Source: Siphonodentalium dalli (Eukaryota; Mollusca; Scaphopoda; Gadilida; Siphonodentaliidae). From it: a stretch of DNA of 64,000 bases. Made by a program: the position numbers and the translations under genes. The stretch covers positions 62,952,025-63,016,024 of the forward strand of contig CP136068.1 in assembly GCA_032622095.1 (NCBI GenBank). The letters run 5' to 3'. This document shows positions 1 through 64,000 of the stretch, one piece after another; position 1 is the stretch's first letter, and each line of letters opens with the position of its first letter. The notes under the pieces are model-generated. The model was not told where the DNA came from, did not search any database, and saw only the letters and a program-made list of their open reading frames with translations.

Positions 1-117
1 ATCAATGTTTTATTCAGACATTCTGGCATTTGCCCTTACATGTGCAGAACTTTGTACACTTTTGATTGGCGTGTGTACATTTACAGGTGACGCAATGGTT
101 CCTGCACTTGCACTTGA
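1..117. other. Flank of the decayed gene; nothing coding
   Basis: Short A/T-rich flank. The phrase 'attctggcatttg' near 20-35 recurs on the same strand at about 3308-3320, just beyond the other side of the broken gene. These could be remnants of element ends or of a duplicated target, but the match is too short to decide. Confidence 0.3.
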
Positions 118-3100
118 TCAGTTCTGTACAGCTGTCGCGCACCTGGCCCTGGTCGGCCCAGAGTGGTGACCACTTATCCTGGCCGGTCCAGCCCCACTCA
201 CTTGCGGGCAGAATGGTCTGTGAGCTTTGAGACTCTTGGCGATATCAGAGGCGTTGATATAACGATAGTCTTTACCTGTCCCCACATTAGAAGCTGCATC
301 TGCGACATGGACCATGATTCTAGTGTCCGCCTCTTCATGGTTACATGGGGCCAGTCGACCAGGATCTCTTATCGGGTTGCTCTTGGTGTTTTCGTCTTCT
401 GTGACAATGAGTTCTTTGCCACCAATCTGATTTAGCAACCGATTGTTCAAAAACTTGAATAACTGCTCCTAGTTGCTGGGCACTTGCAGAAATTCAGCCC
501 ATTTGCCGGGAATTGGTGTGAGAGCACACACTTTAATAATTTTTACTGGACCAGTACACCGCGAATCCCTCGCCTGTGCTTTTAAACTGTCACCAAAGTA
601 CCTATCCCAGACAATATCCACGCGACATGCGAATCCATACTGTAATCGGATATGCGGGTTGAATATCTTTGTGGCATACTCCAGGAAGGTCTTGCAGTCT
701 CTTGGTCGGAGTATGTTTACAAGCGCCGCAACATCGAAGATGGTTACATCCGTTGGTGGTCTATCCTGTGTCGGGGCATCTACAATTTGCTCCAAGCACG
801 ACATCAAGTCAGATTTATTGCCAAATCTGAGTCGTCCACCCTGGGATAATGCAACAGGAAATGACTGGTGTTCATGGCTGAAGAAATTATCCAGGTCCCC
901 TTGTCGTGTTTGGCAAGTGATGTTCAGCTTTGAAAACAAGGCACATTCACTCTTAAGAAGAGCAACAACAGTTTGCTTTCCTTTGGTTGAAGGTTTCTGT
1001 GGATGTTGTGCGAATAGTGTTACGTCGTTTCTTTTGATGGTGTCCGAGAGAGGGCTGCAGGTAGATTTGACAAGCATTCAACGCTGATTTGTGGCATAAT
1101 GTCCCGCGAATGTAGTCGTATCAGGTACTTGCTGTCTTCTGCAAAAGGGTTTCCGAATGCTTCTATTGCACTGGTTAATGATTTCACGTGGACTGCAAAT
1201 CTGTTTTGGTGCGATCTGGTTTGTTCATGGTGTAGATACGTTGTAGTTGATGAAACATTAATGTGACATGCGGATGAAGCTTCAAATTCTGCTATGCAAC
1301 GTACTACTTCTGCACTCGCCATTGCCCACCGATTGAGCGCATCGCCGTCTTGTGTGAGACCAATTATTCCACCATCCGACTTCATGACCGCGTTGTTCTG
1401 CTCATGTGCTTGGTCGATAGACATAGCTGAGAAATTCAGCAGCTACATCTGGGTGTGTAAGAGTAAGGTTGCGGATATCGCGTATATGCACAGGCATGCA
1501 TCGTGCGTAGTGAACGGGGTTCATGGGAAAAAACCAAGGTGTGAGTTCCTGTAGAGTATCCAAATACAACGTAAAGTTGCCCGTTCGCAGCGACCGTATG
1601 AATGCCAATACTAGCAGTTCCAAGTCTAAGGTTGTCACCCAGAAATTAAACTGGGGGCTATCTTTTGCTCTATGGACACACCATGATTCGAACGTTAGTT
1701 CCTCATCATCCATGTTATCTACAAGGTAATCGTTGTATGACCTCTTCATAAGGATACACAGTGAGCAGGCAGTGACCTGGTGAGCATGTCCGTCCTCTTG
1801 ATATGTGATGCTGCAAGGAATGATTCCGATACTCCAGGAGTAGCAATTCCCACCTCCGATAGGGACTCTATCCACCCACTTCCAGCGAGCCATTGGCCTA
1901 AGAGTTTGTATGCAGTTAATTCGGTGTGTAATCCACCTAACAAAACAACGCATTTGTCTTCTCCGTATACATCGGTGTCATCTGCCAACTGGACTTGCTT
2001 CATTTTTGCATATAGTGGTTGGTCCACACATTTGACAGCAGTCTGACCTGGGTTAGAATGCTCTATGGCTGCCATAATCACCTCCATGCAGTGCTTGACC
2101 ATTGGCACAGATGACGCTTCCTCTGTAAATGGTGGTAGCATCGCGTTTAGGATGTGATAGCATGTTGCTGGGTCATTCTGTTTGCATGGAAAGCAGACCA
2201 AGAGAGGTGTTCCGCTGTTTCTCCAACTGAGTGGTCAACATGTTTTAACCAATCAACTTCCGCGCTAATGTCAGCCTTTACTACATCACAACTGGTATAC
2301 TCAGTTGCACATATCGAGACAGTAACATCGCCATCTGGTAGAAATGCAGAAGATACAGTTGTGTAGCCAATGGGTAGATCTGACATTTGTCTCCGTTTTC
2401 TTATCACTCTCACCTGATGAGAAAATGATGAATTATGGCTTCTGATTTGTACACCTTCGTCTATGTTCTGAAACAGCGATTTACCAGTGCCATGGAATGA
2501 CGACATCGCAGTCATCGAACTTGGATTGTGGTCGATGTTATCGGCAGCAGCTGTGATAAAGTTTCCAGGTAATAGCTGTGGCGGACAGACAAAACCAATC
2601 TCGTTATAATAGTCACATACTGTGTTGCCGAGAGATGTGATGATGTCCATTATCCGGTCATAGGAATCTGAGATGCCCAGTGCGAACATACTGTCAATCA
2701 ACTGTCTCTGTCTTGTTAGGAATGTAACTTAAGACCGACATAAACTGGTATTGGTGGAGTGCGTTGTGGATTGTGTCTATAATTCACATCAACAAAACTT
2801 TTGTCCTTGCGTCTTCTTCTGAACTTCTGCGCATTGAACATGGTTAGTTGTGACACTGTTAACACAGGTTGGCTATATATTTGATCTTGAACCTGTTCTT
2901 CGATATTAGTACCATATATAACCATGCTCACCAATGCCAGCAGTGAATGTGGAACTGATTTTACTTGGCTTTGGACGTCATATTGCGTTTCGGTGGCGAA
3001 AATGTCCTTCATAATCGCATTGGCTATCCTGCGATTTGATAACATCTGCTCATCGCGATCGTTGTCCTAACCATGGCGCAATACTGATCCAATGTCGTCG

Positions 3101-3150
3101 TTGAATGCGAGATAGGCATCACGACCACTGTGATAACAACTCAATGATGA
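118..3150 (-). pseudogene. Decayed gene of the NHEEADTR / SIDQAHEQNN repeat-gene family
   Basis: Read on the - strand from about 3150 down to 118, successive frames give one collinear protein: HSGRDAYLAF (about 3130), SLLALVSMV (about 2940), PIPVYVGLKLH (about 2730), LGISDSYDR (about 2670), TAAADNIDHNPSS (about 2550), a GEDKCVVLLGGLHTEL block (about 1940), SPQFNFW (about 1660), SIDQAHEQNN (about 1420), GDLDNFFSHE (about 890), FGNKSDLMSCLE (about 820) and APCNHEEADTRIM (about 330). I know these blocks from a multicopy family of uncharacterised proteins in molluscs, cnidarians and fish. Its biochemical role is unknown to me, though its copy number suggests a mobile-element passenger. Breaks: in-frame TAG codons at 3067-3069 and 469-471; frame changes near 2710, 2190, 1790, 1410 and 1050; and an apparent deletion near 295 that removes the stretch normally following NHEEADTR. 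The N-terminus and C-terminus are missing. Product: none expected. Confidence 0.8.
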
Positions 3151-3990
3151 GATGTTATAATAACCCATGCTAACTATGGGCATTATCCCCATAACAAAAA
3201 TAAAAAATAAAAATAAAACCCTCGCTCCCTTATCGATTCTAGAAAAAAATTGCCCGAGAATCAAAACCCTTTTTTTTGGCCTTAATTGCAATGATATCAA
3301 TATTTATTCTGGCATTTGTTTTGCTAGTGTGTGGCTATGACAAATTTGGGATATCATAATACTTGTCACTTACCTTCGTATTATTTGAGAATCCGCACAA
3401 AATAGTCATCAGGATTCAAAAAGCCCACCATGTGAACTTTCAATTAGCATGTTTTTGACTATGGAAGCCCAGAAGTATGACAAATGCATATATTACGAAA
3501 CTGTTATTTGGATAAAACTAATCAATTTACTTAGCAAATACCACATTATATTATATAATAAATACACAATTAGAATGAAATTGAAATTTTGACAATACAT
3601 TTCACTAATATCCATTAATATCACCAACAATTAATATTAACTTTCATAATACTGGTATGTAACCAAACTGGTCATAGGGTAATTTTATTCAAACTAGTTG
3701 GCATACTACATGGGCACATATATTAATACATGCATATATCATCACTATGCCCTCCCAACCACAATAATAATTAATTATGGCCCAAATTATTGACTTTATA
3801 GATTAATTTTTTTTTTTAACAAAATCCTGCATATTGACCTGTTTGGCGGTCAATTTTGATAATATGTTAAAGAAATTTAATCAAAATATGCTGAAAATAT
3901 TGGTTTATATCATGTATTCTACCATTTAAAATACTCATACATGCATATTTCCCCATATATGTAGGTAAAATGATGGTTTAAGCCCTCCTA
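3151..3990. other. AT-rich non-coding stretch
   Basis: No reading frame with coding character. At 3240-3282 lies a segment (cccgagaatcaaaaccc followed by a T run and ggcc) that also occurs at about 20425-20458 and, inverted, at 24137-24180. It is probably the end of a dispersed element with ggcc termini. The rest is low-complexity A/T. If the tra2 exons missing from this window lie to the left, this is intron. Confidence 0.5.
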
Positions 3991-4150
3991 CCCACCCGTT
4001 GCTAAGGTGGAAACCGTTGCCTAGCAACCGTTGCTAAGGAAGGGATTTACACGACTGCCTCCACATCTTAAAATGATCAGTGGGACCTAATATACATATG
4101 TACCAAGTTTCATGCTTTTCTCACAATTATATCAATTGTGTCACATATCG
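3990..4150. repeat. Dispersed repeat carrying an X-box-like palindrome
   Basis: Contains gttgcctagcaac at 4016-4028 followed by ccgttgctaagg and, 55 bp on, 'aatgatcagtgg'. The same order of blocks is found twice inside the TTAA-flanked element at 40192-40260 and 40577-40650, so this is a relative of that element's internal repeat. Confidence 0.6.
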
Positions 4151-4499
4151 CCTGAACTAAGAGGCTTTATCTGTATGACATTATAAGGGTGCTGCTTTGT
4201 TTTGGACGGGTCAAAACCGTCAAATCGTTACCCCGACCTGACCTTGACCTTCAAATTGAAAAACAAAAATTAATGGATCGACCAAAGCCATGGGACCAAT
4301 CCCGCCAGTGGCGGGCTAATCTGCTATTTCCACTATAAACTGAAGACTCGTTGTAGATCCTCCATATTTCAAAAACCAGGTTTGTCCAATCTTTTATAGA
4401 AGAGTTATGGGATTTAGTTTGTCTATTTTTAGAGATTTTTATCGTTTGCGACTTATCACGATATCAAACAACTTTGACTGATTTCAACGATATTCGGTA

Positions 4500-4608
4500 T
4501 ATGAGTCTAGGATCACCTCCAGATGGGAGCTATCGAATTTGAACAATTTTCGATTAAAAAAACATGGCCGTAGGCAGCCATCTTGAATTTTATTCTGTGC
4601 ATCACTAA
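4500..4608 (+). repeat. Left half of a 164-bp-type (F1) repeat monomer
   Basis: Shows the F1 blocks 'ggatcacctccagatggg', 'aacatggccg' and 'cagccatcttg'. The monomer is interrupted at 4608 by the Harbinger-like element and resumes at 6996. Confidence 0.7.
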
Positions 4609-6995
4609 GGCATAATCTCAAAACTACTATCGGGATCCCAAATACTATTCAGTTTTTCGATTCCGATAGAGCGGTCCCGATTTCCCAAAAATATTCCTGC
4701 ACCGCATCTAAATATTCCGATAACATGCTGTGTTTACAAATATTTCCCGAAAACAATCCGAAAGTGATATTGCGGATAACTTTCCAATAATTTACCCACA
4801 TATTTCACAAAAAAGTATGTCTCTTTTGATTATCGATGAATCGAGCATGTTGTTTTTATTATATATTTACGTGCGCTCGTGCAACAGTATTGCGATCAGA
4901 CAGATTCGTAGGTAGGTACGTGTCACCCTACTCCGTTTCACTCCATGACGTCACCAAAAACGACGTAAAACCTCGTGGTGTTCTGACATTTTTACTGTGC
5001 CGCGTTTTTGCTATGTTTATTTTATGTGTTGTTTTCGATTATTTGTTTGTCGCCATTTGTCGGGATTCCCTGTTTCTATATTTAAAACTTGCATGCTCGT
5101 AGTGAGCCTCGATTTCGATTTTTGTTCTCCCACGTCAAAATACGTCAGAGTTATGACAAAAATAGATCGACCTACATTTTCTCTATCAGAACTCTACATC
5201 AAAGAATCTATAGACTCCTTCGGGACCTACATAGACTCCTTCATTTGGGTATTTTTACTTATAATTGGGAAGTTTTATCATTTTTGGTTCGTGCGAAGAC
5301 CTCTTTTTATTGTGCAGGAAAAGAGAGACATTCAAAACGCGATTTCGTAATTCGATGCAATAGGCTGAATAGCCTAACCTTCAGCTGAGTTCCGGGTCAA
5401 ATACGACGAAGGACGTAATACAAAACAAAACGCATTTGTTGACACAAACACCGTTTGAAGAGCTTATTATTACATAAAATGATCGTTATTGATTAATTAT
5501 TTATATTTATTGTTGCATATTGGCTGCTATCAATATTTTAAAACACAAATGGTATTAATTATTTCTTATAATTGCTCCTTTGGTCAACTTTGACTATCGG
5601 AAAATGAAAATATGCCGCTGAAAAAAATGTAATCGATATTAAAGTCTCATCCTTTCGGCAACATGGAATTGGTTTTAATTACTTAAATGATTAATATAGT
5701 AATTTGCCTTTTATCTGTGATGAAATGAGAAATGGTAATTGTCTTTTTTTGCTAACATTAAATTAAATTAAATAAATTAAGTAAAATACAGTGAAATTAT
5801 TTTTTAAATTATTGTTTATTACATTTTTGCGCACGTTGGCATCTCTCTGAGTGCATTCTAGTTGTTTCTGTTTCTAGTTCAATATGTTGTAAAGTATCAC
5901 TGTGCAAAATCTGAAAATGATTTGTCTTCTTCATGACGGGAACCCAAAAACAAGCATAATCAAGTGACTTCAGGCATGAATGCATGTATATGTGGGCCTA
6001 TACTTGGCAATGTCACATGCGTTGTTTATATATTTATTTCTGTTTCTAGTTCAATATGTTGTCATTACTTTTGGATTCCTCCATAGCTTCCTTCGTATGC
6101 GCATTTTTATTGGGTTGGAAGTTTGTTTAAAAGATTTAAAACTCTACACATTTCAAGTTTTGATCCGAAGTTATTAAATTGTCCATTGAATTATTTTTGC
6201 AAAATATCACTGAACAAAAACTGAGAATGATTCGTATTCTTCATGGCGGGAACCCAAAAACAAACATAATCAAGTGATTTCAGGCATATGGGCCTATAAT
6301 GTCACATGCGTTGTTCCCAGAAACGTAAACATGGATGACCCCAATTCCTGGAAGCGGGCTAAATATAGACATCTTATATTAACACTGCATACTGGTATCT
6401 CAGTAGATCTGCCAGTTTATTTCTAAAGCACACGATTGTGCATGCATTGTGTTGTCGTGACTCTTGAATAAATACAAATCTTTTGCATTTGCCATTTGGA
6501 TAGTCTTTGAAAGACGTGTGGAATGCGTAAATCTCAAAAAACAGTCGGAGGGCCGCACTGATTAAGGGTGGTACAACTGCATAAATATTTGGGTGTGCTC
6601 CCCATAACTTGATTTCCCGATGGGTAGCGGTGTATTGTCCGGATAAAATACGATTACGACACATGTTCCCCGATACTGTAAAACCATAATACTGATTTCT
6701 CATATTAGAAAACTATCAAATTAATAATAAAGATAGGCCTATAAAACATAAAATCCTGATAAAAGTCTGCGGCAATCTCGATACAGAACATTTCCAAACA
6801 ACATGCGGTGTTGTTTTCCTATTATGATACTTTTAAATGAAAGTAAACTCCGAAATAATCCCGATTGCTTATGTAAACCTTTCCGATATACATTGTGTCA
6901 TTTCCCGATATTAATTTCCCGATAACTGTATATATACTATTGGGATCTATCGGGAAATAGGCTGATTTCCCCGATAGTAGTTTTGAGATGACACC
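4609..6995. mobile_element. PIF/Harbinger-like non-autonomous DNA element
   Basis: Starts GGCATAATCTCAAAAC at 4609 and ends with the inverse (GTTTTGAGATGACACC) at 6995. The terminal inverted repeats continue as ACTACTATCGGG, giving about 26 bp in total. Both sides carry TAA (4606-4608 and 6996-6998), and removing the element restores a continuous F1 monomer ('actaaatcctttagcacc'). GG...CC termini with a 3-bp TAA duplication are the known signature of PIF/Harbinger. No transposase or Myb-like frame is visible in its 2387 bp. It also holds many dispersed 'cccgata' motifs near both ends and an internal direct duplication (5870-6320). Confidence 0.8.
5870..6320 (+). repeat. Two-copy direct repeat inside the Harbinger-like element
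   Basis: 'tttctgtttctagttcaata' at about 5868 recurs at about 6039. The block with 'cttcatgacgggaacccaaa' and 'aatgtcacatgcgttg' (about 5930-6024) recurs at about 6238-6314 with small changes. It is a local duplication of roughly 150-300 bp with an indel. Confidence 0.6.
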
Positions 6996-7620
6996 TAAAT
7001 CCTTTAGCACCCTACAGAGCATATCCCTCATCCGATCATCACCAAACATCATATGGATCCTCAGAATGACCTCTAGATGGTTTCTTACAATTTTTTCTGA
7101 ATTCTGTTGAAAAACATGGCTGCCAGTGGCCATCTTGGATTTTACTCCTTGTATGACTAAATCCTAACAGGTCACATTTCTTATCCAATCGTCCCCAAAC
7201 TTTATATGGATCATCGGGGTGACCACTACTAGTAGATGGGAGCCTCCCTTTTTACCCGAAATTTGTTTTAAAAAACATGGCCGCCAGCAGCCATCTTGGA
7301 TTTCAAATGTGAATCCATCAGCACACCCTGCAGCCGACATTTAATGGAGATTTGTTTTGAAACTTTACAGACTTGTTTAGGATCACCTCTAGATGGGATC
7401 TATATAATTTGAACGATTTTCGATGATAAACGTGGCTGCCGGCAGTCATCTTGGAATTTAATCTTTAAATCACTAATCCTTCATACAGGTCACATTTCTC
7501 ATCCAATCGTCACCAAACTTCGTATGGATCTTTGGGGTGACCTCTAGATTGGAGCCTCCCTTTTTTTCCCCAAAATTCATTAAAAAGAGTTATTAAAAAA
7601 ACATGGCCGCCAATGATTCT
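6996..7620 (+). repeat. Diverged F1 minisatellite array (about 4 monomers)
   Basis: Repeated succession of 'catccgatcatcaccaaac', 'ggggtgacctctagatggg', 'aaaaacatggccgcc' and 'cagccatcttggatt', spaced about 160 bp, much more diverged than the array at 16.9 kb. It is the continuation of the monomer broken at 4608. Confidence 0.75.
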
Positions 7621-8103
7621 TTTGTAACTGATCCACTCTTTCAGGCAAAAAAATCTGACGAGTGCCATCTTCCGATGGATGCAACTTGCAACACAATAGT
7701 GTTCAAAATGAGCTCTAAATGCTCATTTAATTTGTGAGTTAAGTGTAAATATAAGAAAAGGATGTTGATTTTGTTGCGGAGTGTGGATGCATGTTCGTCT
7801 AAAATTGTCAGACCAACTTGCATCTATACTCCATGGAAATAAAAAAATCAACATCCATTTCTTAAATAAAATTTGAAAAATCAAGTCAACAAGTAGCAGA
7901 TAAACATTAAGTAGATAACAAACATTCTGGTTTAGTAGAGTTTGACAGACGTGAGTGAGTATAAAAAAAATGTTCATGCCAATTTTTGGTGCACGACCCG
8001 AAGCATAGACACGACACCAATAGTCACTTTAGCTGGTTGCCAGCATGCTAAATGATCAGCATCCATCCCCTTGATGGTCATGTCATAACTACCTTATCTG
8101 CAG
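7621..8103. other. Non-coding, intron end before the tra2 exon
   Basis: No coding signal. It ends with the pyrimidine-containing acceptor 'accttatctgcag' at 8091-8103, which fixes the start of the first visible tra2 exon. Confidence 0.6.
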
Positions 8104-8219
8104 GCTAAAGACAGATGTACTGGTGCAGAGATTGATGGTCGGAGAATTCGCGTTGACTATTCAATTACACAGAGGGCACATACACCTACCCCGGGTATTT
8201 ATTTAGGAAAACCAACCAG
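8104..8219 (+). CDS. tra2: Transformer-2 homologue, internal exon: end of RRM plus linker
   Basis: Transformer-2 is a nuclear serine/arginine-rich splicing activator that binds GA-rich exonic enhancers through one RRM flanked by two RS domains. This 116-bp exon encodes [20 protein letters not shown], the last helix and strand of the RRM, followed by [13 protein letters not shown], the linker characteristic of Tra2 proteins (human TRA2B has a near-identical block). Acceptor: 'ttatctgcag' to 8103. Donor: 'gtgagt' from 8220. The exon starts in phase 0 and ends with two bases of a codon (AG), which the first base of the exon at 9510 completes to Arg. Earlier exons (RS1 and the first RRM half, including the RNP motifs) were looked for between 1 and 8100 and not seen; they are probably left of the window. 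Identity is very secure; the exact paralogue is not. Confidence 0.95.
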
Positions 8220-9509
8220 GTGAGTTCAGGATTATCTATTTCTAATAGAATTTCTTAGAATTCTTTGATTTTTATTATTATAGAATTTCTTTGAATTCTA
8301 ATATTTCGTAAGAAATCTTAATCTATTTCTAAGATATGTTGACCATCTTTTGGTGCATTTTTATACGCCATTTTAAAACAGGGCATATTATACGTTCGTC
8401 CGTCCGTCACACTTTTTAGTACCTTCATGGTGTAATCATCTCCTCCTGCAGATTTCATCCCAGAGATTTGAAACTTCAGAATATTGTTGCCCATATATTG
8501 AAGATGTCCAATGTGTATACATATAGATGATAGAAATATTTATTTTTTTACCGAGTTATTAACCCTTTTCAACTGTACGCAAGTGGAACTACATTGATTT
8601 AGTCAATTTTTTGCGACTTTATCATGAACTGTCGACTAAATTATACAAAATCTAGCAGAATTCCACTCAAAACCATAAAAATTAATAATGTAACATCTAT
8701 TTTAATGAGAAGGGAACATTTATTAAATACTTTATTTTACAAAGTTTGACAACTTGCAAATATGAATCTACAAATCAAATCGATGTTCATCATTCATTCC
8801 AGTGGCAGCACGCCTTTAAATGGGATAAAAGATGTGGTTACTTGGCATAAAAAATGTCAATAATCCCACAAAACATTCATTTTATTATCACATTAATCAT
8901 AATATCATGTTTGGTGTAGAGTTTTTGCATAATAAAGCAGCATTTATGTTGTAATGTCAAGTGTAATCTATGTAAAAAAAAATAAAAAATGAAGACATAG
9001 AAGCTGGTAGAAGCCGGTAAATTGCCTGATGTAAAAGCCGGTGAAAGCCATTAAACTGGCTGACGTAAAAGCCAGTAAATTGGGTAAAGTGTTCACACAA
9101 TGCCATATATATGTGAATGTCTTGAAATATTGCAAATATCCTGAATCTTCAATATTGCTTTCGTTTTAAAATGTACAATATTTAAAGACATAATGTGCAC
9201 TATTTTAGTGAATCAACCTGATGAGTGAGTACTCAGGTGATATAGTAACCTGTGGTAACTGGAAGAATAATGGAATCTTCTATTATTGCCAAACATTTTG
9301 ACCATATTGTTTGTGAACAATCGGCGATGATTTTGCCAACAAGAGTCACTGCATATAATGCATATAATATGACAAGGATGTTGTGTGCTGCCAAGTTGGA
9401 TATATAATTTATGAGAATAATTACTTGAAGTAAAGTTAAACCTATTCCAATCAGTTACCTAAGAATAGTGTTTCATATGACTTTAACAAGCATGATTATA
9501 ATTCTGCAG
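8220..9509 (+). other. tra2 intron (1290 bp)
   Basis: GT (gtgagt) to AG (attctgcag). It contains a diverged family-F4 piece at about 8340-8560: 'cgttcgtccgtccgtcac', then 'taccttcatggtgtaatc' and 'agagatttgaaactt'. A short imperfect repeat of 'aagccggtaaattg' type lies at 9001-9080. No exon seen inside. Confidence 0.8.
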
Positions 9510-9658
9510 GGGTGGAGGCGGTGGTGGTGGTGGTGGTGGTGGTGGTGGTGGTGGAGGAGGAGGCGGCGGCGGTAGTGGTAGAGGTAGGCGATCACCATCA
9601 CCGCATAGAAGCCGGCGAGGAGGCTATTACAGATCACGATCACGGTCATATTCTCCAC
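9510..9658 (+). CDS. tra2: Transformer-2 homologue, glycine-rich linker and RS2 exon
   Basis: A 149-bp exon between 'attctgcag' (to 9509) and the strong donor 'gtaagt' (from 9659). After the base that completes Arg, it encodes 21 consecutive glycines (9511-9573, mostly GGT), then GSGRGRRSPSPHRSRRGGYY and RSRSRSYSP. Vertebrate Tra2-beta ends with the same order: a poly-Gly stretch, RRRSPSPYYSRGGY, then RSRSRSRSYSPRRY. RS2 mediates contacts with other SR proteins. The exon ends after the first base of a codon (C), completed across the 4.9-kb intron. The glycine tract is an almost pure GGT microsatellite and is longer than the eight or so glycines I know in vertebrates, so its length may vary between alleles. 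The antisense reading gives a histidine run that is an artefact. Confidence 0.95.
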
Positions 9659-10614
9659 GTAAGTAAATTTAAGTATTGTATAATTGCTTCTACAAAGTAA
9701 TTCAATCTTTACCTGAACATCCCTCTAAATGAATAATAGACAATTCCAATGGAAACTTTCTCCATTTGATTCCACATTTTAAGCCTGTCCTTATAAATAG
9801 GTTGTCATGGCTTTGTATGCTTTTTCAAGAGCTTTTTTGAAAAATCTAATTTTTGTATTTTGGGCCAATATTTGATCTATTTAATTCAAAATTTGATTCT
9901 TTTCTTCCCTCACTTGTCATGTTATCTTCTTTCACCCCAATATATTAACTTTACATTATTGATGTGTTCGCATAATTATTCTCTACTAGTTGAATTGTTC
10001 TTCCATATCTGCTTGCCAGAAATTTCCATAAGCTGTAAATGTTTTGCTCTAAAAAATAGTCTGTGGGCCATTTCTGAAAAAGCCTCTAGTTTAGAAGTTG
10101 GGTAAAGGTTTCTATACAACAAATTAAAGGTCATTATATGACGCATTCGATTTTGTTTGTTGCCCTCTTCAGTATGTGTCCCAAAATAGATACTTTAGGG
10201 AAGATAACAGGAACAAAACTTTTTTAGGGAAGACCGTCTAAAAAAAAAAAAAAACATTTCATAGAGAGCACGTGTCTGAATATAAAAATAATGACTGCGG
10301 TTATAAAATGAACAAGACATTGTTTATATTGTATATTGTATAAGTTTACACTTAGAATGTCACACATTAAGTTGGCTTTAGGGGCATACAATGAAACAGT
10401 GTAGAGATTGATGAAGGTGAATTATAAACAACCTTGTCCGAAAGTGTTATCTGATGAAATTTGGGAAAAAATAGTGAAAAATAATAGTTTTTACTAATTT
10501 CTGATAATTTTACAACATTGTGATTAATTTTGATAGAGGTATGGAAAAACACATGAATTGGTAAATTCATAAAACCTCACTTTTTTGTCAACTATTTCCT
10601 ATTATCAATTTTTG

Positions 10615-11010
10615 TCCCCCGACGTTTCCGTCGGAGGACTATAGAAATGACCCTCGTCCGTCCGTCCGTGCGTCCGTGTGTCCGTGCGTCCGAGATTGGG
10701 TACCTTCATGGTGTAATCAACTCCTCCTACAATTTTAAACGTAGAGATTTGAAACTCTGGGATATTGTTCCTAACATGTTGGTGATTTGCAACATCTATA
10801 TAGCTAATAAAAAATATAATTTTTTCCATATTTTTGGGGGGGTTTTCGACTTAGAAAATTTGGAACATTTTTGCCTTTTGGATGAGATTGGGTACCTTCA
10901 TGGTGTAATCAACTCCTCCTACAGTTTTAAATGTAGAGATTTGAAACTCTGGGATATTGTTCCTAACATGTTGGTGATTTGCAACATCTATATAGCTAAT
11001 ACAAAAATAT
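10615..11010 (+). repeat. Hairpin-headed minisatellite element, family F4
   Basis: Head hairpin CCGACG/CGTCGG (10619-10634), then 'gtccgtccgtccgtgcgtcc' (about 10658-10690), then two monomers starting at 'gattgggtaccttcatgg' (10694 and 10886), giving a period of 192 bp. Because 192 is a multiple of three, the frame stays open through both copies, which creates an accidental long frame. A related single copy is at 8340-8560. Confidence 0.75.
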
Positions 11011-11189
11011 CATGTTTTCGCGTTTGCATGCGTTTGTTCATCGGGTTGTTTTGTCCAAGAAATTTTGCGGTGGTTTGCAACATCTATATACTGTATAACA
11101 TTGTTGCAAATAGTATTCTTCTAACAAATCCAATCATGAAGTTTACCACTCGAGTCGGGGGACATGTGGTCTGCGACCTTTTATTAACT

Positions 11190-11583
11190 TTACAACATAA
11201 AGTTTGAGCTATTGCCATGGGTTGGCATCCATCGTCCGTGCATGTGTCATCAATTTCCTTTGGCACACCCTACAGGCCGCATCCCTCATCCGATCTTCAC
11301 CAAACTTCATATGTTGCTTCAGGGTAACCTATAAATGGGAGCTTATCAAATGAAGAACAGGGCCACCCAGCCATCTTTGATTTCAAATTTTAATTCATCG
11401 GCACACCCTACAAGCCCGTATTTATGGCCCGATCATTTTTATCTCAACTTTACTTTATAAAGTTTGAGCTATTGCCTTTATAAAGTCTGTCATGCGTGCA
11501 TCCGTCAACAATTTCCTTTGGCTCACCCTGCAGGCCGCATCCCTCATCCGATCATCACCAAACTTCTTGGATCTTTGGGGTGA
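11190..11583 (+). repeat. F1 repeat heads and monomers, left part
   Basis: Two degraded F1 heads ('aagtttgagctattgccatg' at about 11200 and 'aaagtttgagctattgcc' at about 11459). Each is followed by 'catcaatttcctttggc' or 'caacaatttcctttggc' and the 'catccctcatccgatc' monomer start. The second is broken at 11583 by the insertion described next. Confidence 0.7.
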
Positions 11584-12436
11584 GGCCAAAAAAAACAACT
11601 TATTTGTTTTCTATTACGGTGCCAAAAAATTCCAGGTAGGTAGGTAGGAATTTTTTTATTTTTGGTAATATTTTTTTATTTTTCCCCGAACAGTTAAGAA
11701 GTACATTAATGCTTACTCTTCATACTTGTGTTAAGGCTGTCCATGTAAACAGTTAATGTAGCACAATAATATGATAAGTATTGTCAATGTGGACATCTTC
11801 CTCAGAGCACAATATTGACATATCAACAGGCCCAAGACGAACACCATAATAAGGCTTTTCCATGACTTTATAATAACATAACTTGTATGATATTAATTCA
11901 AACCTCACTTAAATATTTGTTCATACACCTCAGGACCTAAGACACACCTCCACTGGCACGATTTATCACATGCCCTATAGACACATTGCACAGGATGTAA
12001 ATGTTCCTCAGACAACCCTCAATTGCATTGAAATATAAAGTCCCACACCACACTAAAAATGGTACCACAGGCCACAACTTGACTGAGGTACCACACCTCA
12101 CCATTAAAATTGCCCCCAACTTTGAAGTTCCTTATACACACTGGCATATGCATGCTTGTAAGTGTGATTACCACTGCAGATTTATTGGTGAGATTGGGAT
12201 TCATCTGCAACCACAAATGGACATGTATTTTAATAGAAGTAAATTGTTTTTGAAAATTCCATCTAAAATTATTGATTCTTAATGTAAACATAGTACATAG
12301 TATATATTTAGCAATATAGATGTGTTTACATGCATTGGGTTACATGCATTGGGTTGAAATTTGAAGAAAAAAAGTCTAGGTCGGCCCAATTTCAGCAGGT
12401 CGGTCGGAAACACAGATGTTTTTTTTTTTTTTGGCC
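11584..12436. mobile_element. GGCC-ended DNA element with 3-bp duplication
   Basis: Starts ggccaaaaaaaacaact and ends acagatg + T run + ggcc. The host F1 sequence 'ggggtgacct' is split so that TGA is present at both edges (11581-11583 and 12437-12439). The GG...CC ends with a 3-bp duplication are Harbinger-like, although TGA is not the preferred TWA target. Near its ends are 'aggtaggtaggtagg' (about 11634-11648) and 'caggtcggtcgg'. The 853 bp hold no transposase. Confidence 0.65.
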
Positions 12437-13000
12437 TGACCTCCAGATGGGAGCCATTAATTTTTTTCCGAAAATCATTAAAAAGGTCATTTTGGATTTA
12501 AATTTTAAATGGGACCCATCTTGGATTTAGCTCTTTGTATGACTAATTGCTTTGGTACACCCTACAGGTCACATCTCTCATCCGATCATCATCAAACTTC
12601 ATATGGATCTTTGGGGGTGACCTCTAGATGGGAGCCATACATTTTTTCATAAATTCGTCATAAAACATGGCCACCAGCAGCCATCTTCGATTTCAAATTT
12701 GAATCCATCGGCACAGCCTGCACCCCATATTTATTGGAGAACTGTTTTGTAAATTGCAGGCATGTTTAGGATCACTTCCAGATGGGAGCTATCAAATTTG
12801 AATTTTTTTTATAGAAAAAAAATCTTGGATTTTACTCTTTGCATGACTAAATCCTTTGGCACCCCATACAGGATACATCTCTCATTCGATCATCACCAAA
12901 CTTCATATGGATCTTCGGGGTGACCTAGATGGGAGCCATAAATTTTTTCAGAAATTCGTCATAAAACATGGTCTCCAGCAGCCTTCTTGGATTTCAAAGA
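12437..13000 (+). repeat. F1 minisatellite array, right part
   Basis: Continuation of the array split at 11583: 'tgacctccagatgggagcc', 'catccgatcatcatcaaac', 'aaaacatggccaccagcagc' and so on, about 3-4 diverged monomers. Confidence 0.7.
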
Positions 13001-13180
13001 AATAATAATGTCTCGTTTTCAAGTTTCCATGTGGGCTGTCAGATACAAATAATGCTGGTACATTTGGCACTGACTTATTGAATGGGTTTCTCAGGCCATA
13101 ATCACATCAAGATTAATCATAATATATATATTTAGGAGATATAGCACAGTAGCAATGTTATATATATGTCCTATATCTCC

Positions 13181-13208
13181 TATATATATATATATATATA
13201 TATATATA
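13181..13208. repeat. TA dinucleotide microsatellite
   Basis: Uninterrupted alternating ta/at tract in the tra2 intron. Smaller ones occur at 13556-13575 (with TG) and about 15092-15106. Confidence 0.85.
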
Positions 13209-13290
13209 CTATAGAGACCTTAAAATGTGCATATAGTGTCCCAAGTGCGACGTCAAACTACAGCAGCCACTTGAGCTTCCTTTTATTGGG

Positions 13291-13378
13291 GTTGCTTCGG
13301 TGGCCTTGTGGTATTGACGTCGGACTGAGTCACAAGGCGCGCTCGCCGTCGTGGGCCAGGGTTCGAATCCCACCTAAT
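13291..13378 (+). repeat. tRNA-derived SINE-like segment
   Basis: Contains a pol III box A-like stretch (tggccttgtggtattgacg, 13301-13319) and a perfect box B (ggttcgaatcc, 13360-13370), 40 bp apart. This is the arrangement of a tRNA gene with a long variable arm. The acceptor stem does not close well and A-rich sequence follows ('cccaaaaaaatttg'), so a tRNA-derived SINE head is more likely than a working tRNA. A functional tRNA cannot be fully excluded. Confidence 0.6.
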
Positions 13379-14343
13379 CCCAAAAAAATTTGCACTGTCT
13401 CAAAAATTAAATTTGCTTTTAATCATAATACATTCTCAACCTGTATAGATTTTGGTTTTGATTGATTTGTTTGGAAAATATCAACCCTTTCTTCAATTAT
13501 GACATGAACAATTGCTACCTAAAGTAATCTACTATATAATTTGAGACTTCCGTATATATATGTGTGTGTGTGTATATTTGTCCTCTATAGACTCGAAAAC
13601 GGCTGGCTCGATTGAGCTCAAACTCTACATATAAAAATTTAATCACAATGTTGTCAAATTTTCAGAAATAGGTGAGAAAAAATAATTTTTTACTAAATTT
13701 ATTCAAATTACTGTTATTACAGTTAATTCCCCTTCAATAATCTCTACACTGTATTAGTTTTTCCTTCTAGAGCAAACTTGACATGTAGCTAAAACTAGCT
13801 AATTTGAAATCATTCACTTTGCTCATTAAATAGTAGCATATGTGTTCTTTTCAGTATTGATTTGAGTAATCTATAACTACTAGTTAGAATATCCTAAATA
13901 TTTTTTATAAACTAAATGGCTACATGGTATATTGGAAATTGAACGATAGTCAATTTTATTCCATAATTGTATTAATTGGTGATAAAATTTATGAATAAGG
14001 GAGTACGCTAATATAAAGGGCAAGTGTTTCGTCGCAGACAGGCAATATCGCAGCTTTGAGTCTTGATTGCCACATATGTAAACTTCATTAATAAATGCAG
14101 GGTTTGATGTGGATTGTTTAAATTAATGAATAATATATTGTGTTATAAATGAATTAAAAAAATGTTTTAATTTATTTCTCTTCAAATTTTAAAACTAAAA
14201 TATTATAAAAATAAAAGTTCACAATTGTAATGATAAGTGTCCATTTCTCAAAGCTTTTAGCCGAAGGCCTTCCTCAGCCAAAAGCTTTGAGAAGGATTGT
14301 TATTACTACTCTTAAAAGGTGACTTTGGGTTCGATATTTTGAT

Positions 14344-14344
<1 letters not shown>

Positions 14345-14374
<30 letters not shown>
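14345..14374 (+). repeat. Run of 30 cytosines
   Basis: A pure C tract 145 bp upstream of the terminal tra2 acceptor. Similar but shorter runs occur at 26103-26123, 28256-28269, 46983-46996 and 57260-57273. Confidence 0.9.
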
Positions 14375-14375
<1 letters not shown>

Positions 14376-14519
14376 CTCTTGCAAAGTGTGTCCCAGATTA
14401 TATTCATCCTCATTTACTACATATAATTGCCTGATAACCTAGATATTTATTTTTTATGGCATAAACAAAAGGACATAATACTGAATGATTGTTTTCTTTC
14501 TTTTCTCCTTTTTCTACAG

Positions 14520-14530
14520 GTTATTACTGA
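14520..14530 (+). CDS. tra2: Transformer-2 homologue, terminal coding segment (RYY stop)
   Basis: The acceptor 'ctttttctacag' ends at 14519. The first two bases (GT) complete the C left by the exon at 9658 to CGT (Arg), followed by TAT (Tyr), TAC (Tyr) and TGA at 14528-14530. The protein therefore ends ...YSPRYY, against YSPRRY in vertebrate Tra2-beta. The match of splice phase, residue type and stop makes this assignment strong despite its length of three residues. The remainder of the exon is 3'UTR. Confidence 0.9.
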
Positions 14531-14815
14531 ACAGATTTCCAGTGTATGTCATCCTGCTGATTGTTACTGTTCACAATTGTTATTTTATTTCATTTACGAT
14601 GATAATTCACATGAATTGTGGAATAGTTTTCTTGATTTCTGCTCAGTGGAGTCTTCACTGCTTTAAATTCTACGTTCCAACTTTCTTTGAACAGTTCACT
14701 TATAGCTTTTCTTATCAACTTTGTCCTCCCAGATAACATTACAAAGAAAATTACACTGGAAATCCCACTGAATTGTAGTGCATAAAATAAATCATAAAGG
14801 TGGGCCAAGAACAAC
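14531..14815 (+). other. tra2 3'UTR (minimum extent)
   Basis: Follows the stop at 14528-14530. The first AATAAA is at 14786-14791, so cleavage near 14805-14815 is expected. Longer forms are possible, since Tra2 genes commonly have long 3'UTRs and more AATAAA sites occur further on (for example about 21175). Confidence 0.6.
14786..14791 (+). terminator. Polyadenylation signal AATAAA for tra2
   Basis: Canonical hexamer 256 bp past the tra2 stop codon. Position is directly visible; use is inferred. Confidence 0.55.
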
Positions 14816-15480
14816 CAGCTGAAAATGGCTACCTTGTTTAATATGATCACAAGGGATATTAAGCTTTATTTGTTAGGCCAAACAAAAAAAGATATTTGAT
14901 TCTCAAGGCAATTTGTTTTGAAAATCAATGAGTGTTTTTTTTTTCTACCTTAGTAAGCACGAGTTATTTATTATACCTTCCCAGGTCCAGAAAATGTTGG
15001 GAGAACTTGATAATGGATATAAACTAATTTAATTTCATATAAAGAATGACAAATTATACTACGGTACATCATATAATGATTTCCTAGAATTATATATATA
15101 TATATTGATATGATTTTAATATCGGCACAATCATGTTTAACAACATGCAGAACTACATATTTGATTCATATTAAAATGCAGAACGTAAATACAGCCAAAA
15201 CGAAAAGATAAAGTGATCTTCCAAACTATCATAGAAAGTCTTGATTCGCTTTTTCCGCTGACTAATTAGGGACTGTATATGTACCACAATGGAGGATAGA
15301 CTATAAAGCTTCAAATAACTCCTAAACATGGCCAATACACATCGCTTTTCAAACTGTGTTGTGCTCTGGTTTTCATATACCTTCGATCGCAAAAGCGTAG
15401 AAAGGGGTAAAACTCTATCTTGCCGTGTTACTTTCTTACTGTGCAAAGGTCGCAAAGGTCGATATCCAACTTCCTGCTTT
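14816..15480. other. Intergenic, nothing recognised
   Basis: A/T-rich. The phrase 'taggccaaacaaaaaaagat' with 'gattctcaaggc' (14874-14912) resembles the dispersed ggcc-ended element seen at 24137. A - strand open frame of 94 codons at 15171-15455 resembles no protein I know. Confidence 0.5.
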
Positions 15481-15482
15481 TA

Positions 15483-15850
15483 TTAGCTCACATGAGATGA
15501 AGTCTCCGGTGGATCTATAGTGATCATCCATCGTCCGTCTGTCCATCAACAATTCTTTAAACATCTTCTTCTCCGGTACCATAAGACCAAATGGGTTCAT
15601 ATTTGGTGAAGGATGTTCCCTAGGTGACTCACGTTCAGATTTGTTCAAATGAGGTCATTGGGTCAAATAGCTGTGAAGCCAGTGCCATAACTCTTTCCCT
15701 CCATAGTAATTTTTAAAACAACTTCTTAAGTGCCATCAGGCCGAATGGTTTCATATTTGGTATGAAGGGTCCTTGGGTGACTGGGGTTCAGATTTGTTCA
15801 AATGAGGTCACTGGGTCAAATTTGGGCGGAGCCAGGGACATAACTCCAAA
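15483..15850 (+). repeat. Hairpin-headed minisatellite element, family F2 (short copy)
   Basis: Head 'ttagctcacatgagatgaag' followed by 'ccatcgtccgtctgtcc'. Two monomers of about 150 bp with 'tcagatttgttcaaatgagg', 'actgggtcaaat' or 'attgggtcaaat', and 'cataactc' follow. It stops in an A run at about 15850. Confidence 0.75.
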
Positions 15851-16420
15851 AAAAAAAGAAAAAAGATTGAACTCCTTGCTCAATAAAATAAAAAAAATTA
15901 AATTAAATTAAATTCAACTCCTTGCTCAATTATTTTTTTGTGTGGATTTTTTAAAGTTGTTAAATGATATGAAAAACTATTGCCATTATAACATCCCCAG
16001 GGGTACCTGTAGTCTCAACAGCAGATTTGTTTTGAATCCCTCTAATATCCAGAACATATGTAAACAGCACATAATCAGCTATCTGAGATACATGAGAACA
16101 CAGAATGTTCACTTAGTAACAGCATAGAAGTCACAAAGGTGATAATTATAATTTCATAGCAGCTGTGATTGAAATTAAATCTGCTTGTTGTGACAGCTAT
16201 GTGTGGAATATCCCATGTGTTACTAATAACCAATATATGCCATGCCTGTGTCACAATTTGAGCTATTTGTATATAAATGGCACAGATAACTAACAATCCA
16301 CATTCTTAAGTTTGTTTTATTCACAGAGACAAATGATGCCAAGTGTGATTCTGACATTAAAAATAAATACCTGTGTTCTAACATAATTATATATATGGGA
16401 AAGTGGATGGGAGAGGGGGG
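15851..16420. other. Intergenic, no gene seen
   Basis: A/T-rich, with a duplicated phrase 'caactccttgctcaat' (about 15869 and 15916). The stretch 'taacatccccaggggtacctgtagtc' type (15990-16010) also occurs at 24555-24580 and 34775-34800, so it is a dispersed repeat; no coding frame. I quote only its core: 'ccccaggggtacctg'. Confidence 0.5.
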
Positions 16421-16425
16421 CTTTT

Positions 16426-16861
16426 TAGCTCATCTGAGACCAAGTCTCTGGTGGAGCTATAGTCTAGTCAGAATTGAGTCATATTAGGTGACTGAGTTTT
16501 AAATTTGGGGTCATCGAGTCAAAAAGTGGCAGAGCTAGGGACATAACTCTTTCCATCCATAGTAATTCTTAAAAAATCTTCTTCTCAGACCTATTCAGCC
16601 TAAATTTGGTATGGAGGGTCCTTGGGTGACTGGTATACATATTTTTTCAAATGGGGTCACCGGGTCAAATAAGGGCACAGCCAGGGACTTAATGGTCCAT
16701 CAATTATAAATCTTAAAACGTTCTTATCAAGAACCATCAGACCTATTCAGCTTATAATTGGTATTCAGAGTTCTTGGATGACAGGGATTCAGAGTTGTTC
16801 AAATTTGTTCACCAGGTCAAATAGGGGTAGAGCCAGGGACGCAACTTGTTCCCTCTCTAGT
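16426..16861 (+). repeat. Family F2 element, left part
   Basis: Head palindrome 'tagctcatctgagac' / 'gtctctggtggagcta' (16426-16460), then monomers of about 150 bp with 'cctattcagcctaaatttgg', 'gggtccttgggtgactgg', 'gggtcaccgggtcaaat' and 'gccagggac'. It is interrupted at 16861 by a complete F1 element and resumes at 19487 in the middle of a monomer. Confidence 0.75.
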
Positions 16862-19486
16862 TAGCTCAACTTTACTTTGTAAAGTTTGAGCTATTGCCAT
16901 GGCTTTGTCGTCCGTGTGTACGTGTGTGCGTGTGTGCGTGTGTACGTAAGGCGTCAACAATGCAGTCTACAGGTCGTGCCTTTGGTCGGATCATTATGAA
17001 ATTTGTCATAGCTGTTGACATCAACATTTAGACCAGAATGATTAATTTTGGGGTCATTCGGTCAAAAAACATGGCCGCCAGTGGCCATCTTGCATTTCAA
17101 AATTCAATCCATTAGCACGGGCTACAGGGCGTACTGTTTGTCTGATCGTCATGAAATTTGTCATGGATGTTAATATTGACATGTAGATGGGAACGAGTAA
17201 TTTTGGGGTCATTCGGCCCAAAAACATGGCCGCCAGCAGCCATCTTGGATTTTACTCTTTGTATGACTAAATTCTTTAGCACGGGCTACAGGTCGTACTT
17301 TTAGTCTGATCATCATAAAATTTGTCAAGAATGTTAATAATGACATGTAGATGGGAACGAGTCATTTTGAGGTCATTCGGCCAAAAAACATGGCCGCCAG
17401 CAGGCATCTTTGATTTCACTCTTTGTATGACTAAATCCTTTAGCACGGGCTACAGGTCGTACCTTTAGTCCGATCATCATAAAATTTGTCATGGCTGTTG
17501 AAATTGGAATGTAGATGGGAACGAGTCATTTTGGGGTCATTCGGACAAAAAACATGGCCGCCAGCGGCCATCTTGGATTTCAACAATTCAATCCATTAGC
17601 ACGGGCCACAGGTCGTACTGTTCGTCTGATCATCATGAAATTTGTCATGGATGTTAATATTGACATGTAGATGGGAACGAGTAATTTTGGGGTCATTCGG
17701 CCAAAAAACATGGCGGCCAGCAGCCTTCTTGGATTTTACTCTTTGTATGACTAAATTCTTTAGCACGGGCTACAGGTCGTACCTTTAGTCTGATCATCAT
17801 CAAATTTGTCATGGATGTTAATATTGACATGTAGATGGGAACGAGTAATTTTGGGGTCATTCGGCCAAAAAACATGGCCGCCAGCAGCCATCTTGGATTT
17901 TACTCTTTGTATGACTAAATCCTTTAGCACGGGCTACAGGTCGTACTTTTAGTCTGATCATCATAAAATTTGTCAAGAATGTTAATAATGACATGTAGTT
18001 GGGAACGAGTCATTTTGGGGTCATTCGGCCAAAAAACATGGCCGCCAGCAGGCATCTTTGATTTCACTCTTTGTATGACTAAATCCTTTAGCACGGGCTA
18101 CAGGTCGTACCTTTAGTCCGATCATCATAAAATTTGTCATGGCTGTTGAAATTGGAATGTAGATGGGAACGAGTCATTTTGGGGTCATTCGGACAAAAAA
18201 CATGGCCGCCAGTGGCCATCTTGGATTTCAAAATTCAATCCATTAGCACGGGCCACAGGTCGTACTGTTCGTCTGATCATCATGAAATTTGTCATGGATG
18301 TTAATATTGACATGTAGATGGGAACGAGTAATTTTGGGGTCATTCGGCCAAAAAACATGGCCGCCAGCAGCCATCTTGGATTTTACTCTTTGTATGACTA
18401 AATCCTTTAGCACGGGCTACAGGTCGTACTTTTAGTCTGATCATCATCAAATTTGTCAAGAATGTTAATAATGACATGTAGATGGGAACGAGTCATTTTG
18501 GGGTCAATCGGCCAAAAAACATGGCCGCCAGCAGCCATCTTGGATTTTACTCTTTGTATGACTAAATCCTTTAGCACGGGCTACAGGCCGTACCTTTAGT
18601 CTGATCATCATAAAATTTGTCATGGCTGTTGAAATTGGAATGTAGATGGGAACGAGTAATTTTGGGGTCATTCGGCCAATAAACATGGCCGCCAGTGGCC
18701 ATCTTGGATTTCAAAATTTAATCCATTAGCACGGGCCACAGGTCGTACTGTTCGTCTGATCATCATAAAATTTGTCATGGATGTTAACAATGACATGTAG
18801 ATGGGAACGAGTAATTTTGGGGTCATTCGGCCAAAAAACATGGTCGTCAGCAGCCATCTTGGATTTTACTCTTTGTATGACTAAATCCTTTAGCACGGGC
18901 TACAGGTTGTACCTTTAGTCTGATCATCATAAAATTTGTCGTGAATGTTAATAATGATATGTAGATGGGAACGAGTCATTTTGGGGTCATTCGGCAGAAA
19001 AACATGGCCGCCAGCAGCCATCTTTGATTTTACTCTTTGTATGACTAAATCCTTTAGCACGGGCTACAGGTCGTACCTTTAGTCTGATCATCATAAAATT
19101 TGTCATGGCTGTTGAAATTGGAATGTAAATGGGAACGAGTAATTTTGGGGTCATTCGGCAGAAAAACATGGCCGCCAGCAGCCATCTTTGATTTTACTCT
19201 TTGTATGACTAAATCCTTTAGCACGGGCTACAGGTCGTACATTTAGTCTGATCATCATAAAATTTGTCATGGATGTTAACGATGACATGTAGATGGGATA
19301 CAATCATTTTGGGGTCATTCGGCCGAAAACATGGCCGCCAGCAGCCATCTTGGATTTTACTTTTCTCTTCATGTCTATAAACTAGTATTAGACATTCAAC
19401 TTTCCACATTCCTAATCGCTCCATTGACTGTAATACATTAAATTATTCCCTTTCCAAGTTGAGCTACAGTGTCATTGACACTTTCA
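16862..19486 (+). repeat. Complete F1 hairpin-headed element with 14-monomer array
   Basis: Left end: hairpin agctcaactttac-ttt-gtaaagtttgagct (16863-16892), then 'attgccatgg', a TG/CG-rich tract and 'gcgtcaacaa'. The core is 14 monomers; the phrase 'agcacggg' recurs at 17114, 17278, 17442, 17598, 17762, 17926, 18090, 18245, 18409, 18573, 18728, 18892, 19056 and 19220. Steps are therefore 164 bp, with 155-156 bp for the variant carrying 'aattcaatccattagc'. Right end: 'tttccaagttgagcta' and the small hairpin agtgtcattgacact (19468-19482), ending at TTTCAT (19486). The outer 11 bp of both ends are inverted (tagctcaactt/aagttgagcta). The short and long monomers alternate in a higher-order pattern. 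No protein is encoded. Confidence 0.85.
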
Positions 19487-20170
19487 TATTTCTTAAAACA
19501 CCTTCTCAAGAACCATCAGGCCTATTCAGCATATATTTGGTATGGATGGTCTTTCAGTGACTGATTCAGATTTGTTCAAATTGGATGACTGAGTCAAATA
19601 GGGGCATAGCCAGGGAAATAACTCTTTACCTCAATAGTTATTCTTAAAACATCTCAAGAATCATTTAGCATATTTATCTTATATTTTGTATGGAGGGTCC
19701 TTAGGTGACTGGGATTCAGATTTGTTCAAATAGGGGTTAGACCAGGGACATAACTCTTTCCCCATGGTAATTCTTAAAACGCCTTCTCCTCAAGAGTCAT
19801 TGGGCCTATTTAGCCTAATTCAAATATGTTTGAATGGGGTCAGCCATTAAAAAAGGGGGAATGTCAGGTTGGAACTTTGCAACATTTGGGAAAGCTTGAG
19901 CTATCAATTATAAAATTCCAACATATGCAAAGGAATTTTTACGAACTTTGGAGTGTGTTTGCTGGGAGGGGACAGACAGGTTATGGACTAAATGGGATCA
20001 GGGGCGTGCAGTTGAAAAACGGAGACCCTCTAGCTATGTTCTTGTTCAGAACTACTTGTTTTTATGTGATTTTGACAAGTACTAGCTCTTATGGTCTTCA
20101 GAGTCCCAGTCTTCTCAATCTTTACAGTCTGGTGAGCGACCAACAGTCATTGACTGTCTTGTCGTAATAT
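19487..20170 (+). repeat. Family F2 element, right part
   Basis: Resumes the F2 array ('attcttaaaac' / 'tttcttaaaacacc', 'aaccatcaggcctattcagc'). After about 2.5 monomers it runs into the F2 tail: 'gggaaagcttgagctatcaa', 'attccaacatatgcaaagg', 'gtgattttgacaagtact' and 'agtcattgactgtcttgtcg' (ends about 20166). The same tail is at 26510-26790 and, inverted, at 56060-56170 and 63035-63145. Confidence 0.75.
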
Positions 20171-23100
20171 TTCAACACATTTTATTTGACCAATAAATTT
20201 GGGGTTTGGACAGCCTGTGGTGACAATATAACTGATAATTATTGTTGCCTATGGTCTTTTGTTGAATACATACACCGTTGTATTTAGCTCCTATTCGATA
20301 TTTGAAACATAACTAATTTCCGTGGGACAGTTTCCTATTTTCGTTTCTACAACTACAGTGAAAATTTGAAATCCAAAATGGAAATAAAATGGTCCAACAC
20401 GAGCCATTTTTTTCCCAATGCGGCGATGCCTGAGAATCAAAACTTTATTTTTGGCCTTACTGTTCAAAATTATTATATATTGTGTTTTCAGGTGATATTG
20501 GTCTATTTCATGTAAAACTTTCTTTTTATTTGGGAAGAGTTGTGCTCCTCCTGGACACTTGGAAGTACCAATTGAAGAAGACTTTCATTTAACAAACAAC
20601 CATAGATATTAGGGATATATTTGAACAAGCCAATATATATAGCTTGAAGGAAGCTCCACTGTGCAGTATGCTGTTTAATAAATTGTACATTTACTGCATC
20701 AGTAGTTTCTTGTCTTGTCATCACATATTTTGTAGATTTTTGTTGCATCAGCATTTGTCAAGATATAAAATTTAACTTCATAATTATCTTTTAAAGGAAC
20801 ATTTTGAGTGATTAAAAAAACAGAGAGGAAAGGCATTCTATGCTCACAAACATGAAGGACATCCTGTTTTGTCAGGGGAAAAAAAAGACTCTTCTCATGG
20901 TTAATATTCAGAATTGAAGAAAAAAACAAAAAACAGCCTATTTATAGTTTTATGCTGATTTCTTTGGAAAGTTATTTGTGTTCTAGAATTTCATCAACAA
21001 AAATGGATCACAGTTTGATGTAGTTTATTTGTAACATCTTTGTTTTAGTTTCCATTGTGATGACAACTAGCAGTCACTAAATTTGCAAACTCTTTGTTGA
21101 GTAAATTCTGTTTAGTATTTTCAAATGTCTTGACTAATGTATATGTATCAATTTTATATTCCATCATTTTGTTGAAATAAACTTCCCAAAATATTAACAT
21201 ATTTTATTCTGTATTATGTAAAGGTAATGAAGAAAGAAAAATGAAGTTGTGGGAAGATTGAAAATGTTGTTGGGAAGAAAATCCGAAAAATGAAGCAAAA
21301 AGTGTGTGAAACTCCGAAGTTGGAGGAAAACTTCCATCACCGACAGGAAGTTATAGGCGAAGAGTTGAGTGGTCAGGAAAACGAATGAAGAGGAGATAAT
21401 GTTCTGATCAGTTAATCTTCCTTTATGCTATCATAAACAAATCAAATAATATTTCAAGCTCTGTGGCATTTTTATGCTTCAAAATTATGCCTAATAATGC
21501 TTTAGCCACCTTCCTAGGAATAAAATGAGTTGATAAATATGTGCAATACTTTTATATGTACTTTATATTCATTTATATGACTTATTGGAGACTTTCTTTT
21601 AAGATCCAGCCATTTTGATCACTCACCACATCCACAGTTCGTAATTGGACAACCACAAGGACCTTTTATATAATTTAAAGCAAACATATGTCAAATGATA
21701 TGTAAGAACAAAGTCAGTTCTTTTTTCATTTATGATTCTTATGGTGGTTTTACATCATTTATATGATTGTCCACCTTCTGTGACAATTTCCGAACCATGT
21801 TTTGAAACCTATTGAGACATTCACTTTGAGCTGGAGAGTTAACATTTTTACAATCATAAAGAATTTAAGCCAAGGTTCGAATGGAAATGAATAGTCCTTG
21901 AATTTCGGACCTTGGAATGAATAGTCCTTGAATCCGATTTGGAACAACCAGTCTTTGAATATTGAGAAAGTACAGAACCCTGCCCGTGGCTCCTCCCCTA
22001 TACTTGTATTGCTTTTAAATATCGATCGGTACATGTAATTAAGCAGCACAAGCAACAGTTGCACTTCGTTTCATCCAACATTCCGACTATGTTCCCTGAT
22101 GGGGAAACTTCTGCTTCCATATTGTTTATAAAGCCGATAAACATATCTAAATTGTTGAGTGATAATTTAGAAATATATAGCCATCTTGACAATGACTAAA
22201 GACACACATAGCCCACAATATGGCATAACTGTACAACATATAAATTATTACGATGACTTGTAAGAACCCAGAGGCCTCGTGGTACCGTATGTGAAATCTC
22301 CTAATTTTGTGATAGTAATGTTCTTTAAAACTCAAGTGATTTTATTTGATAATGCAAGTTATGCAAGCGAGCCCTATAATAACATAATAAACAGTTATAA
22401 TGAATATAACTGAATGCAAGAGAGAAAAAGGGGGACAGTTGTCACTCATGGTTGTAGGTTTGGGGAGAATAAGTAGGGGCAAAAATAAAATGGGAGGGGG
22501 TTACATGGTTTGCATAACATGTTTGGGATATGCTCATATAACACAATAGAATATCTATTCATTTAAATCCAAGAACAATTTAATATAGTTTAAGTGAATG
22601 TGTAAGGATGTGATTATACAGTCAGTGGACCTCATTTATTTACGATTAAAATAATGTATGTCTGCCATCTTCAGGGAGGCTATTCCACAATGCTCGGGCT
22701 CTGTTTGAGATCGCTCTTTTTGAATTTTTGGTCCTTTCATTTCAGTCGACTCGCAAATGCAGTCTTGACATTGTTAGAGCTTTATTTGGTTGATGTAATT
22801 TCAAAATTTAACATAACTAGAACAACATGGATGAGGGCACTAGGCAGTCCTTCGATTCTGTAAAATGCAGGAGTGTGGTTGGTCACTCGCTTAACCTGAA
22901 ACCCAGGCGTGTGATTTTGGTGGATATTTCGGGGGTATAAAATGACGAACAAAGACTCAAAATTAAATCAATTTTATCACCATTGTGATTCATCTTGTAC
23001 CCATGTATTCTCCACATTGAAGTAATTAAAACTCCATTCTCGAATTGCGTCGTAATGCTTCCGTTGGATGTAAGTTGTTATGAAATGCGGTCAGAGACCA

Positions 23101-23900
23101 CGTAACCACGTGAGAGTTTCCTGTTGTGTGAACTCTATCGATATTTTTAAACATAATGTTTGATTGCCCCGAACTCAAGTTTCAATTTCTATTCATCTTC
23201 ACCGTCCATCGGGCGGCTTCTTTTAGAACGCAACACATGGTACCAAAATTACGTTGCATTGGTGATGGGGTGCACGGTGGGATTAATTTAAATATGTCAT
23301 GTTGGTAACAATATCTAGCCGAGAATTCCTCAGACCTACATACGAATGCGACGACATCGCTAAATGCACCTGACTATAATAATGTTCTAGCGCATGCGCA
23401 AAACTTAAAACAATTACTTCCGTTGTATACGGCGTGTCCGTCAGTCTTCTCCAGCAAACAAGGTTGATCGTTACTATAAACCCTTTTTCAATCGTGCGCC
23501 GAATATCGCCGAGGAGTGATTAATTACTCGCCAAGATTTAATTTCAGGCGTGCTATGGTGCGCGAGCGCTATCGCACGCCTCATAATCGAAGGCCTGCAC
23601 TAGGTCACAATAAAACTTATAAGCCTGTATCTTGTTACACAGTAATATTTGAAATGAAAGGCATGCTATACGGGGACTGTTATAACCTGTTGGAATTGTC
23701 ATCTATTATATGGGACGGGTCCTTGAATTCGAACGATATAGTCCTTTGAATCAAATTGCGAAAATCTTGTACAAACCCTGTAAGCAGGCTGAGAACAAGA
23801 TATATATGACAAATTTTTTTCTTATACAATTCCAATATTGTATATTTTTCCCAAATTCTGAGATTTAGGAACTAATTCTAGTGTTGTATACAAAGTCCAA
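20171..23900. other. Intergenic, no gene recognised
   Basis: Mostly A/T-rich single-copy-looking DNA. Visible items: a ggcc-ended dispersed piece at about 20405-20458; a purine-rich patch at 21225-21390; and a run of 'gaatagtccttgaat' units at 21890-21960. GC-richer DNA at 23180-23620 includes an inverted pair aggcgtgc/gcacgcct (23547-23582). None of the short open frames resembles a known protein. Confidence 0.5.
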
Positions 23901-23905
23901 ATTAT

Positions 23906-24130
23906 TATACCCCCACTCTCCAAGAGAATGAGGGGTATACTGGATTGACCTCGTCTGTCTGGACATCTATACCTCCATTTCCCCATCCTTCCATCTGTCT
24001 GGGCAGATATTTCAAACACCAGTCGTTGGATCTGAATGAAATTTGGTATGGATGTTCACAACTACAAGGGCATTCAACGGAATGTTCAATTGATTTTTCT
24101 GGATCTTCCGTTTTAAAGTTATTCATCTTT
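23906..24130 (+). repeat. Hairpin-headed repeat, family F6 (single unit)
   Basis: Head: tataccccc...ctctccaagagaatg...aggggtata (23906-23940), a stem closed by TATACCCC/GGGGTATA with an inner ctct/agag stem. It is followed by pyrimidine-rich 'ctcgtctgtctgg', then one array-like unit ('atgaaatttggtatggatg'). Confidence 0.65.
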
Positions 24131-24696
24131 GTTTAGGCCAAAAAAAAGAAAAGATTTTGGTTCTCAGGCCCCGCCGCATTGAATAAAAAGGGCCGCATTA
24201 GGCCTCTTTATTGCAATGCCTGATGTTATGACAAAAAAACTTATATTAGTGTGCATTGAGCTCTAACATGTAATGTGTTAAAAAGTGACTTGCAGACTTA
24301 CAACATGAAGTAGATGACTACAATTAAGAAAATGATTAGCTGATCCTCATGCTCTTCTTACAATTAGTCATTGTGAACAACTTACACTAATTGTAACTTT
24401 ATACAATTGAAAGGCACAGGACTAAATTCAGGATCACATATTAGAATTGGGAGGTATCAGTTTTTAGACATATGGACATTTAGATGAGAATGAGTCATTT
24501 CAATGTAAAAAAATTTTTTTAAACTTGTTAAAATTATATGAAAAACTGGCAGCATTATAAGATCCCCAGGGGCACCTGAAGTCCCCACAGCAAATCTGGT
24601 TTTAAATCACTCTAGAATCCAGAGCATATGTAAACAGCAGTTGCTCAGCTATCTAAGATGGCACAGAATTTTTACTTTACTCGCCCATGACTGAAG
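24131..24696. other. Intergenic with dispersed repeat pieces
   Basis: 24137-24200 starts ggccaaaaaaaagaaaag and contains 'ttctcaggccccgccgcatt', which matches pieces at 3240 and 20430. 24550-24640 repeats the 'cccaggggcacctg' block also found at 15990 and 34780. No coding frame. It ends with gactgaag (24689-24696), the left target duplication of the next element. Confidence 0.55.
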
Positions 24697-25864
24697 TAGG
24701 GCCCGACGAAGATTCGATTCAATTTCGAATCTTACGTTCCGATTCGAAAGCGGTCGGGTGATTCGTGATATTTCGAATTGTTATATACAAGTTCTTTATC
24801 ACTGGGAATAGACTGCATTATCTTAACTTAACACAAGTCTCCTTCCGCGACCATGTGTGACCACCATGGTCCAATGTGTATAGGGTAAGTTGCCCAAAAG
24901 CTCACTGCTCGTATATATTGCCCCACCAGTCCCAGTGCTGGTTACTCGTGGAAGGTCGGTGCAACTCGTGCAGCATGCAGGTATTGGTCTGTGATGGTTT
25001 GTGTGTTCATCGCGGTTGTACCATAATCGTTACGTAACGCACACGGTATCCTCCACCACATAAAACCAGAAATGTCGCGATACTGAAGTTAGTGAATTTC
25101 TTGTGGGACATATTTGTATGTCGGTATCTGACATTCTTACCAGAAAAGCCTATATTGCGTTACTCAGATCAATCAAATAATATCATATTTTTTTTAACTC
25201 AAAATTAAAACGATATAAATATATTAAATAAACATTTTGGGCTCCATCATGCCATCTCCAAATCCGACCAACATCTTTATCCGGGAAATGGAATATAATT
25301 TGTTAACCATTCAGCTTTCCGACAGACAGGCCCAAGTTGGGATACTATATATAGTTCTCTGTAATCCCGTTTGCGTATGCGCTATTCCCAATTAAGTCAC
25401 GATGCGCAATTTTGATATTGCGCATGCCTGCTGTGCGCGACAGGGTGAAGCGTACATGCGCAGAAGAGTTCCCATTTGCAATGACTCGAATCAGACTCCA
25501 TTAACTCCAAAGTTCCAAACTGCTTTCTTTCGCGAACTTCACGCATACTGGCAGTGGCACAAAATATGAAATGGTGTCGTGCCATTCTCATATATTAAAC
25601 TGTTTTAAACTGTGATTAAATATTGTATTTATATATATCATGTTATAGAAATTAAGTTCAATGAACCTTCTTCGTAATCTGAGTTATCTCACTGACGTTA
25701 TAAAATCATCTGACATTTGCACCCATTTTTGCTCGTACCTTCCACCGATCGGTACTGCGAATCTACTAAAGTGTTTGAAAAAGATTCGATTCGATTTCGA
25801 ATCATTGTCCTGATTCGATTCGAGATTCGATTCGATGTTGAAATTGCCGATTCGTCGGGCCCTA
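24697..25864. mobile_element. hAT-type MITE with perfect 8-bp target duplication
   Basis: Terminal inverted repeats TAGGGCCCGACGAA (24697-24710) and TTCGTCGGGCCCTA (25851-25864). Subterminal, many 'gattcgattc' / 'tttcgaat' motifs face each other at both ends. Direct duplication GACTGAAG at 24689-24696 and 25865-25872. Eight-bp duplications with TAGGG-type termini are the hAT signature. The 1168 bp contain no transposase frame, so it is non-autonomous. Confidence 0.9.
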
Positions 25865-25872
25865 GACTGAAG

Positions 25873-26102
25873 CTTCCTGAAAGTTTGTAAAAACCCTGTG
25901 CCAGTGCATTCTCTTATATATGCGAGGCTCTATGGGAGACTCGCATATATAAGCAGATGGGATTGAACAGCTCTGTGTGGACCTCTGTGTTACTATTAAC
26001 CCACATATACCATGCCCATTTCACAATTTTAGCTGTTTGCATATAAACTAACTAACTGGCCTAACAATCCAAATTCTCAATTTTGTTATATTCACAATGA
26101 TG
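25873..26102. other. Intergenic, short hairpin present
   Basis: An inverted pair 'ttatatatgcgag' / 'ctcgcatatataa' (25914-25953) around 'gctctatgggaga' forms a small hairpin. It is otherwise unremarkable and ends in the 21-C run at 26103. Confidence 0.5.
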
Positions 26103-26123
26103 CCCCCCCCCCCCCCCCCCCCC

Positions 26124-26790
26124 TGGGTCAAATAGGGGCAGAGCCAGGGAAATAATCTTCCCCTCAATAGTTATTCATAAAACATCTTGTCAAGAACCAT
26201 TTACCATATTAACTTTTGTATGGGCAGTCCATGGGTGACTACCATTCAGATTTGTTCAGATAGGGTCACCAGGTCAAATAGGGGTGAGACCAGGGACATC
26301 TCTCTTCCCCCATAGTAATTCTTAACATGTCTTCTCGAGAGTCATCAGGCCTATTTAGCTTATAAATCATATGGAGGGTCCTTTGTGACTCTGTTACAGA
26401 TTTGTTAAAATGGGTTCGACCAGTCAATAAATGGCATTTGGTTTGTAGGGTCCATGGAGAGTTTGGATTCAAATATTAATTATTCAGTCAATAAAAAAGG
26501 GGGGAATGACAGGAAAGTCAGGAAAGCTTGAGCTATCAGTTGTAAAATTCCAATATGTGCAAAGGAATTTTACGAACTTGGGAGTATGATTAGAGGGGAC
26601 AATCTATGGACTATATGGGGTGGGAGGTATCAGGGTCCTGCTTAACAGAGAGCCCCAAGCTTCGTCCTTGTTTAGAGCTAGTTATTTTTAAGTGATTTTG
26701 ACAAGTACTGACTTATGCTCTTCCAGAGTCGCATTTTCTCAGTCAGGTTAGCATCTCAACAGTCATTAACTGTCTTGTTGTTATCTGATT
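26124..26790 (+). repeat. Family F2 array and tail
   Basis: Begins right after a C21 run: 'gggtcaaataggggcagagc', then two to three monomers. The F2 tail follows ('aaagcttgagctatcag', 'gtgattttgacaagtact', 'agtcattaactgtcttg'). The head is missing, apparently replaced by the C run. Confidence 0.75.
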
Positions 26791-27380
26791 GTCCGAATGG
26801 TAACTTGAGCAGTAGTCAACTAAATTTCTTGATATTTGGTACATGGTTCAAATTTCAGAAGACTAAGGCCAAGTTTGGTTATGGGCGGATGATATTTGAC
26901 AGAGTTAAAAAAAAAGCTATCCTCACTAAAAAGCCACCTTTACGGGGGACACGTGCCGTGGTCAGCGACATTTTATGTTTTTTATGTGTACCCATACCAT
27001 GTATGGTACACATAATGCCGACGTCCGGATCAACCGTCGTTCGTCCGTCCGTCTGTCCGTAGACACTTGCTATCCGATTCAATTACTCGAGTATTTTTTA
27101 TCGGATCATGTTCAAATTCCATGTGCATGTTTACGATGACACACCCCTCACCTGTATAGTTTTTGGTATCGATCGGTTGATCGGTTTAGAAATTATTAAC
27201 ACTTTGCATCCACACATGGGCATGTGCTATCCGATGTTATAACCAAAGTGTTTTTTGTCCGATTGTGTTCATATTTGATATGTAGGTTTATAATGACACA
27301 CCCCTCACCCGTATAGTTTCTGGTATCGATTGGTTGATCGGTTTAGAAAATAATTAACCCGGCACACAAATGCTATCTGA
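26791..27380 (+). repeat. Hairpin-headed minisatellite element, family F3
   Basis: Head around 26983-27016: 'tgtgtacccataccatg' facing 'tatggtacacata', followed by 'gttcgtccgtccgtctgtcc' (27040-27059). Two or three monomers follow, with 'tgacacacccctcacc' at about 27138 and 27294 (period about 156 bp). The 26791-26980 part is flanking sequence without a recognisable gene. Confidence 0.7.
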
Positions 27381-29390
27381 TGCATCAAAGTCAAACAATT
27401 TTCTTCTGATTTACCTAGGTTTTCCTTAGCATTCTCTTCATCTGTATGGATTTGGTTTTAATTAATTAACCCTTATACTCTTGAACCAGGATTATTAATG
27501 AACACTATTTGACAGTTTTATACATTAATTAGGTGTGATATCCTGTATGAAGATTTTTTTTTTATTGTAATAGTTGCATTAATATAATGCTATCAATAAA
27601 TTATCATGTGAATATCCAATATGCAAACTTGAGACTAAAATTGTTTTACATATACCTGTAAGCCCAAAGCCATATGGTGGAGTGGTGGACAACTCTATTA
27701 AAAATATAATGATAACATTCCCTCTTGACCAGTGCTAGTTGGAGACAAGACAAATAACACTGGGGATAATTGTTTATCAACAAGCCAATAATGGAGCTGT
27801 ACTCCCAGAAGCTAACCTCAGTGTCTGGGTTGTGTGTGGCATTTGCTTATTTTTATAAAGTCTCCCATTCCTATAATCTGATCTCACACCTCACTACTGC
27901 AAACACTTATATTAACACAGATGTATATTCCCTGCGTTGTTTGTTCAATGTTATACAGTTCCCGTCATATCTGGTGTCTGCTGTCTAGAGACTTGTATCT
28001 CTCCAGTGATAACCTATCAAAGCAATATTCAAGTAACATACCTGGTACAGTCCCCTAATTTTATAGAGTTAAAATTATTAGCCCTGGTCATCAATTGTAC
28101 TGGCTATATTTTTGTACTGTGTTATTGGAATGAGACAATTAAAAGCTATTGGACACCCGATACACTGGTGCCTGGCAGACCTGTTTATCATCTGTCAAAC
28201 TGTGATTGAAAAACTCTTTATTCCAGTTCTGTCTTCTGTGCAATATAAATAGTTACCCCCCCCCCCCCCTTGAAACAGGTCAATGGCATTAATTAATGTA
28301 CACTCTATAAGACTCTTAGTTCCATCATATGTGATGTCATTGAAAATGATTAACCCTCTCCACACATCATATGGTCTTGTGATGATGTTTTTCGTTATTT
28401 GATCATTCTTCTATTCATGTCCAGATTGATGGTGATCCATTTTTCACTTGCATGGATTTGGGATTAAAATTAACCCATTCCATTGACATAGACATATATT
28501 AAATCATCGCTTTCACTTTGAGCCAGGTTCAGTCAAGTGTTTCAATATATGACCAATTGAATATTCATCATTAGAGGAAATGTCTTATTTTGAAATTCCC
28601 TCAATTGCATTTGGGCTGCAGGATAATATTAAGGGTGCTGGGATTCTTGAGACTGACTTATTGTATGGGTTTCTAAATCCAATGACATGCTTTTTGTTGA
28701 CTATTTTGTGTTTATCAGTTCATTATTTTAGTTAAGATTAACCCCCTACTATCCGATTTGATAACTCAAATATTTCCATTGATTATGTTTATAGTTCAGG
28801 CACAGTTTATGATAACACACCCCTAACCTGCATAGTGAGGGTCATTTGGTTTATTTGCTTAAAAATATTAACATCCTCCACCAATCCTGTTAACACAATG
28901 TGATAGCTAAATATTTTTTGCACGATCACTCTGTAAATAATCACATCTGTGATAATCATGACACATTCTTCACCTGTATCAGCTTAGAAGAAAATTTACC
29001 TTTATATCCAATCATTAGCAATCATATTGTATATACAGGTCTATTCATCCCTCACTTGTATAGTTGTTCAGGTATTGATTGTTTTTTTTAGTGGTGAAAT
29101 ATTAATAGGTTGCTATGAATTTTTAATATGCAGCTGACACAAAACATAATAAACAAAAAAATAGCAATGATAATAAAAAGAACACAATATGTTATGTCTC
29201 ATGTTCCAATGTAATAAACAGATAAATTGAGTTGCTATGATGTTTATCTACTTAATTTCTTAAACTATTTTATATTTAACGGCTATGGTGCTTCTCTCCG
29301 ACTATGGATTGAGCTTAATTAGCTTTATCACTCTATAAGACATATCTGTGTTGGAGTGACCTAATAGGTTGAAATCAAAGCCACATCTGC
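27381..29390. other. Intergenic; eroded F3-like units, no gene
   Basis: Contains eroded F3-like phrases ('gataacacacccctaacctg' near 28813). A 14-C run lies at 28256-28269. Open frames here are short and resemble nothing known. Confidence 0.45.
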
Positions 29391-29580
29391 GTTAACATTG
29401 TGTTTATGTGAGCAAGGTGCCCAATAAGTGTGATTCCACTTGTGAACTTAATAGTAAGGTGTGAATTGTTGAAAGTTTTGCACTCATGAAAAGGATGGTG
29501 TAAGGATTTATGAAAATAGCTCATTCGCTGTCGCCAAGGTATGGGTTAAACATCGTGATCGGCCTCTCGTTAGAACATGC
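29391..29580 (+). repeat. Dispersed repeat 'gcaaggtgcccaata'
   Basis: The block from 'gcaaggtgcccaata' through 'aatagtaaggtgtgaattg' and 'aggtatgggtt' recurs at 45721-45860. Its right end, 'aaacatcgtgatcggcctctcgtt', recurs inverted at 52710-52735. I could not define ends or class. Confidence 0.6.
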
Positions 29581-30360
29581 GTGCGCAATTTACTATGTAC
29601 AATTTACAATACAATCGGCAGTAAAATCCTTGTTTGGTGTGTAACATAATTATATTAGGAGAAAATATGAACTAGGATTAATGAAATTTATTACACTCCT
29701 ATGCACGATTTCCATCGAAAACGCTGTTAATTAAAAATGATAATGTCACCAGTGCATTATGTCATTTCCCATGACGTCATTGACTTTGTCATTTATTGAT
29801 CTAGGCTGAATTTTCTATGGTTGATCTCTCCGTAACGGGACTTTCATGCATTAATTATGTGTGTTTTAATCATATTTGGTGAACCAAATTGATGCAGAAG
29901 TGTTATAATTAGAGTAATCAATTAGTTCCGAGAATTACGTTCAATAATTCACTCAAGACGAGAGACGTAATTTAATCTCTTTGAAAAAAAACAATTCTAT
30001 TTGGTACATGTTTTCTGTCTGATCATTCCCCAATTATGAAGTATGTACATTAGCTGGATTTTGAACTTACAACAGGTAGTAGTCATTAAAATGAGACTTT
30101 GTGTCATTTGAATGAGTTTGTTGTGCATGCCGCCATGCATTTGATATTCGCCTGTATTTTTAGCTGGGAAATACACATACCAACTTTGGTTGAAATCAAA
30201 TAATCCAAACAGGAGTTATCGGTCAGAAACCAAATTGTTTTGAAATCGGTTAAGTCGAAAAAGAGCCGTAACTCATGTAAAAATAATTGGATAGAATTCT
30301 AACTTGGACTGTACTTTTAGCTGGGAAATACAGATGTCTGTCAATTTTCAAAACATTTCT
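29581..30360. other. Intergenic, no gene seen
   Basis: Single-copy-looking DNA. A CRE-type palindrome tgacgtca lies at about 29774-29781, with no evident gene start near it. The phrase 'tagctgggaaatacaca' occurs twice (about 30162 and 30318), indicating a small local duplication. Confidence 0.45.
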
Positions 30361-30518
30361 CCATTAAATGTTAAATGCATGGTGTGCCGATGGATTCAAA
30401 TTTGAAATTGAAGATGGCTGCTAGCAGCCATGTTTTATAATGAAATTTGGAAAAATTTGATCGCTCTCATGTAATGGTCACCACCAAGATCCATGTGAAG
30501 TGTAGTGAGGCCACTGTT
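30361..30518 (-). repeat. F1 monomer (reverse orientation), left part
   Basis: Reads on the - strand as the usual F1 blocks ('gaagatggctgctagcagcc', 'atgttttataatgaaat'). It is interrupted by the F5 element and resumes near 31612. Confidence 0.65.
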
Positions 30519-31600
30519 TTTATACCCCCCGCAACGAAGTTAGGGGGGGGTATACTGGAGTCAGCTTGTCCGTCCGTGTTTACTAATGACTACTTATGTG
30601 GCTAACATTGTGTAAAATGGATATTTATGTGCATAACTTCCGTTGCGTGGCTAGCCACGTAACAGCTTTCAGATGGACGTTCAAAAATGATCTATTTGGC
30701 CTAATCAGCTTATTTAATTTTGTAGTCACTCAAAATTTGGAAACAAAAAGTCCATAGATTTAGACATCCATGGCCTGTCAATAGGAGATGTCGGACACTG
30801 ACGGACATTTATGTGGCTAGTCACCCAATCACGGACCTGTCAGTTTCTCCTATTCCACTGTCCCAGTTGCTGTGTGCAAGTTTTTGAGTTTTAATCGGCT
30901 TCTTCTGCTATAATTCCAACATGTTATGAATCCATAATCTGGAGTTTTATCACTATCTACTATTTGATAGCCACATAAAATTTTATGGCTACTTGAGAAG
31001 CCACATAAAAACTAAAGCCACATTACCATTTCTAGCCGCATAGGTCGGAGTCACATATCTACCCATTTGTTCGTCGTACTGTCCGTCCGTCCGTCCGTGG
31101 ACACAAATTTGTCCGGAGTTTTTCTCAGTCGTTTTTTAATCAATTTCCGTGAAACTTGGCACAGACATCAACCACCATGGGAACCTGTGCACCTGCGATT
31201 ATGACGTCTGTCGGACTTTTTTTGGTGGAGTTATCCCCCCTTTTTTTACTTAGAAATTTTTCGCAACATGTATACTTTTGTCCGAGCTTTTATTCCTACA
31301 TTTTTCGGTCAATTTTTTTAAAACGTGGCACAGATATTTAGTACCATGGGAACTTGTGCACCTGCGATTATGACATCTGTCCGACATTTTTTGGTGGAGT
31401 TATCCCCCTTTTTCGACTTAGAAACTTTTTTGCAACATGCATAATTTTGTCCGAGCTTTTATTCCTACATTTTTCGGTCAATGTTTTAAAACGGGTCGGC
31501 GGCAGTAAAAAAAAGTTCGGAGCACAATTTAATTTTTTTCTAAACACCAAAAAAAAACCGACTTGGCGGATCCGCGAACCAACTAATAAAAAAACAGTGG
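30519..31600 (+). repeat. Hairpin-headed minisatellite element, family F5
   Basis: Head hairpin TATACCCCCC (30521-30530) / GGGGGGGGTATA (30543-30554) around 'gcaacgaagtta', then 'cttgtccgtccgtg'. A second pyrimidine tract 'gtccgtccgtccgtccgtgg' (31081-31100) opens an array of two to three units of roughly 170 bp. Unit markers are 'gtggcacagat' or 'ttggcacagac', 'caccatgggaacctgtgcac' and 'ggtggagttatcc'. The 'tataccccccgcaacgaag' head is one I have seen in many bivalve sequences. It lies inside an F1 array. Confidence 0.7.
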
Positions 31601-31611
31601 CCTGATGATTG

Positions 31612-31830
31612 AATGAGGACTGTGTGCCGAAGGATTTAGTAAGGCAAATAGTAAAATACAAGATGGCTGCTGTGGCCATGTTATTAAATTCGGAAAAATT
31701 GGATGGCTCCCATCTATTGGTCACCCAGAAGATCCATATGAAGTTTGTTAACGATCGGATGAGAGATGTGGCCTGTAGAGTGTGCCAAAGGATTCAGTCA
31801 TGCAAACAGTAAAATCCAAGATGGCTGCTT
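31612..31830 (-). repeat. F1 monomers (reverse orientation), right part
   Basis: Contains 'gtgtgccgaaggatttag', 'acaagatggctgctgtggcc', 'gatccatatgaagtttg' and 'cggatgagagatgtggcctg', i.e. about 1.3 F1 monomers on the - strand. Confidence 0.7.
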
Positions 31831-33890
31831 ACTAATAACAATAATAACCACTTGATTTTAGAGTTATCCATCTTACACCCGCAATTTGTCTGTTTTGATC
31901 ACCTGTTCCTGCTAACTATTGGGACAGTTCTCCAAAAATTAATAGATTTCAAAAATTGATATCTAATCACTGAGCTTTGATGGCTGGGTTCCCGACTCGA
32001 TTCAAATATTTTTTACCCCCAAAGTCAAAGCAAGAGTAATATAGGACCCTCTGATCGGATTGAGTACCTTTAACAATACATACTACTGTACTAACTTTCT
32101 AATGAATTTAGTTGCCAAAGTATGAAAGAATTTATTGCCCAAACCCCATAATACGATAATCCGCATCGAACACTCCATGAAACAAAAGACCGAGGTCCGA
32201 AATTCGCCATGAAAGATCTCAATTTCACTATGCAATTTCCTGAGAGAATTTTTCTACACAATGCAAAATCTGTAATAATAATAATGGATAGTTAAATTGT
32301 GGCTCTGCAGCACACTTACCACTTAATCCGACCAATTAGTGGAGACGATAGTCCACCGGGTGCAAACTCATGCCAGTGTAGTTAACACCAATACAAGTCG
32401 GGGATACTCTGACCACTGACAATCAAACTCCACGATAGTACTGTACTGATAACATAAGTTTACAACGTCGAGTTGCGCTAAAATAAAAAAAAATTAAACC
32501 TTGTATCCTGGAATTTATTCTGGACCTCCCTCCGCCCTCACTGTTGTGGTTTATTAGTGCTTCTAAATAAATATTTTGACCCTTAACTCTGTCGTGGATA
32601 TCTCAATTGATTTCTGAACTTGATTAATAGTTATATTTACTGTACATCATTGATGTTAAAACCATTGTCACCTTTCTCATGAGGAAGATTAACTGATAAG
32701 AACATGGAGAAGGAAGGAAGGAAGATAACTTTAATTTCTTTCATGGAAAGAAGAACGAAGCTTTGAAGATATAAAAAAAACCTGAAGATATCATGAATGG
32801 TAATATCATGCCGAAGATAATGAAAATACCAACGTTGTGAAGTAAGAAAACTGGTGGATTCGATGAAGATCCAAGATCAGGTACATTCTGAAATGCTCAG
32901 GTGTCCTCAATAATTGGTGCATGGTATGATAAGGAAAAACTGAGTTAAAATCACCTTGTACATTCAGAAGTGTTAATAACCCTCGATATTTTGGTGGTAC
33001 AATTTGGACCACTTTGATTAACATTGGGGAAATCTCTCTTCTCAAATAATATTAATATCCAGTTCTGTGATGAATAATATTTGAGAAATGACATCGGAAA
33101 TACCAAACTTTATACTTTTTTAAGACTCAACACTGGGTCTGTAAACATCCCCCAAAAACGCTGGTGGGTCTGTTGAAATCCCAATTTTGTGAGATAAATG
33201 TAGAAACATGGGTAGGCCTGTAAAAATCATTTGATCTGACAACATACTTAAGTAGCATTGGTTGTTAAAAAGGTAAGTACTGTTCTATGAGTTGCTTGTG
33301 TTTTGGGAAGGGATGTTACTCTATTTCAGATCTCACAGAAAGTCATCAATCAGCGGATAATGGAAAGAAATGTTCACAGAATGAAGATTTCAGACTTTGA
33401 AAACTTTTGTGAAAATTTAGTTTCTGATGTTCATTATTCCAACAGTAAATGTTAATGGGATGTGTGGAACATTCAGGGTCAAGTATTGTTATATTTCACC
33501 ATATGCACTGATATTGTCAGGAGTATTCTAAAAATGATTTGGAAATTGGTTATTAAGAATTATTCTAGTATTACATGTACAAGCAACATTTGTGGCAATT
33601 TACATTTTGTGATATCCTTTGTGATAAGCCAAATTTAGTAGCAGTTAGGTTAAAACTATGGTTGACAGACATTCAAGGCCATACATTTGAAATACTCCTG
33701 GCAGCATTCATAGTTGTATACTGTGTTTTTTTTTTTATTGAATAAACATCTTGACCATGAATTTGTTGATATTATGCCATTATTCCAATGCAATGGGAGA
33801 AAGTCGCTCTGAGCTTAAGGCCAAACTTCTTTTATTTTTCTGCTTTACGGATCCACCCACTGGGTTCTCTGTAGGCCTTTCGATAAAACT
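31831..33890. other. Intergenic, no gene recognised
   Basis: No coding frame resembling a known protein. A purine-rich patch lies at 32690-32800 ('gaaggaaggaaggaagat'), similar in composition to 21225-21390. Confidence 0.45.
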
Positions 33891-33894
33891 ATAA

Positions 33895-34440
33895 TCTTGA
33901 CATTTTAAGCTAAACTTGACCCAACAGGTCACTTCTCTCATCTGATCATCACCAAACTTCAAAGGGATCTTGGGGGTGACCTCTAGATGGGAGCTTACAA
34001 TTTTTTCTGAATTCTGTTAAAAAGACATGCTGTCATCTTTGATTTTACTATTTGTGTGACTAAATCCTTTCGCACACCCTAGAGGTCACATCTCTCAACC
34101 GATCATCATCAAACTTTATATGGATCTTCGGGGTGACCTAGATGTTTTCCGAAATTAATTTAAAAACATTGCCTTGGGGGATGACCTCCAGATAGGAGCA
34201 TAATAATATTTTTTCTGAATTATGTTAAGACATGACTGCCAACGGCCATCTTCATTTTACTCTGTATGACTAAATCCTTGAGCACACCCTACAGGTCACT
34301 TCTCTCATCTGATCATCACCAAACTTCATATGGATCTTCGGGGTGACCTCTAGATGGGAGCCATAATTTTTTTCCGAAATTCAGTTAAAAATTGTTTTGG
34401 AAATTTAGTCTTAGGGCCACCTCTAGATGAGAGCTATCAG
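33895..34440 (+). repeat. Diverged F1 array
   Basis: Three to four units with 'catctgatcatcaccaaac', 'ggggtgacctctagatggg' and 'tttttccgaaattc'. The middle block 'aacatggccgcc' is eroded. Confidence 0.7.
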
Positions 34441-34630
34441 TATGGTAAACATAGTGTCGTCCGAATTGACCACTCGTCGTTAGTCAGTCTGTCCGTCCGT
34501 AGACACTTTACACATAATGCGATAACTGAAACATTTTCTATCTGATCGTAACCAGATTTTGGTATGCGAGTTTCACAGCCCAAAATACAGATCGAGTTCG
34601 AATATGGATTTGATCCGTCTATTTTTAACT
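34441..34630 (+). repeat. F3 fragment
   Basis: 'agtctgtccgtccgtagaca' followed by one unit: 'gttttaca', 'ggtatgcgagtttcacagcc', 'agatcgagttcgaatatgg'. This is the forward version of units found reversed at 53.4, 55.1, 58.0 and 62.1 kb. Confidence 0.65.
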
Positions 34631-34859
34631 GAGTTCTGGCCTTTTTTCAAAAAAATATTCACTCTTTTAAAAAAATTTTTAAAAACTAAATAAATAAAAC
34701 AAAAATATTCTTCAAAATATTAATTAAAAACAATTTGTTTTTTTTAAAGTTAACAAAATTTGAAAAACTAACACCATTATAATTCTGCCAAGGGTACCCC
34801 GAGTAACCACACCAAATTTGTTTAAATCGGTCCAAAATCTTGTGTTATGTACTGGTAAA

Positions 34860-36004
34860 TTTGTAGTGACAATATGGTTATGAGTGTGTTGTACATGGTA
34901 AAATGTATAGGTATACAGGGAGAGGTCATGGTGAGGTGAATCGGTATGCATGGAGTGACTATGGTATATGGTTGTGTGTATCCAGTACGGGTGCACCTGA
35001 TGTCCCTGTATGGGCATTGATGTGGTGTTTGGATATAGCTACGTGGTCGTCTGTGTTGATTATGTATATATGGAATGTAAGGTCATGGGTGGGATGTACA
35101 TGTGTTGTCTAAATGATCACGTATAGGGGGTTTGGATAAATAGGGAGTATAAATAAATAGGTGTACATGGAATGACTGACTGTATGGTCATGATTGAAGT
35201 GCATATGCATACCTTGAGTAAGCTGGGTGGACATTATCGAACGTGTGGTTATATAGGGAGTGTCCTTGTGGTAACAGGTGAGGTGGGATGTATATTTATA
35301 TATCTCATGGATGTATTATCATTGGTGGGTGTATAGGGATTAGCTGTATGATCATGGATTGCGTGTATGATTATACAGTGGGTTGCTGAATTGTCATGTG
35401 TGAGGTGTATATGCAAGTATGGATGGTATTATGAGTGGTTGTGTGTGCAGGTTTTTTGTATATCTGGAAGGGCTGAATGGCCATTGGTGAGGAAGATACC
35501 TGGTTTGACTCTATGGTCGGCTGCACATGTATATATCGAGTGGTTATATGACTGTGTTGAATAGGTATACAGGTAGTGACTGTATGGTCAATGGTGATAT
35601 GAGTAGATGTAGGTATACAAAGAGTGACTGTATGATCATAATTGTAATGAATATCTATACAGGGAGTGACTAAATGGTCATGTGTACGAGTATACCTGGT
35701 GTTCCTGTTTGGTGAGTTGTGGCGATATGGTCATGTGTAGGTTATACGGGTATACACATGTGTTGCTATATGGTCATGGGCGAGGAGTATATGTATACAG
35801 CGAGCGGCTATATGGCCATGGATGAGGTGCATATGCATACATGGAGTGACTATACTGACATGGCTGGGTGTATCAGTATATCTTCAGTGGCTATGGGATG
35901 ACTATGTCCATAGGTAAGGTGAAGGAGTATACCAGGTGAGGGTATGTGTATGAAGAGATTGGCTATATGGCCATTGGTGAGGTGTATATGTATACCCGGA
36001 GTGA
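34860..36004 (+). repeat. Left arm of a large imperfect palindrome of diverged minisatellite
   Basis: Loose units of roughly 50-60 bp built around 'gtatacagggagtgac', 'tatggtcatg' and 'gtgaggtgtatatg'. The arm pairs with the right arm: 'ttgctgaattgtcatg' (about 35385) faces 'catgacaattcagcaa' (about 37777), and 'tcatgattgaagtg' (about 35188) faces 'cacttcaatcatga' (about 38945). After removing the two hAT-like insertions, both pairs give the same centre near 37045. Confidence 0.75.
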
Positions 36005-36012
36005 CTCTGTGG

Positions 36013-36919
36013 CAGGGTTGTCAAAGTACCGACGCTACCACAACTTTCGGTACCGTACTGATGTTCAGTACCGCAAACCGGGTCGGTACTCATTGAGTGG
36101 ACTTTTATACAGCAAATAACTTTTGTTTCGTGAGGTTCCATCATCAATTATTCGTTAAGTTCAAGGTTTAGTCAAAGAACGAAAATGAAAATCTCAACAA
36201 CATTTACGATTAAGTTGTTGTCTGCGGCGGTTTTCAGCAAGTCGCAAAGAGAGGATATTTTAAAAGACGGAATACAGAGTGGAACGAATGTAGACATGTA
36301 TGTTTGACTACTGGGTCGGCTAACATTGTAGACTTATCTGGATACACGGTACACCACTTTATTTGTGTGGAAATTAATTAGAGAACTCACTAATCGGCCA
36401 TATTATCGGCCAAATATCCCGTCATTCGAGTTCTACAGTGTCAACATCCATGTCATCATATATATCCATCGATGGTAATTTGGGTGTTTGGTAAATTGGC
36501 ACTTTTGCGCCTTGTGAACTTGTCGGTGCCCAAGCAGCCCAACAGACTCCTCTCAAATGATGCATGTATCATAAATTTATACAGCGAAACGGCGCGTGCA
36601 TAATTGCATCCGGCCGCATCCAAGAAATGCAGTTATCACAAGTGCCTACACAATGCATGCATTCTGTCAATTTAGTGACAAGTTGTCATAGTGCGGCATA
36701 CGGTGCCTTTGATGGTTGAATGTGCTAATGATATCACGATGACCAATCGCAGTTTTGTTTGGCGCGATGTTGAGCTGCTTAATTAACCCTTTATATTTGT
36801 TAAGATGTATATTAATAGAAATCAATAATCAGTACCGAGAGCCGTCGGTACTCGACATCAGAACCGGTACCGTTTTAATTCCTGATTACCGCCGGTTCCA
36901 GTACCTATTGACAACCCTG
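36013..36919. mobile_element. hAT-like non-autonomous element in the left palindrome arm
   Basis: Ends CAGGGTTGTCAA (36013-36024) and TTGACAACCCTG (36908-36919), with 'agtaccg' / 'cagtacc' subterminal motifs. Direct 8-bp duplication CTCTGTGG at 36005-36012 and 36920-36927. Length 907 bp, no transposase frame. Confidence 0.9.
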
Positions 36920-36927
36920 CTCTGTGG

Positions 36928-37289
36928 TCATTGTTGTGGTGTTGATGTATATATTGAATGTCTATTTGACCATGTGTGTGGATAATGGTGAGGTGAATGG
37001 GTATACACATACAAGGATTGACTATATGGTTATGGATCATGTTTAGGAGTATACCCTGTGTGCCTGCATTGTGACTCATGGATGTATTGTCATCCGTGAT
37101 CATGGGTCAGGTGTACGTTTATACAGTAGGTCACTATATTGTTATGTCTGTGGTGTTTATGTATATATGGAATGAATGTGTGATAATGGGTGGATATCGC
37201 TTTCCACGTTTAAAGTTTGCCACGTGTACATAAACACCATCAAATGGAGAAGTCTGACATGACCTCTCTATTGATTAACATATCCTTGA
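36928..37289 (+). repeat. Minisatellite continuation and palindrome loop
   Basis: Continues the forward units, then contains the inverted pair 'gtggatatcgctttccac' (37191-37208) and 'gtggaaagcgatagccac' (about 37297-37314), which marks where unit orientation flips. Confidence 0.65.
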
Positions 37290-37907
37290 GTTATTGTGGA
37301 AAGCGATAGCCACCCAAGGTACACATGTACAACCCACCCATGACCTCAATCACTTCAAATGTACATAAACACCACACAAATGACAATATAGTCACCCACT
37401 TTATACACGTACACCTGACCATACAGCCATACTTGGCTATACCAGTACATACCACAAATGACGATACAGCCACAAGTCACCATGCATGAACACCAGGTAT
37501 ACTCCTACACCTGACACATGACCATATCCATATAGTTACTTTATGTACATGTGTTTACATATTCACCACATTCACGATCATATAGTCACGCATTGTATAC
37601 CTATTCACCTCACCATGGACCAAACAGCCACTACATGTATACCTATTCGCCATACCCATGACCATAGAGTCAATCCAGGTATACATATTCACCTCACCAA
37701 TGGTCAGCCCTTCCAAATATACCAAAACCTACACACGACCACTCATAAGTTCCATACTTGCATATACACCTCATACATGACAATTCAGCAACTCACTGTA
37801 TACTCTTACATGCCATCCATGCTCGAAAATCTACTCCCTATACACGACCAATGATAATACATCCACAACATATATAAATATGCGTCTCAACCGTTACCAA
37901 AATGGCA
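37290..37907 (-). repeat. Right arm of the palindrome, proximal part
   Basis: The same units on the - strand ('catgaccat', 'gtatactc', 'cacctcacc'). See the left-arm entry for the pairing anchors. Ends at the duplicated ctccctat (37908-37915). Confidence 0.75.
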
Positions 37908-37915
37908 CTCCCTAT

Positions 37916-38886
37916 TAGTGTTGTGAGGTTTTAGAATTTACGTTTCGGTTTTCGTTAAAAAACATCGGTTTCGGTTTTACTAAGCAATCACTTAACATAA
38001 TAGCAATTAGTCCAACACAACTGGACAAAACAGGCACTACCAGTTACAGAGGGCCATAATAAGTTGGGGAACAGCTTGCTCTGTTGCTAAATCATGAACT
38101 TTAATGAGAATATGAGATAAAAGTAATATATTGAACCATAAAGTTTAAGCAAACACAAAATAGTAGTGCCGACTGACCATATTTCCAGACGCTGACTCAA
38201 ACTTTTTTCCGACTATACACAAATATTTCCACCATACCAAAATCAAAACATAAAAGGAACACGCAAATACAGCGACGTTTCAAGACAAGGCCGTGGTAAT
38301 CAAACAGTTACGGTGTAGCAAGTGCGACATGTGCCCAGTTCCTCGACAATGATGACATAATTACGCGTTTGATGTTCCCGCTCTGTTTGTGGGTTAGAGA
38401 TACCGTTACGCGCAAAAATAACTGCCGCGATCAACAAGACGATGATAAGTGCACGTATATGTATACACGGCAATTGGCCGGCTCAAATTCGTAATATTTC
38501 GTTGAACGTTATAGATAAAAGTTCAATTTTATTGACCGATTAGCCGGGAGAATGAAGTTTCAGAAATTGGAGTTCTAACTACCGACTTTATTTCCGCACG
38601 GAACGAAATGTGTCGTCAAGCACACGCCATCAATTCAAATAAAGTGCACACTTATTCTAAGACAGGTGACAAAAGTCAACGACCTAAGTACTGGACCATT
38701 TCCCACGTGGTATAACATTTCTTTTCGTTCGCATTCTCATTTTTACAACGACATGCTTCCTCATTTCAGTTTCGTTTGGCAACTTAATGACGCTTACGTA
38801 ATGTCGGTTGGGTAGAATCGCGTCGGTCGGTTTCGGTCGGTATTTTTAGAAACCGAGTTGTTTTCTCGGTTAACCGCACAACACTA
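37916..38886. mobile_element. hAT-like non-autonomous element in the right palindrome arm
   Basis: Ends TAGTGTTGTGAGGTT (37916-37930) and AACCGCACAACACTA (38872-38886). Direct 8-bp duplication CTCCCTAT at 37908-37915 and 38887-38894. Subterminal 'ttcggtttcggt' / 'ggtttcggtcgg' motifs at both ends. Length 971 bp, no transposase frame. Confidence 0.9.
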
Positions 38887-38894
38887 CTCCCTAT

Positions 38895-39216
38895 ATACCA
38901 CATGCTCGCCAATGACCATCCAGCTTACTCCAGGTATGCATATACACTTCAATCATGACAGTACAGTCATCCCGTGTACACATTACCCATAACCATAAAA
39001 TCACTCCCTATTTATCTACGCTCTCCACCCATGATCATACAGACAGCACATATATACATGTACACCCACCTGTCAAAATACAGCCACACACGGTACACAT
39101 ATACATCCCACCCACGACCTTACAGTCACTCCATATATACATAAACAACACACAGATGACCATGTAGCTACTCTCGTTATATCTATACACCACATCAATG
39201 CCCATACGTCAACATC
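38895..39216 (-). repeat. Right arm of the palindrome, distal part
   Basis: Continues the reverse-orientation units to 39216, where a stack of nested elements is inserted. The units resume at 43354-43600. Confidence 0.7.
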
Positions 39217-39258
39217 TATGGGAGGCCAAATTCACATTTAATAATGAATTGCGCTTAA

Positions 39259-40798
39259 CCCTTTGAACCCGTAACACCGATATTTAGGTGCAAACGAACC
39301 GTGACTATATCCCGTAACACCGATATTTCGGTGCAGCGACGACATGATTCGGTAGCAGATTTATATATAGTATAACGAGCGTCTGACCCACTGATTTATA
39401 TTTAAATTGCCCCCACATATGTCAGCGGCGCCCATGGTGCGTATGGAATGGTTGACCGCTAGTATCGGGTAGAAATATATGCGCATGCGCATAGCATATA
39501 ATCTACAAAAACATACGATATTTTAAGCGAACTATGCCGCTATATACGGCATATAATTTCGTGTTCCCCGTGTGTGTACAGAACAGACGTAATTACCCTC
39601 GCGTATATTAGTCAGTGTTCTGCTACATATGTGGAAGGGTCTATCGCATATGAAGTTGATTTATTCGCGCATGCACAGACTAGCGCAATGACAAATAAAT
39701 GGTTTATAACGTACTTATACACGACATACCCACTAATATATATATTTAAATTGGCCTATTGAAGTCAGCGCTGGCAAAGGTGTCTATATGGATTGGCTGC
39801 CCGCTAGAAATGGCTAGGAAAATATGCGCATGGGCGCAGACTATAATTCATTTTTAAAAATGCGTTTAAGTTAAATGTGGCGCTATATATGACATTTTGT
39901 TGCATGTTTCACATGTTAGTATAGTAGACACAATCTACATGTAGACAGCTTACTTGAACAATGGGGCCACGATATGTTACGGGAAATTACGTTGTTTCTG
40001 GTCTCTGTAATATCAGTCTCTGTTGTGCCACATGCAGCAAAAAGTCTATCGCATATCAAGTTGACTTACTCGCGCATGGTCAGGTATATCTTAATTTCAC
40101 ATTAGGATATTGGTTGCATCGAAACGCAATTCGCTGATGTATAATTACAACGTTATAAGCTAGAATTCGTTTATCCTGCAAATTTCGGGTAGTTGCCTAG
40201 TAACCGTTTCTAAGGCGAGATCGGGTGGCAAAGTCTCCCGATCTGACAATGATCAGTGGTCCGTGCATGCATATATCATGCCTGCACAGTTTCAGGTAGG
40301 TGTCCCCTTTCAACATAACCAACACCATGCGACTAGACACTGTCTAAATTAAGGCAAAACATACCACTGAATGGTTAGTGCAATTATGTCATTCGATCAG
40401 TTGTGGTATTTGCTTAGCAACCGTTGCTACCCTTAAATGGGATATTTGGTTCACTATTCTGGTCGGGTATATCTCAAATTTCACGTTAGAGTAGTACCTG
40501 CATCAAAAAACGCAATCACTGAGGTTGAATTACGACGCTATAAGCTATATTTACATTTTCCCGTCAATTCCGGGTAGTTGCCTAGCAACCGTTACCAAGG
40601 AGTTGCCGCGAGGCAAAGTCTCGCGATCTTATAATGATCGCTGATCCATGGGGGACAAACCTGTAAAGTTTCAGACCGGTGTCTCAATTTGAACATAATC
40701 AACACCATGCTACTAGAAACTATCTAATTTAAGCGGACATACCACTGGGAGCCCCGGGTCAGGGTGTCGATCACTGTGGGGCGCCAGGGTTCAAAGGG
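39259..40798. mobile_element. piggyBac-like non-autonomous element with TTAA duplication
   Basis: Ends CCCTTTGAACCC (39259-39270) and GGGTTCAAAGGG (40787-40798), with TTAA on both sides (39255-39258 and 40799-40802) inside a 'gcgcttaagcgc' unit of element X1. CCC termini with TTAA are the piggyBac signature. Inside are duplicated 'gtaacaccgatattt' (about 39279 and 39313) and two units of about 385 bp that each contain a gttgcctagYaac palindrome (40192-40204 and 40577-40589). No transposase. Confidence 0.88.
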
Positions 40799-40889
40799 TT
40801 AAGCGCAAATACCACATATTGTGCTTAAGCGCAAATAGGGCATTTACGCTTTAAGCGTAATTAATTGCGCAATCAATTGTGCTTAAGTG

Positions 40890-41910
40890 TAATTGTGACT
40901 ACTATCTAACCTACCCATAAACTATTAGCATGACCTGGTGTATCACCTAGCAACACAAGATGAGCATTGGGCTAATTTTGACCTGTACTCAACAGTCAAA
41001 CTGAGTATGTGTTCAACAAGGAGAATCCCCTAATTACATATTATCAGCATCCCTCTATCCAAAGAATTGATGTCGCCTTCCCGGAACTCTAGTAATGTTT
41101 TGTATGATGTTTTTAATGTATTTTTGCACAGATTTTAGCCTTTACTATGGTAATATCCTATACATGCATGAGGTGTCACTGCATGAGGGCTTTCTTACCT
41201 CATACAGTAATGCTCTATTTAATCGACTTCTTAACCACAGCAGAATTATGGGTAACTTTTCAGGATTTAGTCGGAAATATGGCTTGTTGCCATTCATCGG
41301 AAAGCTCTCGAGAGCTTTTCGATGAATGGCAACAAGCCATATCCTGAAAAGTTATCCATAATTCTGCTGTGGTTAAGGAGTCGATTAATTAGAGCATTAC
41401 TGTATGGTTTACTTATTGACTTACATCAGGGGGGAAAAAACCCTTTTTTCATATTATCAGCATCCCTGTCCAAAAAATGGTGTGTAATTACTGGAGCTTT
41501 GGTGTCTCAGTCCTGAAGCTCTAGTTTTTCTTATTAAATCAGCAGCTCTTGCACAAATATATAGTATTTCCATGATCATATAGTGTGAATGTGGTGTCGC
41601 CGAGGGCTTGCTTCCCTCATATGGTGTGCTTGTATACTCGAAAATTGAAGAAAATCAATGTCGCCCCGACTAATACAGAAAGTAATGCTATTGCAAGTAG
41701 CCCCAACTAATATATACCGAAGATAATATAATGCTATCACGAATCGCTCCAACTAAATCAGAAGGTGATACTATTGCGAGTCAGCCATTTTGATAAAGAA
41801 GTTGGGCTAGCTCCCTACCCATCCAAACCAATGAAACCAAGAAGTAACATGTCAATAGGAGTTAATGCTAAGTTATGGAGAAACCGATTTATTCACCAGG
41901 GGTGTTTTGT
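40890..41910. repeat. Segment with tandem 'atcagcatccctgtcc' units
   Basis: Phrases 'attatcagcatccctctatc' (about 41039) and 'atattatcagcatccctgtc' (about 41452), 'gctctagt', 'cacaaatatatagt' and 'atttccatg' recur. The same set is arrayed at 45170-45590. It also houses the long hairpin of 41211-41406. Confidence 0.55.
41211..41406. repeat. Near-perfect 196-bp palindrome (long hairpin)
   Basis: The left arm starts 'catacagtaatgctct' (41211-41226) and the right arm ends 'agagcattactgtatg' (41391-41406). The centre is 'gctctcgagagc' (41304-41315), with no loop. Inner anchors: 'gcttgttgccattcatcg' faces 'cgatgaatggcaacaagc', and 'cagcagaattatgg' faces 'ccataattctgctg'. The arms differ only by a stretch of about 12 bp ('tttagtcggaa') in the left arm and a few substitutions. 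Confidence 0.9.
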
Positions 41911-42295
41911 TACATATAACCATGAATTGCGCTTAAGCAATTGATTGCGCTTAAGCGCAATCATAATTACGCTTAAGCACAATTAATTATTAAATGTGAA
42001 TTTGGCGAATGCCGGCTGATACGGACCCTGGCTCTTACGGACCCTGGCTCATACGGACCCTGGCTCATACGGACCTCCGGCTCATACGGACCCTGGCTCA
42101 TACGGACCCCCGGCTTATACGGACCTTGGCTCATACGGACCTCAATTAAAATACACAATTTTATTTGTTATGTTTTATGTTTATTTAAATAAATTTAAAT
42201 TATGACAACATACATACAGAGAAAACAAAAATATGATTTCCCTTTTTCGCCGCATGGTTGAGTCGATTGTGCCAGATAATTGTTGTATAACTCAC

Positions 42296-42401
42296 CTGTG
42301 TCACAAACCCGATGCGTCAAACGGGAACATTCAGGTTCAATGCAGCCAATAACCTCCTGACGATGCCGAATAGTATCTCCACATGAAGCACAGTTAGACA
42401 T
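42296..42401 (-). CDS. Putative first exon with PHD/FLYWCH-type zinc finger (element Y)
   Basis: On the - strand an ATG at 42401 opens MSNCASCGDTIRHRQEVIGC followed by a second Cys pair region and THRVCDTG. At 42295 the sequence is CACAG|GTGAGT, an excellent splice donor placed exactly after the first base of the Gly codon. The spacing C-x2-C, RQE, C-x4-C, HR-x-C-x-TG resembles the zinc finger that precedes MULE transposase domains in many invertebrate transposon proteins (there usually followed by 'I'). Thus Y probably derives from a Mutator-like transposon and keeps only this exon. No following exon or transposase core is in the element. Function in isolation unknown. Confidence 0.5.
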
Positions 42402-42509
42402 TGTGGAATTATGCCAGTCAACAATAAATCAGTTGAATAAAATATATACCAGTTGTGTTTTTACTAACATGTTTTCATAACAAATCAAACTCAGTGGATT
42501 CATCCTGAT

Positions 42510-42740
42510 CACCAATCACTGACCATTCATCATCGCATGTCTGTTTATACAATGACATAAAGGGATCACACACGCGTGTTTATACAACGGCGAAGAGATT
42601 AATTAACACGATTCAATAAATGCCCTGTCACCATTCACTGACCATTTATCACCGCGTGTCTGTTTATACAACGACATAAAGGGATCACACACGCGTGTTT
42701 ATACAACGGCGAAGAGATTAATTAACACGATTCAATAAAT
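42510..42740 (+). repeat. 113-bp tandem duplication in element Y
   Basis: 'cacacacgcgtgtttataca' and 'gaagagattaattaacacg' occur at about 42567-42615 and 42685-42730, each preceded by 'gcatgtctgtttatacaatg' or 'gcgtgtctgtttatacaacg'. Two copies of about 113-118 bp with a few substitutions. Confidence 0.8.
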
Positions 42741-43090
42741 GCTTTTTTCAAGTCAGAACATCACCGAAATTCTCAATTAATACAGATATATACATAATTA
42801 TATATTAAATTCATAAATATAAGTAAAATTCATAAAGTTTGAAAATCACCAAAAAAATTACCGAAAATCTCAATTAATACAGATATATGTGTGAAAAGAC
42901 AATCATAATTTAAATTTATTTAAATAAACATAAAACATAAACAATAAAATTGAGGGTCCGTATAAGCCGGGGTCCGTATAAGCCAGGGTCCGTAAGAGCC
43001 GGTGGTCCGTAAAAGCCAGGGTCCGTAAGAGCCAGGGTCCGTAAGAGCCAGGGTCCGTATAAGCCGCATACCAATTTGGCCTCCCATATA

Positions 43091-43351
43091 TGGGAGGCCA
43101 AATTCACATTTAATAATGAATTGCGCTTAAGCGCAATTGATTGCGCTTAAGCGCAAATAATTGCGCCTAAGCGCAAATACCACATATTGTGCTTAAGCGC
43201 AAATAGGGCATTACGTAATTAATTACGCTTAAGAGCGCAATCAATTGCGCTTAAGCGCAATCAATTGCGCATTGAGCGTAATTATTTGCGCTTAAGCGCA
43301 ATTGATTGCGCTTAAGCACAATTAATTATTAAATGTGAATTTGGCCTCCCA
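43091..43351. mobile_element. Intact palindromic element X2 (261 bp)
   Basis: Ends TGGGAGGCCAAATTCACATT (43091 on) and AATGTGAATTTGGCCTCCCA (to 43351), with TA on both sides (43089-43090 and 43352-43353). The interior is almost entirely 'ttgcgcttaagcgcaa' palindromes. A degenerate third member is at 45585-45720. Confidence 0.85.
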
Positions 43352-43353
43352 TA

Positions 43354-43600
43354 AACATTGTGTTATTACATGTATACCGTGTTATTACATGTATACAGTC
43401 ACTACATGTATACCGTTTCACCTCACACATGACCATAGAGCCACTCATTATATTCCTATACATCTCACCATAGACACCCCACTCATAACCATTTAGTCAC
43501 TCCTTGTATATCTATTCACATCATTCATGACCATACAATAACTCCTGTATCCCTATTCACCTCACCTATGATCATACATTAACTCCCTAGCTGCCATCCA
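43354..43600 (-). repeat. Continuation of the palindrome right-arm minisatellite
   Basis: Units 'catgtataccgtttcacctc', 'catgaccatagagccactc' and 'ctcctgtatccctattcacc' continue the array that stops at 39216. Confidence 0.7.
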
Positions 43601-45165
43601 CCTTGTATCCAGTTGATCAACTTTGATCATAATGGGTCAGAATAGCCATATATCATGGTTCATCTCATTTCCGTCTCAAAGTTCTGCCCATTTCCTTTCA
43701 TTAATATGGCCAGAATCACAAAAGAGGTTCTCCACAAAATTCCATACTGCAACTTTAAAATGAATTTGTCGTGCCCCATACGGAACTGGGACAAACAGAA
43801 TAGAACTAGTTGTCAGTTAATTAACTAACACGTAAAATAATCAAGTGAGTCACAATTTGTTAGCTCTATTGGAATGAGTCTGAAAGTACACAAAATGGAT
43901 TTGAAAATAGATACACTTCATTGTAAACAGTATGAAACCGGAACAACATATTCTCAGTAGACCACATGAAACCGGAACGTAGATTAAAATGCGACAACTT
44001 TTGAAGTCATAAATTCACATGAAAAAGAGTTGGAATTGGTACGAAATTTGGGGAGATATCACATGAGATATCAGATTGAACAGTTCAGCATATTTCACAT
44101 CAATATTTATAGGTATATTGCTATAGTGTGGATATTCTTGTGATATATCGAGTATCTGTCAAATTTGGGCCTCAAACGTAAGAAAATAGAGATTAATCCA
44201 AGCATATAAACATCCGATGACAAAGAGAAATATGTATCCGAACGAAAACACAACAAAACACTCTTAAACATGTTATAATAATAACGAAAAACAACTTCGA
44301 TAATCAAGCATGTTTTTTATGTAGACTCTAAACCGGTACATGTAGACATCGCTAACGAGCGCAACGGAAATCGATCCGATTAGAATATGTGGACACAGTA
44401 CACAATGTATAATCAAAGATGCCTTGTTAAGTCAAATTTCCACCGGTAAAATTACCGTAAATCCCAAAGCTAGTTTGGTCAAATTTGGAAGGCGACTTCG
44501 TTTTCGCCTTGCAGACATCCGAGGGTGAAGTCGCTGGCGAAAAGGTGAGAACTTCGCCCATGTCACCTCCTAGCTTGGGGCCTGGATCTACGAGTCCCCA
44601 GTTAATAGCTGAATTTACAAAACGAGTCCAGACCTAATTTACTGGATGCGTTTTGTAATTTCCGCTATAAACTGGGGATGAGTTGAAGATTCTATTTATT
44701 ACATGATCCAAAACATACTTAAATCAACAAATGGGACGTGAAACTAATATCGGCTTCTATAAGGCATGCAATGACGTTTCACGTAACTATTTCGTTGTTT
44801 GCCAGCGGAAATAATTCTTGATAGTTTGTTGGAAACCATACTATTTTGAGATGTAGCGTACGGAATGTTAACAGATGACAAACCGGAAGTCAAATGTCAC
44901 CTGGCACTATTTCCTGTTATTAAACGAACGTTTAATATCACAATTTTTAGAATGGGTTTATTGAATGGAATAAGGGTAGGATCATGTAATAAAAAGCGAT
45001 ATCGACTGGTGAAAAACACGTCTTTTCATTACTATATGTTGAAAACACATATTTTTCAATTATGTCTTTGATATTTTTCTACCCCCCCTAACATGATTGA
45101 GTCCAGCTCATATTATATTATCATGGGCCCATAGTAGTAGAAGCAGCCCCCATACAGACTCAAAA
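43601..45165. other. Intergenic, no gene recognised
   Basis: Around 44585-44690 lies a dispersed block ('tttccgctataaactgggg'). It is related to pieces at 4327, 47875 and 52400. The short frames show no recognisable domain. Confidence 0.45.
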
Positions 45166-45169
45166 AGAA

Positions 45170-45580
45170 AGACATATTTCCATATGCATATCAGCATCTC
45201 TGTCCTTGGTGTCCCAAGAAATGGTGCCTCACCCCCAGACCTCTAGTATATTTTATTAAAGGGACATCTCCTGCACAAATATATACCATTTCCATGGCCA
45301 TAAATAGGGAATTAGGGGTTACTGGGGGCAAACTTCCCTCATATGGTGTACTTATTGACTTGAAATAGGGGGAAAACCCCTATTTTCATATTATCAGCAT
45401 CCCTGTCCCCAAGAATTTGTGTCTCCATCCCAGAGATCTAGTATATTTTATAAAAGAGACATATCCTGTACAGATCTATACCATTTCCATGGTCATAAAA
45501 TGGATCTTGGGGTTACTGGGGGATTGCTGCCTGTGCCATTTAAAACTAATTCAGGGGGAATAAATCCATATTAATTTTTA
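45170..45580 (+). repeat. Tandem repeat of about 200 bp
   Basis: Two units: 'catatcagcatctctgtcc' (about 45186) and 'atattatcagcatccctgtc' (about 45388), each followed by 'tctagtatattttat', 'ataccatttccatgg' and 'ggttactggggg'. Related to 40890-41910. Confidence 0.75.
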
Positions 45581-45584
45581 TTTG

Positions 45585-45720
45585 CTATTAAGCGCAAATG
45601 ATCTACACTTAAGCATAAATATTAGCGCTTAAGCACAAATGATACAGGTTATTTGCTCTTAAACGCAAATATTTGCGCTTAAGCGTAAATAAATAATAAA
45701 TGTGAAAAGGGCCTCCCATA
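45585..45720 (+). repeat. Degenerate X-type palindromic element end
   Basis: Chain of 'ttaagcgcaaat' units ending 'taataaatgtgaaaagggcc' + 'tcccata', comparable to the right end of X2. Confidence 0.7.
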
Positions 45721-45905
45721 GCAAGGTGCCCAATATGTCTTGATGCAACTTGTGAACTTAATAGTAAGGTGTGAATTGTTGAAAGTCATGAAAAGGTAGG
45801 TGTAAGGATTTATGAAAATAGCTAATCGCGATCGCTGAGGTATGGGTTGAGGTATCTGCCGATCATGAATATCCTTTCATTTATACATGTTGTCATTTCA
45901 CATGA
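45721..45905 (+). repeat. Second copy of the 'gcaaggtgcccaata' dispersed repeat
   Basis: Matches 29391-29560 over 'cttgtgaacttaatagtaag' and 'aaggatttatgaaaatagct'. Right end differs. Confidence 0.65.
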
Positions 45906-45919
45906 AATCCGTTATTAAA

Positions 45920-46461
45920 TGAGTATGGTGATGATCAGATGAGGGATGTGGTCTGTGCAGTGTGCCAAAGGATTTAGTCATACAAAGAGTAAATTGCAAG
46001 CAGCGGCCATGATTTTCAATGAATTTCGGTCAAAATAGGAGGCTCCCATCTAGAGGTCACCCCGAAGATCCATAAGAAGTTTGGTGATGATCGGATGAGG
46101 GATGTGGTCTGTAGGGTGTGCCAATGGATTTAGTCATGCAAAGAGTAAAATCCAAGATGGATACCAGTGACCATGTTTTTCATTGAAAATCGTTCAAATT
46201 CAACAGCTCTCAACTACAGGTGATCATAATCATGCCTGTAAAATTTAAAAAATGATCTGCCCATAAATATGGGCTGCAGGGTGTGCCGATGGATTCAAAT
46301 TTCCAAACCAAGATGGCTGCTGGCGGCTACGTTTTTCAATAAATTCGGAAATATTTGATAACTCCCATCTATAGGGCGTGCTGAAGGAAATTGTTGATGG
46401 ACGAATGCCAACCCATGGCAATAGCTCAAAATTTATGCTTGTAAAGTTGAGCTAAAAAGAG
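45920..46461 (-). repeat. Diverged F1 element, reverse orientation
   Basis: Three units ('gatcagatgagggatgtggt', 'aggtcaccccgaagatcc', 'aagatggctgctggcggcta'). It ends with the F1 head inverted: 'ccatggcaatagctcaaa' then 'tgtaaagttgagctaa' (to about 46455). It sits just past the MLH1 3'UTR. Confidence 0.75.
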
Positions 46462-46534
46462 TTCATTGGAATGGTCTATTATTAATTTGGAGTGATGTAC
46501 AGGTAATTAGTAGACACAACCAGAAGGAGTCCTA

Positions 46535-46540
46535 TTTATT
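46535..46540 (-). terminator. Polyadenylation signal AATAAA for MLH1
   Basis: AATAAA on the - strand (tttatt on +), 142 bp beyond the MLH1 stop codon. It is the first such hexamer downstream, so the 3'UTR would be about 160-180 bp. Confidence 0.6.
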
Positions 46541-46681
46541 TGAGGGAAATGGTCGTTTTGTTGAACTTATTATCTGAAAATTTCCAAAGGGATCACTACT
46601 CATCAATGAGTATTTAGTATAGAAAGGGTTGAAACATATTTGTATCGTGCAAACAATATTAACACATTTTAGAGTCAAAAC

Positions 46682-46846
46682 TCAGCATCTTTCAAACACC
46701 TTATACAGATCTGGTAGGTTGGCTATCTGTAGAATGGTGGCATCATGAGAATGTTTCTTCTGTGGTTGTAACATAGTCCGAAATGCTGGAAATAACACAT
46801 GTTCAACTGTCCATTTCCATCCGTCTGTTTCTGCTTTCTGTAATAT
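46682..46846 (-). CDS. MLH1: DNA mismatch repair protein MLH1, last exon
   Basis: MLH1 pairs with PMS2 to form MutL-alpha, the endonuclease that acts after MutS recognises a mismatch. The 165-bp exon (54 codons plus TGA at 46682-46684) reads [20 protein letters not shown] ... and ends with [17 protein letters not shown]. Human MLH1 ends with SWKWTVEHIVYKALRS ... [17 protein letters not shown], so identity is clear. The terminal F-E-R-C is the near-invariant MLH1 tail; structural work on the yeast complex showed that it contributes to the partner's nuclease site. The acceptor on the - strand is 'attatgattatag' before 46846, phase 0, matching the phase-0 end of the exon at 55828. The coding part is one codon shorter than in the human last exon. 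Confidence 0.96.
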
Positions 46847-47358
46847 CTATAATCATAATAATACAACAAATATAATGCCAAACAAAGTTAATTGATTCAG
46901 GTTATTTATTTTTCACATCACTGTGGGAGGAAATACGGATTCCATATAAAATACACACACCTGGTGTAACACGCCATCTCTGCCCCCCCCCCCCCCACCC
47001 TGGATATCTACCCCCCATGTATGACTAACAAGCAGTTGCAGAGGGCGGTATCCCCTGCTAAATTGTGCAGTTGGGGAAGTGCATTCTCAATAATGTTTGC
47101 GTTCTCAGTATGTGCTAAACAAGAGGTGGGATTTTGTCAAAAAGCCTGGCTTGCGAACTCATTTTAGGTACTGGTCGAATATACCAAAAATCTTTTAAAT
47201 CGTTGACATTTGTGGAAATTAGCCCTGTGACGTCGTCCATTTGCACCAAAAATAATAAACAAAGTCCAATAACTCTGCTGAAAATATCTGGCCGGACCTG
47301 GTTTGCAAACTGGTTCTAGATACTGGTCATCACGGTGGGGAATCACGTGGTTTTGAAA

Positions 47359-47400
47359 ATGGCGGAGGCGACAAAAAATACATCGAGAAATGAAGTAAAG
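47359..47400 (+). CDS. Possible short first coding exon (+ strand) inside the MLH1 intron
   Basis: 'gaaaATGGcg' (good start context) opens MAEATKNTSRNEVK, directly followed by a GTAATA donor at 47401. Upstream are an E-box (tcacgtgg, 47343-47350) and a direct duplication of 'actcattttaggtactggtc' / 'actggttctagatactggtc' type. The composition 'atggcggaggcg' is typical of animal gene starts, but no second exon could be identified and the next 5 kb are repeats. It could be a captured gene start within a repeat. Confidence 0.22.
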
Positions 47401-47570
47401 GTAATAAACTAGGATATGACAGATTACATAGTATTTTGGCAGCTACGACCATACGCTACACTATTTTTTAAACAAGCTGATACCTCATATGTGTCCAAAC
47501 TCACATTTGTTTGCTTAAACATTCTGACAAAAAGTAGTCAGTCGAACATTTTCTATTTTCATGCTTTTTC

Positions 47571-48150
47571 TCTGCTTGGACCAAAAATATTGTTACTAAT
47601 GTTATGTTTATTGAAAGAAAGCACATTTAGTCGGCAATATATTGAACCCTGCTTTTAAAAAATGTATTTTTCCTTGTGAATCGTAGCTTTTTCATTAGTG
47701 ATGAGTGTACACGCACCACATTTAATATAATTTACCACGAACTTGTTCAGAACAGACTGAATAACTGGAGGATACCAAACGAGTCAACCGGCTTACGAAA
47801 TTTACAAAAGGAGTTCGGCAAATTATGTCTGAACCGTCCATATAGGCAAGGTGCATGCCTAATTTACTGGAATTTCGCTATAAACTGAGTCGACTTTAAG
47901 ATTATATATTGCTGTATGGCCCAAGCAAACCGCAAAACTACGGTACTCTTCAATTTGGTGTAATACATTAAACTGTGTACCCTAATGTAAAGCATGTGGT
48001 TAAATTACATATATAATTATGCTACTGGTGCTATTAATGGTCGTTGATCACCATTTGGTAATAAGTGTAATGACCGTATATGAAATGTTGGACCATATAA
48101 TAACAACACGAAATAACGCGGCATAACGTGCCTGAAACGTGCTGCGCATT
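47571..48150 (+). repeat. Outer inverted repeat, left arm
   Basis: Anchors facing the right arm (51840-52705): 'tgcttggaccaaaaatat' (47574) against 'atatttttggtccaagca' (about 52686); 'gcccaagcaaaccgc' (47919) against 'gcggtttgcttgggc' (about 52360); and 'taatggtcgttgatcacc' (48036) against 'ggtgatcaacgaccatta' (about 51919). Confidence 0.85.
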
Positions 48151-48429
48151 TCCCGGGGAACTTAATTATGTCAGATGATTCAGTTGTGACTAATTTCAGT
48201 GTGCAATTTGTTTGGAGAATCATTCGAGTTTAGAAGAGATCACCAGGCTACTTTTGTGGTGCAAAATTATATTTTTCTGAACATTAAGTACCATAGATTC
48301 ACTAATTTTCGTTCGGTGCTTTCACCCCAGGGCCATTTCATATTTATAGCCTACCAACTTACCTCGCCTAACAATAACACAACAATAAATAATTATCTCT
48401 CTGTAAACTGTCAATACATGCATCATAGA

Positions 48430-49530
48430 TATGTTCATTTCGGGCAAAGTGGGACAGGCGAAGCATGTCCTGCTTTGCCCGGAATGGTGGTCAATATAGT
48501 ATATTGTTGATATATGTTAGATTGCGGGAAGTCCAAATTTACCATGCCATTTCTCGGCCACTTGACAGATTTTGGTCAAATAAAGGGTGTTGTAGGGTCA
48601 CGGGCCCAAGCCAATCTGAATATTCATCACACTCGGTCCAAAATGGCAGCCGTCCAGAAGGGTTCAAATAGGGCACTCATGCCATTTCTCGGCCTTTTTT
48701 TTTTTTTTACAGATTTAGGTCAACGAAGGGAGTTGTATGGTGGCCCCCAAGCCAATATAATTATTTACCCCTTTCGCCCCACCCGATCAAAAATGGCTGC
48801 CGCCCATATAAAGTGTTGAAATATGGCACCTTGCCATTTCTCGGGCCCTTGACCGATTTAGGTCAAACAAAGGGTGAAAGGGGTGAATATTTAGACTGGC
48901 TTGGGGCACCACACAACACCCTTTATTTGACCTAATTCGGTCAAGGGGACGAGAAATGGCATGGGTACCCTATTTGAATCCTCTGGACGACGGCCATTTT
49001 GGATCGGGGTGGGGTGTGTAAAGAGTCCATTGTGGGCACCCTACAACAGCATTTGTTTGACCTAATTATAAAAAAAATCGAATAAGGAATAGAAGTCACC
49101 TTCGTTTTAATCGGTACTGTGACGAGGTGAATATATCGTTAAGATAGATAAGTCTGGTTGCCAGACGAGAAATCAATCCTACGTAACCAAACAGAAATTC
49201 AAATGTCACTCAAAGACTGTCTGTAGCAGTCTGAGCAATGGCAACTCGCACTGTCTCTTTGATTTTGCTGTCCCAGTCCCACTTAGCCCGGCATATTATC
49301 CCACTTTGCCAAGTGTGATATCCCGCTTTGCCCAAAGACACAGGCAAAGTGGGACAAAACAAGAGGTTCCAAAAGGGACATACCGAGATGTTGTTTGATA
49401 TCAATGACCACTCGGTTATATGCGCCGATGAATTGTATGCCAATAAACGGCTTTCCATTTTTTTTTCGGCGAAAACCCTATCTAAAATTACTTGAAAACA
49501 TTATTTGGTGTCCAGCTTTGCCCGGGTCTC
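48430..49530. repeat. Fold-back array with 'ggcaaagtgggac' ends
   Basis: Starts with a hairpin 'cgggcaaagtgggaca' / 'tgtcctgctttgcccg' (48439-48481). Three units of about 145 bp follow, each with 'gccatttctcgg', 'ggtcaaa' or 'ggtcaac', 'caagccaat' and 'aaaatggc' (48543, 48681, 48831). From about 48880 the same phrases run inverted ('ttatttgacctaattcggtc', 'gacgagaaatggcatggg'). 'gcaaagtgggacaaaac' recurs at 49354. Confidence 0.7.
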
Positions 49531-50011
49531 CCCTAAATCATTAGTTTATTCATATATCTGTGTGAAAATTTGAACGAGGACATTCGAAGTGGTAGAACAT
49601 AATGGCAGCAGTCCAAACATTTCGCTACATTGGCCCGATAGGGCGCGATTCTGTATTTTTATGTTCTAATTATTGAATCGGCATTCCCAATATAGCTAAA
49701 TTCAAAGGAGCTGTTTTAAAGTGTCCTTGGGCTGATTATCAGATTAGTTTGTCCACAATACAGTGCATGTATAAGCATCTACACGTTTCTAAATTTGCCA
49801 TGTGGACTTCTTTCTTGAGGTAGGCCAAAATGCCAGTGAGTTAATATATAAAGTCGGGTCATGATGGGTGCAGGATAATTATGCCTCCAACAAAACGGAT
49901 TACTTCCTGCAGATATAGTAGCCAAGTAAGCATCATAGTTTCAGATTTGAAGTATATCACAGTGTATAAACCGTACAAACATTAAATCGGAAGTTGTTTT
50001 CGAAAAGACGA

Positions 50012-50341
50012 AAAATGCTATTTTTAGAACGTAAATGTGACAGAAATATCACAACACCACCACAAAATCCAGGTTTCAGACGGACACACGGTCGTACCAC
50101 ATCTATAAACGTAATTATAAATTGTACATACACATTTGCCGATCGTAAGCGGGCTCCATTTGAGCGAAAGACTGTTTAATAGATGAAAGCGGCCTTTGAT
50201 CACTTCAGAAAATAAATTTCTCGCAAAAATTCCCTCTTCAAATGTCATGTTAACACATAGCCAGCATCTGTCAGAAACACCACTATATTGCAACGGAAAG
50301 GCCGTTATGTGTGCAACATATATGGACATGCCATTGGCTCG
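50012..50341 (+). repeat. Inner inverted repeat, left arm
   Basis: 'cgaaaaatgctatttttaga' (50009) faces 'tctaaaaatagcatttttcg' (about 51530). 'aggccgttatgtgtg' (50298) faces 'cacacgtaacggcct' (about 51251), and 'atatatggacatgcc' faces 'ggcatgtccatatat' (51232). Confidence 0.88.
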
Positions 50342-51054
50342 AGTGTATTCACAATTTAAAAGTAGAGAGTATTTATTTGGACAACCCACTCATCAGTCTA
50401 TGTACGCCTAGTTGTGTACGACTACAATACTAGTTGCGATGCTATACAGGAATCGTACAGTAATGATATGTTCCTTTCGACCCACTTAAACATTACTATG
50501 TCTTCGAAATGTCACGTCTGCCTGAATCAAACAAGGTATTCCGATACTATTTAGCTACTTTTATTCGACTCCGCATGTAACAAAACTGTATTTGGGGGTT
50601 GAGGAAATATGTTGTATTCTGTGATGAAATTGTGTATAGGTCAAGGGTGGGGTCTGCAATTGTTTTCCGAACACTAGACGGGCGGTGGTTGGTTCTGCAG
50701 CTATGCTTACACATTTTTCCAGGCCCTGTAATTTTGTTCCTAGAGTCATTTTTCTTCAAAATAATGGACAGAAGGTTTTAAGAATGCTTCTATTATGTAA
50801 TATGTATACATATGCACTTAACCCTTGGTAGGGGGTTTGAGTTCACCAGCAGTTAATAATGAGGAATGACACCAAGGGGTAATAAAAATGTCAGCTTGCT
50901 AAATGCTCAAGGATCTATCAATGCACATTGGCATGGAAAGGCTCATATGTAAATAGTTCTATTAAAAATAATTTATTCAACCTGGTGTAAATGAAAGCAT
51001 AACACAATTGTAGATTCTTCAAATAAATGTAAACTCTTCACGTAAAGGTACTCA

Positions 51055-51229
51055 AGTATTTGGGGTGGGGGAGGAGCAGTTTTAAATATCATAACTCTGT
51101 CCCTATTCACACAAGGACCTCTCACTGTGAGATCCAATGGTTTAGCCATTAATCAATTTGACAGATAGGATAAACAATTATCCAGCCTGCCGGTTGTTTA
51201 TCTTTACCTTCTTACAACAACTGGAGCCA
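51055..51229 (+). repeat. 175-bp direct repeat, copy 1
   Basis: 'agtatttggggtgggggagg' to 'ggttgtttatctttacctt'. Copy 2 at 52866-53030 differs at only a few positions. The two copies bracket the right arms of the inverted repeats. Confidence 0.88.
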
Positions 51230-51560
51230 AGGGCATGTCCATATATGTTACACACGTAACGGCCTTTCCGTTGCAATATAGTGGGATTTCCGACTGGTGC
51301 TGGATATGTGTTAAAATGACATTTGAAGAGGGAATTTTTGCGAGAAAATTATTTTCTGAAGTGATCAAAGGCCGTTTGTATCTATTAAACAGAGTCCTTC
51401 GCTCAAATGGCCCCGCTTACCATCGGCAAATGTGTATGTACAATTTATAATTACGTTTATAGATGTGGTGCGACCGTCTGAAACCTGGATTTTGTGGTGT
51501 TGTTGTGATATTTCTGTCACATTTACGTTCTAAAAATAGCATTTTTCGTCTTGGAGTCCG
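51230..51560 (-). repeat. Inner inverted repeat, right arm
   Basis: Reverse counterpart of 50012-50341. See that entry for the anchors. The arms match at roughly nine positions in ten by eye. Confidence 0.88.
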
Positions 51561-51839
51561 CTGGGAAGGGCTCGATGCAACGAATCCAGAATGTTACCAC
51601 AGAAGAAGATGGGCCTAAGACGAGTGTATGATGGTGTGACCAATTAACAAAAACAATAAAACAATGAATACATGATTTGATTTTTATTCAATATAAAAAT
51701 GACCAGAAATCTTCAATCCTCTTTCCTATGGCCACGTGTATGAGGCCTGACTTCGACCCAAACTGCTTGCCACAGTGCTACACGACATAATTGACTTGTT
51801 CTCAGGCATTTCATATGAAAAATAAAATCGCAAATCCTA

Positions 51840-52705
51840 CATAAGAATATTTTGTGACATTATTTCGTGTTATTTTATGATCAAACGTTTCTTACGGTCA
51901 TTACACTCATTACAAAATGGTGATCAACGACCATTAATAGCGCTGTGATTAAGGTACACATAGGTTCTGAAAATTGTGATCAAGCTAGGTACCCAGGTTG
52001 GGAGAAATCGTGATAAAGGTACACAGGTTCATCTGCGGTCGACAGGGTATGTTTGTGTTACACAACATGACAACATATCAAAGGATATATTAGTTAATAA
52101 CTACATTCTTTCAATGTATATACTGGTAGCAGTTCAAACAATTTAAAACTGAAAGCAACAGCTTAAAACCAAACGTATTTCCAGCAAAGATATTTAAATC
52201 TCGTTTAATTTGATACTCGATGAACCTGGGTACCGTATTACGATTTTCCCCAACCTGCGTACCTTTATCACAATTTTCAGAACCTGGGTACCTTTATCAG
52301 AAGAAAAAAATTAGAGTGACCAATTCTACTACCCCAAATTGAAGAGTACCGTAGCTTGGCGGTTTGCTTGGGCCATACAGCAATATATAATCTTAAAGTC
52401 GATTCAGTTTATAGCGAAATTCCAGTAAATTGGGCATGCACCTTGCCTATATGGACGGTTCAAACCTAATTTGTTGAACTCCGGTTGTAATACGATTGAC
52501 TCGTTTGGTATCCTCTAGTTATTCAGAACAAGTTCGTGGTAACTCATCACTTAATTGTGGTGCGTGTACACTCATCACTAATGAAATTCTACAATTCACA
52601 AGGAAAAACACAATTTTTTAAAAGCAGGGTTCAATATATTGCCGACTAAATGTGCTTTCTTTCAATAACATAACATTAGTAACAATATTTTTGGTCCAAG
52701 CAGAA
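51840..52705 (-). repeat. Outer inverted repeat, right arm
   Basis: Reverse counterpart of 47571-48150, enlarged by an internal stretch (about 51955-52315) of 'acctgggtaccttta' / 'acccaggttgg' units that is absent from the left arm. 52706-52770 carries the reversed end of the dispersed repeat seen at 29540. Confidence 0.82.
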
Positions 52706-52865
52706 CGAGAGGCCGATCACGATCGGCAGATGTTTAACCCATACCTTGGCGATAGCGATTAGCTATAACTGATAATTGGTCAAAGATATGATCACAGTAA
52801 TCCATATATCAGTACCTAACTTAAAATCAAAAGCTCAAATAATTTGTCTTAAGAAGGGGTTAAAG

Positions 52866-53030
52866 TATTTGGGGTGGGGGAGGAGCAGTTTTAAATCTCA
52901 TAACTCTGTCCCTATTCACACAAGGACCTCTCACTGTGAGATCCAATGGTTTAGCCATTAATCAATTTGACAGATAGGATAAACAATTATCCAGCCAGCC
53001 GGTTGTTTATCTTTACCTTCATACAACCAC
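52866..53030 (+). repeat. 175-bp direct repeat, copy 2
   Basis: See 51055-51229. The sequence 'agatccaatggtttagcc' and 'gacagataggataaac' are identical in both. Confidence 0.88.
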
Positions 53031-53383
53031 CCCCTAGAGCTCTGTAGTCTGTAACATATGTCATCCCTCAATTAATAACAGATTTTGCTTGGAATGACAT
53101 ATATTAAAGGTACATGTACTCTCATATACTCAGGATATTGGATGTTCACAGGGTAATTTATTGATATCATTATATTACATGCAACTATTGCAATAAAATC
53201 TTCATATTTTAAACAGGACATCACACCTAATTAATGGTATACAACTAAAACAAATTAGTGTCAATGAATTTTTTTTTTTTTAATTAAATAAAATTTATAT
53301 TATAAAAGTTTTTAAATATTTTTTGTGTGTTCAATCTAAAAAAATTAAATAAAAATTCCAAAAAGGGTCATAACTCCTTTAAA
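53031..53383. other. A/T-rich intronic stretch
   Basis: Nothing coding. It ends in an F3-type unit ('aaaagggtcataactccttt') just before the duplicated block begins at 53384. Confidence 0.5.
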
Positions 53384-55031
53384 ATAAATCGAATCAAACC
53401 CATATTCGAACTCGATCTGTATTTTGGGCTGAAAATCTCACATACCAAATTTGGTGTCAATCAGATAAAAAATGTTTGAGTTATGGCAGCATGCATGAAT
53501 TCGAAAAAGGGCCATAACTCTTTAAACGAAACTCGGATCAAACCCATATACTGTATTTTGGGCTGAGAAACCTATATACAAAATTTGGTTCCGATCAAAT
53601 AGAAAATCTTTGAGTTATCGCATTATGCCTAAAGTGTCTATGGACGGACAGACAGACGGACGGATGAACGACAAGTGGCCAATCCGGACGTTGACACTAT
53701 GTGTACCATACTATGGTATGGATACACATAAAAAGTTTTATCTCATGCAGAGTACAAGAAAAATGTATCAAACCTGGTGTGCCCCTTTAATATTTCAACT
53801 CACATTTGTAATCAATTGAAATCAATGTCGAAAAAGCTTTCCATTAATATATAAATAAACAAACTAGATTTTTAAAAAAATTTAATTTAATTTTTTTTCC
53901 CCAGCACCTACATGACAAAAAATCATCTTACGGTTTTATAAGCTCAACTTACTTTGTAAGTTTGAGCTATTGCCATGGTTTGGCGTCCGTCGTCCGTGTG
54001 TGTGTGTGTCCGTCAACAATTTCCTTTGGCGCGGGCTACAGGTCATACCTTTGATCTGATCTTTATGAGATTTGTCATGAATGTTGACATTGACAAAAAA
54101 CATGGCCGCTGGCAGCCATCTTGGATATCAAAATTCAATCCATTGGCGCGGGCTACAGGTCGTACTGTTTGTCTGATCATCACGAAATTTATCATGGATG
54201 TTAATATTGACATGTAGATGGGAACGAGTTATTTTGGGGTCGTTCGGCCAAAAAACATGGCCACCAGCAGCCATCTTGGATTTTACTCTTTGCATGACTA
54301 AATCCTTTGGCGCGGGCTACAGGTTGTAGCTTTCATCGGAACTTCATGAAATTTGTGATGGATGTTAACAATGACATGTAAGATGGAACGAGTCATTTTG
54401 GTGTCGTTCGGCCTAAAAACAGGCCGCCAGCAGCCATCTTGGATTTTACTCTTTGCATGACTAAATCCTTTGGCGCGGGCTACAGGTCGTACCTTTGGTC
54501 CGATGTTTATGAAGTTTGTCATGAATGTTGCCATTGACATGTAAATGGGAACAAGTCATTTTGGTGTCATTCGGCAAAAAAACATGGCTGCTGGCAGCCA
54601 TCTTGGATTTCAAAATTCAATCCATTGGCGCGGGCTACAGGTCGTACTGTTCGTCTGATTATCATGAAATTTGTCATGGATGTTAGTATTGACATGTAGA
54701 TGGGAACGATTGATTTTGGGGTCGTTCGGCCAAAAAACATGGCCACCAGCAGCCTTCTTGGATTTTACTCTTCTTTGCATGACTAAATCCTTTGGCGTTG
54801 GCTACAGGTCGTACCTTTGGTCTGATCTTTATGAAATTTGTCCTGAATGTTGATATTGACATGTAGATGTGAACGAGTAATTTTGGGGTCATACAGCCAA
54901 AAAACATGGCCGCTGGCGGCCATCTTGGATTTCAAAATTCAATCCATTGGCACGGGCTACAGGTCGTACTGTTCGTCAGATCATCATGATATTTATCATG
55001 GATGTTAATATTAACATGTAGATGGGAACGA
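53384..55031. repeat. Segmental duplication block A, copy 1
   Basis: Matches 57975-59622 at a constant offset of 4591 bp with only a handful of differences (for example cattatgcct/cattatgccc near 53628, and ctatggacgg/ctacggacgg). It contains a reversed F3 element with the palindromic head at 53700-53728 and an F1 element from 53940 with seven monomers ('gggctacagg' at about 54032-54954). The F1 array is cut off at 55031, where block B starts. Confidence 0.95.
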
Positions 55032-55032
55032 T

Positions 55033-57028
55033 TGGGCGGATTGTACCCATATTCGAACTTGACCTGTATTTCGAGCTGATAAACGCACATTCCAAATTTG
55101 TCAAAAACTATACAGATGAGGGGTGTGTCATCATAAACCAAAATATCAAATATGAACACAATCGGACAAAAAATACTTCGGTTATAGCATCGGATTTTTT
55201 TAATTTAATTTTTTAAAATTTTATTTTCGAAAAAAGGGTCATAACTCCTTTAAAATAAATCGGATCAAACCCATATTCGAACTCAATCTGTATTTTGGGC
55301 TCTGAAACTCGCATACCAAATTTGGTTCCGATCAGATAAAAATTGTTGGAGTTATGACAGCATGCGTGAATTCGAAGTCGAATAAGGGCCATAACTCTGT
55401 AAAAAAAAACTCGGATCAAACCCATATTCAAACTCAATCTGTATTTTGGTCTGAGAAACTCATATACAAAATTTAGTTATCGCACCATGCGTAAAGTGTC
55501 TACGGACAGACAGACAGACAGAAGGACGGACGCATGACGAGTGGTCAATCCGGAAGTCGACATTATGTTTACCATACTATGGATGTAAACACAAAAAGGG
55601 CCATAACTCGCAAAAATGGGCGGAGCAAACCCATATTCGAACTTGACCTGTATTTTGGTCTGATAAACTCACCTATGAAATTTGCTTTTGATCTAATAAC
55701 CGAAACTAAAGTTATCATCCGGAAACCATTTCCGGACGCACACACGCATAGACACAGGCTATTTTAATAGTCCCCTGAAATTTTTTTTTTTGGGGGACAA
55801 ATATGGCAAGTTAAAACTGCAGAGTACCTTTTCCTCCTCTTTTGTTGGCACAAACACAGTTTTCTTCATAGCGTAGAAGTCAGCAGTTTCTTTTGCATAA
55901 GATTCAAAGCATTCCTTCTCTGAATCCCAGTTAACCTACAAAAATAAAAAAACAATAAATAAATACAATTTAACACTGGAATAACATCATTTCTGGAAGC
56001 CAATTATATTGCCAGAGATAATGGCAACCTACAGCGGCGAAATTTAAAAAAAATAATTAAACAAGACAGTCAATGACTGTGGGTCGCTCACCAGACTGTA
56101 AGGACTGAGAAGACAGGGACTCTTGAAGACTACAAGAGTCAGTACTTGACAGAATCACTTAAGTTCTAAACATGGACAGAGCTGGATGTTCTCAAATGAG
56201 CAGGGCTCTTCACCTTGAAATTTCTAATTGCACATCACTGACAAATTTCCAACCTCTTACCTTTTAAAGTGGACAACCATACCACAGTACTAAGTTCACA
56301 AAAAACACTTTGTACATTCCTCTTATGTTGAATTTTACGACTGGTACCAGTACTTCAAGCTTTCAAACGTTTGATAATTACCAACCTGACACCCCCATAA
56401 AGTTAAAAATTTGTGGCCAATTCGGTCCAACAGTTTAACCTGAAGTAGAAACATATGGACTGATGGTTTAAAAACATACATGTTAGAAAATCAAACCAAA
56501 CTACGAGAACAGTTCTAACTTATTTTTGGTGTGAACATCTAATCTACAACTAATTTAGTATAGGGGGGTCAAATCTCCACCCCTCTACACTCCCTCCCCA
56601 TTGCCTCAAACATTGCCCCCACCCAGGCTGTCTAGAAATCAATATTATCATACCAGTACCAAACAGCATAGAGGAGAGTTAAATCTCTTATCTCTGCCCC
56701 AATTAGAACAAATGTGAATCCTCATCTATGAGATCCATTCATCTAGTAATATCAATATACCCCCCAATTTTCTTTGAAAAATCAGGGAATGATTTCACGT
56801 GGATAAGTGCTGGTTAAGAAACTAATATTGGAACAGCCGAGTCTGTATTTAGTGTCTGACCTTAGCAGGTGAATTTAATGACAATATTCCGCAAGGTGGA
56901 CTAACATCACCAAATTCACCCTCTGGGGACCTCATTTCCTAAAAATGACCCCATGAACAAATATGAACCCCAGTCACCCAAGGCCCTCCATACCAAATAT
57001 AAGCTATATAGGCCTAATGGTTCTTGAG
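55033..57028. repeat. Segmental duplication block B, copy 1
   Basis: Matches 62007-64000 at an offset of 6974 bp, becoming 6972 after a 2-bp difference ('gactgtgggtcgc' / 'gactgggtcgc' near 56075). Other differences include 'acgtggataag' / 'acctggataag'. It contains reversed F3 units (55040-55760), the MLH1 exon at 55828-55935 and reversed F2 tail and array (56060-57028). Because the right copy reaches the window edge, the duplication may extend further. Confidence 0.95.
55828..55935 (-). CDS. MLH1: MLH1 penultimate exon (copy 1)
   Basis: A 108-bp exon on the - strand between 'tttttgtag' (ending 55936) and 'gtactct' (from 55827), phase 0 at both ends. It encodes VNWDSEKECFESYAKETADF followed by YAMKKTVFVPTKEEEK. 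Human MLH1 exon 18 (114 bp, also phase 0-0) encodes [20 protein letters not shown] then YSIRKQYISEES, so homology and exon boundaries agree. This region belongs to the C-terminal dimerisation domain that binds PMS2. It splices in frame to the last exon at 46846. An identical-looking copy is 6974 bp away at 62802-62909. If both are real, transcripts could include one or both without a frame change. Confidence 0.95.
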
Positions 57029-57974
57029 AAAAAACTGTTTTAAGACTTACTATGGAGGAAAAGAGTTATGGCCCTGGCTTGGCACCTACATGTATTTGAT
57101 GTGATGAACTTAATTGAACAAATCTGATTGTGAGACACCTAGGGAACATGCACACTGAACTATATAAACACATTCCGTCTTTAATATGGAGTCGAAATCA
57201 ATTTGTTGATAGATGGATGGAAGCCTGACAGATAGAAGACAAATATAATCCAATATATACCCCCCCCCCCCCCATTTTTCTTTGAATATTAGTCGTATGA
57301 TTTCATCTGGATAAGTGGTGATTAAAAAAATAATATGAAATGGCCAAACCTGAATTTAGTATGTCTGACATTTGCAGAATTAGGTCCCAAAAATGTGGAT
57401 TTAATGACAATATTCTGTAAGGCAGGCTAGCATCACCAAATTCATCCTCAATCTGATTAGGCCTCAATGGCCAATAAAACCAAGGAACAGATTGAAGTCC
57501 TACAGTTGAAGTTGGTGATACACACCCATTGAGCACCTCAATTATGCATTTTATCTTCTGCAAATTAGGGGGACATTGAAACTGAACAGGTGGAAAAAGT
57601 GACTAAATCAAACTGTCAATTTGATACTTAGGATACTTCCCAGAAGATGAGGACTAAGCAGATTAGGTCCCTGGCGGGTGTATTTGGTGATGCTAGCATG
57701 CTGTATGGGGTAGCAACACTAAATTCTCCATCTGGGGACCTCACTATGTAAATGTCAGACACACTATTTCCAGACTTGAAGAAATCAAAGCCATTCACAG
57801 TATCATTGAATGTCAGTCATCACCTAATGGGAGCACCAGTTTGTTGTTAAATTGCTACAGATATGTTTAGATTAGAATAATACATGTCATCTGGCCAGTT
57901 TATATAATTAATGATCTGTACCTTTACAGATATATATGCCTCTGTGGTGAGAAGAGGTATTAAATTGAGAGGTG
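57029..57974. other. Spacer between the duplicated blocks
   Basis: Not duplicated within the window. It holds a C14 run (57260-57273) and a loose duplication of 'caccaaattcatcc' / 'actaaattctccatctgggg', also related to 56905-56930. An 86-codon - strand frame (57303-57563) has no recognisable domain. No MLH1 exon is seen here. Confidence 0.5.
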
Positions 57975-59622
57975 ATAAATCGAATCAAACCCATATTCGA
58001 ACTCGATCTGTATTTTGGGCTGAAAATCTCACATACCAAATTTGGTGTCAATCAGATAAAAAATGTTTGAGTTATGGCAGCATGCATGAATTCGAAAAAG
58101 GGCCATAACTCTTTAAACGAAACTCGGATCAAACCCATATACTGTATTTTGGGCTGAGAAACCTATATACAAAATTTGGTTCCGATCAAATAGAAAATCT
58201 TTGAGTTATCGCATTATGCCCAAAGTGTCTACGGACGGACAGACAGACGGACGGATGAACGACAAGTGGCCAATCCGGACGTTGACACTATGTGTACCAT
58301 ACTATGGTATGGATACACATAAAAAGTTTTATCTCATGCAGAGTACAAGAAAAATGTATCAAACCTGGTGTGCCCCTTTAATATTTCAACTCACATTTGT
58401 AATCAATTGAAATCAATGTCGAAAAAGCTTTCCATTAATATATAAATAAACAAACTAGATTTAAAAAAAAATTTAATTTAATTTTTTTTCCCCAGCACCT
58501 ACATGACAAAAAATCATCTTACGGTTTTATAAGCTCAACTTACTTTGTAAGTTTGAGCTATTGCCATGGTTTGGCGTCCGTCGTCCGTGTGTGTGTGTGT
58601 CCGTCAACAATTTCCTTTGGCGCGGGCTACAGGTCATACCTTTGATCTGATCTTTATGAGATTTGTCATGAATGTTGACATTGACAAAAAACATGGCCGC
58701 TGGCAGCCATCTTGGATATCAAAATTCAATCCATTGGCGCGGGCTACAGGTCGTACTGTTTGTCTGATCATCACGAAATTTATCATGGATGTTAATATTG
58801 ACATGTAGATGGGAACGAGTTATTTTGGGGTCGTTCGGCCAAAAAACATGGCCACCAGCAGCCATCTTGGATTTTACTCTTTGCATGACTAAATCCTTTG
58901 GCGCGGGCTACAGGTTGTAGCTTTCATCGGAACTTCATGAAATTTGTGATGGATGTTAACAATGACATGTAAGATGGAACGAGTCATTTTGGTGTCGTTC
59001 GGCCTAAAAACAGGCCGCCAGCAGCCATCTTGGATTTTACTCTTTGCATGACTAAATCCTTTGGCGCGGGCTACAGGTCGTACCTTTGGTCCGATGTTTA
59101 TGAAGTTTGTCATGAATGTTGCCATTGACATGTAAATGGGAACAAGTCATTTTGGTGTCATTCGGCAAAAAAACATGGCTGCTGGCAGCCATCTTGGATT
59201 TCAAAATTCAATCCATTGGCGCGGGCTACAGGTCGTACTGTTCGTCTGATTATCATGAAATTTGTCATGGATGTTAGTATTGACATGTAGATGGGAACGA
59301 TTGATTTTGGGGTCGTTCGGCCAAAAAACATGGCCACCAGCAGCCTTCTTGGATTTTACTCTTCTTTGCATGACTAAATCCTTTGGCGTTGGCTACAGGT
59401 CGTACCTTTGGTCTGATCTTTATGAAATTTGTCCTGAATGTTGATATTGACATGTAGATGTGAACGAGTAATTTTGGGGTCATACAGCCAAAAAACATGG
59501 CCGCTGGCGGCCATCTTGGATTTCAAAATTCAATCCATTGGCACGGGCTACAGGTCGTACTGTTCGTCAGATCATCATGATATTTATCATGGATGTTAAT
59601 ATTAACATGTAGATGGGAACGA
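57975..59622. repeat. Segmental duplication block A, copy 2
   Basis: See 53384-55031. Here the F1 array is not cut: it runs on for about two more monomers to roughly 59900. Confidence 0.95.
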
Positions 59623-60208
59623 GTGGTTTTGGGGTCGTTTGGCTAAAAAACATGTCCGCCAGCAGCCATATTGGATTTTACTCTTTGCATGACTAAATCC
59701 TTTGGTGCGGGATACAGGTCGTAGCTTTGGTCGGAACTTCAAGAAATTTTTCATGAATGTTAACAATGACATGTAGATGGGAAACGAGTCATTTTAGAAT
59801 TTACACTTTGCATCAATAAATCCTTTGGCACACCATAATCACCACATCCCTGATCCGATCATTATGAAACCTGTCATGAATGTTGATATTGACATGTACA
59901 TCTAGTCTTACTTAGATTTAGTTACTTAGGGGGGATTGTCCAGACCAGGATATCCACCACCTACATGACAAAAAAAATCAACTTATGGTTTTATCGCTTA
60001 GTTTGCTTTATATAGTCATGAAACAGAGAGAAATTAACTTCTTCCGAGAAAAAGTTGTTTCAGTCAGGGTTTGCGGGGTGGGGGAAATGTCCAGGTCAGG
60101 AGGATATATATTATTGTCGCTGTACTGTCTATACCATTACCATCAGGGTGGCAGTAGTTACTATACATACATTGGAGTGGGTCTTGCCGAATTGATTTGA
60201 AGATTTAA
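59623..60208. other. Rest of F1 array and spacer, present only in copy 2
   Basis: 59623-59900 continues the + oriented F1 monomers ('cagcagccatattggatttt', 'cctttggcacaccataatc'). 59901-60208 is unremarkable spacer. This stretch, the reversed F1 element and the 61740-62006 segment form the 2384 bp missing from copy 1. Confidence 0.7.
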
Positions 60209-61739
60209 ATGAAAGTGTCAATGACACTGTAGCTCAACTTGGAAAGGGAATAATTTAATGTGTTACTGTCGATGGAGTGATTAGGAAAGTGGAAAGTTGA
60301 ATGTCTAATACTAGTTTATCAACATGAAGAGATATAGAACAGTAAGACCTGTAGCCCGTGCTAATGGATTGAATTTTGAAATCCAAGATGGCCACTGGCG
60401 GCCATGTTTTTTTTCCAAATGACCCCAAAATGACTCGTTCCCATCTACATTCCAATTTCAACAGCCATGACAAATTTTTTGATGATCAAACTAAAGGTAC
60501 GACCTGTAGCCCGTGCTAAAGGATTTAGTCATACAACGAGTAAAATCCAAGATGGCTGCTGGCGGCCATGTTTTTTGGCCGAATGGCCCCAAAATGACTC
60601 GTTCCTATTTAGATGTCATTGTTAACATCCATGACAAATTTCATGATGATCAGACTAAATGTATGACCTGTAGCCCGTGCTAAAGGATTTAGTCATACAA
60701 AGAGTAAAATCCAAGATGGCTGCTGCGGTCATGTTTTTTGGCTGAATGACCACAAAATTAATCGTTCCCATCTACATGTCAATATTAACATCCATGACAA
60801 ATTTCATGATGATCAGACGAACAGTACGACCTGTAGCCAGTGCTAATGGATTGAATTTTGAAATCAAAGATGGCCGCTGGTGGCCATGTTTTTCATCCGA
60901 ATGACCCCAAAATGACTCGTTCCCATCTACATTCCAATTTCAACAGCCATGAAAAATTTCATGATGATCAGACTCAAGGTACGACCTGTAGTCCGTGCTA
61001 AAGGATTTAGTCATACAAAGAGTAAAATCCAAGATGGCTGCTGGTGGCCATGTTTTTTGGCCGAATGACCCCAAGATGACTCGTTCCCATCTACATTCCA
61101 CTTTCAACAGCCATGACAAATTTCATGATGATGAGACTAAAGGTACGACCTGTAGCCCGTGCTAAAGGATTTAGTCATACAAAGAGTAAAATCCAAGATG
61201 GCTGCTGGCGGTCATATGTTTTGGCCGAATGACCCAAAAATGACTCGTTCCCATCTACATGTCATTGTTAACATCCATGACAAATTTTATGATGATCCGA
61301 CCAAAGGTACGACCTGTAGCCTGTGTCAAAGGATTTAGTCATGCAAAGAGTAAAATCTAAGATGGCTGCCAGCGGCCATGTTTTTTGGCCGAATGACCCC
61401 AAAATTACTCGTTCCCATCTACATGTCAATATTAACATCCATGACAAATTTCATGACAATAAGACTAACAGTACGGCCTGTAGCCCGTGCTAATGGATTG
61501 AATTTTGAAATCCAAGATGGCCGCTGGCGGCCATATTTTTTCCCCCGAATAATCCCAAAATGACTCGTTCCCATCTACATGTCAATGTCAACATCCATGA
61601 CAAATTTCATAATAATCGGACCAAAGGTACGAACTGTAGCCCGTGCTAAAGGAAATTGTTGACGAATCACGCACACACACGCACGACGGATACCAAGCCA
61701 TGGCAATAGCTCAAACTTTACAAAGTAAAGTTGAGCTAA
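60209..61739 (-). repeat. Complete F1 element, reverse orientation, 9 monomers
   Basis: Read on the - strand it starts with the head 'ttagctcaactttacttt' (61739 down) and 'attgccatgg'. Nine monomers follow ('gtagcccgtgctaa' on + at about 60351-61637), and it ends with 'ccaagttgagctac', 'agtgtcattgacact' and TTTCAT (60209). The ends are identical in arrangement to the copy at 16862-19486, which confirms the element boundaries. Confidence 0.85.
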
Positions 61740-62006
61740 TAAAAGTCCGTCCGGCCACAGGGTCCCCCGAAAAAGTGGCTTCATTGGGGCATCAGCTTTT
61801 CTGAAAAAAATAACAAGGACCCTAAATCCGAAGCAACCAGACAAAAATGGGTGGATTGTACCCATATTCGAACTTGATCTGTATTTCGAGCTGATAAACT
61901 CATACCATATTTGATTCAGATATGATCACACAAACTAAAGTTATCATCCGGAAACCAGAAATTGACATGATTCTAAGTAAAAAAAGGGCCATAACTCTAG
62001 CAAAAA
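61740..62006 (-). repeat. Reversed F3 unit adjoining the F1 element
   Basis: Contains 'gtacccatattcgaacttga' and 'gtatttcgagctgataaac' (F3 units, - orientation) after 'gtccgtccggccac'. Present only next to copy 2 of block B. Confidence 0.65.
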
Positions 62007-64000
62007 TGGGCGGATTGTACCCATATTCGAACTTGACCTGTATTTCGAGCTGATAAACGCACATTCCAAATTTGTCAAAAACTATACAGATGAGGGGTGT
62101 GTCATCATAAACCAAAATATCAAATATGAACACAATCGGACAAAAAATACTTCGGTTATAGCATCGGATTTTTTTAATTTAATTTTTTAAAATTTTATTT
62201 TCGAAAAAAGGGTCATAACTCCTTTAAAATAAATCGGATCAAACCCATATTCGAACTCAATCTGTATTTTGGGCTCTGAAACTCGCATACCAAATTTGGT
62301 TCCGATCAGATAAAAATTGTTGGAGTTATGACAGCATGCGTGAATTCGAAGTCGAATAAGGGCCATAACTCTGTAAAAAAAAACTCGGATCAAACCCATA
62401 TTCAAACTCAATCTGTATTTTGGTCTGAGAAACTCATATACAAAATTTAGTTATCGCACCATGCGTAAAGTGTCTACGGACAGACAGACAGACAGAAGGA
62501 CGGACGCATGACGAGTGGTCAATCCGGAAGTCGACATTATGTTTACCATACTATGGATGTAAACACAAAAAGGGCCATAACTCGCAAAAATGGGCGGAGC
62601 AAACCCATATTCGAACTTGACCTGTATTTTGGTCTGATAAACTCACCTATGAAATTTGCTTTTGATCTAATAACCGAAACTAAAGTTATCATCCGGAAAC
62701 CATTTCCGGACGCACACACGCATAGACACAGGCTATTTTAATAGTCCCCTGAAATTTTTTTTTTTGGGGGACAAATATGGCAAGTTAAAACTGCAGAGTA
62801 CCTTTTCCTCCTCTTTTGTTGGCACAAACACAGTTTTCTTCATAGCGTAGAAGTCAGCAGTTTCTTTTGCATAAGATTCAAAGCATTCCTTCTCTGAATC
62901 CCAGTTAACCTACAAAAATAAAAAAACAATAAATAAATACAATTTAACACTGGAATAACATCATTTCTGGAAGCCAATTATATTGCCAGAGATAATGGCA
63001 ACCTACAGCGGCGAAATTTAAAAAAAATAATTAAACAAGACAGTCAATGACTGGGTCGCTCACCAGACTGTAAGGACTGAGAAGACAGGGACTCTTGAAG
63101 ACTACAAGAGTCAGTACTTGACAGAATCACTTAAGTTCTAAACATGGACAGAGCTGGATGTTCTCAAATGAGCAGGGCTCTTCACCTTGAAATTTCTAAT
63201 TGCACATCACTGACAAATTTCCAACCTCTTACCTTTTAAAGTGGACAACCATACCACAGTACTAAGTTCACAAAAATCACTTTGTACATTCCTCTTATGT
63301 TGAATTTTACGACTGGTACCAGTACTTCAAGCTTTCAAACGTTTGATAATTACCAACCTGACACCCCCATAAAGTTAAAAATTTGTGGCCAATTCGGTCC
63401 AACAGTTTAACCTGAAGTAGAAACATATGGACTGATGGTTTAAAAACATACATGTTAGAAAATCAAACCAAACTACGAGAACAGTTCTAACTTATTTTTG
63501 GTGTGAACATCTAATCTACAACTAATTTAGTATAGGGGGGTCAAATCTCCACCCCTCTACACTCCCTCCCCATTGCCTCAAACATTGCCCCCACCCAGGC
63601 TGTCTAGAAATCAATATTATCATACCAGTACCAAACAGCATAGAGGAGAGTTAAATCTCTTATCTCTGCCCCAATTAGAACAAATGTGAATCCTCATCTA
63701 TGAGATCCATTCATCTAGTAATATCAATATACCCCCCAATTTTCTTTGAAAAATCAGGGAATGATTTCACCTGGATAAGTGCTGGTTAAGAAACTAATAT
63801 TGGAACAGCCGAGTCTGTATTTAGTGTCTGACCTTAGCAGGTGAATTTAATGACAATATTCCGCAAGGTGGACTAACATCACCAAATTCACCCTCTGGGG
63901 ACCTCATTTCCTAAAAATGACCCCATGAACAAATATGAACCCCAGTCACCCAAGGCCCTCCATACCAAATATAAGCTATATAGGCCTAATGGTTCTTGAG
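62007..64000. repeat. Segmental duplication block B, copy 2 (continues past the window)
   Basis: See 55033-57028. It includes the second copy of the MLH1 penultimate exon. Confidence 0.95.
62802..62909 (-). CDS. MLH1: MLH1 penultimate exon (copy 2)
   Basis: Same 108-bp exon with the same splice sites as 55828-55935; I see no base difference in the exon. In the - strand gene order it lies upstream of copy 1. Splicing 62802 to 55935 and then 55828 to 46846 would duplicate 36 residues of the MLH1 C-terminal domain in frame, while skipping either copy gives the normal protein. Whether this is a true genomic duplication or two haplotypes joined in assembly cannot be told from the sequence alone. 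Confidence 0.93.

Follow-up and report, generated by a model that had tools for sequence, protein, structure and literature searches.

Does MLH1 in this genome carry one of its last exons twice on a chromosome, or have two alleles of a single locus been laid end to end in the assembly? This question is raised by a locus analysed here within a window of 64,000 nucleotides, the whole stretch of DNA under study. The homologue of an MLH1 exon, which we take to be exon 18 by the numbering of the human gene, had been noted twice on the minus strand, 6974 bp apart, and both copies were found in place (Table 1). Pairwise comparison gave 108 identical positions out of 108, and the splice sites, which had been called intact, are the same in both copies, with the acceptor ...TTTTTGTAG/G and the donor AAG/GTACTC (the slash marks the exon boundary). 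The claimed length of 108 bp is confirmed, and phase 0 on both sides follows from the reading frame, which continues into the last exon. The intron between the exon copies measures 6866 bp and the one from the downstream copy to the last exon 8981 bp. As in a tandem exon duplication, homologous exons lie adjacent to each other in one gene, on the same strand and with intact splice sites.

Each exon copy encodes the 36-residue peptide VNWDSEKECFESYAKETADFYAMKKTVFVPTKEEEK. The exon matched the Pfam family Mlh1_C over residues 1-28 of 36 (E=1.1e-06, 28.7 bits, cut-off 25), and the stretch 46698-46846 of the last exon matched the same family (E=3.2e-12, 46.9 bits, cut-off 25). In the PDB, all five sequences matched by the exon were MLH1 chains (E=7.3e-06 to 8.1e-06), aligned over residues 1-26 or 1-27; the last 8-10 residues of the peptide found no alignment to the PDB MLH1 chains or to Mlh1_C. 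With an acceptor at 46846, the last exon carries on in phase 0, and its translation closes with FERC-stop at the protein end; the coordinate 46682 is a hand count from this translation. This FERC end of MLH1 is conserved in fungi and animals (PMC3814310). Judged by scores above the curated Mlh1_C cut-off, the duplicated exon and the last exon belong to the C-terminal domain of MLH1.

Further MLH1 exons were not seen on the minus strand of 46600-64000 by motifs and profile scans of three frames, in which a short exon may escape. The downstream copy itself, placed inside its long frame, scored 20.9 bits for Mlh1_C, under the cut-off of 25, so that a short exon of lower conservation might go undetected in scans of this type. 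An exon-17 motif found no match in the six frames of the 64-kb window; the exons ahead of exon 18, together with the N-terminal ATPase domain, would be expected past 64000. Beyond the exon-18 copy, no additional Mlh1_C match was obtained in the three minus frames of 55936-64000, where a short exon may again escape. The Mlh1_C alignment of the upstream copy in the frame scan begins in translated intron, about 18 residues ahead of the exon, and this stretch was taken as chance. Matches to BNYVV_p31, DDE_Tnp_IS1 and DUF2102 in the same three frames were below their own cut-offs and were rejected. Rfam yielded 0 matches at gathering score.

Table 1. Positions within the window of the MLH1 exons, the repeat units and their satellite arrays.
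Feature	Position	Strand	Basis
MLH1 exon-18 homologue, transcript-upstream copy (unit 2)	62802..62909	-	sequence, motif, identity to other copy; Mlh1_C 29.5 bits in frame scan
MLH1 exon-18 homologue, transcript-downstream copy (unit 1)	55828..55935	-	Pfam Mlh1_C E=1.1e-06, 28.7 bits alone; PDB MLH1
Last MLH1 exon, coding part, FERC-stop end	46682..46846	-	translation; Mlh1_C E=3.2e-12 for 46698-46846; 1.2e-15 in frame scan
Repeat unit 1, 4591 bp; internal deletion of 2.38 kb compared with unit 2	53384..57974		self-alignment
Repeat unit 2, runs past window end	57975..64000		self-alignment
New junction between units; dispersed repeat cut here, whole at 53383/53384	57974..57975		self-alignment
Segment in unit 2, absent from unit 1 (edge ~55032-55035 in unit 1, TGG common)	59623..62006		self-alignment
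Unit 1 right part; predicted partner 64001-64946 outside window; no MLH1 exon seen	57029..57974		scans; partner is a prediction
Satellite array, unit 1; periods 155, 167 and 322	54137..55034		tandem-repeat rows
Satellite array, unit 2, orientation as in unit 1	58728..59795		tandem-repeat rows
Satellite array, unit 2, inverted orientation, period 164	60379..61653		tandem-repeat rows, self-alignment

Self-comparison of the window, filtered for pairs of at least 150 bp and at least 97% identity with mirror rows dropped, left three pairs: block A (53384-55035 and 57975-59626, 99.7%, offset 4591), block B (55033-57028 and 62007-64000, 99.8%, offset 6974), which is ended by the window edge, and one pair of 165 bp. 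The length and identity of the two blocks in this self-alignment are beyond chance, and a single tandem repeat with a 2383-bp length difference, as read from the two offsets, accounts for both. Block A contains 5 mismatches, one of which lies at the deletion edge, and block B contains 2 mismatches and a 2-bp indel, one TG of TGTG. When the deletion-edge base is left aside, the units are distinguished by 6 substitutions in 3642 bp (0.16%) plus the 2-bp indel. The exon sits in a run of 1047 bp that is identical between the units, and its own identity is therefore uninformative on selection. It makes up 2 to 3% of this kilobase-scale repeat, an extent that the earlier note understated.

The derived junctions were recognized by matching the sequences around them inside the window, with E values up to 1e-3. 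The left edge of unit 1, 53383/53384, falls within a dispersed repeat. The surrounding 201 bp gave 14 non-self rows, 10 of which cross the edge; several of these rows are partner copies in units 1 and 2, and not all of them are independent. At 57974/57975, all 14 non-self rows begin at 57975 or beyond, and the preceding 101 bp match only themselves. As the repeat is whole at the former position but cut at the latter, 57974/57975 constitutes the derived joint. The same reasoning was applied to the length difference between the units. In unit 2, among the matches listed, position 59626 in the satellite is crossed by every non-self row (14/14), and position 62007, in a dispersed repeat, by 12 of 18. 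The deletion site in unit 1, in contrast, is bridged by 0 of 29 non-self rows among the matches listed, since left-hand rows stop at or before 55035 and right-hand rows begin at 55033. It follows that unit 1 has lost the 2.38 kb by which the units differ. The deletion edge shows TGG in common and one unmatched base, and the lost sequence corresponds to the end of one array, the spacer and the inverted array of the fold-back pair 58728-59795 and 60379-61653.

The reading that we prefer, with a probability of roughly 0.58, is that of a real, young, non-homologous tandem duplication, with the anatomy described above, within the MLH1 gene of what is probably an animal. Sequence left of 57975 resembles that left of 53384 no more than shuffles do: 79, 196 and 38 of 200 shuffles reached the observed score at 60, 200 and 500 bp, respectively. 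Consequently, no overlap was seen there for an assembler to join on. Flush microhomology left of the joint amounts to 0 bp, the right side of the joint's origin lying outside the window. Together, the gap-free junction and the lack of left-side homology favour a duplication on a chromosome, and so blunt a joint would stem from a non-homologous duplication in the organism, from gap filling or from a chimeric read. The in-frame MLH1 exon duplication put forward in the earlier note thus stands as a feature of the sequence, and its existence on the chromosome is favoured.

The units may instead be two alleles of one locus, with and without the 2.38-kb satellite segment, which the assembler or a gap filler laid end to end, the gene then having one exon 18. 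This is possible, but we lean against it. The 6 substitutions, the 2-bp indel and the 2.38-kb indel over 3.64 kb are how alleles of a low-diversity animal would differ, a substitution level of 0.16% being accompanied by one structural difference in satellite. Moreover, the joint 57974/57975 sits in a dispersed repeat, and repeats are a common site of contig breaks. However, there are 0 N in the window, the joint has no left-side homology for an overlap-based join, and the window holds no second long near-identical pair, only the one of 165 bp. Ko et al. (PMC9516828) document false exon gains as one class and also report joints from wrong gap filling without read support. The signs of a false duplication that they name are half depth, a gap between the copies, discordant reads and one-copy k-mers; one contig in their study did carry a tandem duplication that was genuine and allele-specific. 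The near-identical neighbouring copies with allele-like differences seen here resemble false exon gain by heterotype duplication in that study, but differ from it in having no assembly gap (0 N) between them. The observations that count against a real duplication are these allele-like differences, the 2.38-kb satellite difference and the position of the joint inside a repeat; the right end of unit 2, and hence right-side microhomology, is also beyond the window.

If the duplication is real, the two copies could be used in different ways. The earlier note had considered a mutually exclusive pair, in which regulation would select a single copy for each transcript, and the anatomy weakens this proposal to the point that we regard it as extremely improbable. 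In such pairs, a usual bar to double inclusion is a short intron or a frame shift. Neither was found, and the copies are not diverged; mutually exclusive splicing by way of a short intron or of the frame is excluded by the anatomy. Because the copies are identical over 108/108 bp, a choice between them would alter nothing; the 6866-bp intron leaves no steric bar; the frame is kept in double inclusion, so that such transcripts would not be removed by decay; and both copies have the same GT-AG sites. The equal length, phase and splice sites of the two copies do fit such a pair, and features of this kind serve the prediction of mutually exclusive exon pairs (PMC3228551). Competing RNA structures (selector sequences) represent another route to mutually exclusive splicing (PMC6071210).

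A real duplication in which one copy is rarely used, for example because inverted satellite arms on its two sides pair and loop out the downstream copy, appears very unlikely to us. The arms 53934-55033 and 60337-61739 are complementary and enclose the downstream exon copy. They gave 15 overlapping alignments with perfect runs of up to 50 bp, the three longest alignments showing 82.3 to 83.1% identity over 908-958 bp (about 82-83% over 0.9 kb). However, the nearer array 58728-59795 aligns to the same inverted arm with 82.4% over 1130 bp and would compete for it without enclosing an exon. Pairing of the satellite arms could still favour skipping or back-splicing of the downstream copy, as far as their complementarity indicates.

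For the preferred reading, a real duplication, we propose that a non-homologous event, either end-joining or a template switch, would have copied an MLH1 segment holding one exon, and that one unit would later have lost, or would already have lacked, 2.38 kb of fold-back satellite. The duplication would reside on one chromosome, possibly as an allele that is not fixed in the species. Because the copies share acceptor and donor and the introns are long, none of the usual obstacles to double inclusion is apparent. The locus may give rise to transcripts with both copies as well as to transcripts with one copy. The 36 extra in-frame residues that had been claimed follow from the DNA on condition that both copies are spliced in, and their occurrence in RNA is accordingly put here as an expectation. 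Skipping of either copy restores the order 17-18-19, so that some normal MLH1 is likely to be made. Furthermore, the donor AAG/GTACTC is no strong match to the donor consensus, and therefore exon inclusion may be partial. The double-inclusion protein would probably be impaired, because the added residues would fall within the C-terminal domain and directly precede the segment with the conserved FERC end. MLH1 binds PMS2 through its C-terminal domain (PMC12064032), and in yeast the C-terminal end of MLH1 has a function in the endonuclease site (PMC3814310). Transcripts with a single copy would render the allele tolerable.

Altogether, one may envisage a real, carried MLH1 allele producing normal MLH1 and an in-frame form with a doubled 36-residue C-terminal segment, the share of each being set by copy skipping and the satellite arms possibly favouring skipping or circular RNA. 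This full combination we judge to be improbable; if it were true, the allele would represent a graded variant of mismatch repair that occurs naturally. About 10% of pathogenic MLH1 variants in people are copy-number and structural changes (PMC11742971). If carried in another species, the duplication would provide a natural test of how far the MLH1 C-terminal domain tolerates insertion. Should the assembly be in error, the case serves as a warning, as gene prediction could annotate a non-existent MLH1 that is 36 residues longer.

Among the papers listed on MLH1 exon 18 tandem duplication, Lynch syndrome exon duplication and mollusc exon duplication, no report of this duplication outside man was seen in titles, abstract openings or passages. 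The closest relative is a human MLH1 allele with a tandem duplication around exons 18-19 and a partial deletion of one copy (PMC11742971). It shares with the present locus the same end of the gene, the tandem duplication and the deletion inside one of two copies. The human event, found in the work-up of Lynch syndrome, cuts exons, whereas in the present locus both exon copies are intact and the deleted sequence is intronic. In a cancer-gene panel (PMC11918821), the number of tandem cases among four tested exon duplications is three according to the results and two according to the discussion; the tandem exon duplications were classed as pathogenic, the cases named in its available text being MSH2 and PMS2 and none MLH1.

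The arrays in the repeat resemble those of non-autonomous Helentron elements of the Pacific oyster, which like them are short and dispersed, with monomers of 140-180 bp (PMC7492417) compared to 155-167 bp here; the likeness is one of array form and monomer length. A molluscan host, which the look of the repeats might suggest, plays no part in the argument. Exact pattern scans gave 0 matches for a 21-base satellite core in collections of viral and genome contigs and for a 25-base pattern of the dispersed repeat in the viral contigs, a result of little weight as neither collection is of animals. More generally, tandem exon duplications occur in about 10% of animal genes according to a study cited by PMC9013439. 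The locus is like these in having neighbouring homologous exons within a single gene and on one strand, with the frame kept. It differs in that the duplication took in much more than the exon, with a unit of 4.6 to a predicted 7 kb, and in that the copies are still identical and too young to show retention by selection. The kind is already known, and the present case is a very young further instance of it or an assembly error: an ordinary kind of variant in a notable gene.

The window opens with a chain of eight open frames that overlap or abut and shift in phase along its length, resembling a decayed intronless coding sequence. None of the five frames of this chain that were scanned had a match in Pfam at E up to 0.1. 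One end of the chain is cysteine-rich.

Features of the window outside the two MLH1 units
Feature	Coordinates	Strand	Repeat unit
Open-frame chain	14-3066	minus	
Satellite array	16967-19361		164-bp period, ~14.8 copies
GC-skewed stretch	34001-36000		
Minisatellite	42012-42143		16 bases, GGCTCATACGGACCCT
Cysteine-rich open frame	42195-42428	minus	
Minisatellite	42953-43065		16 bases, given as complement: GGCTTTTACGGACCCT
Short direct repeat	51054-51218 and 52863-53027		

A strong GC skew (+0.268) extends across the GC-skewed stretch, where minus-strand open frames are repetitive and rich in H, T and I. Compared by eye, the units of the two minisatellites appear to be related and to lie on opposite strands. 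The separate cysteine-rich open frame gave weak, under-cut-off hits to SLX1_C (E=0.021) and to a PHD-type finger (E=0.076). Just to the left of the duplicated MLH1 unit lies a second, short direct repeat (98.2%).

The arrays within both MLH1 units, the tandem near-identical repeats that each carry one exon-18 homologue, are relatives of the satellite array, as is the inverted array of unit 2, in inverted orientation. In its period and dispersal this satellite resembles oyster Helentron-type elements (PMC7492417).
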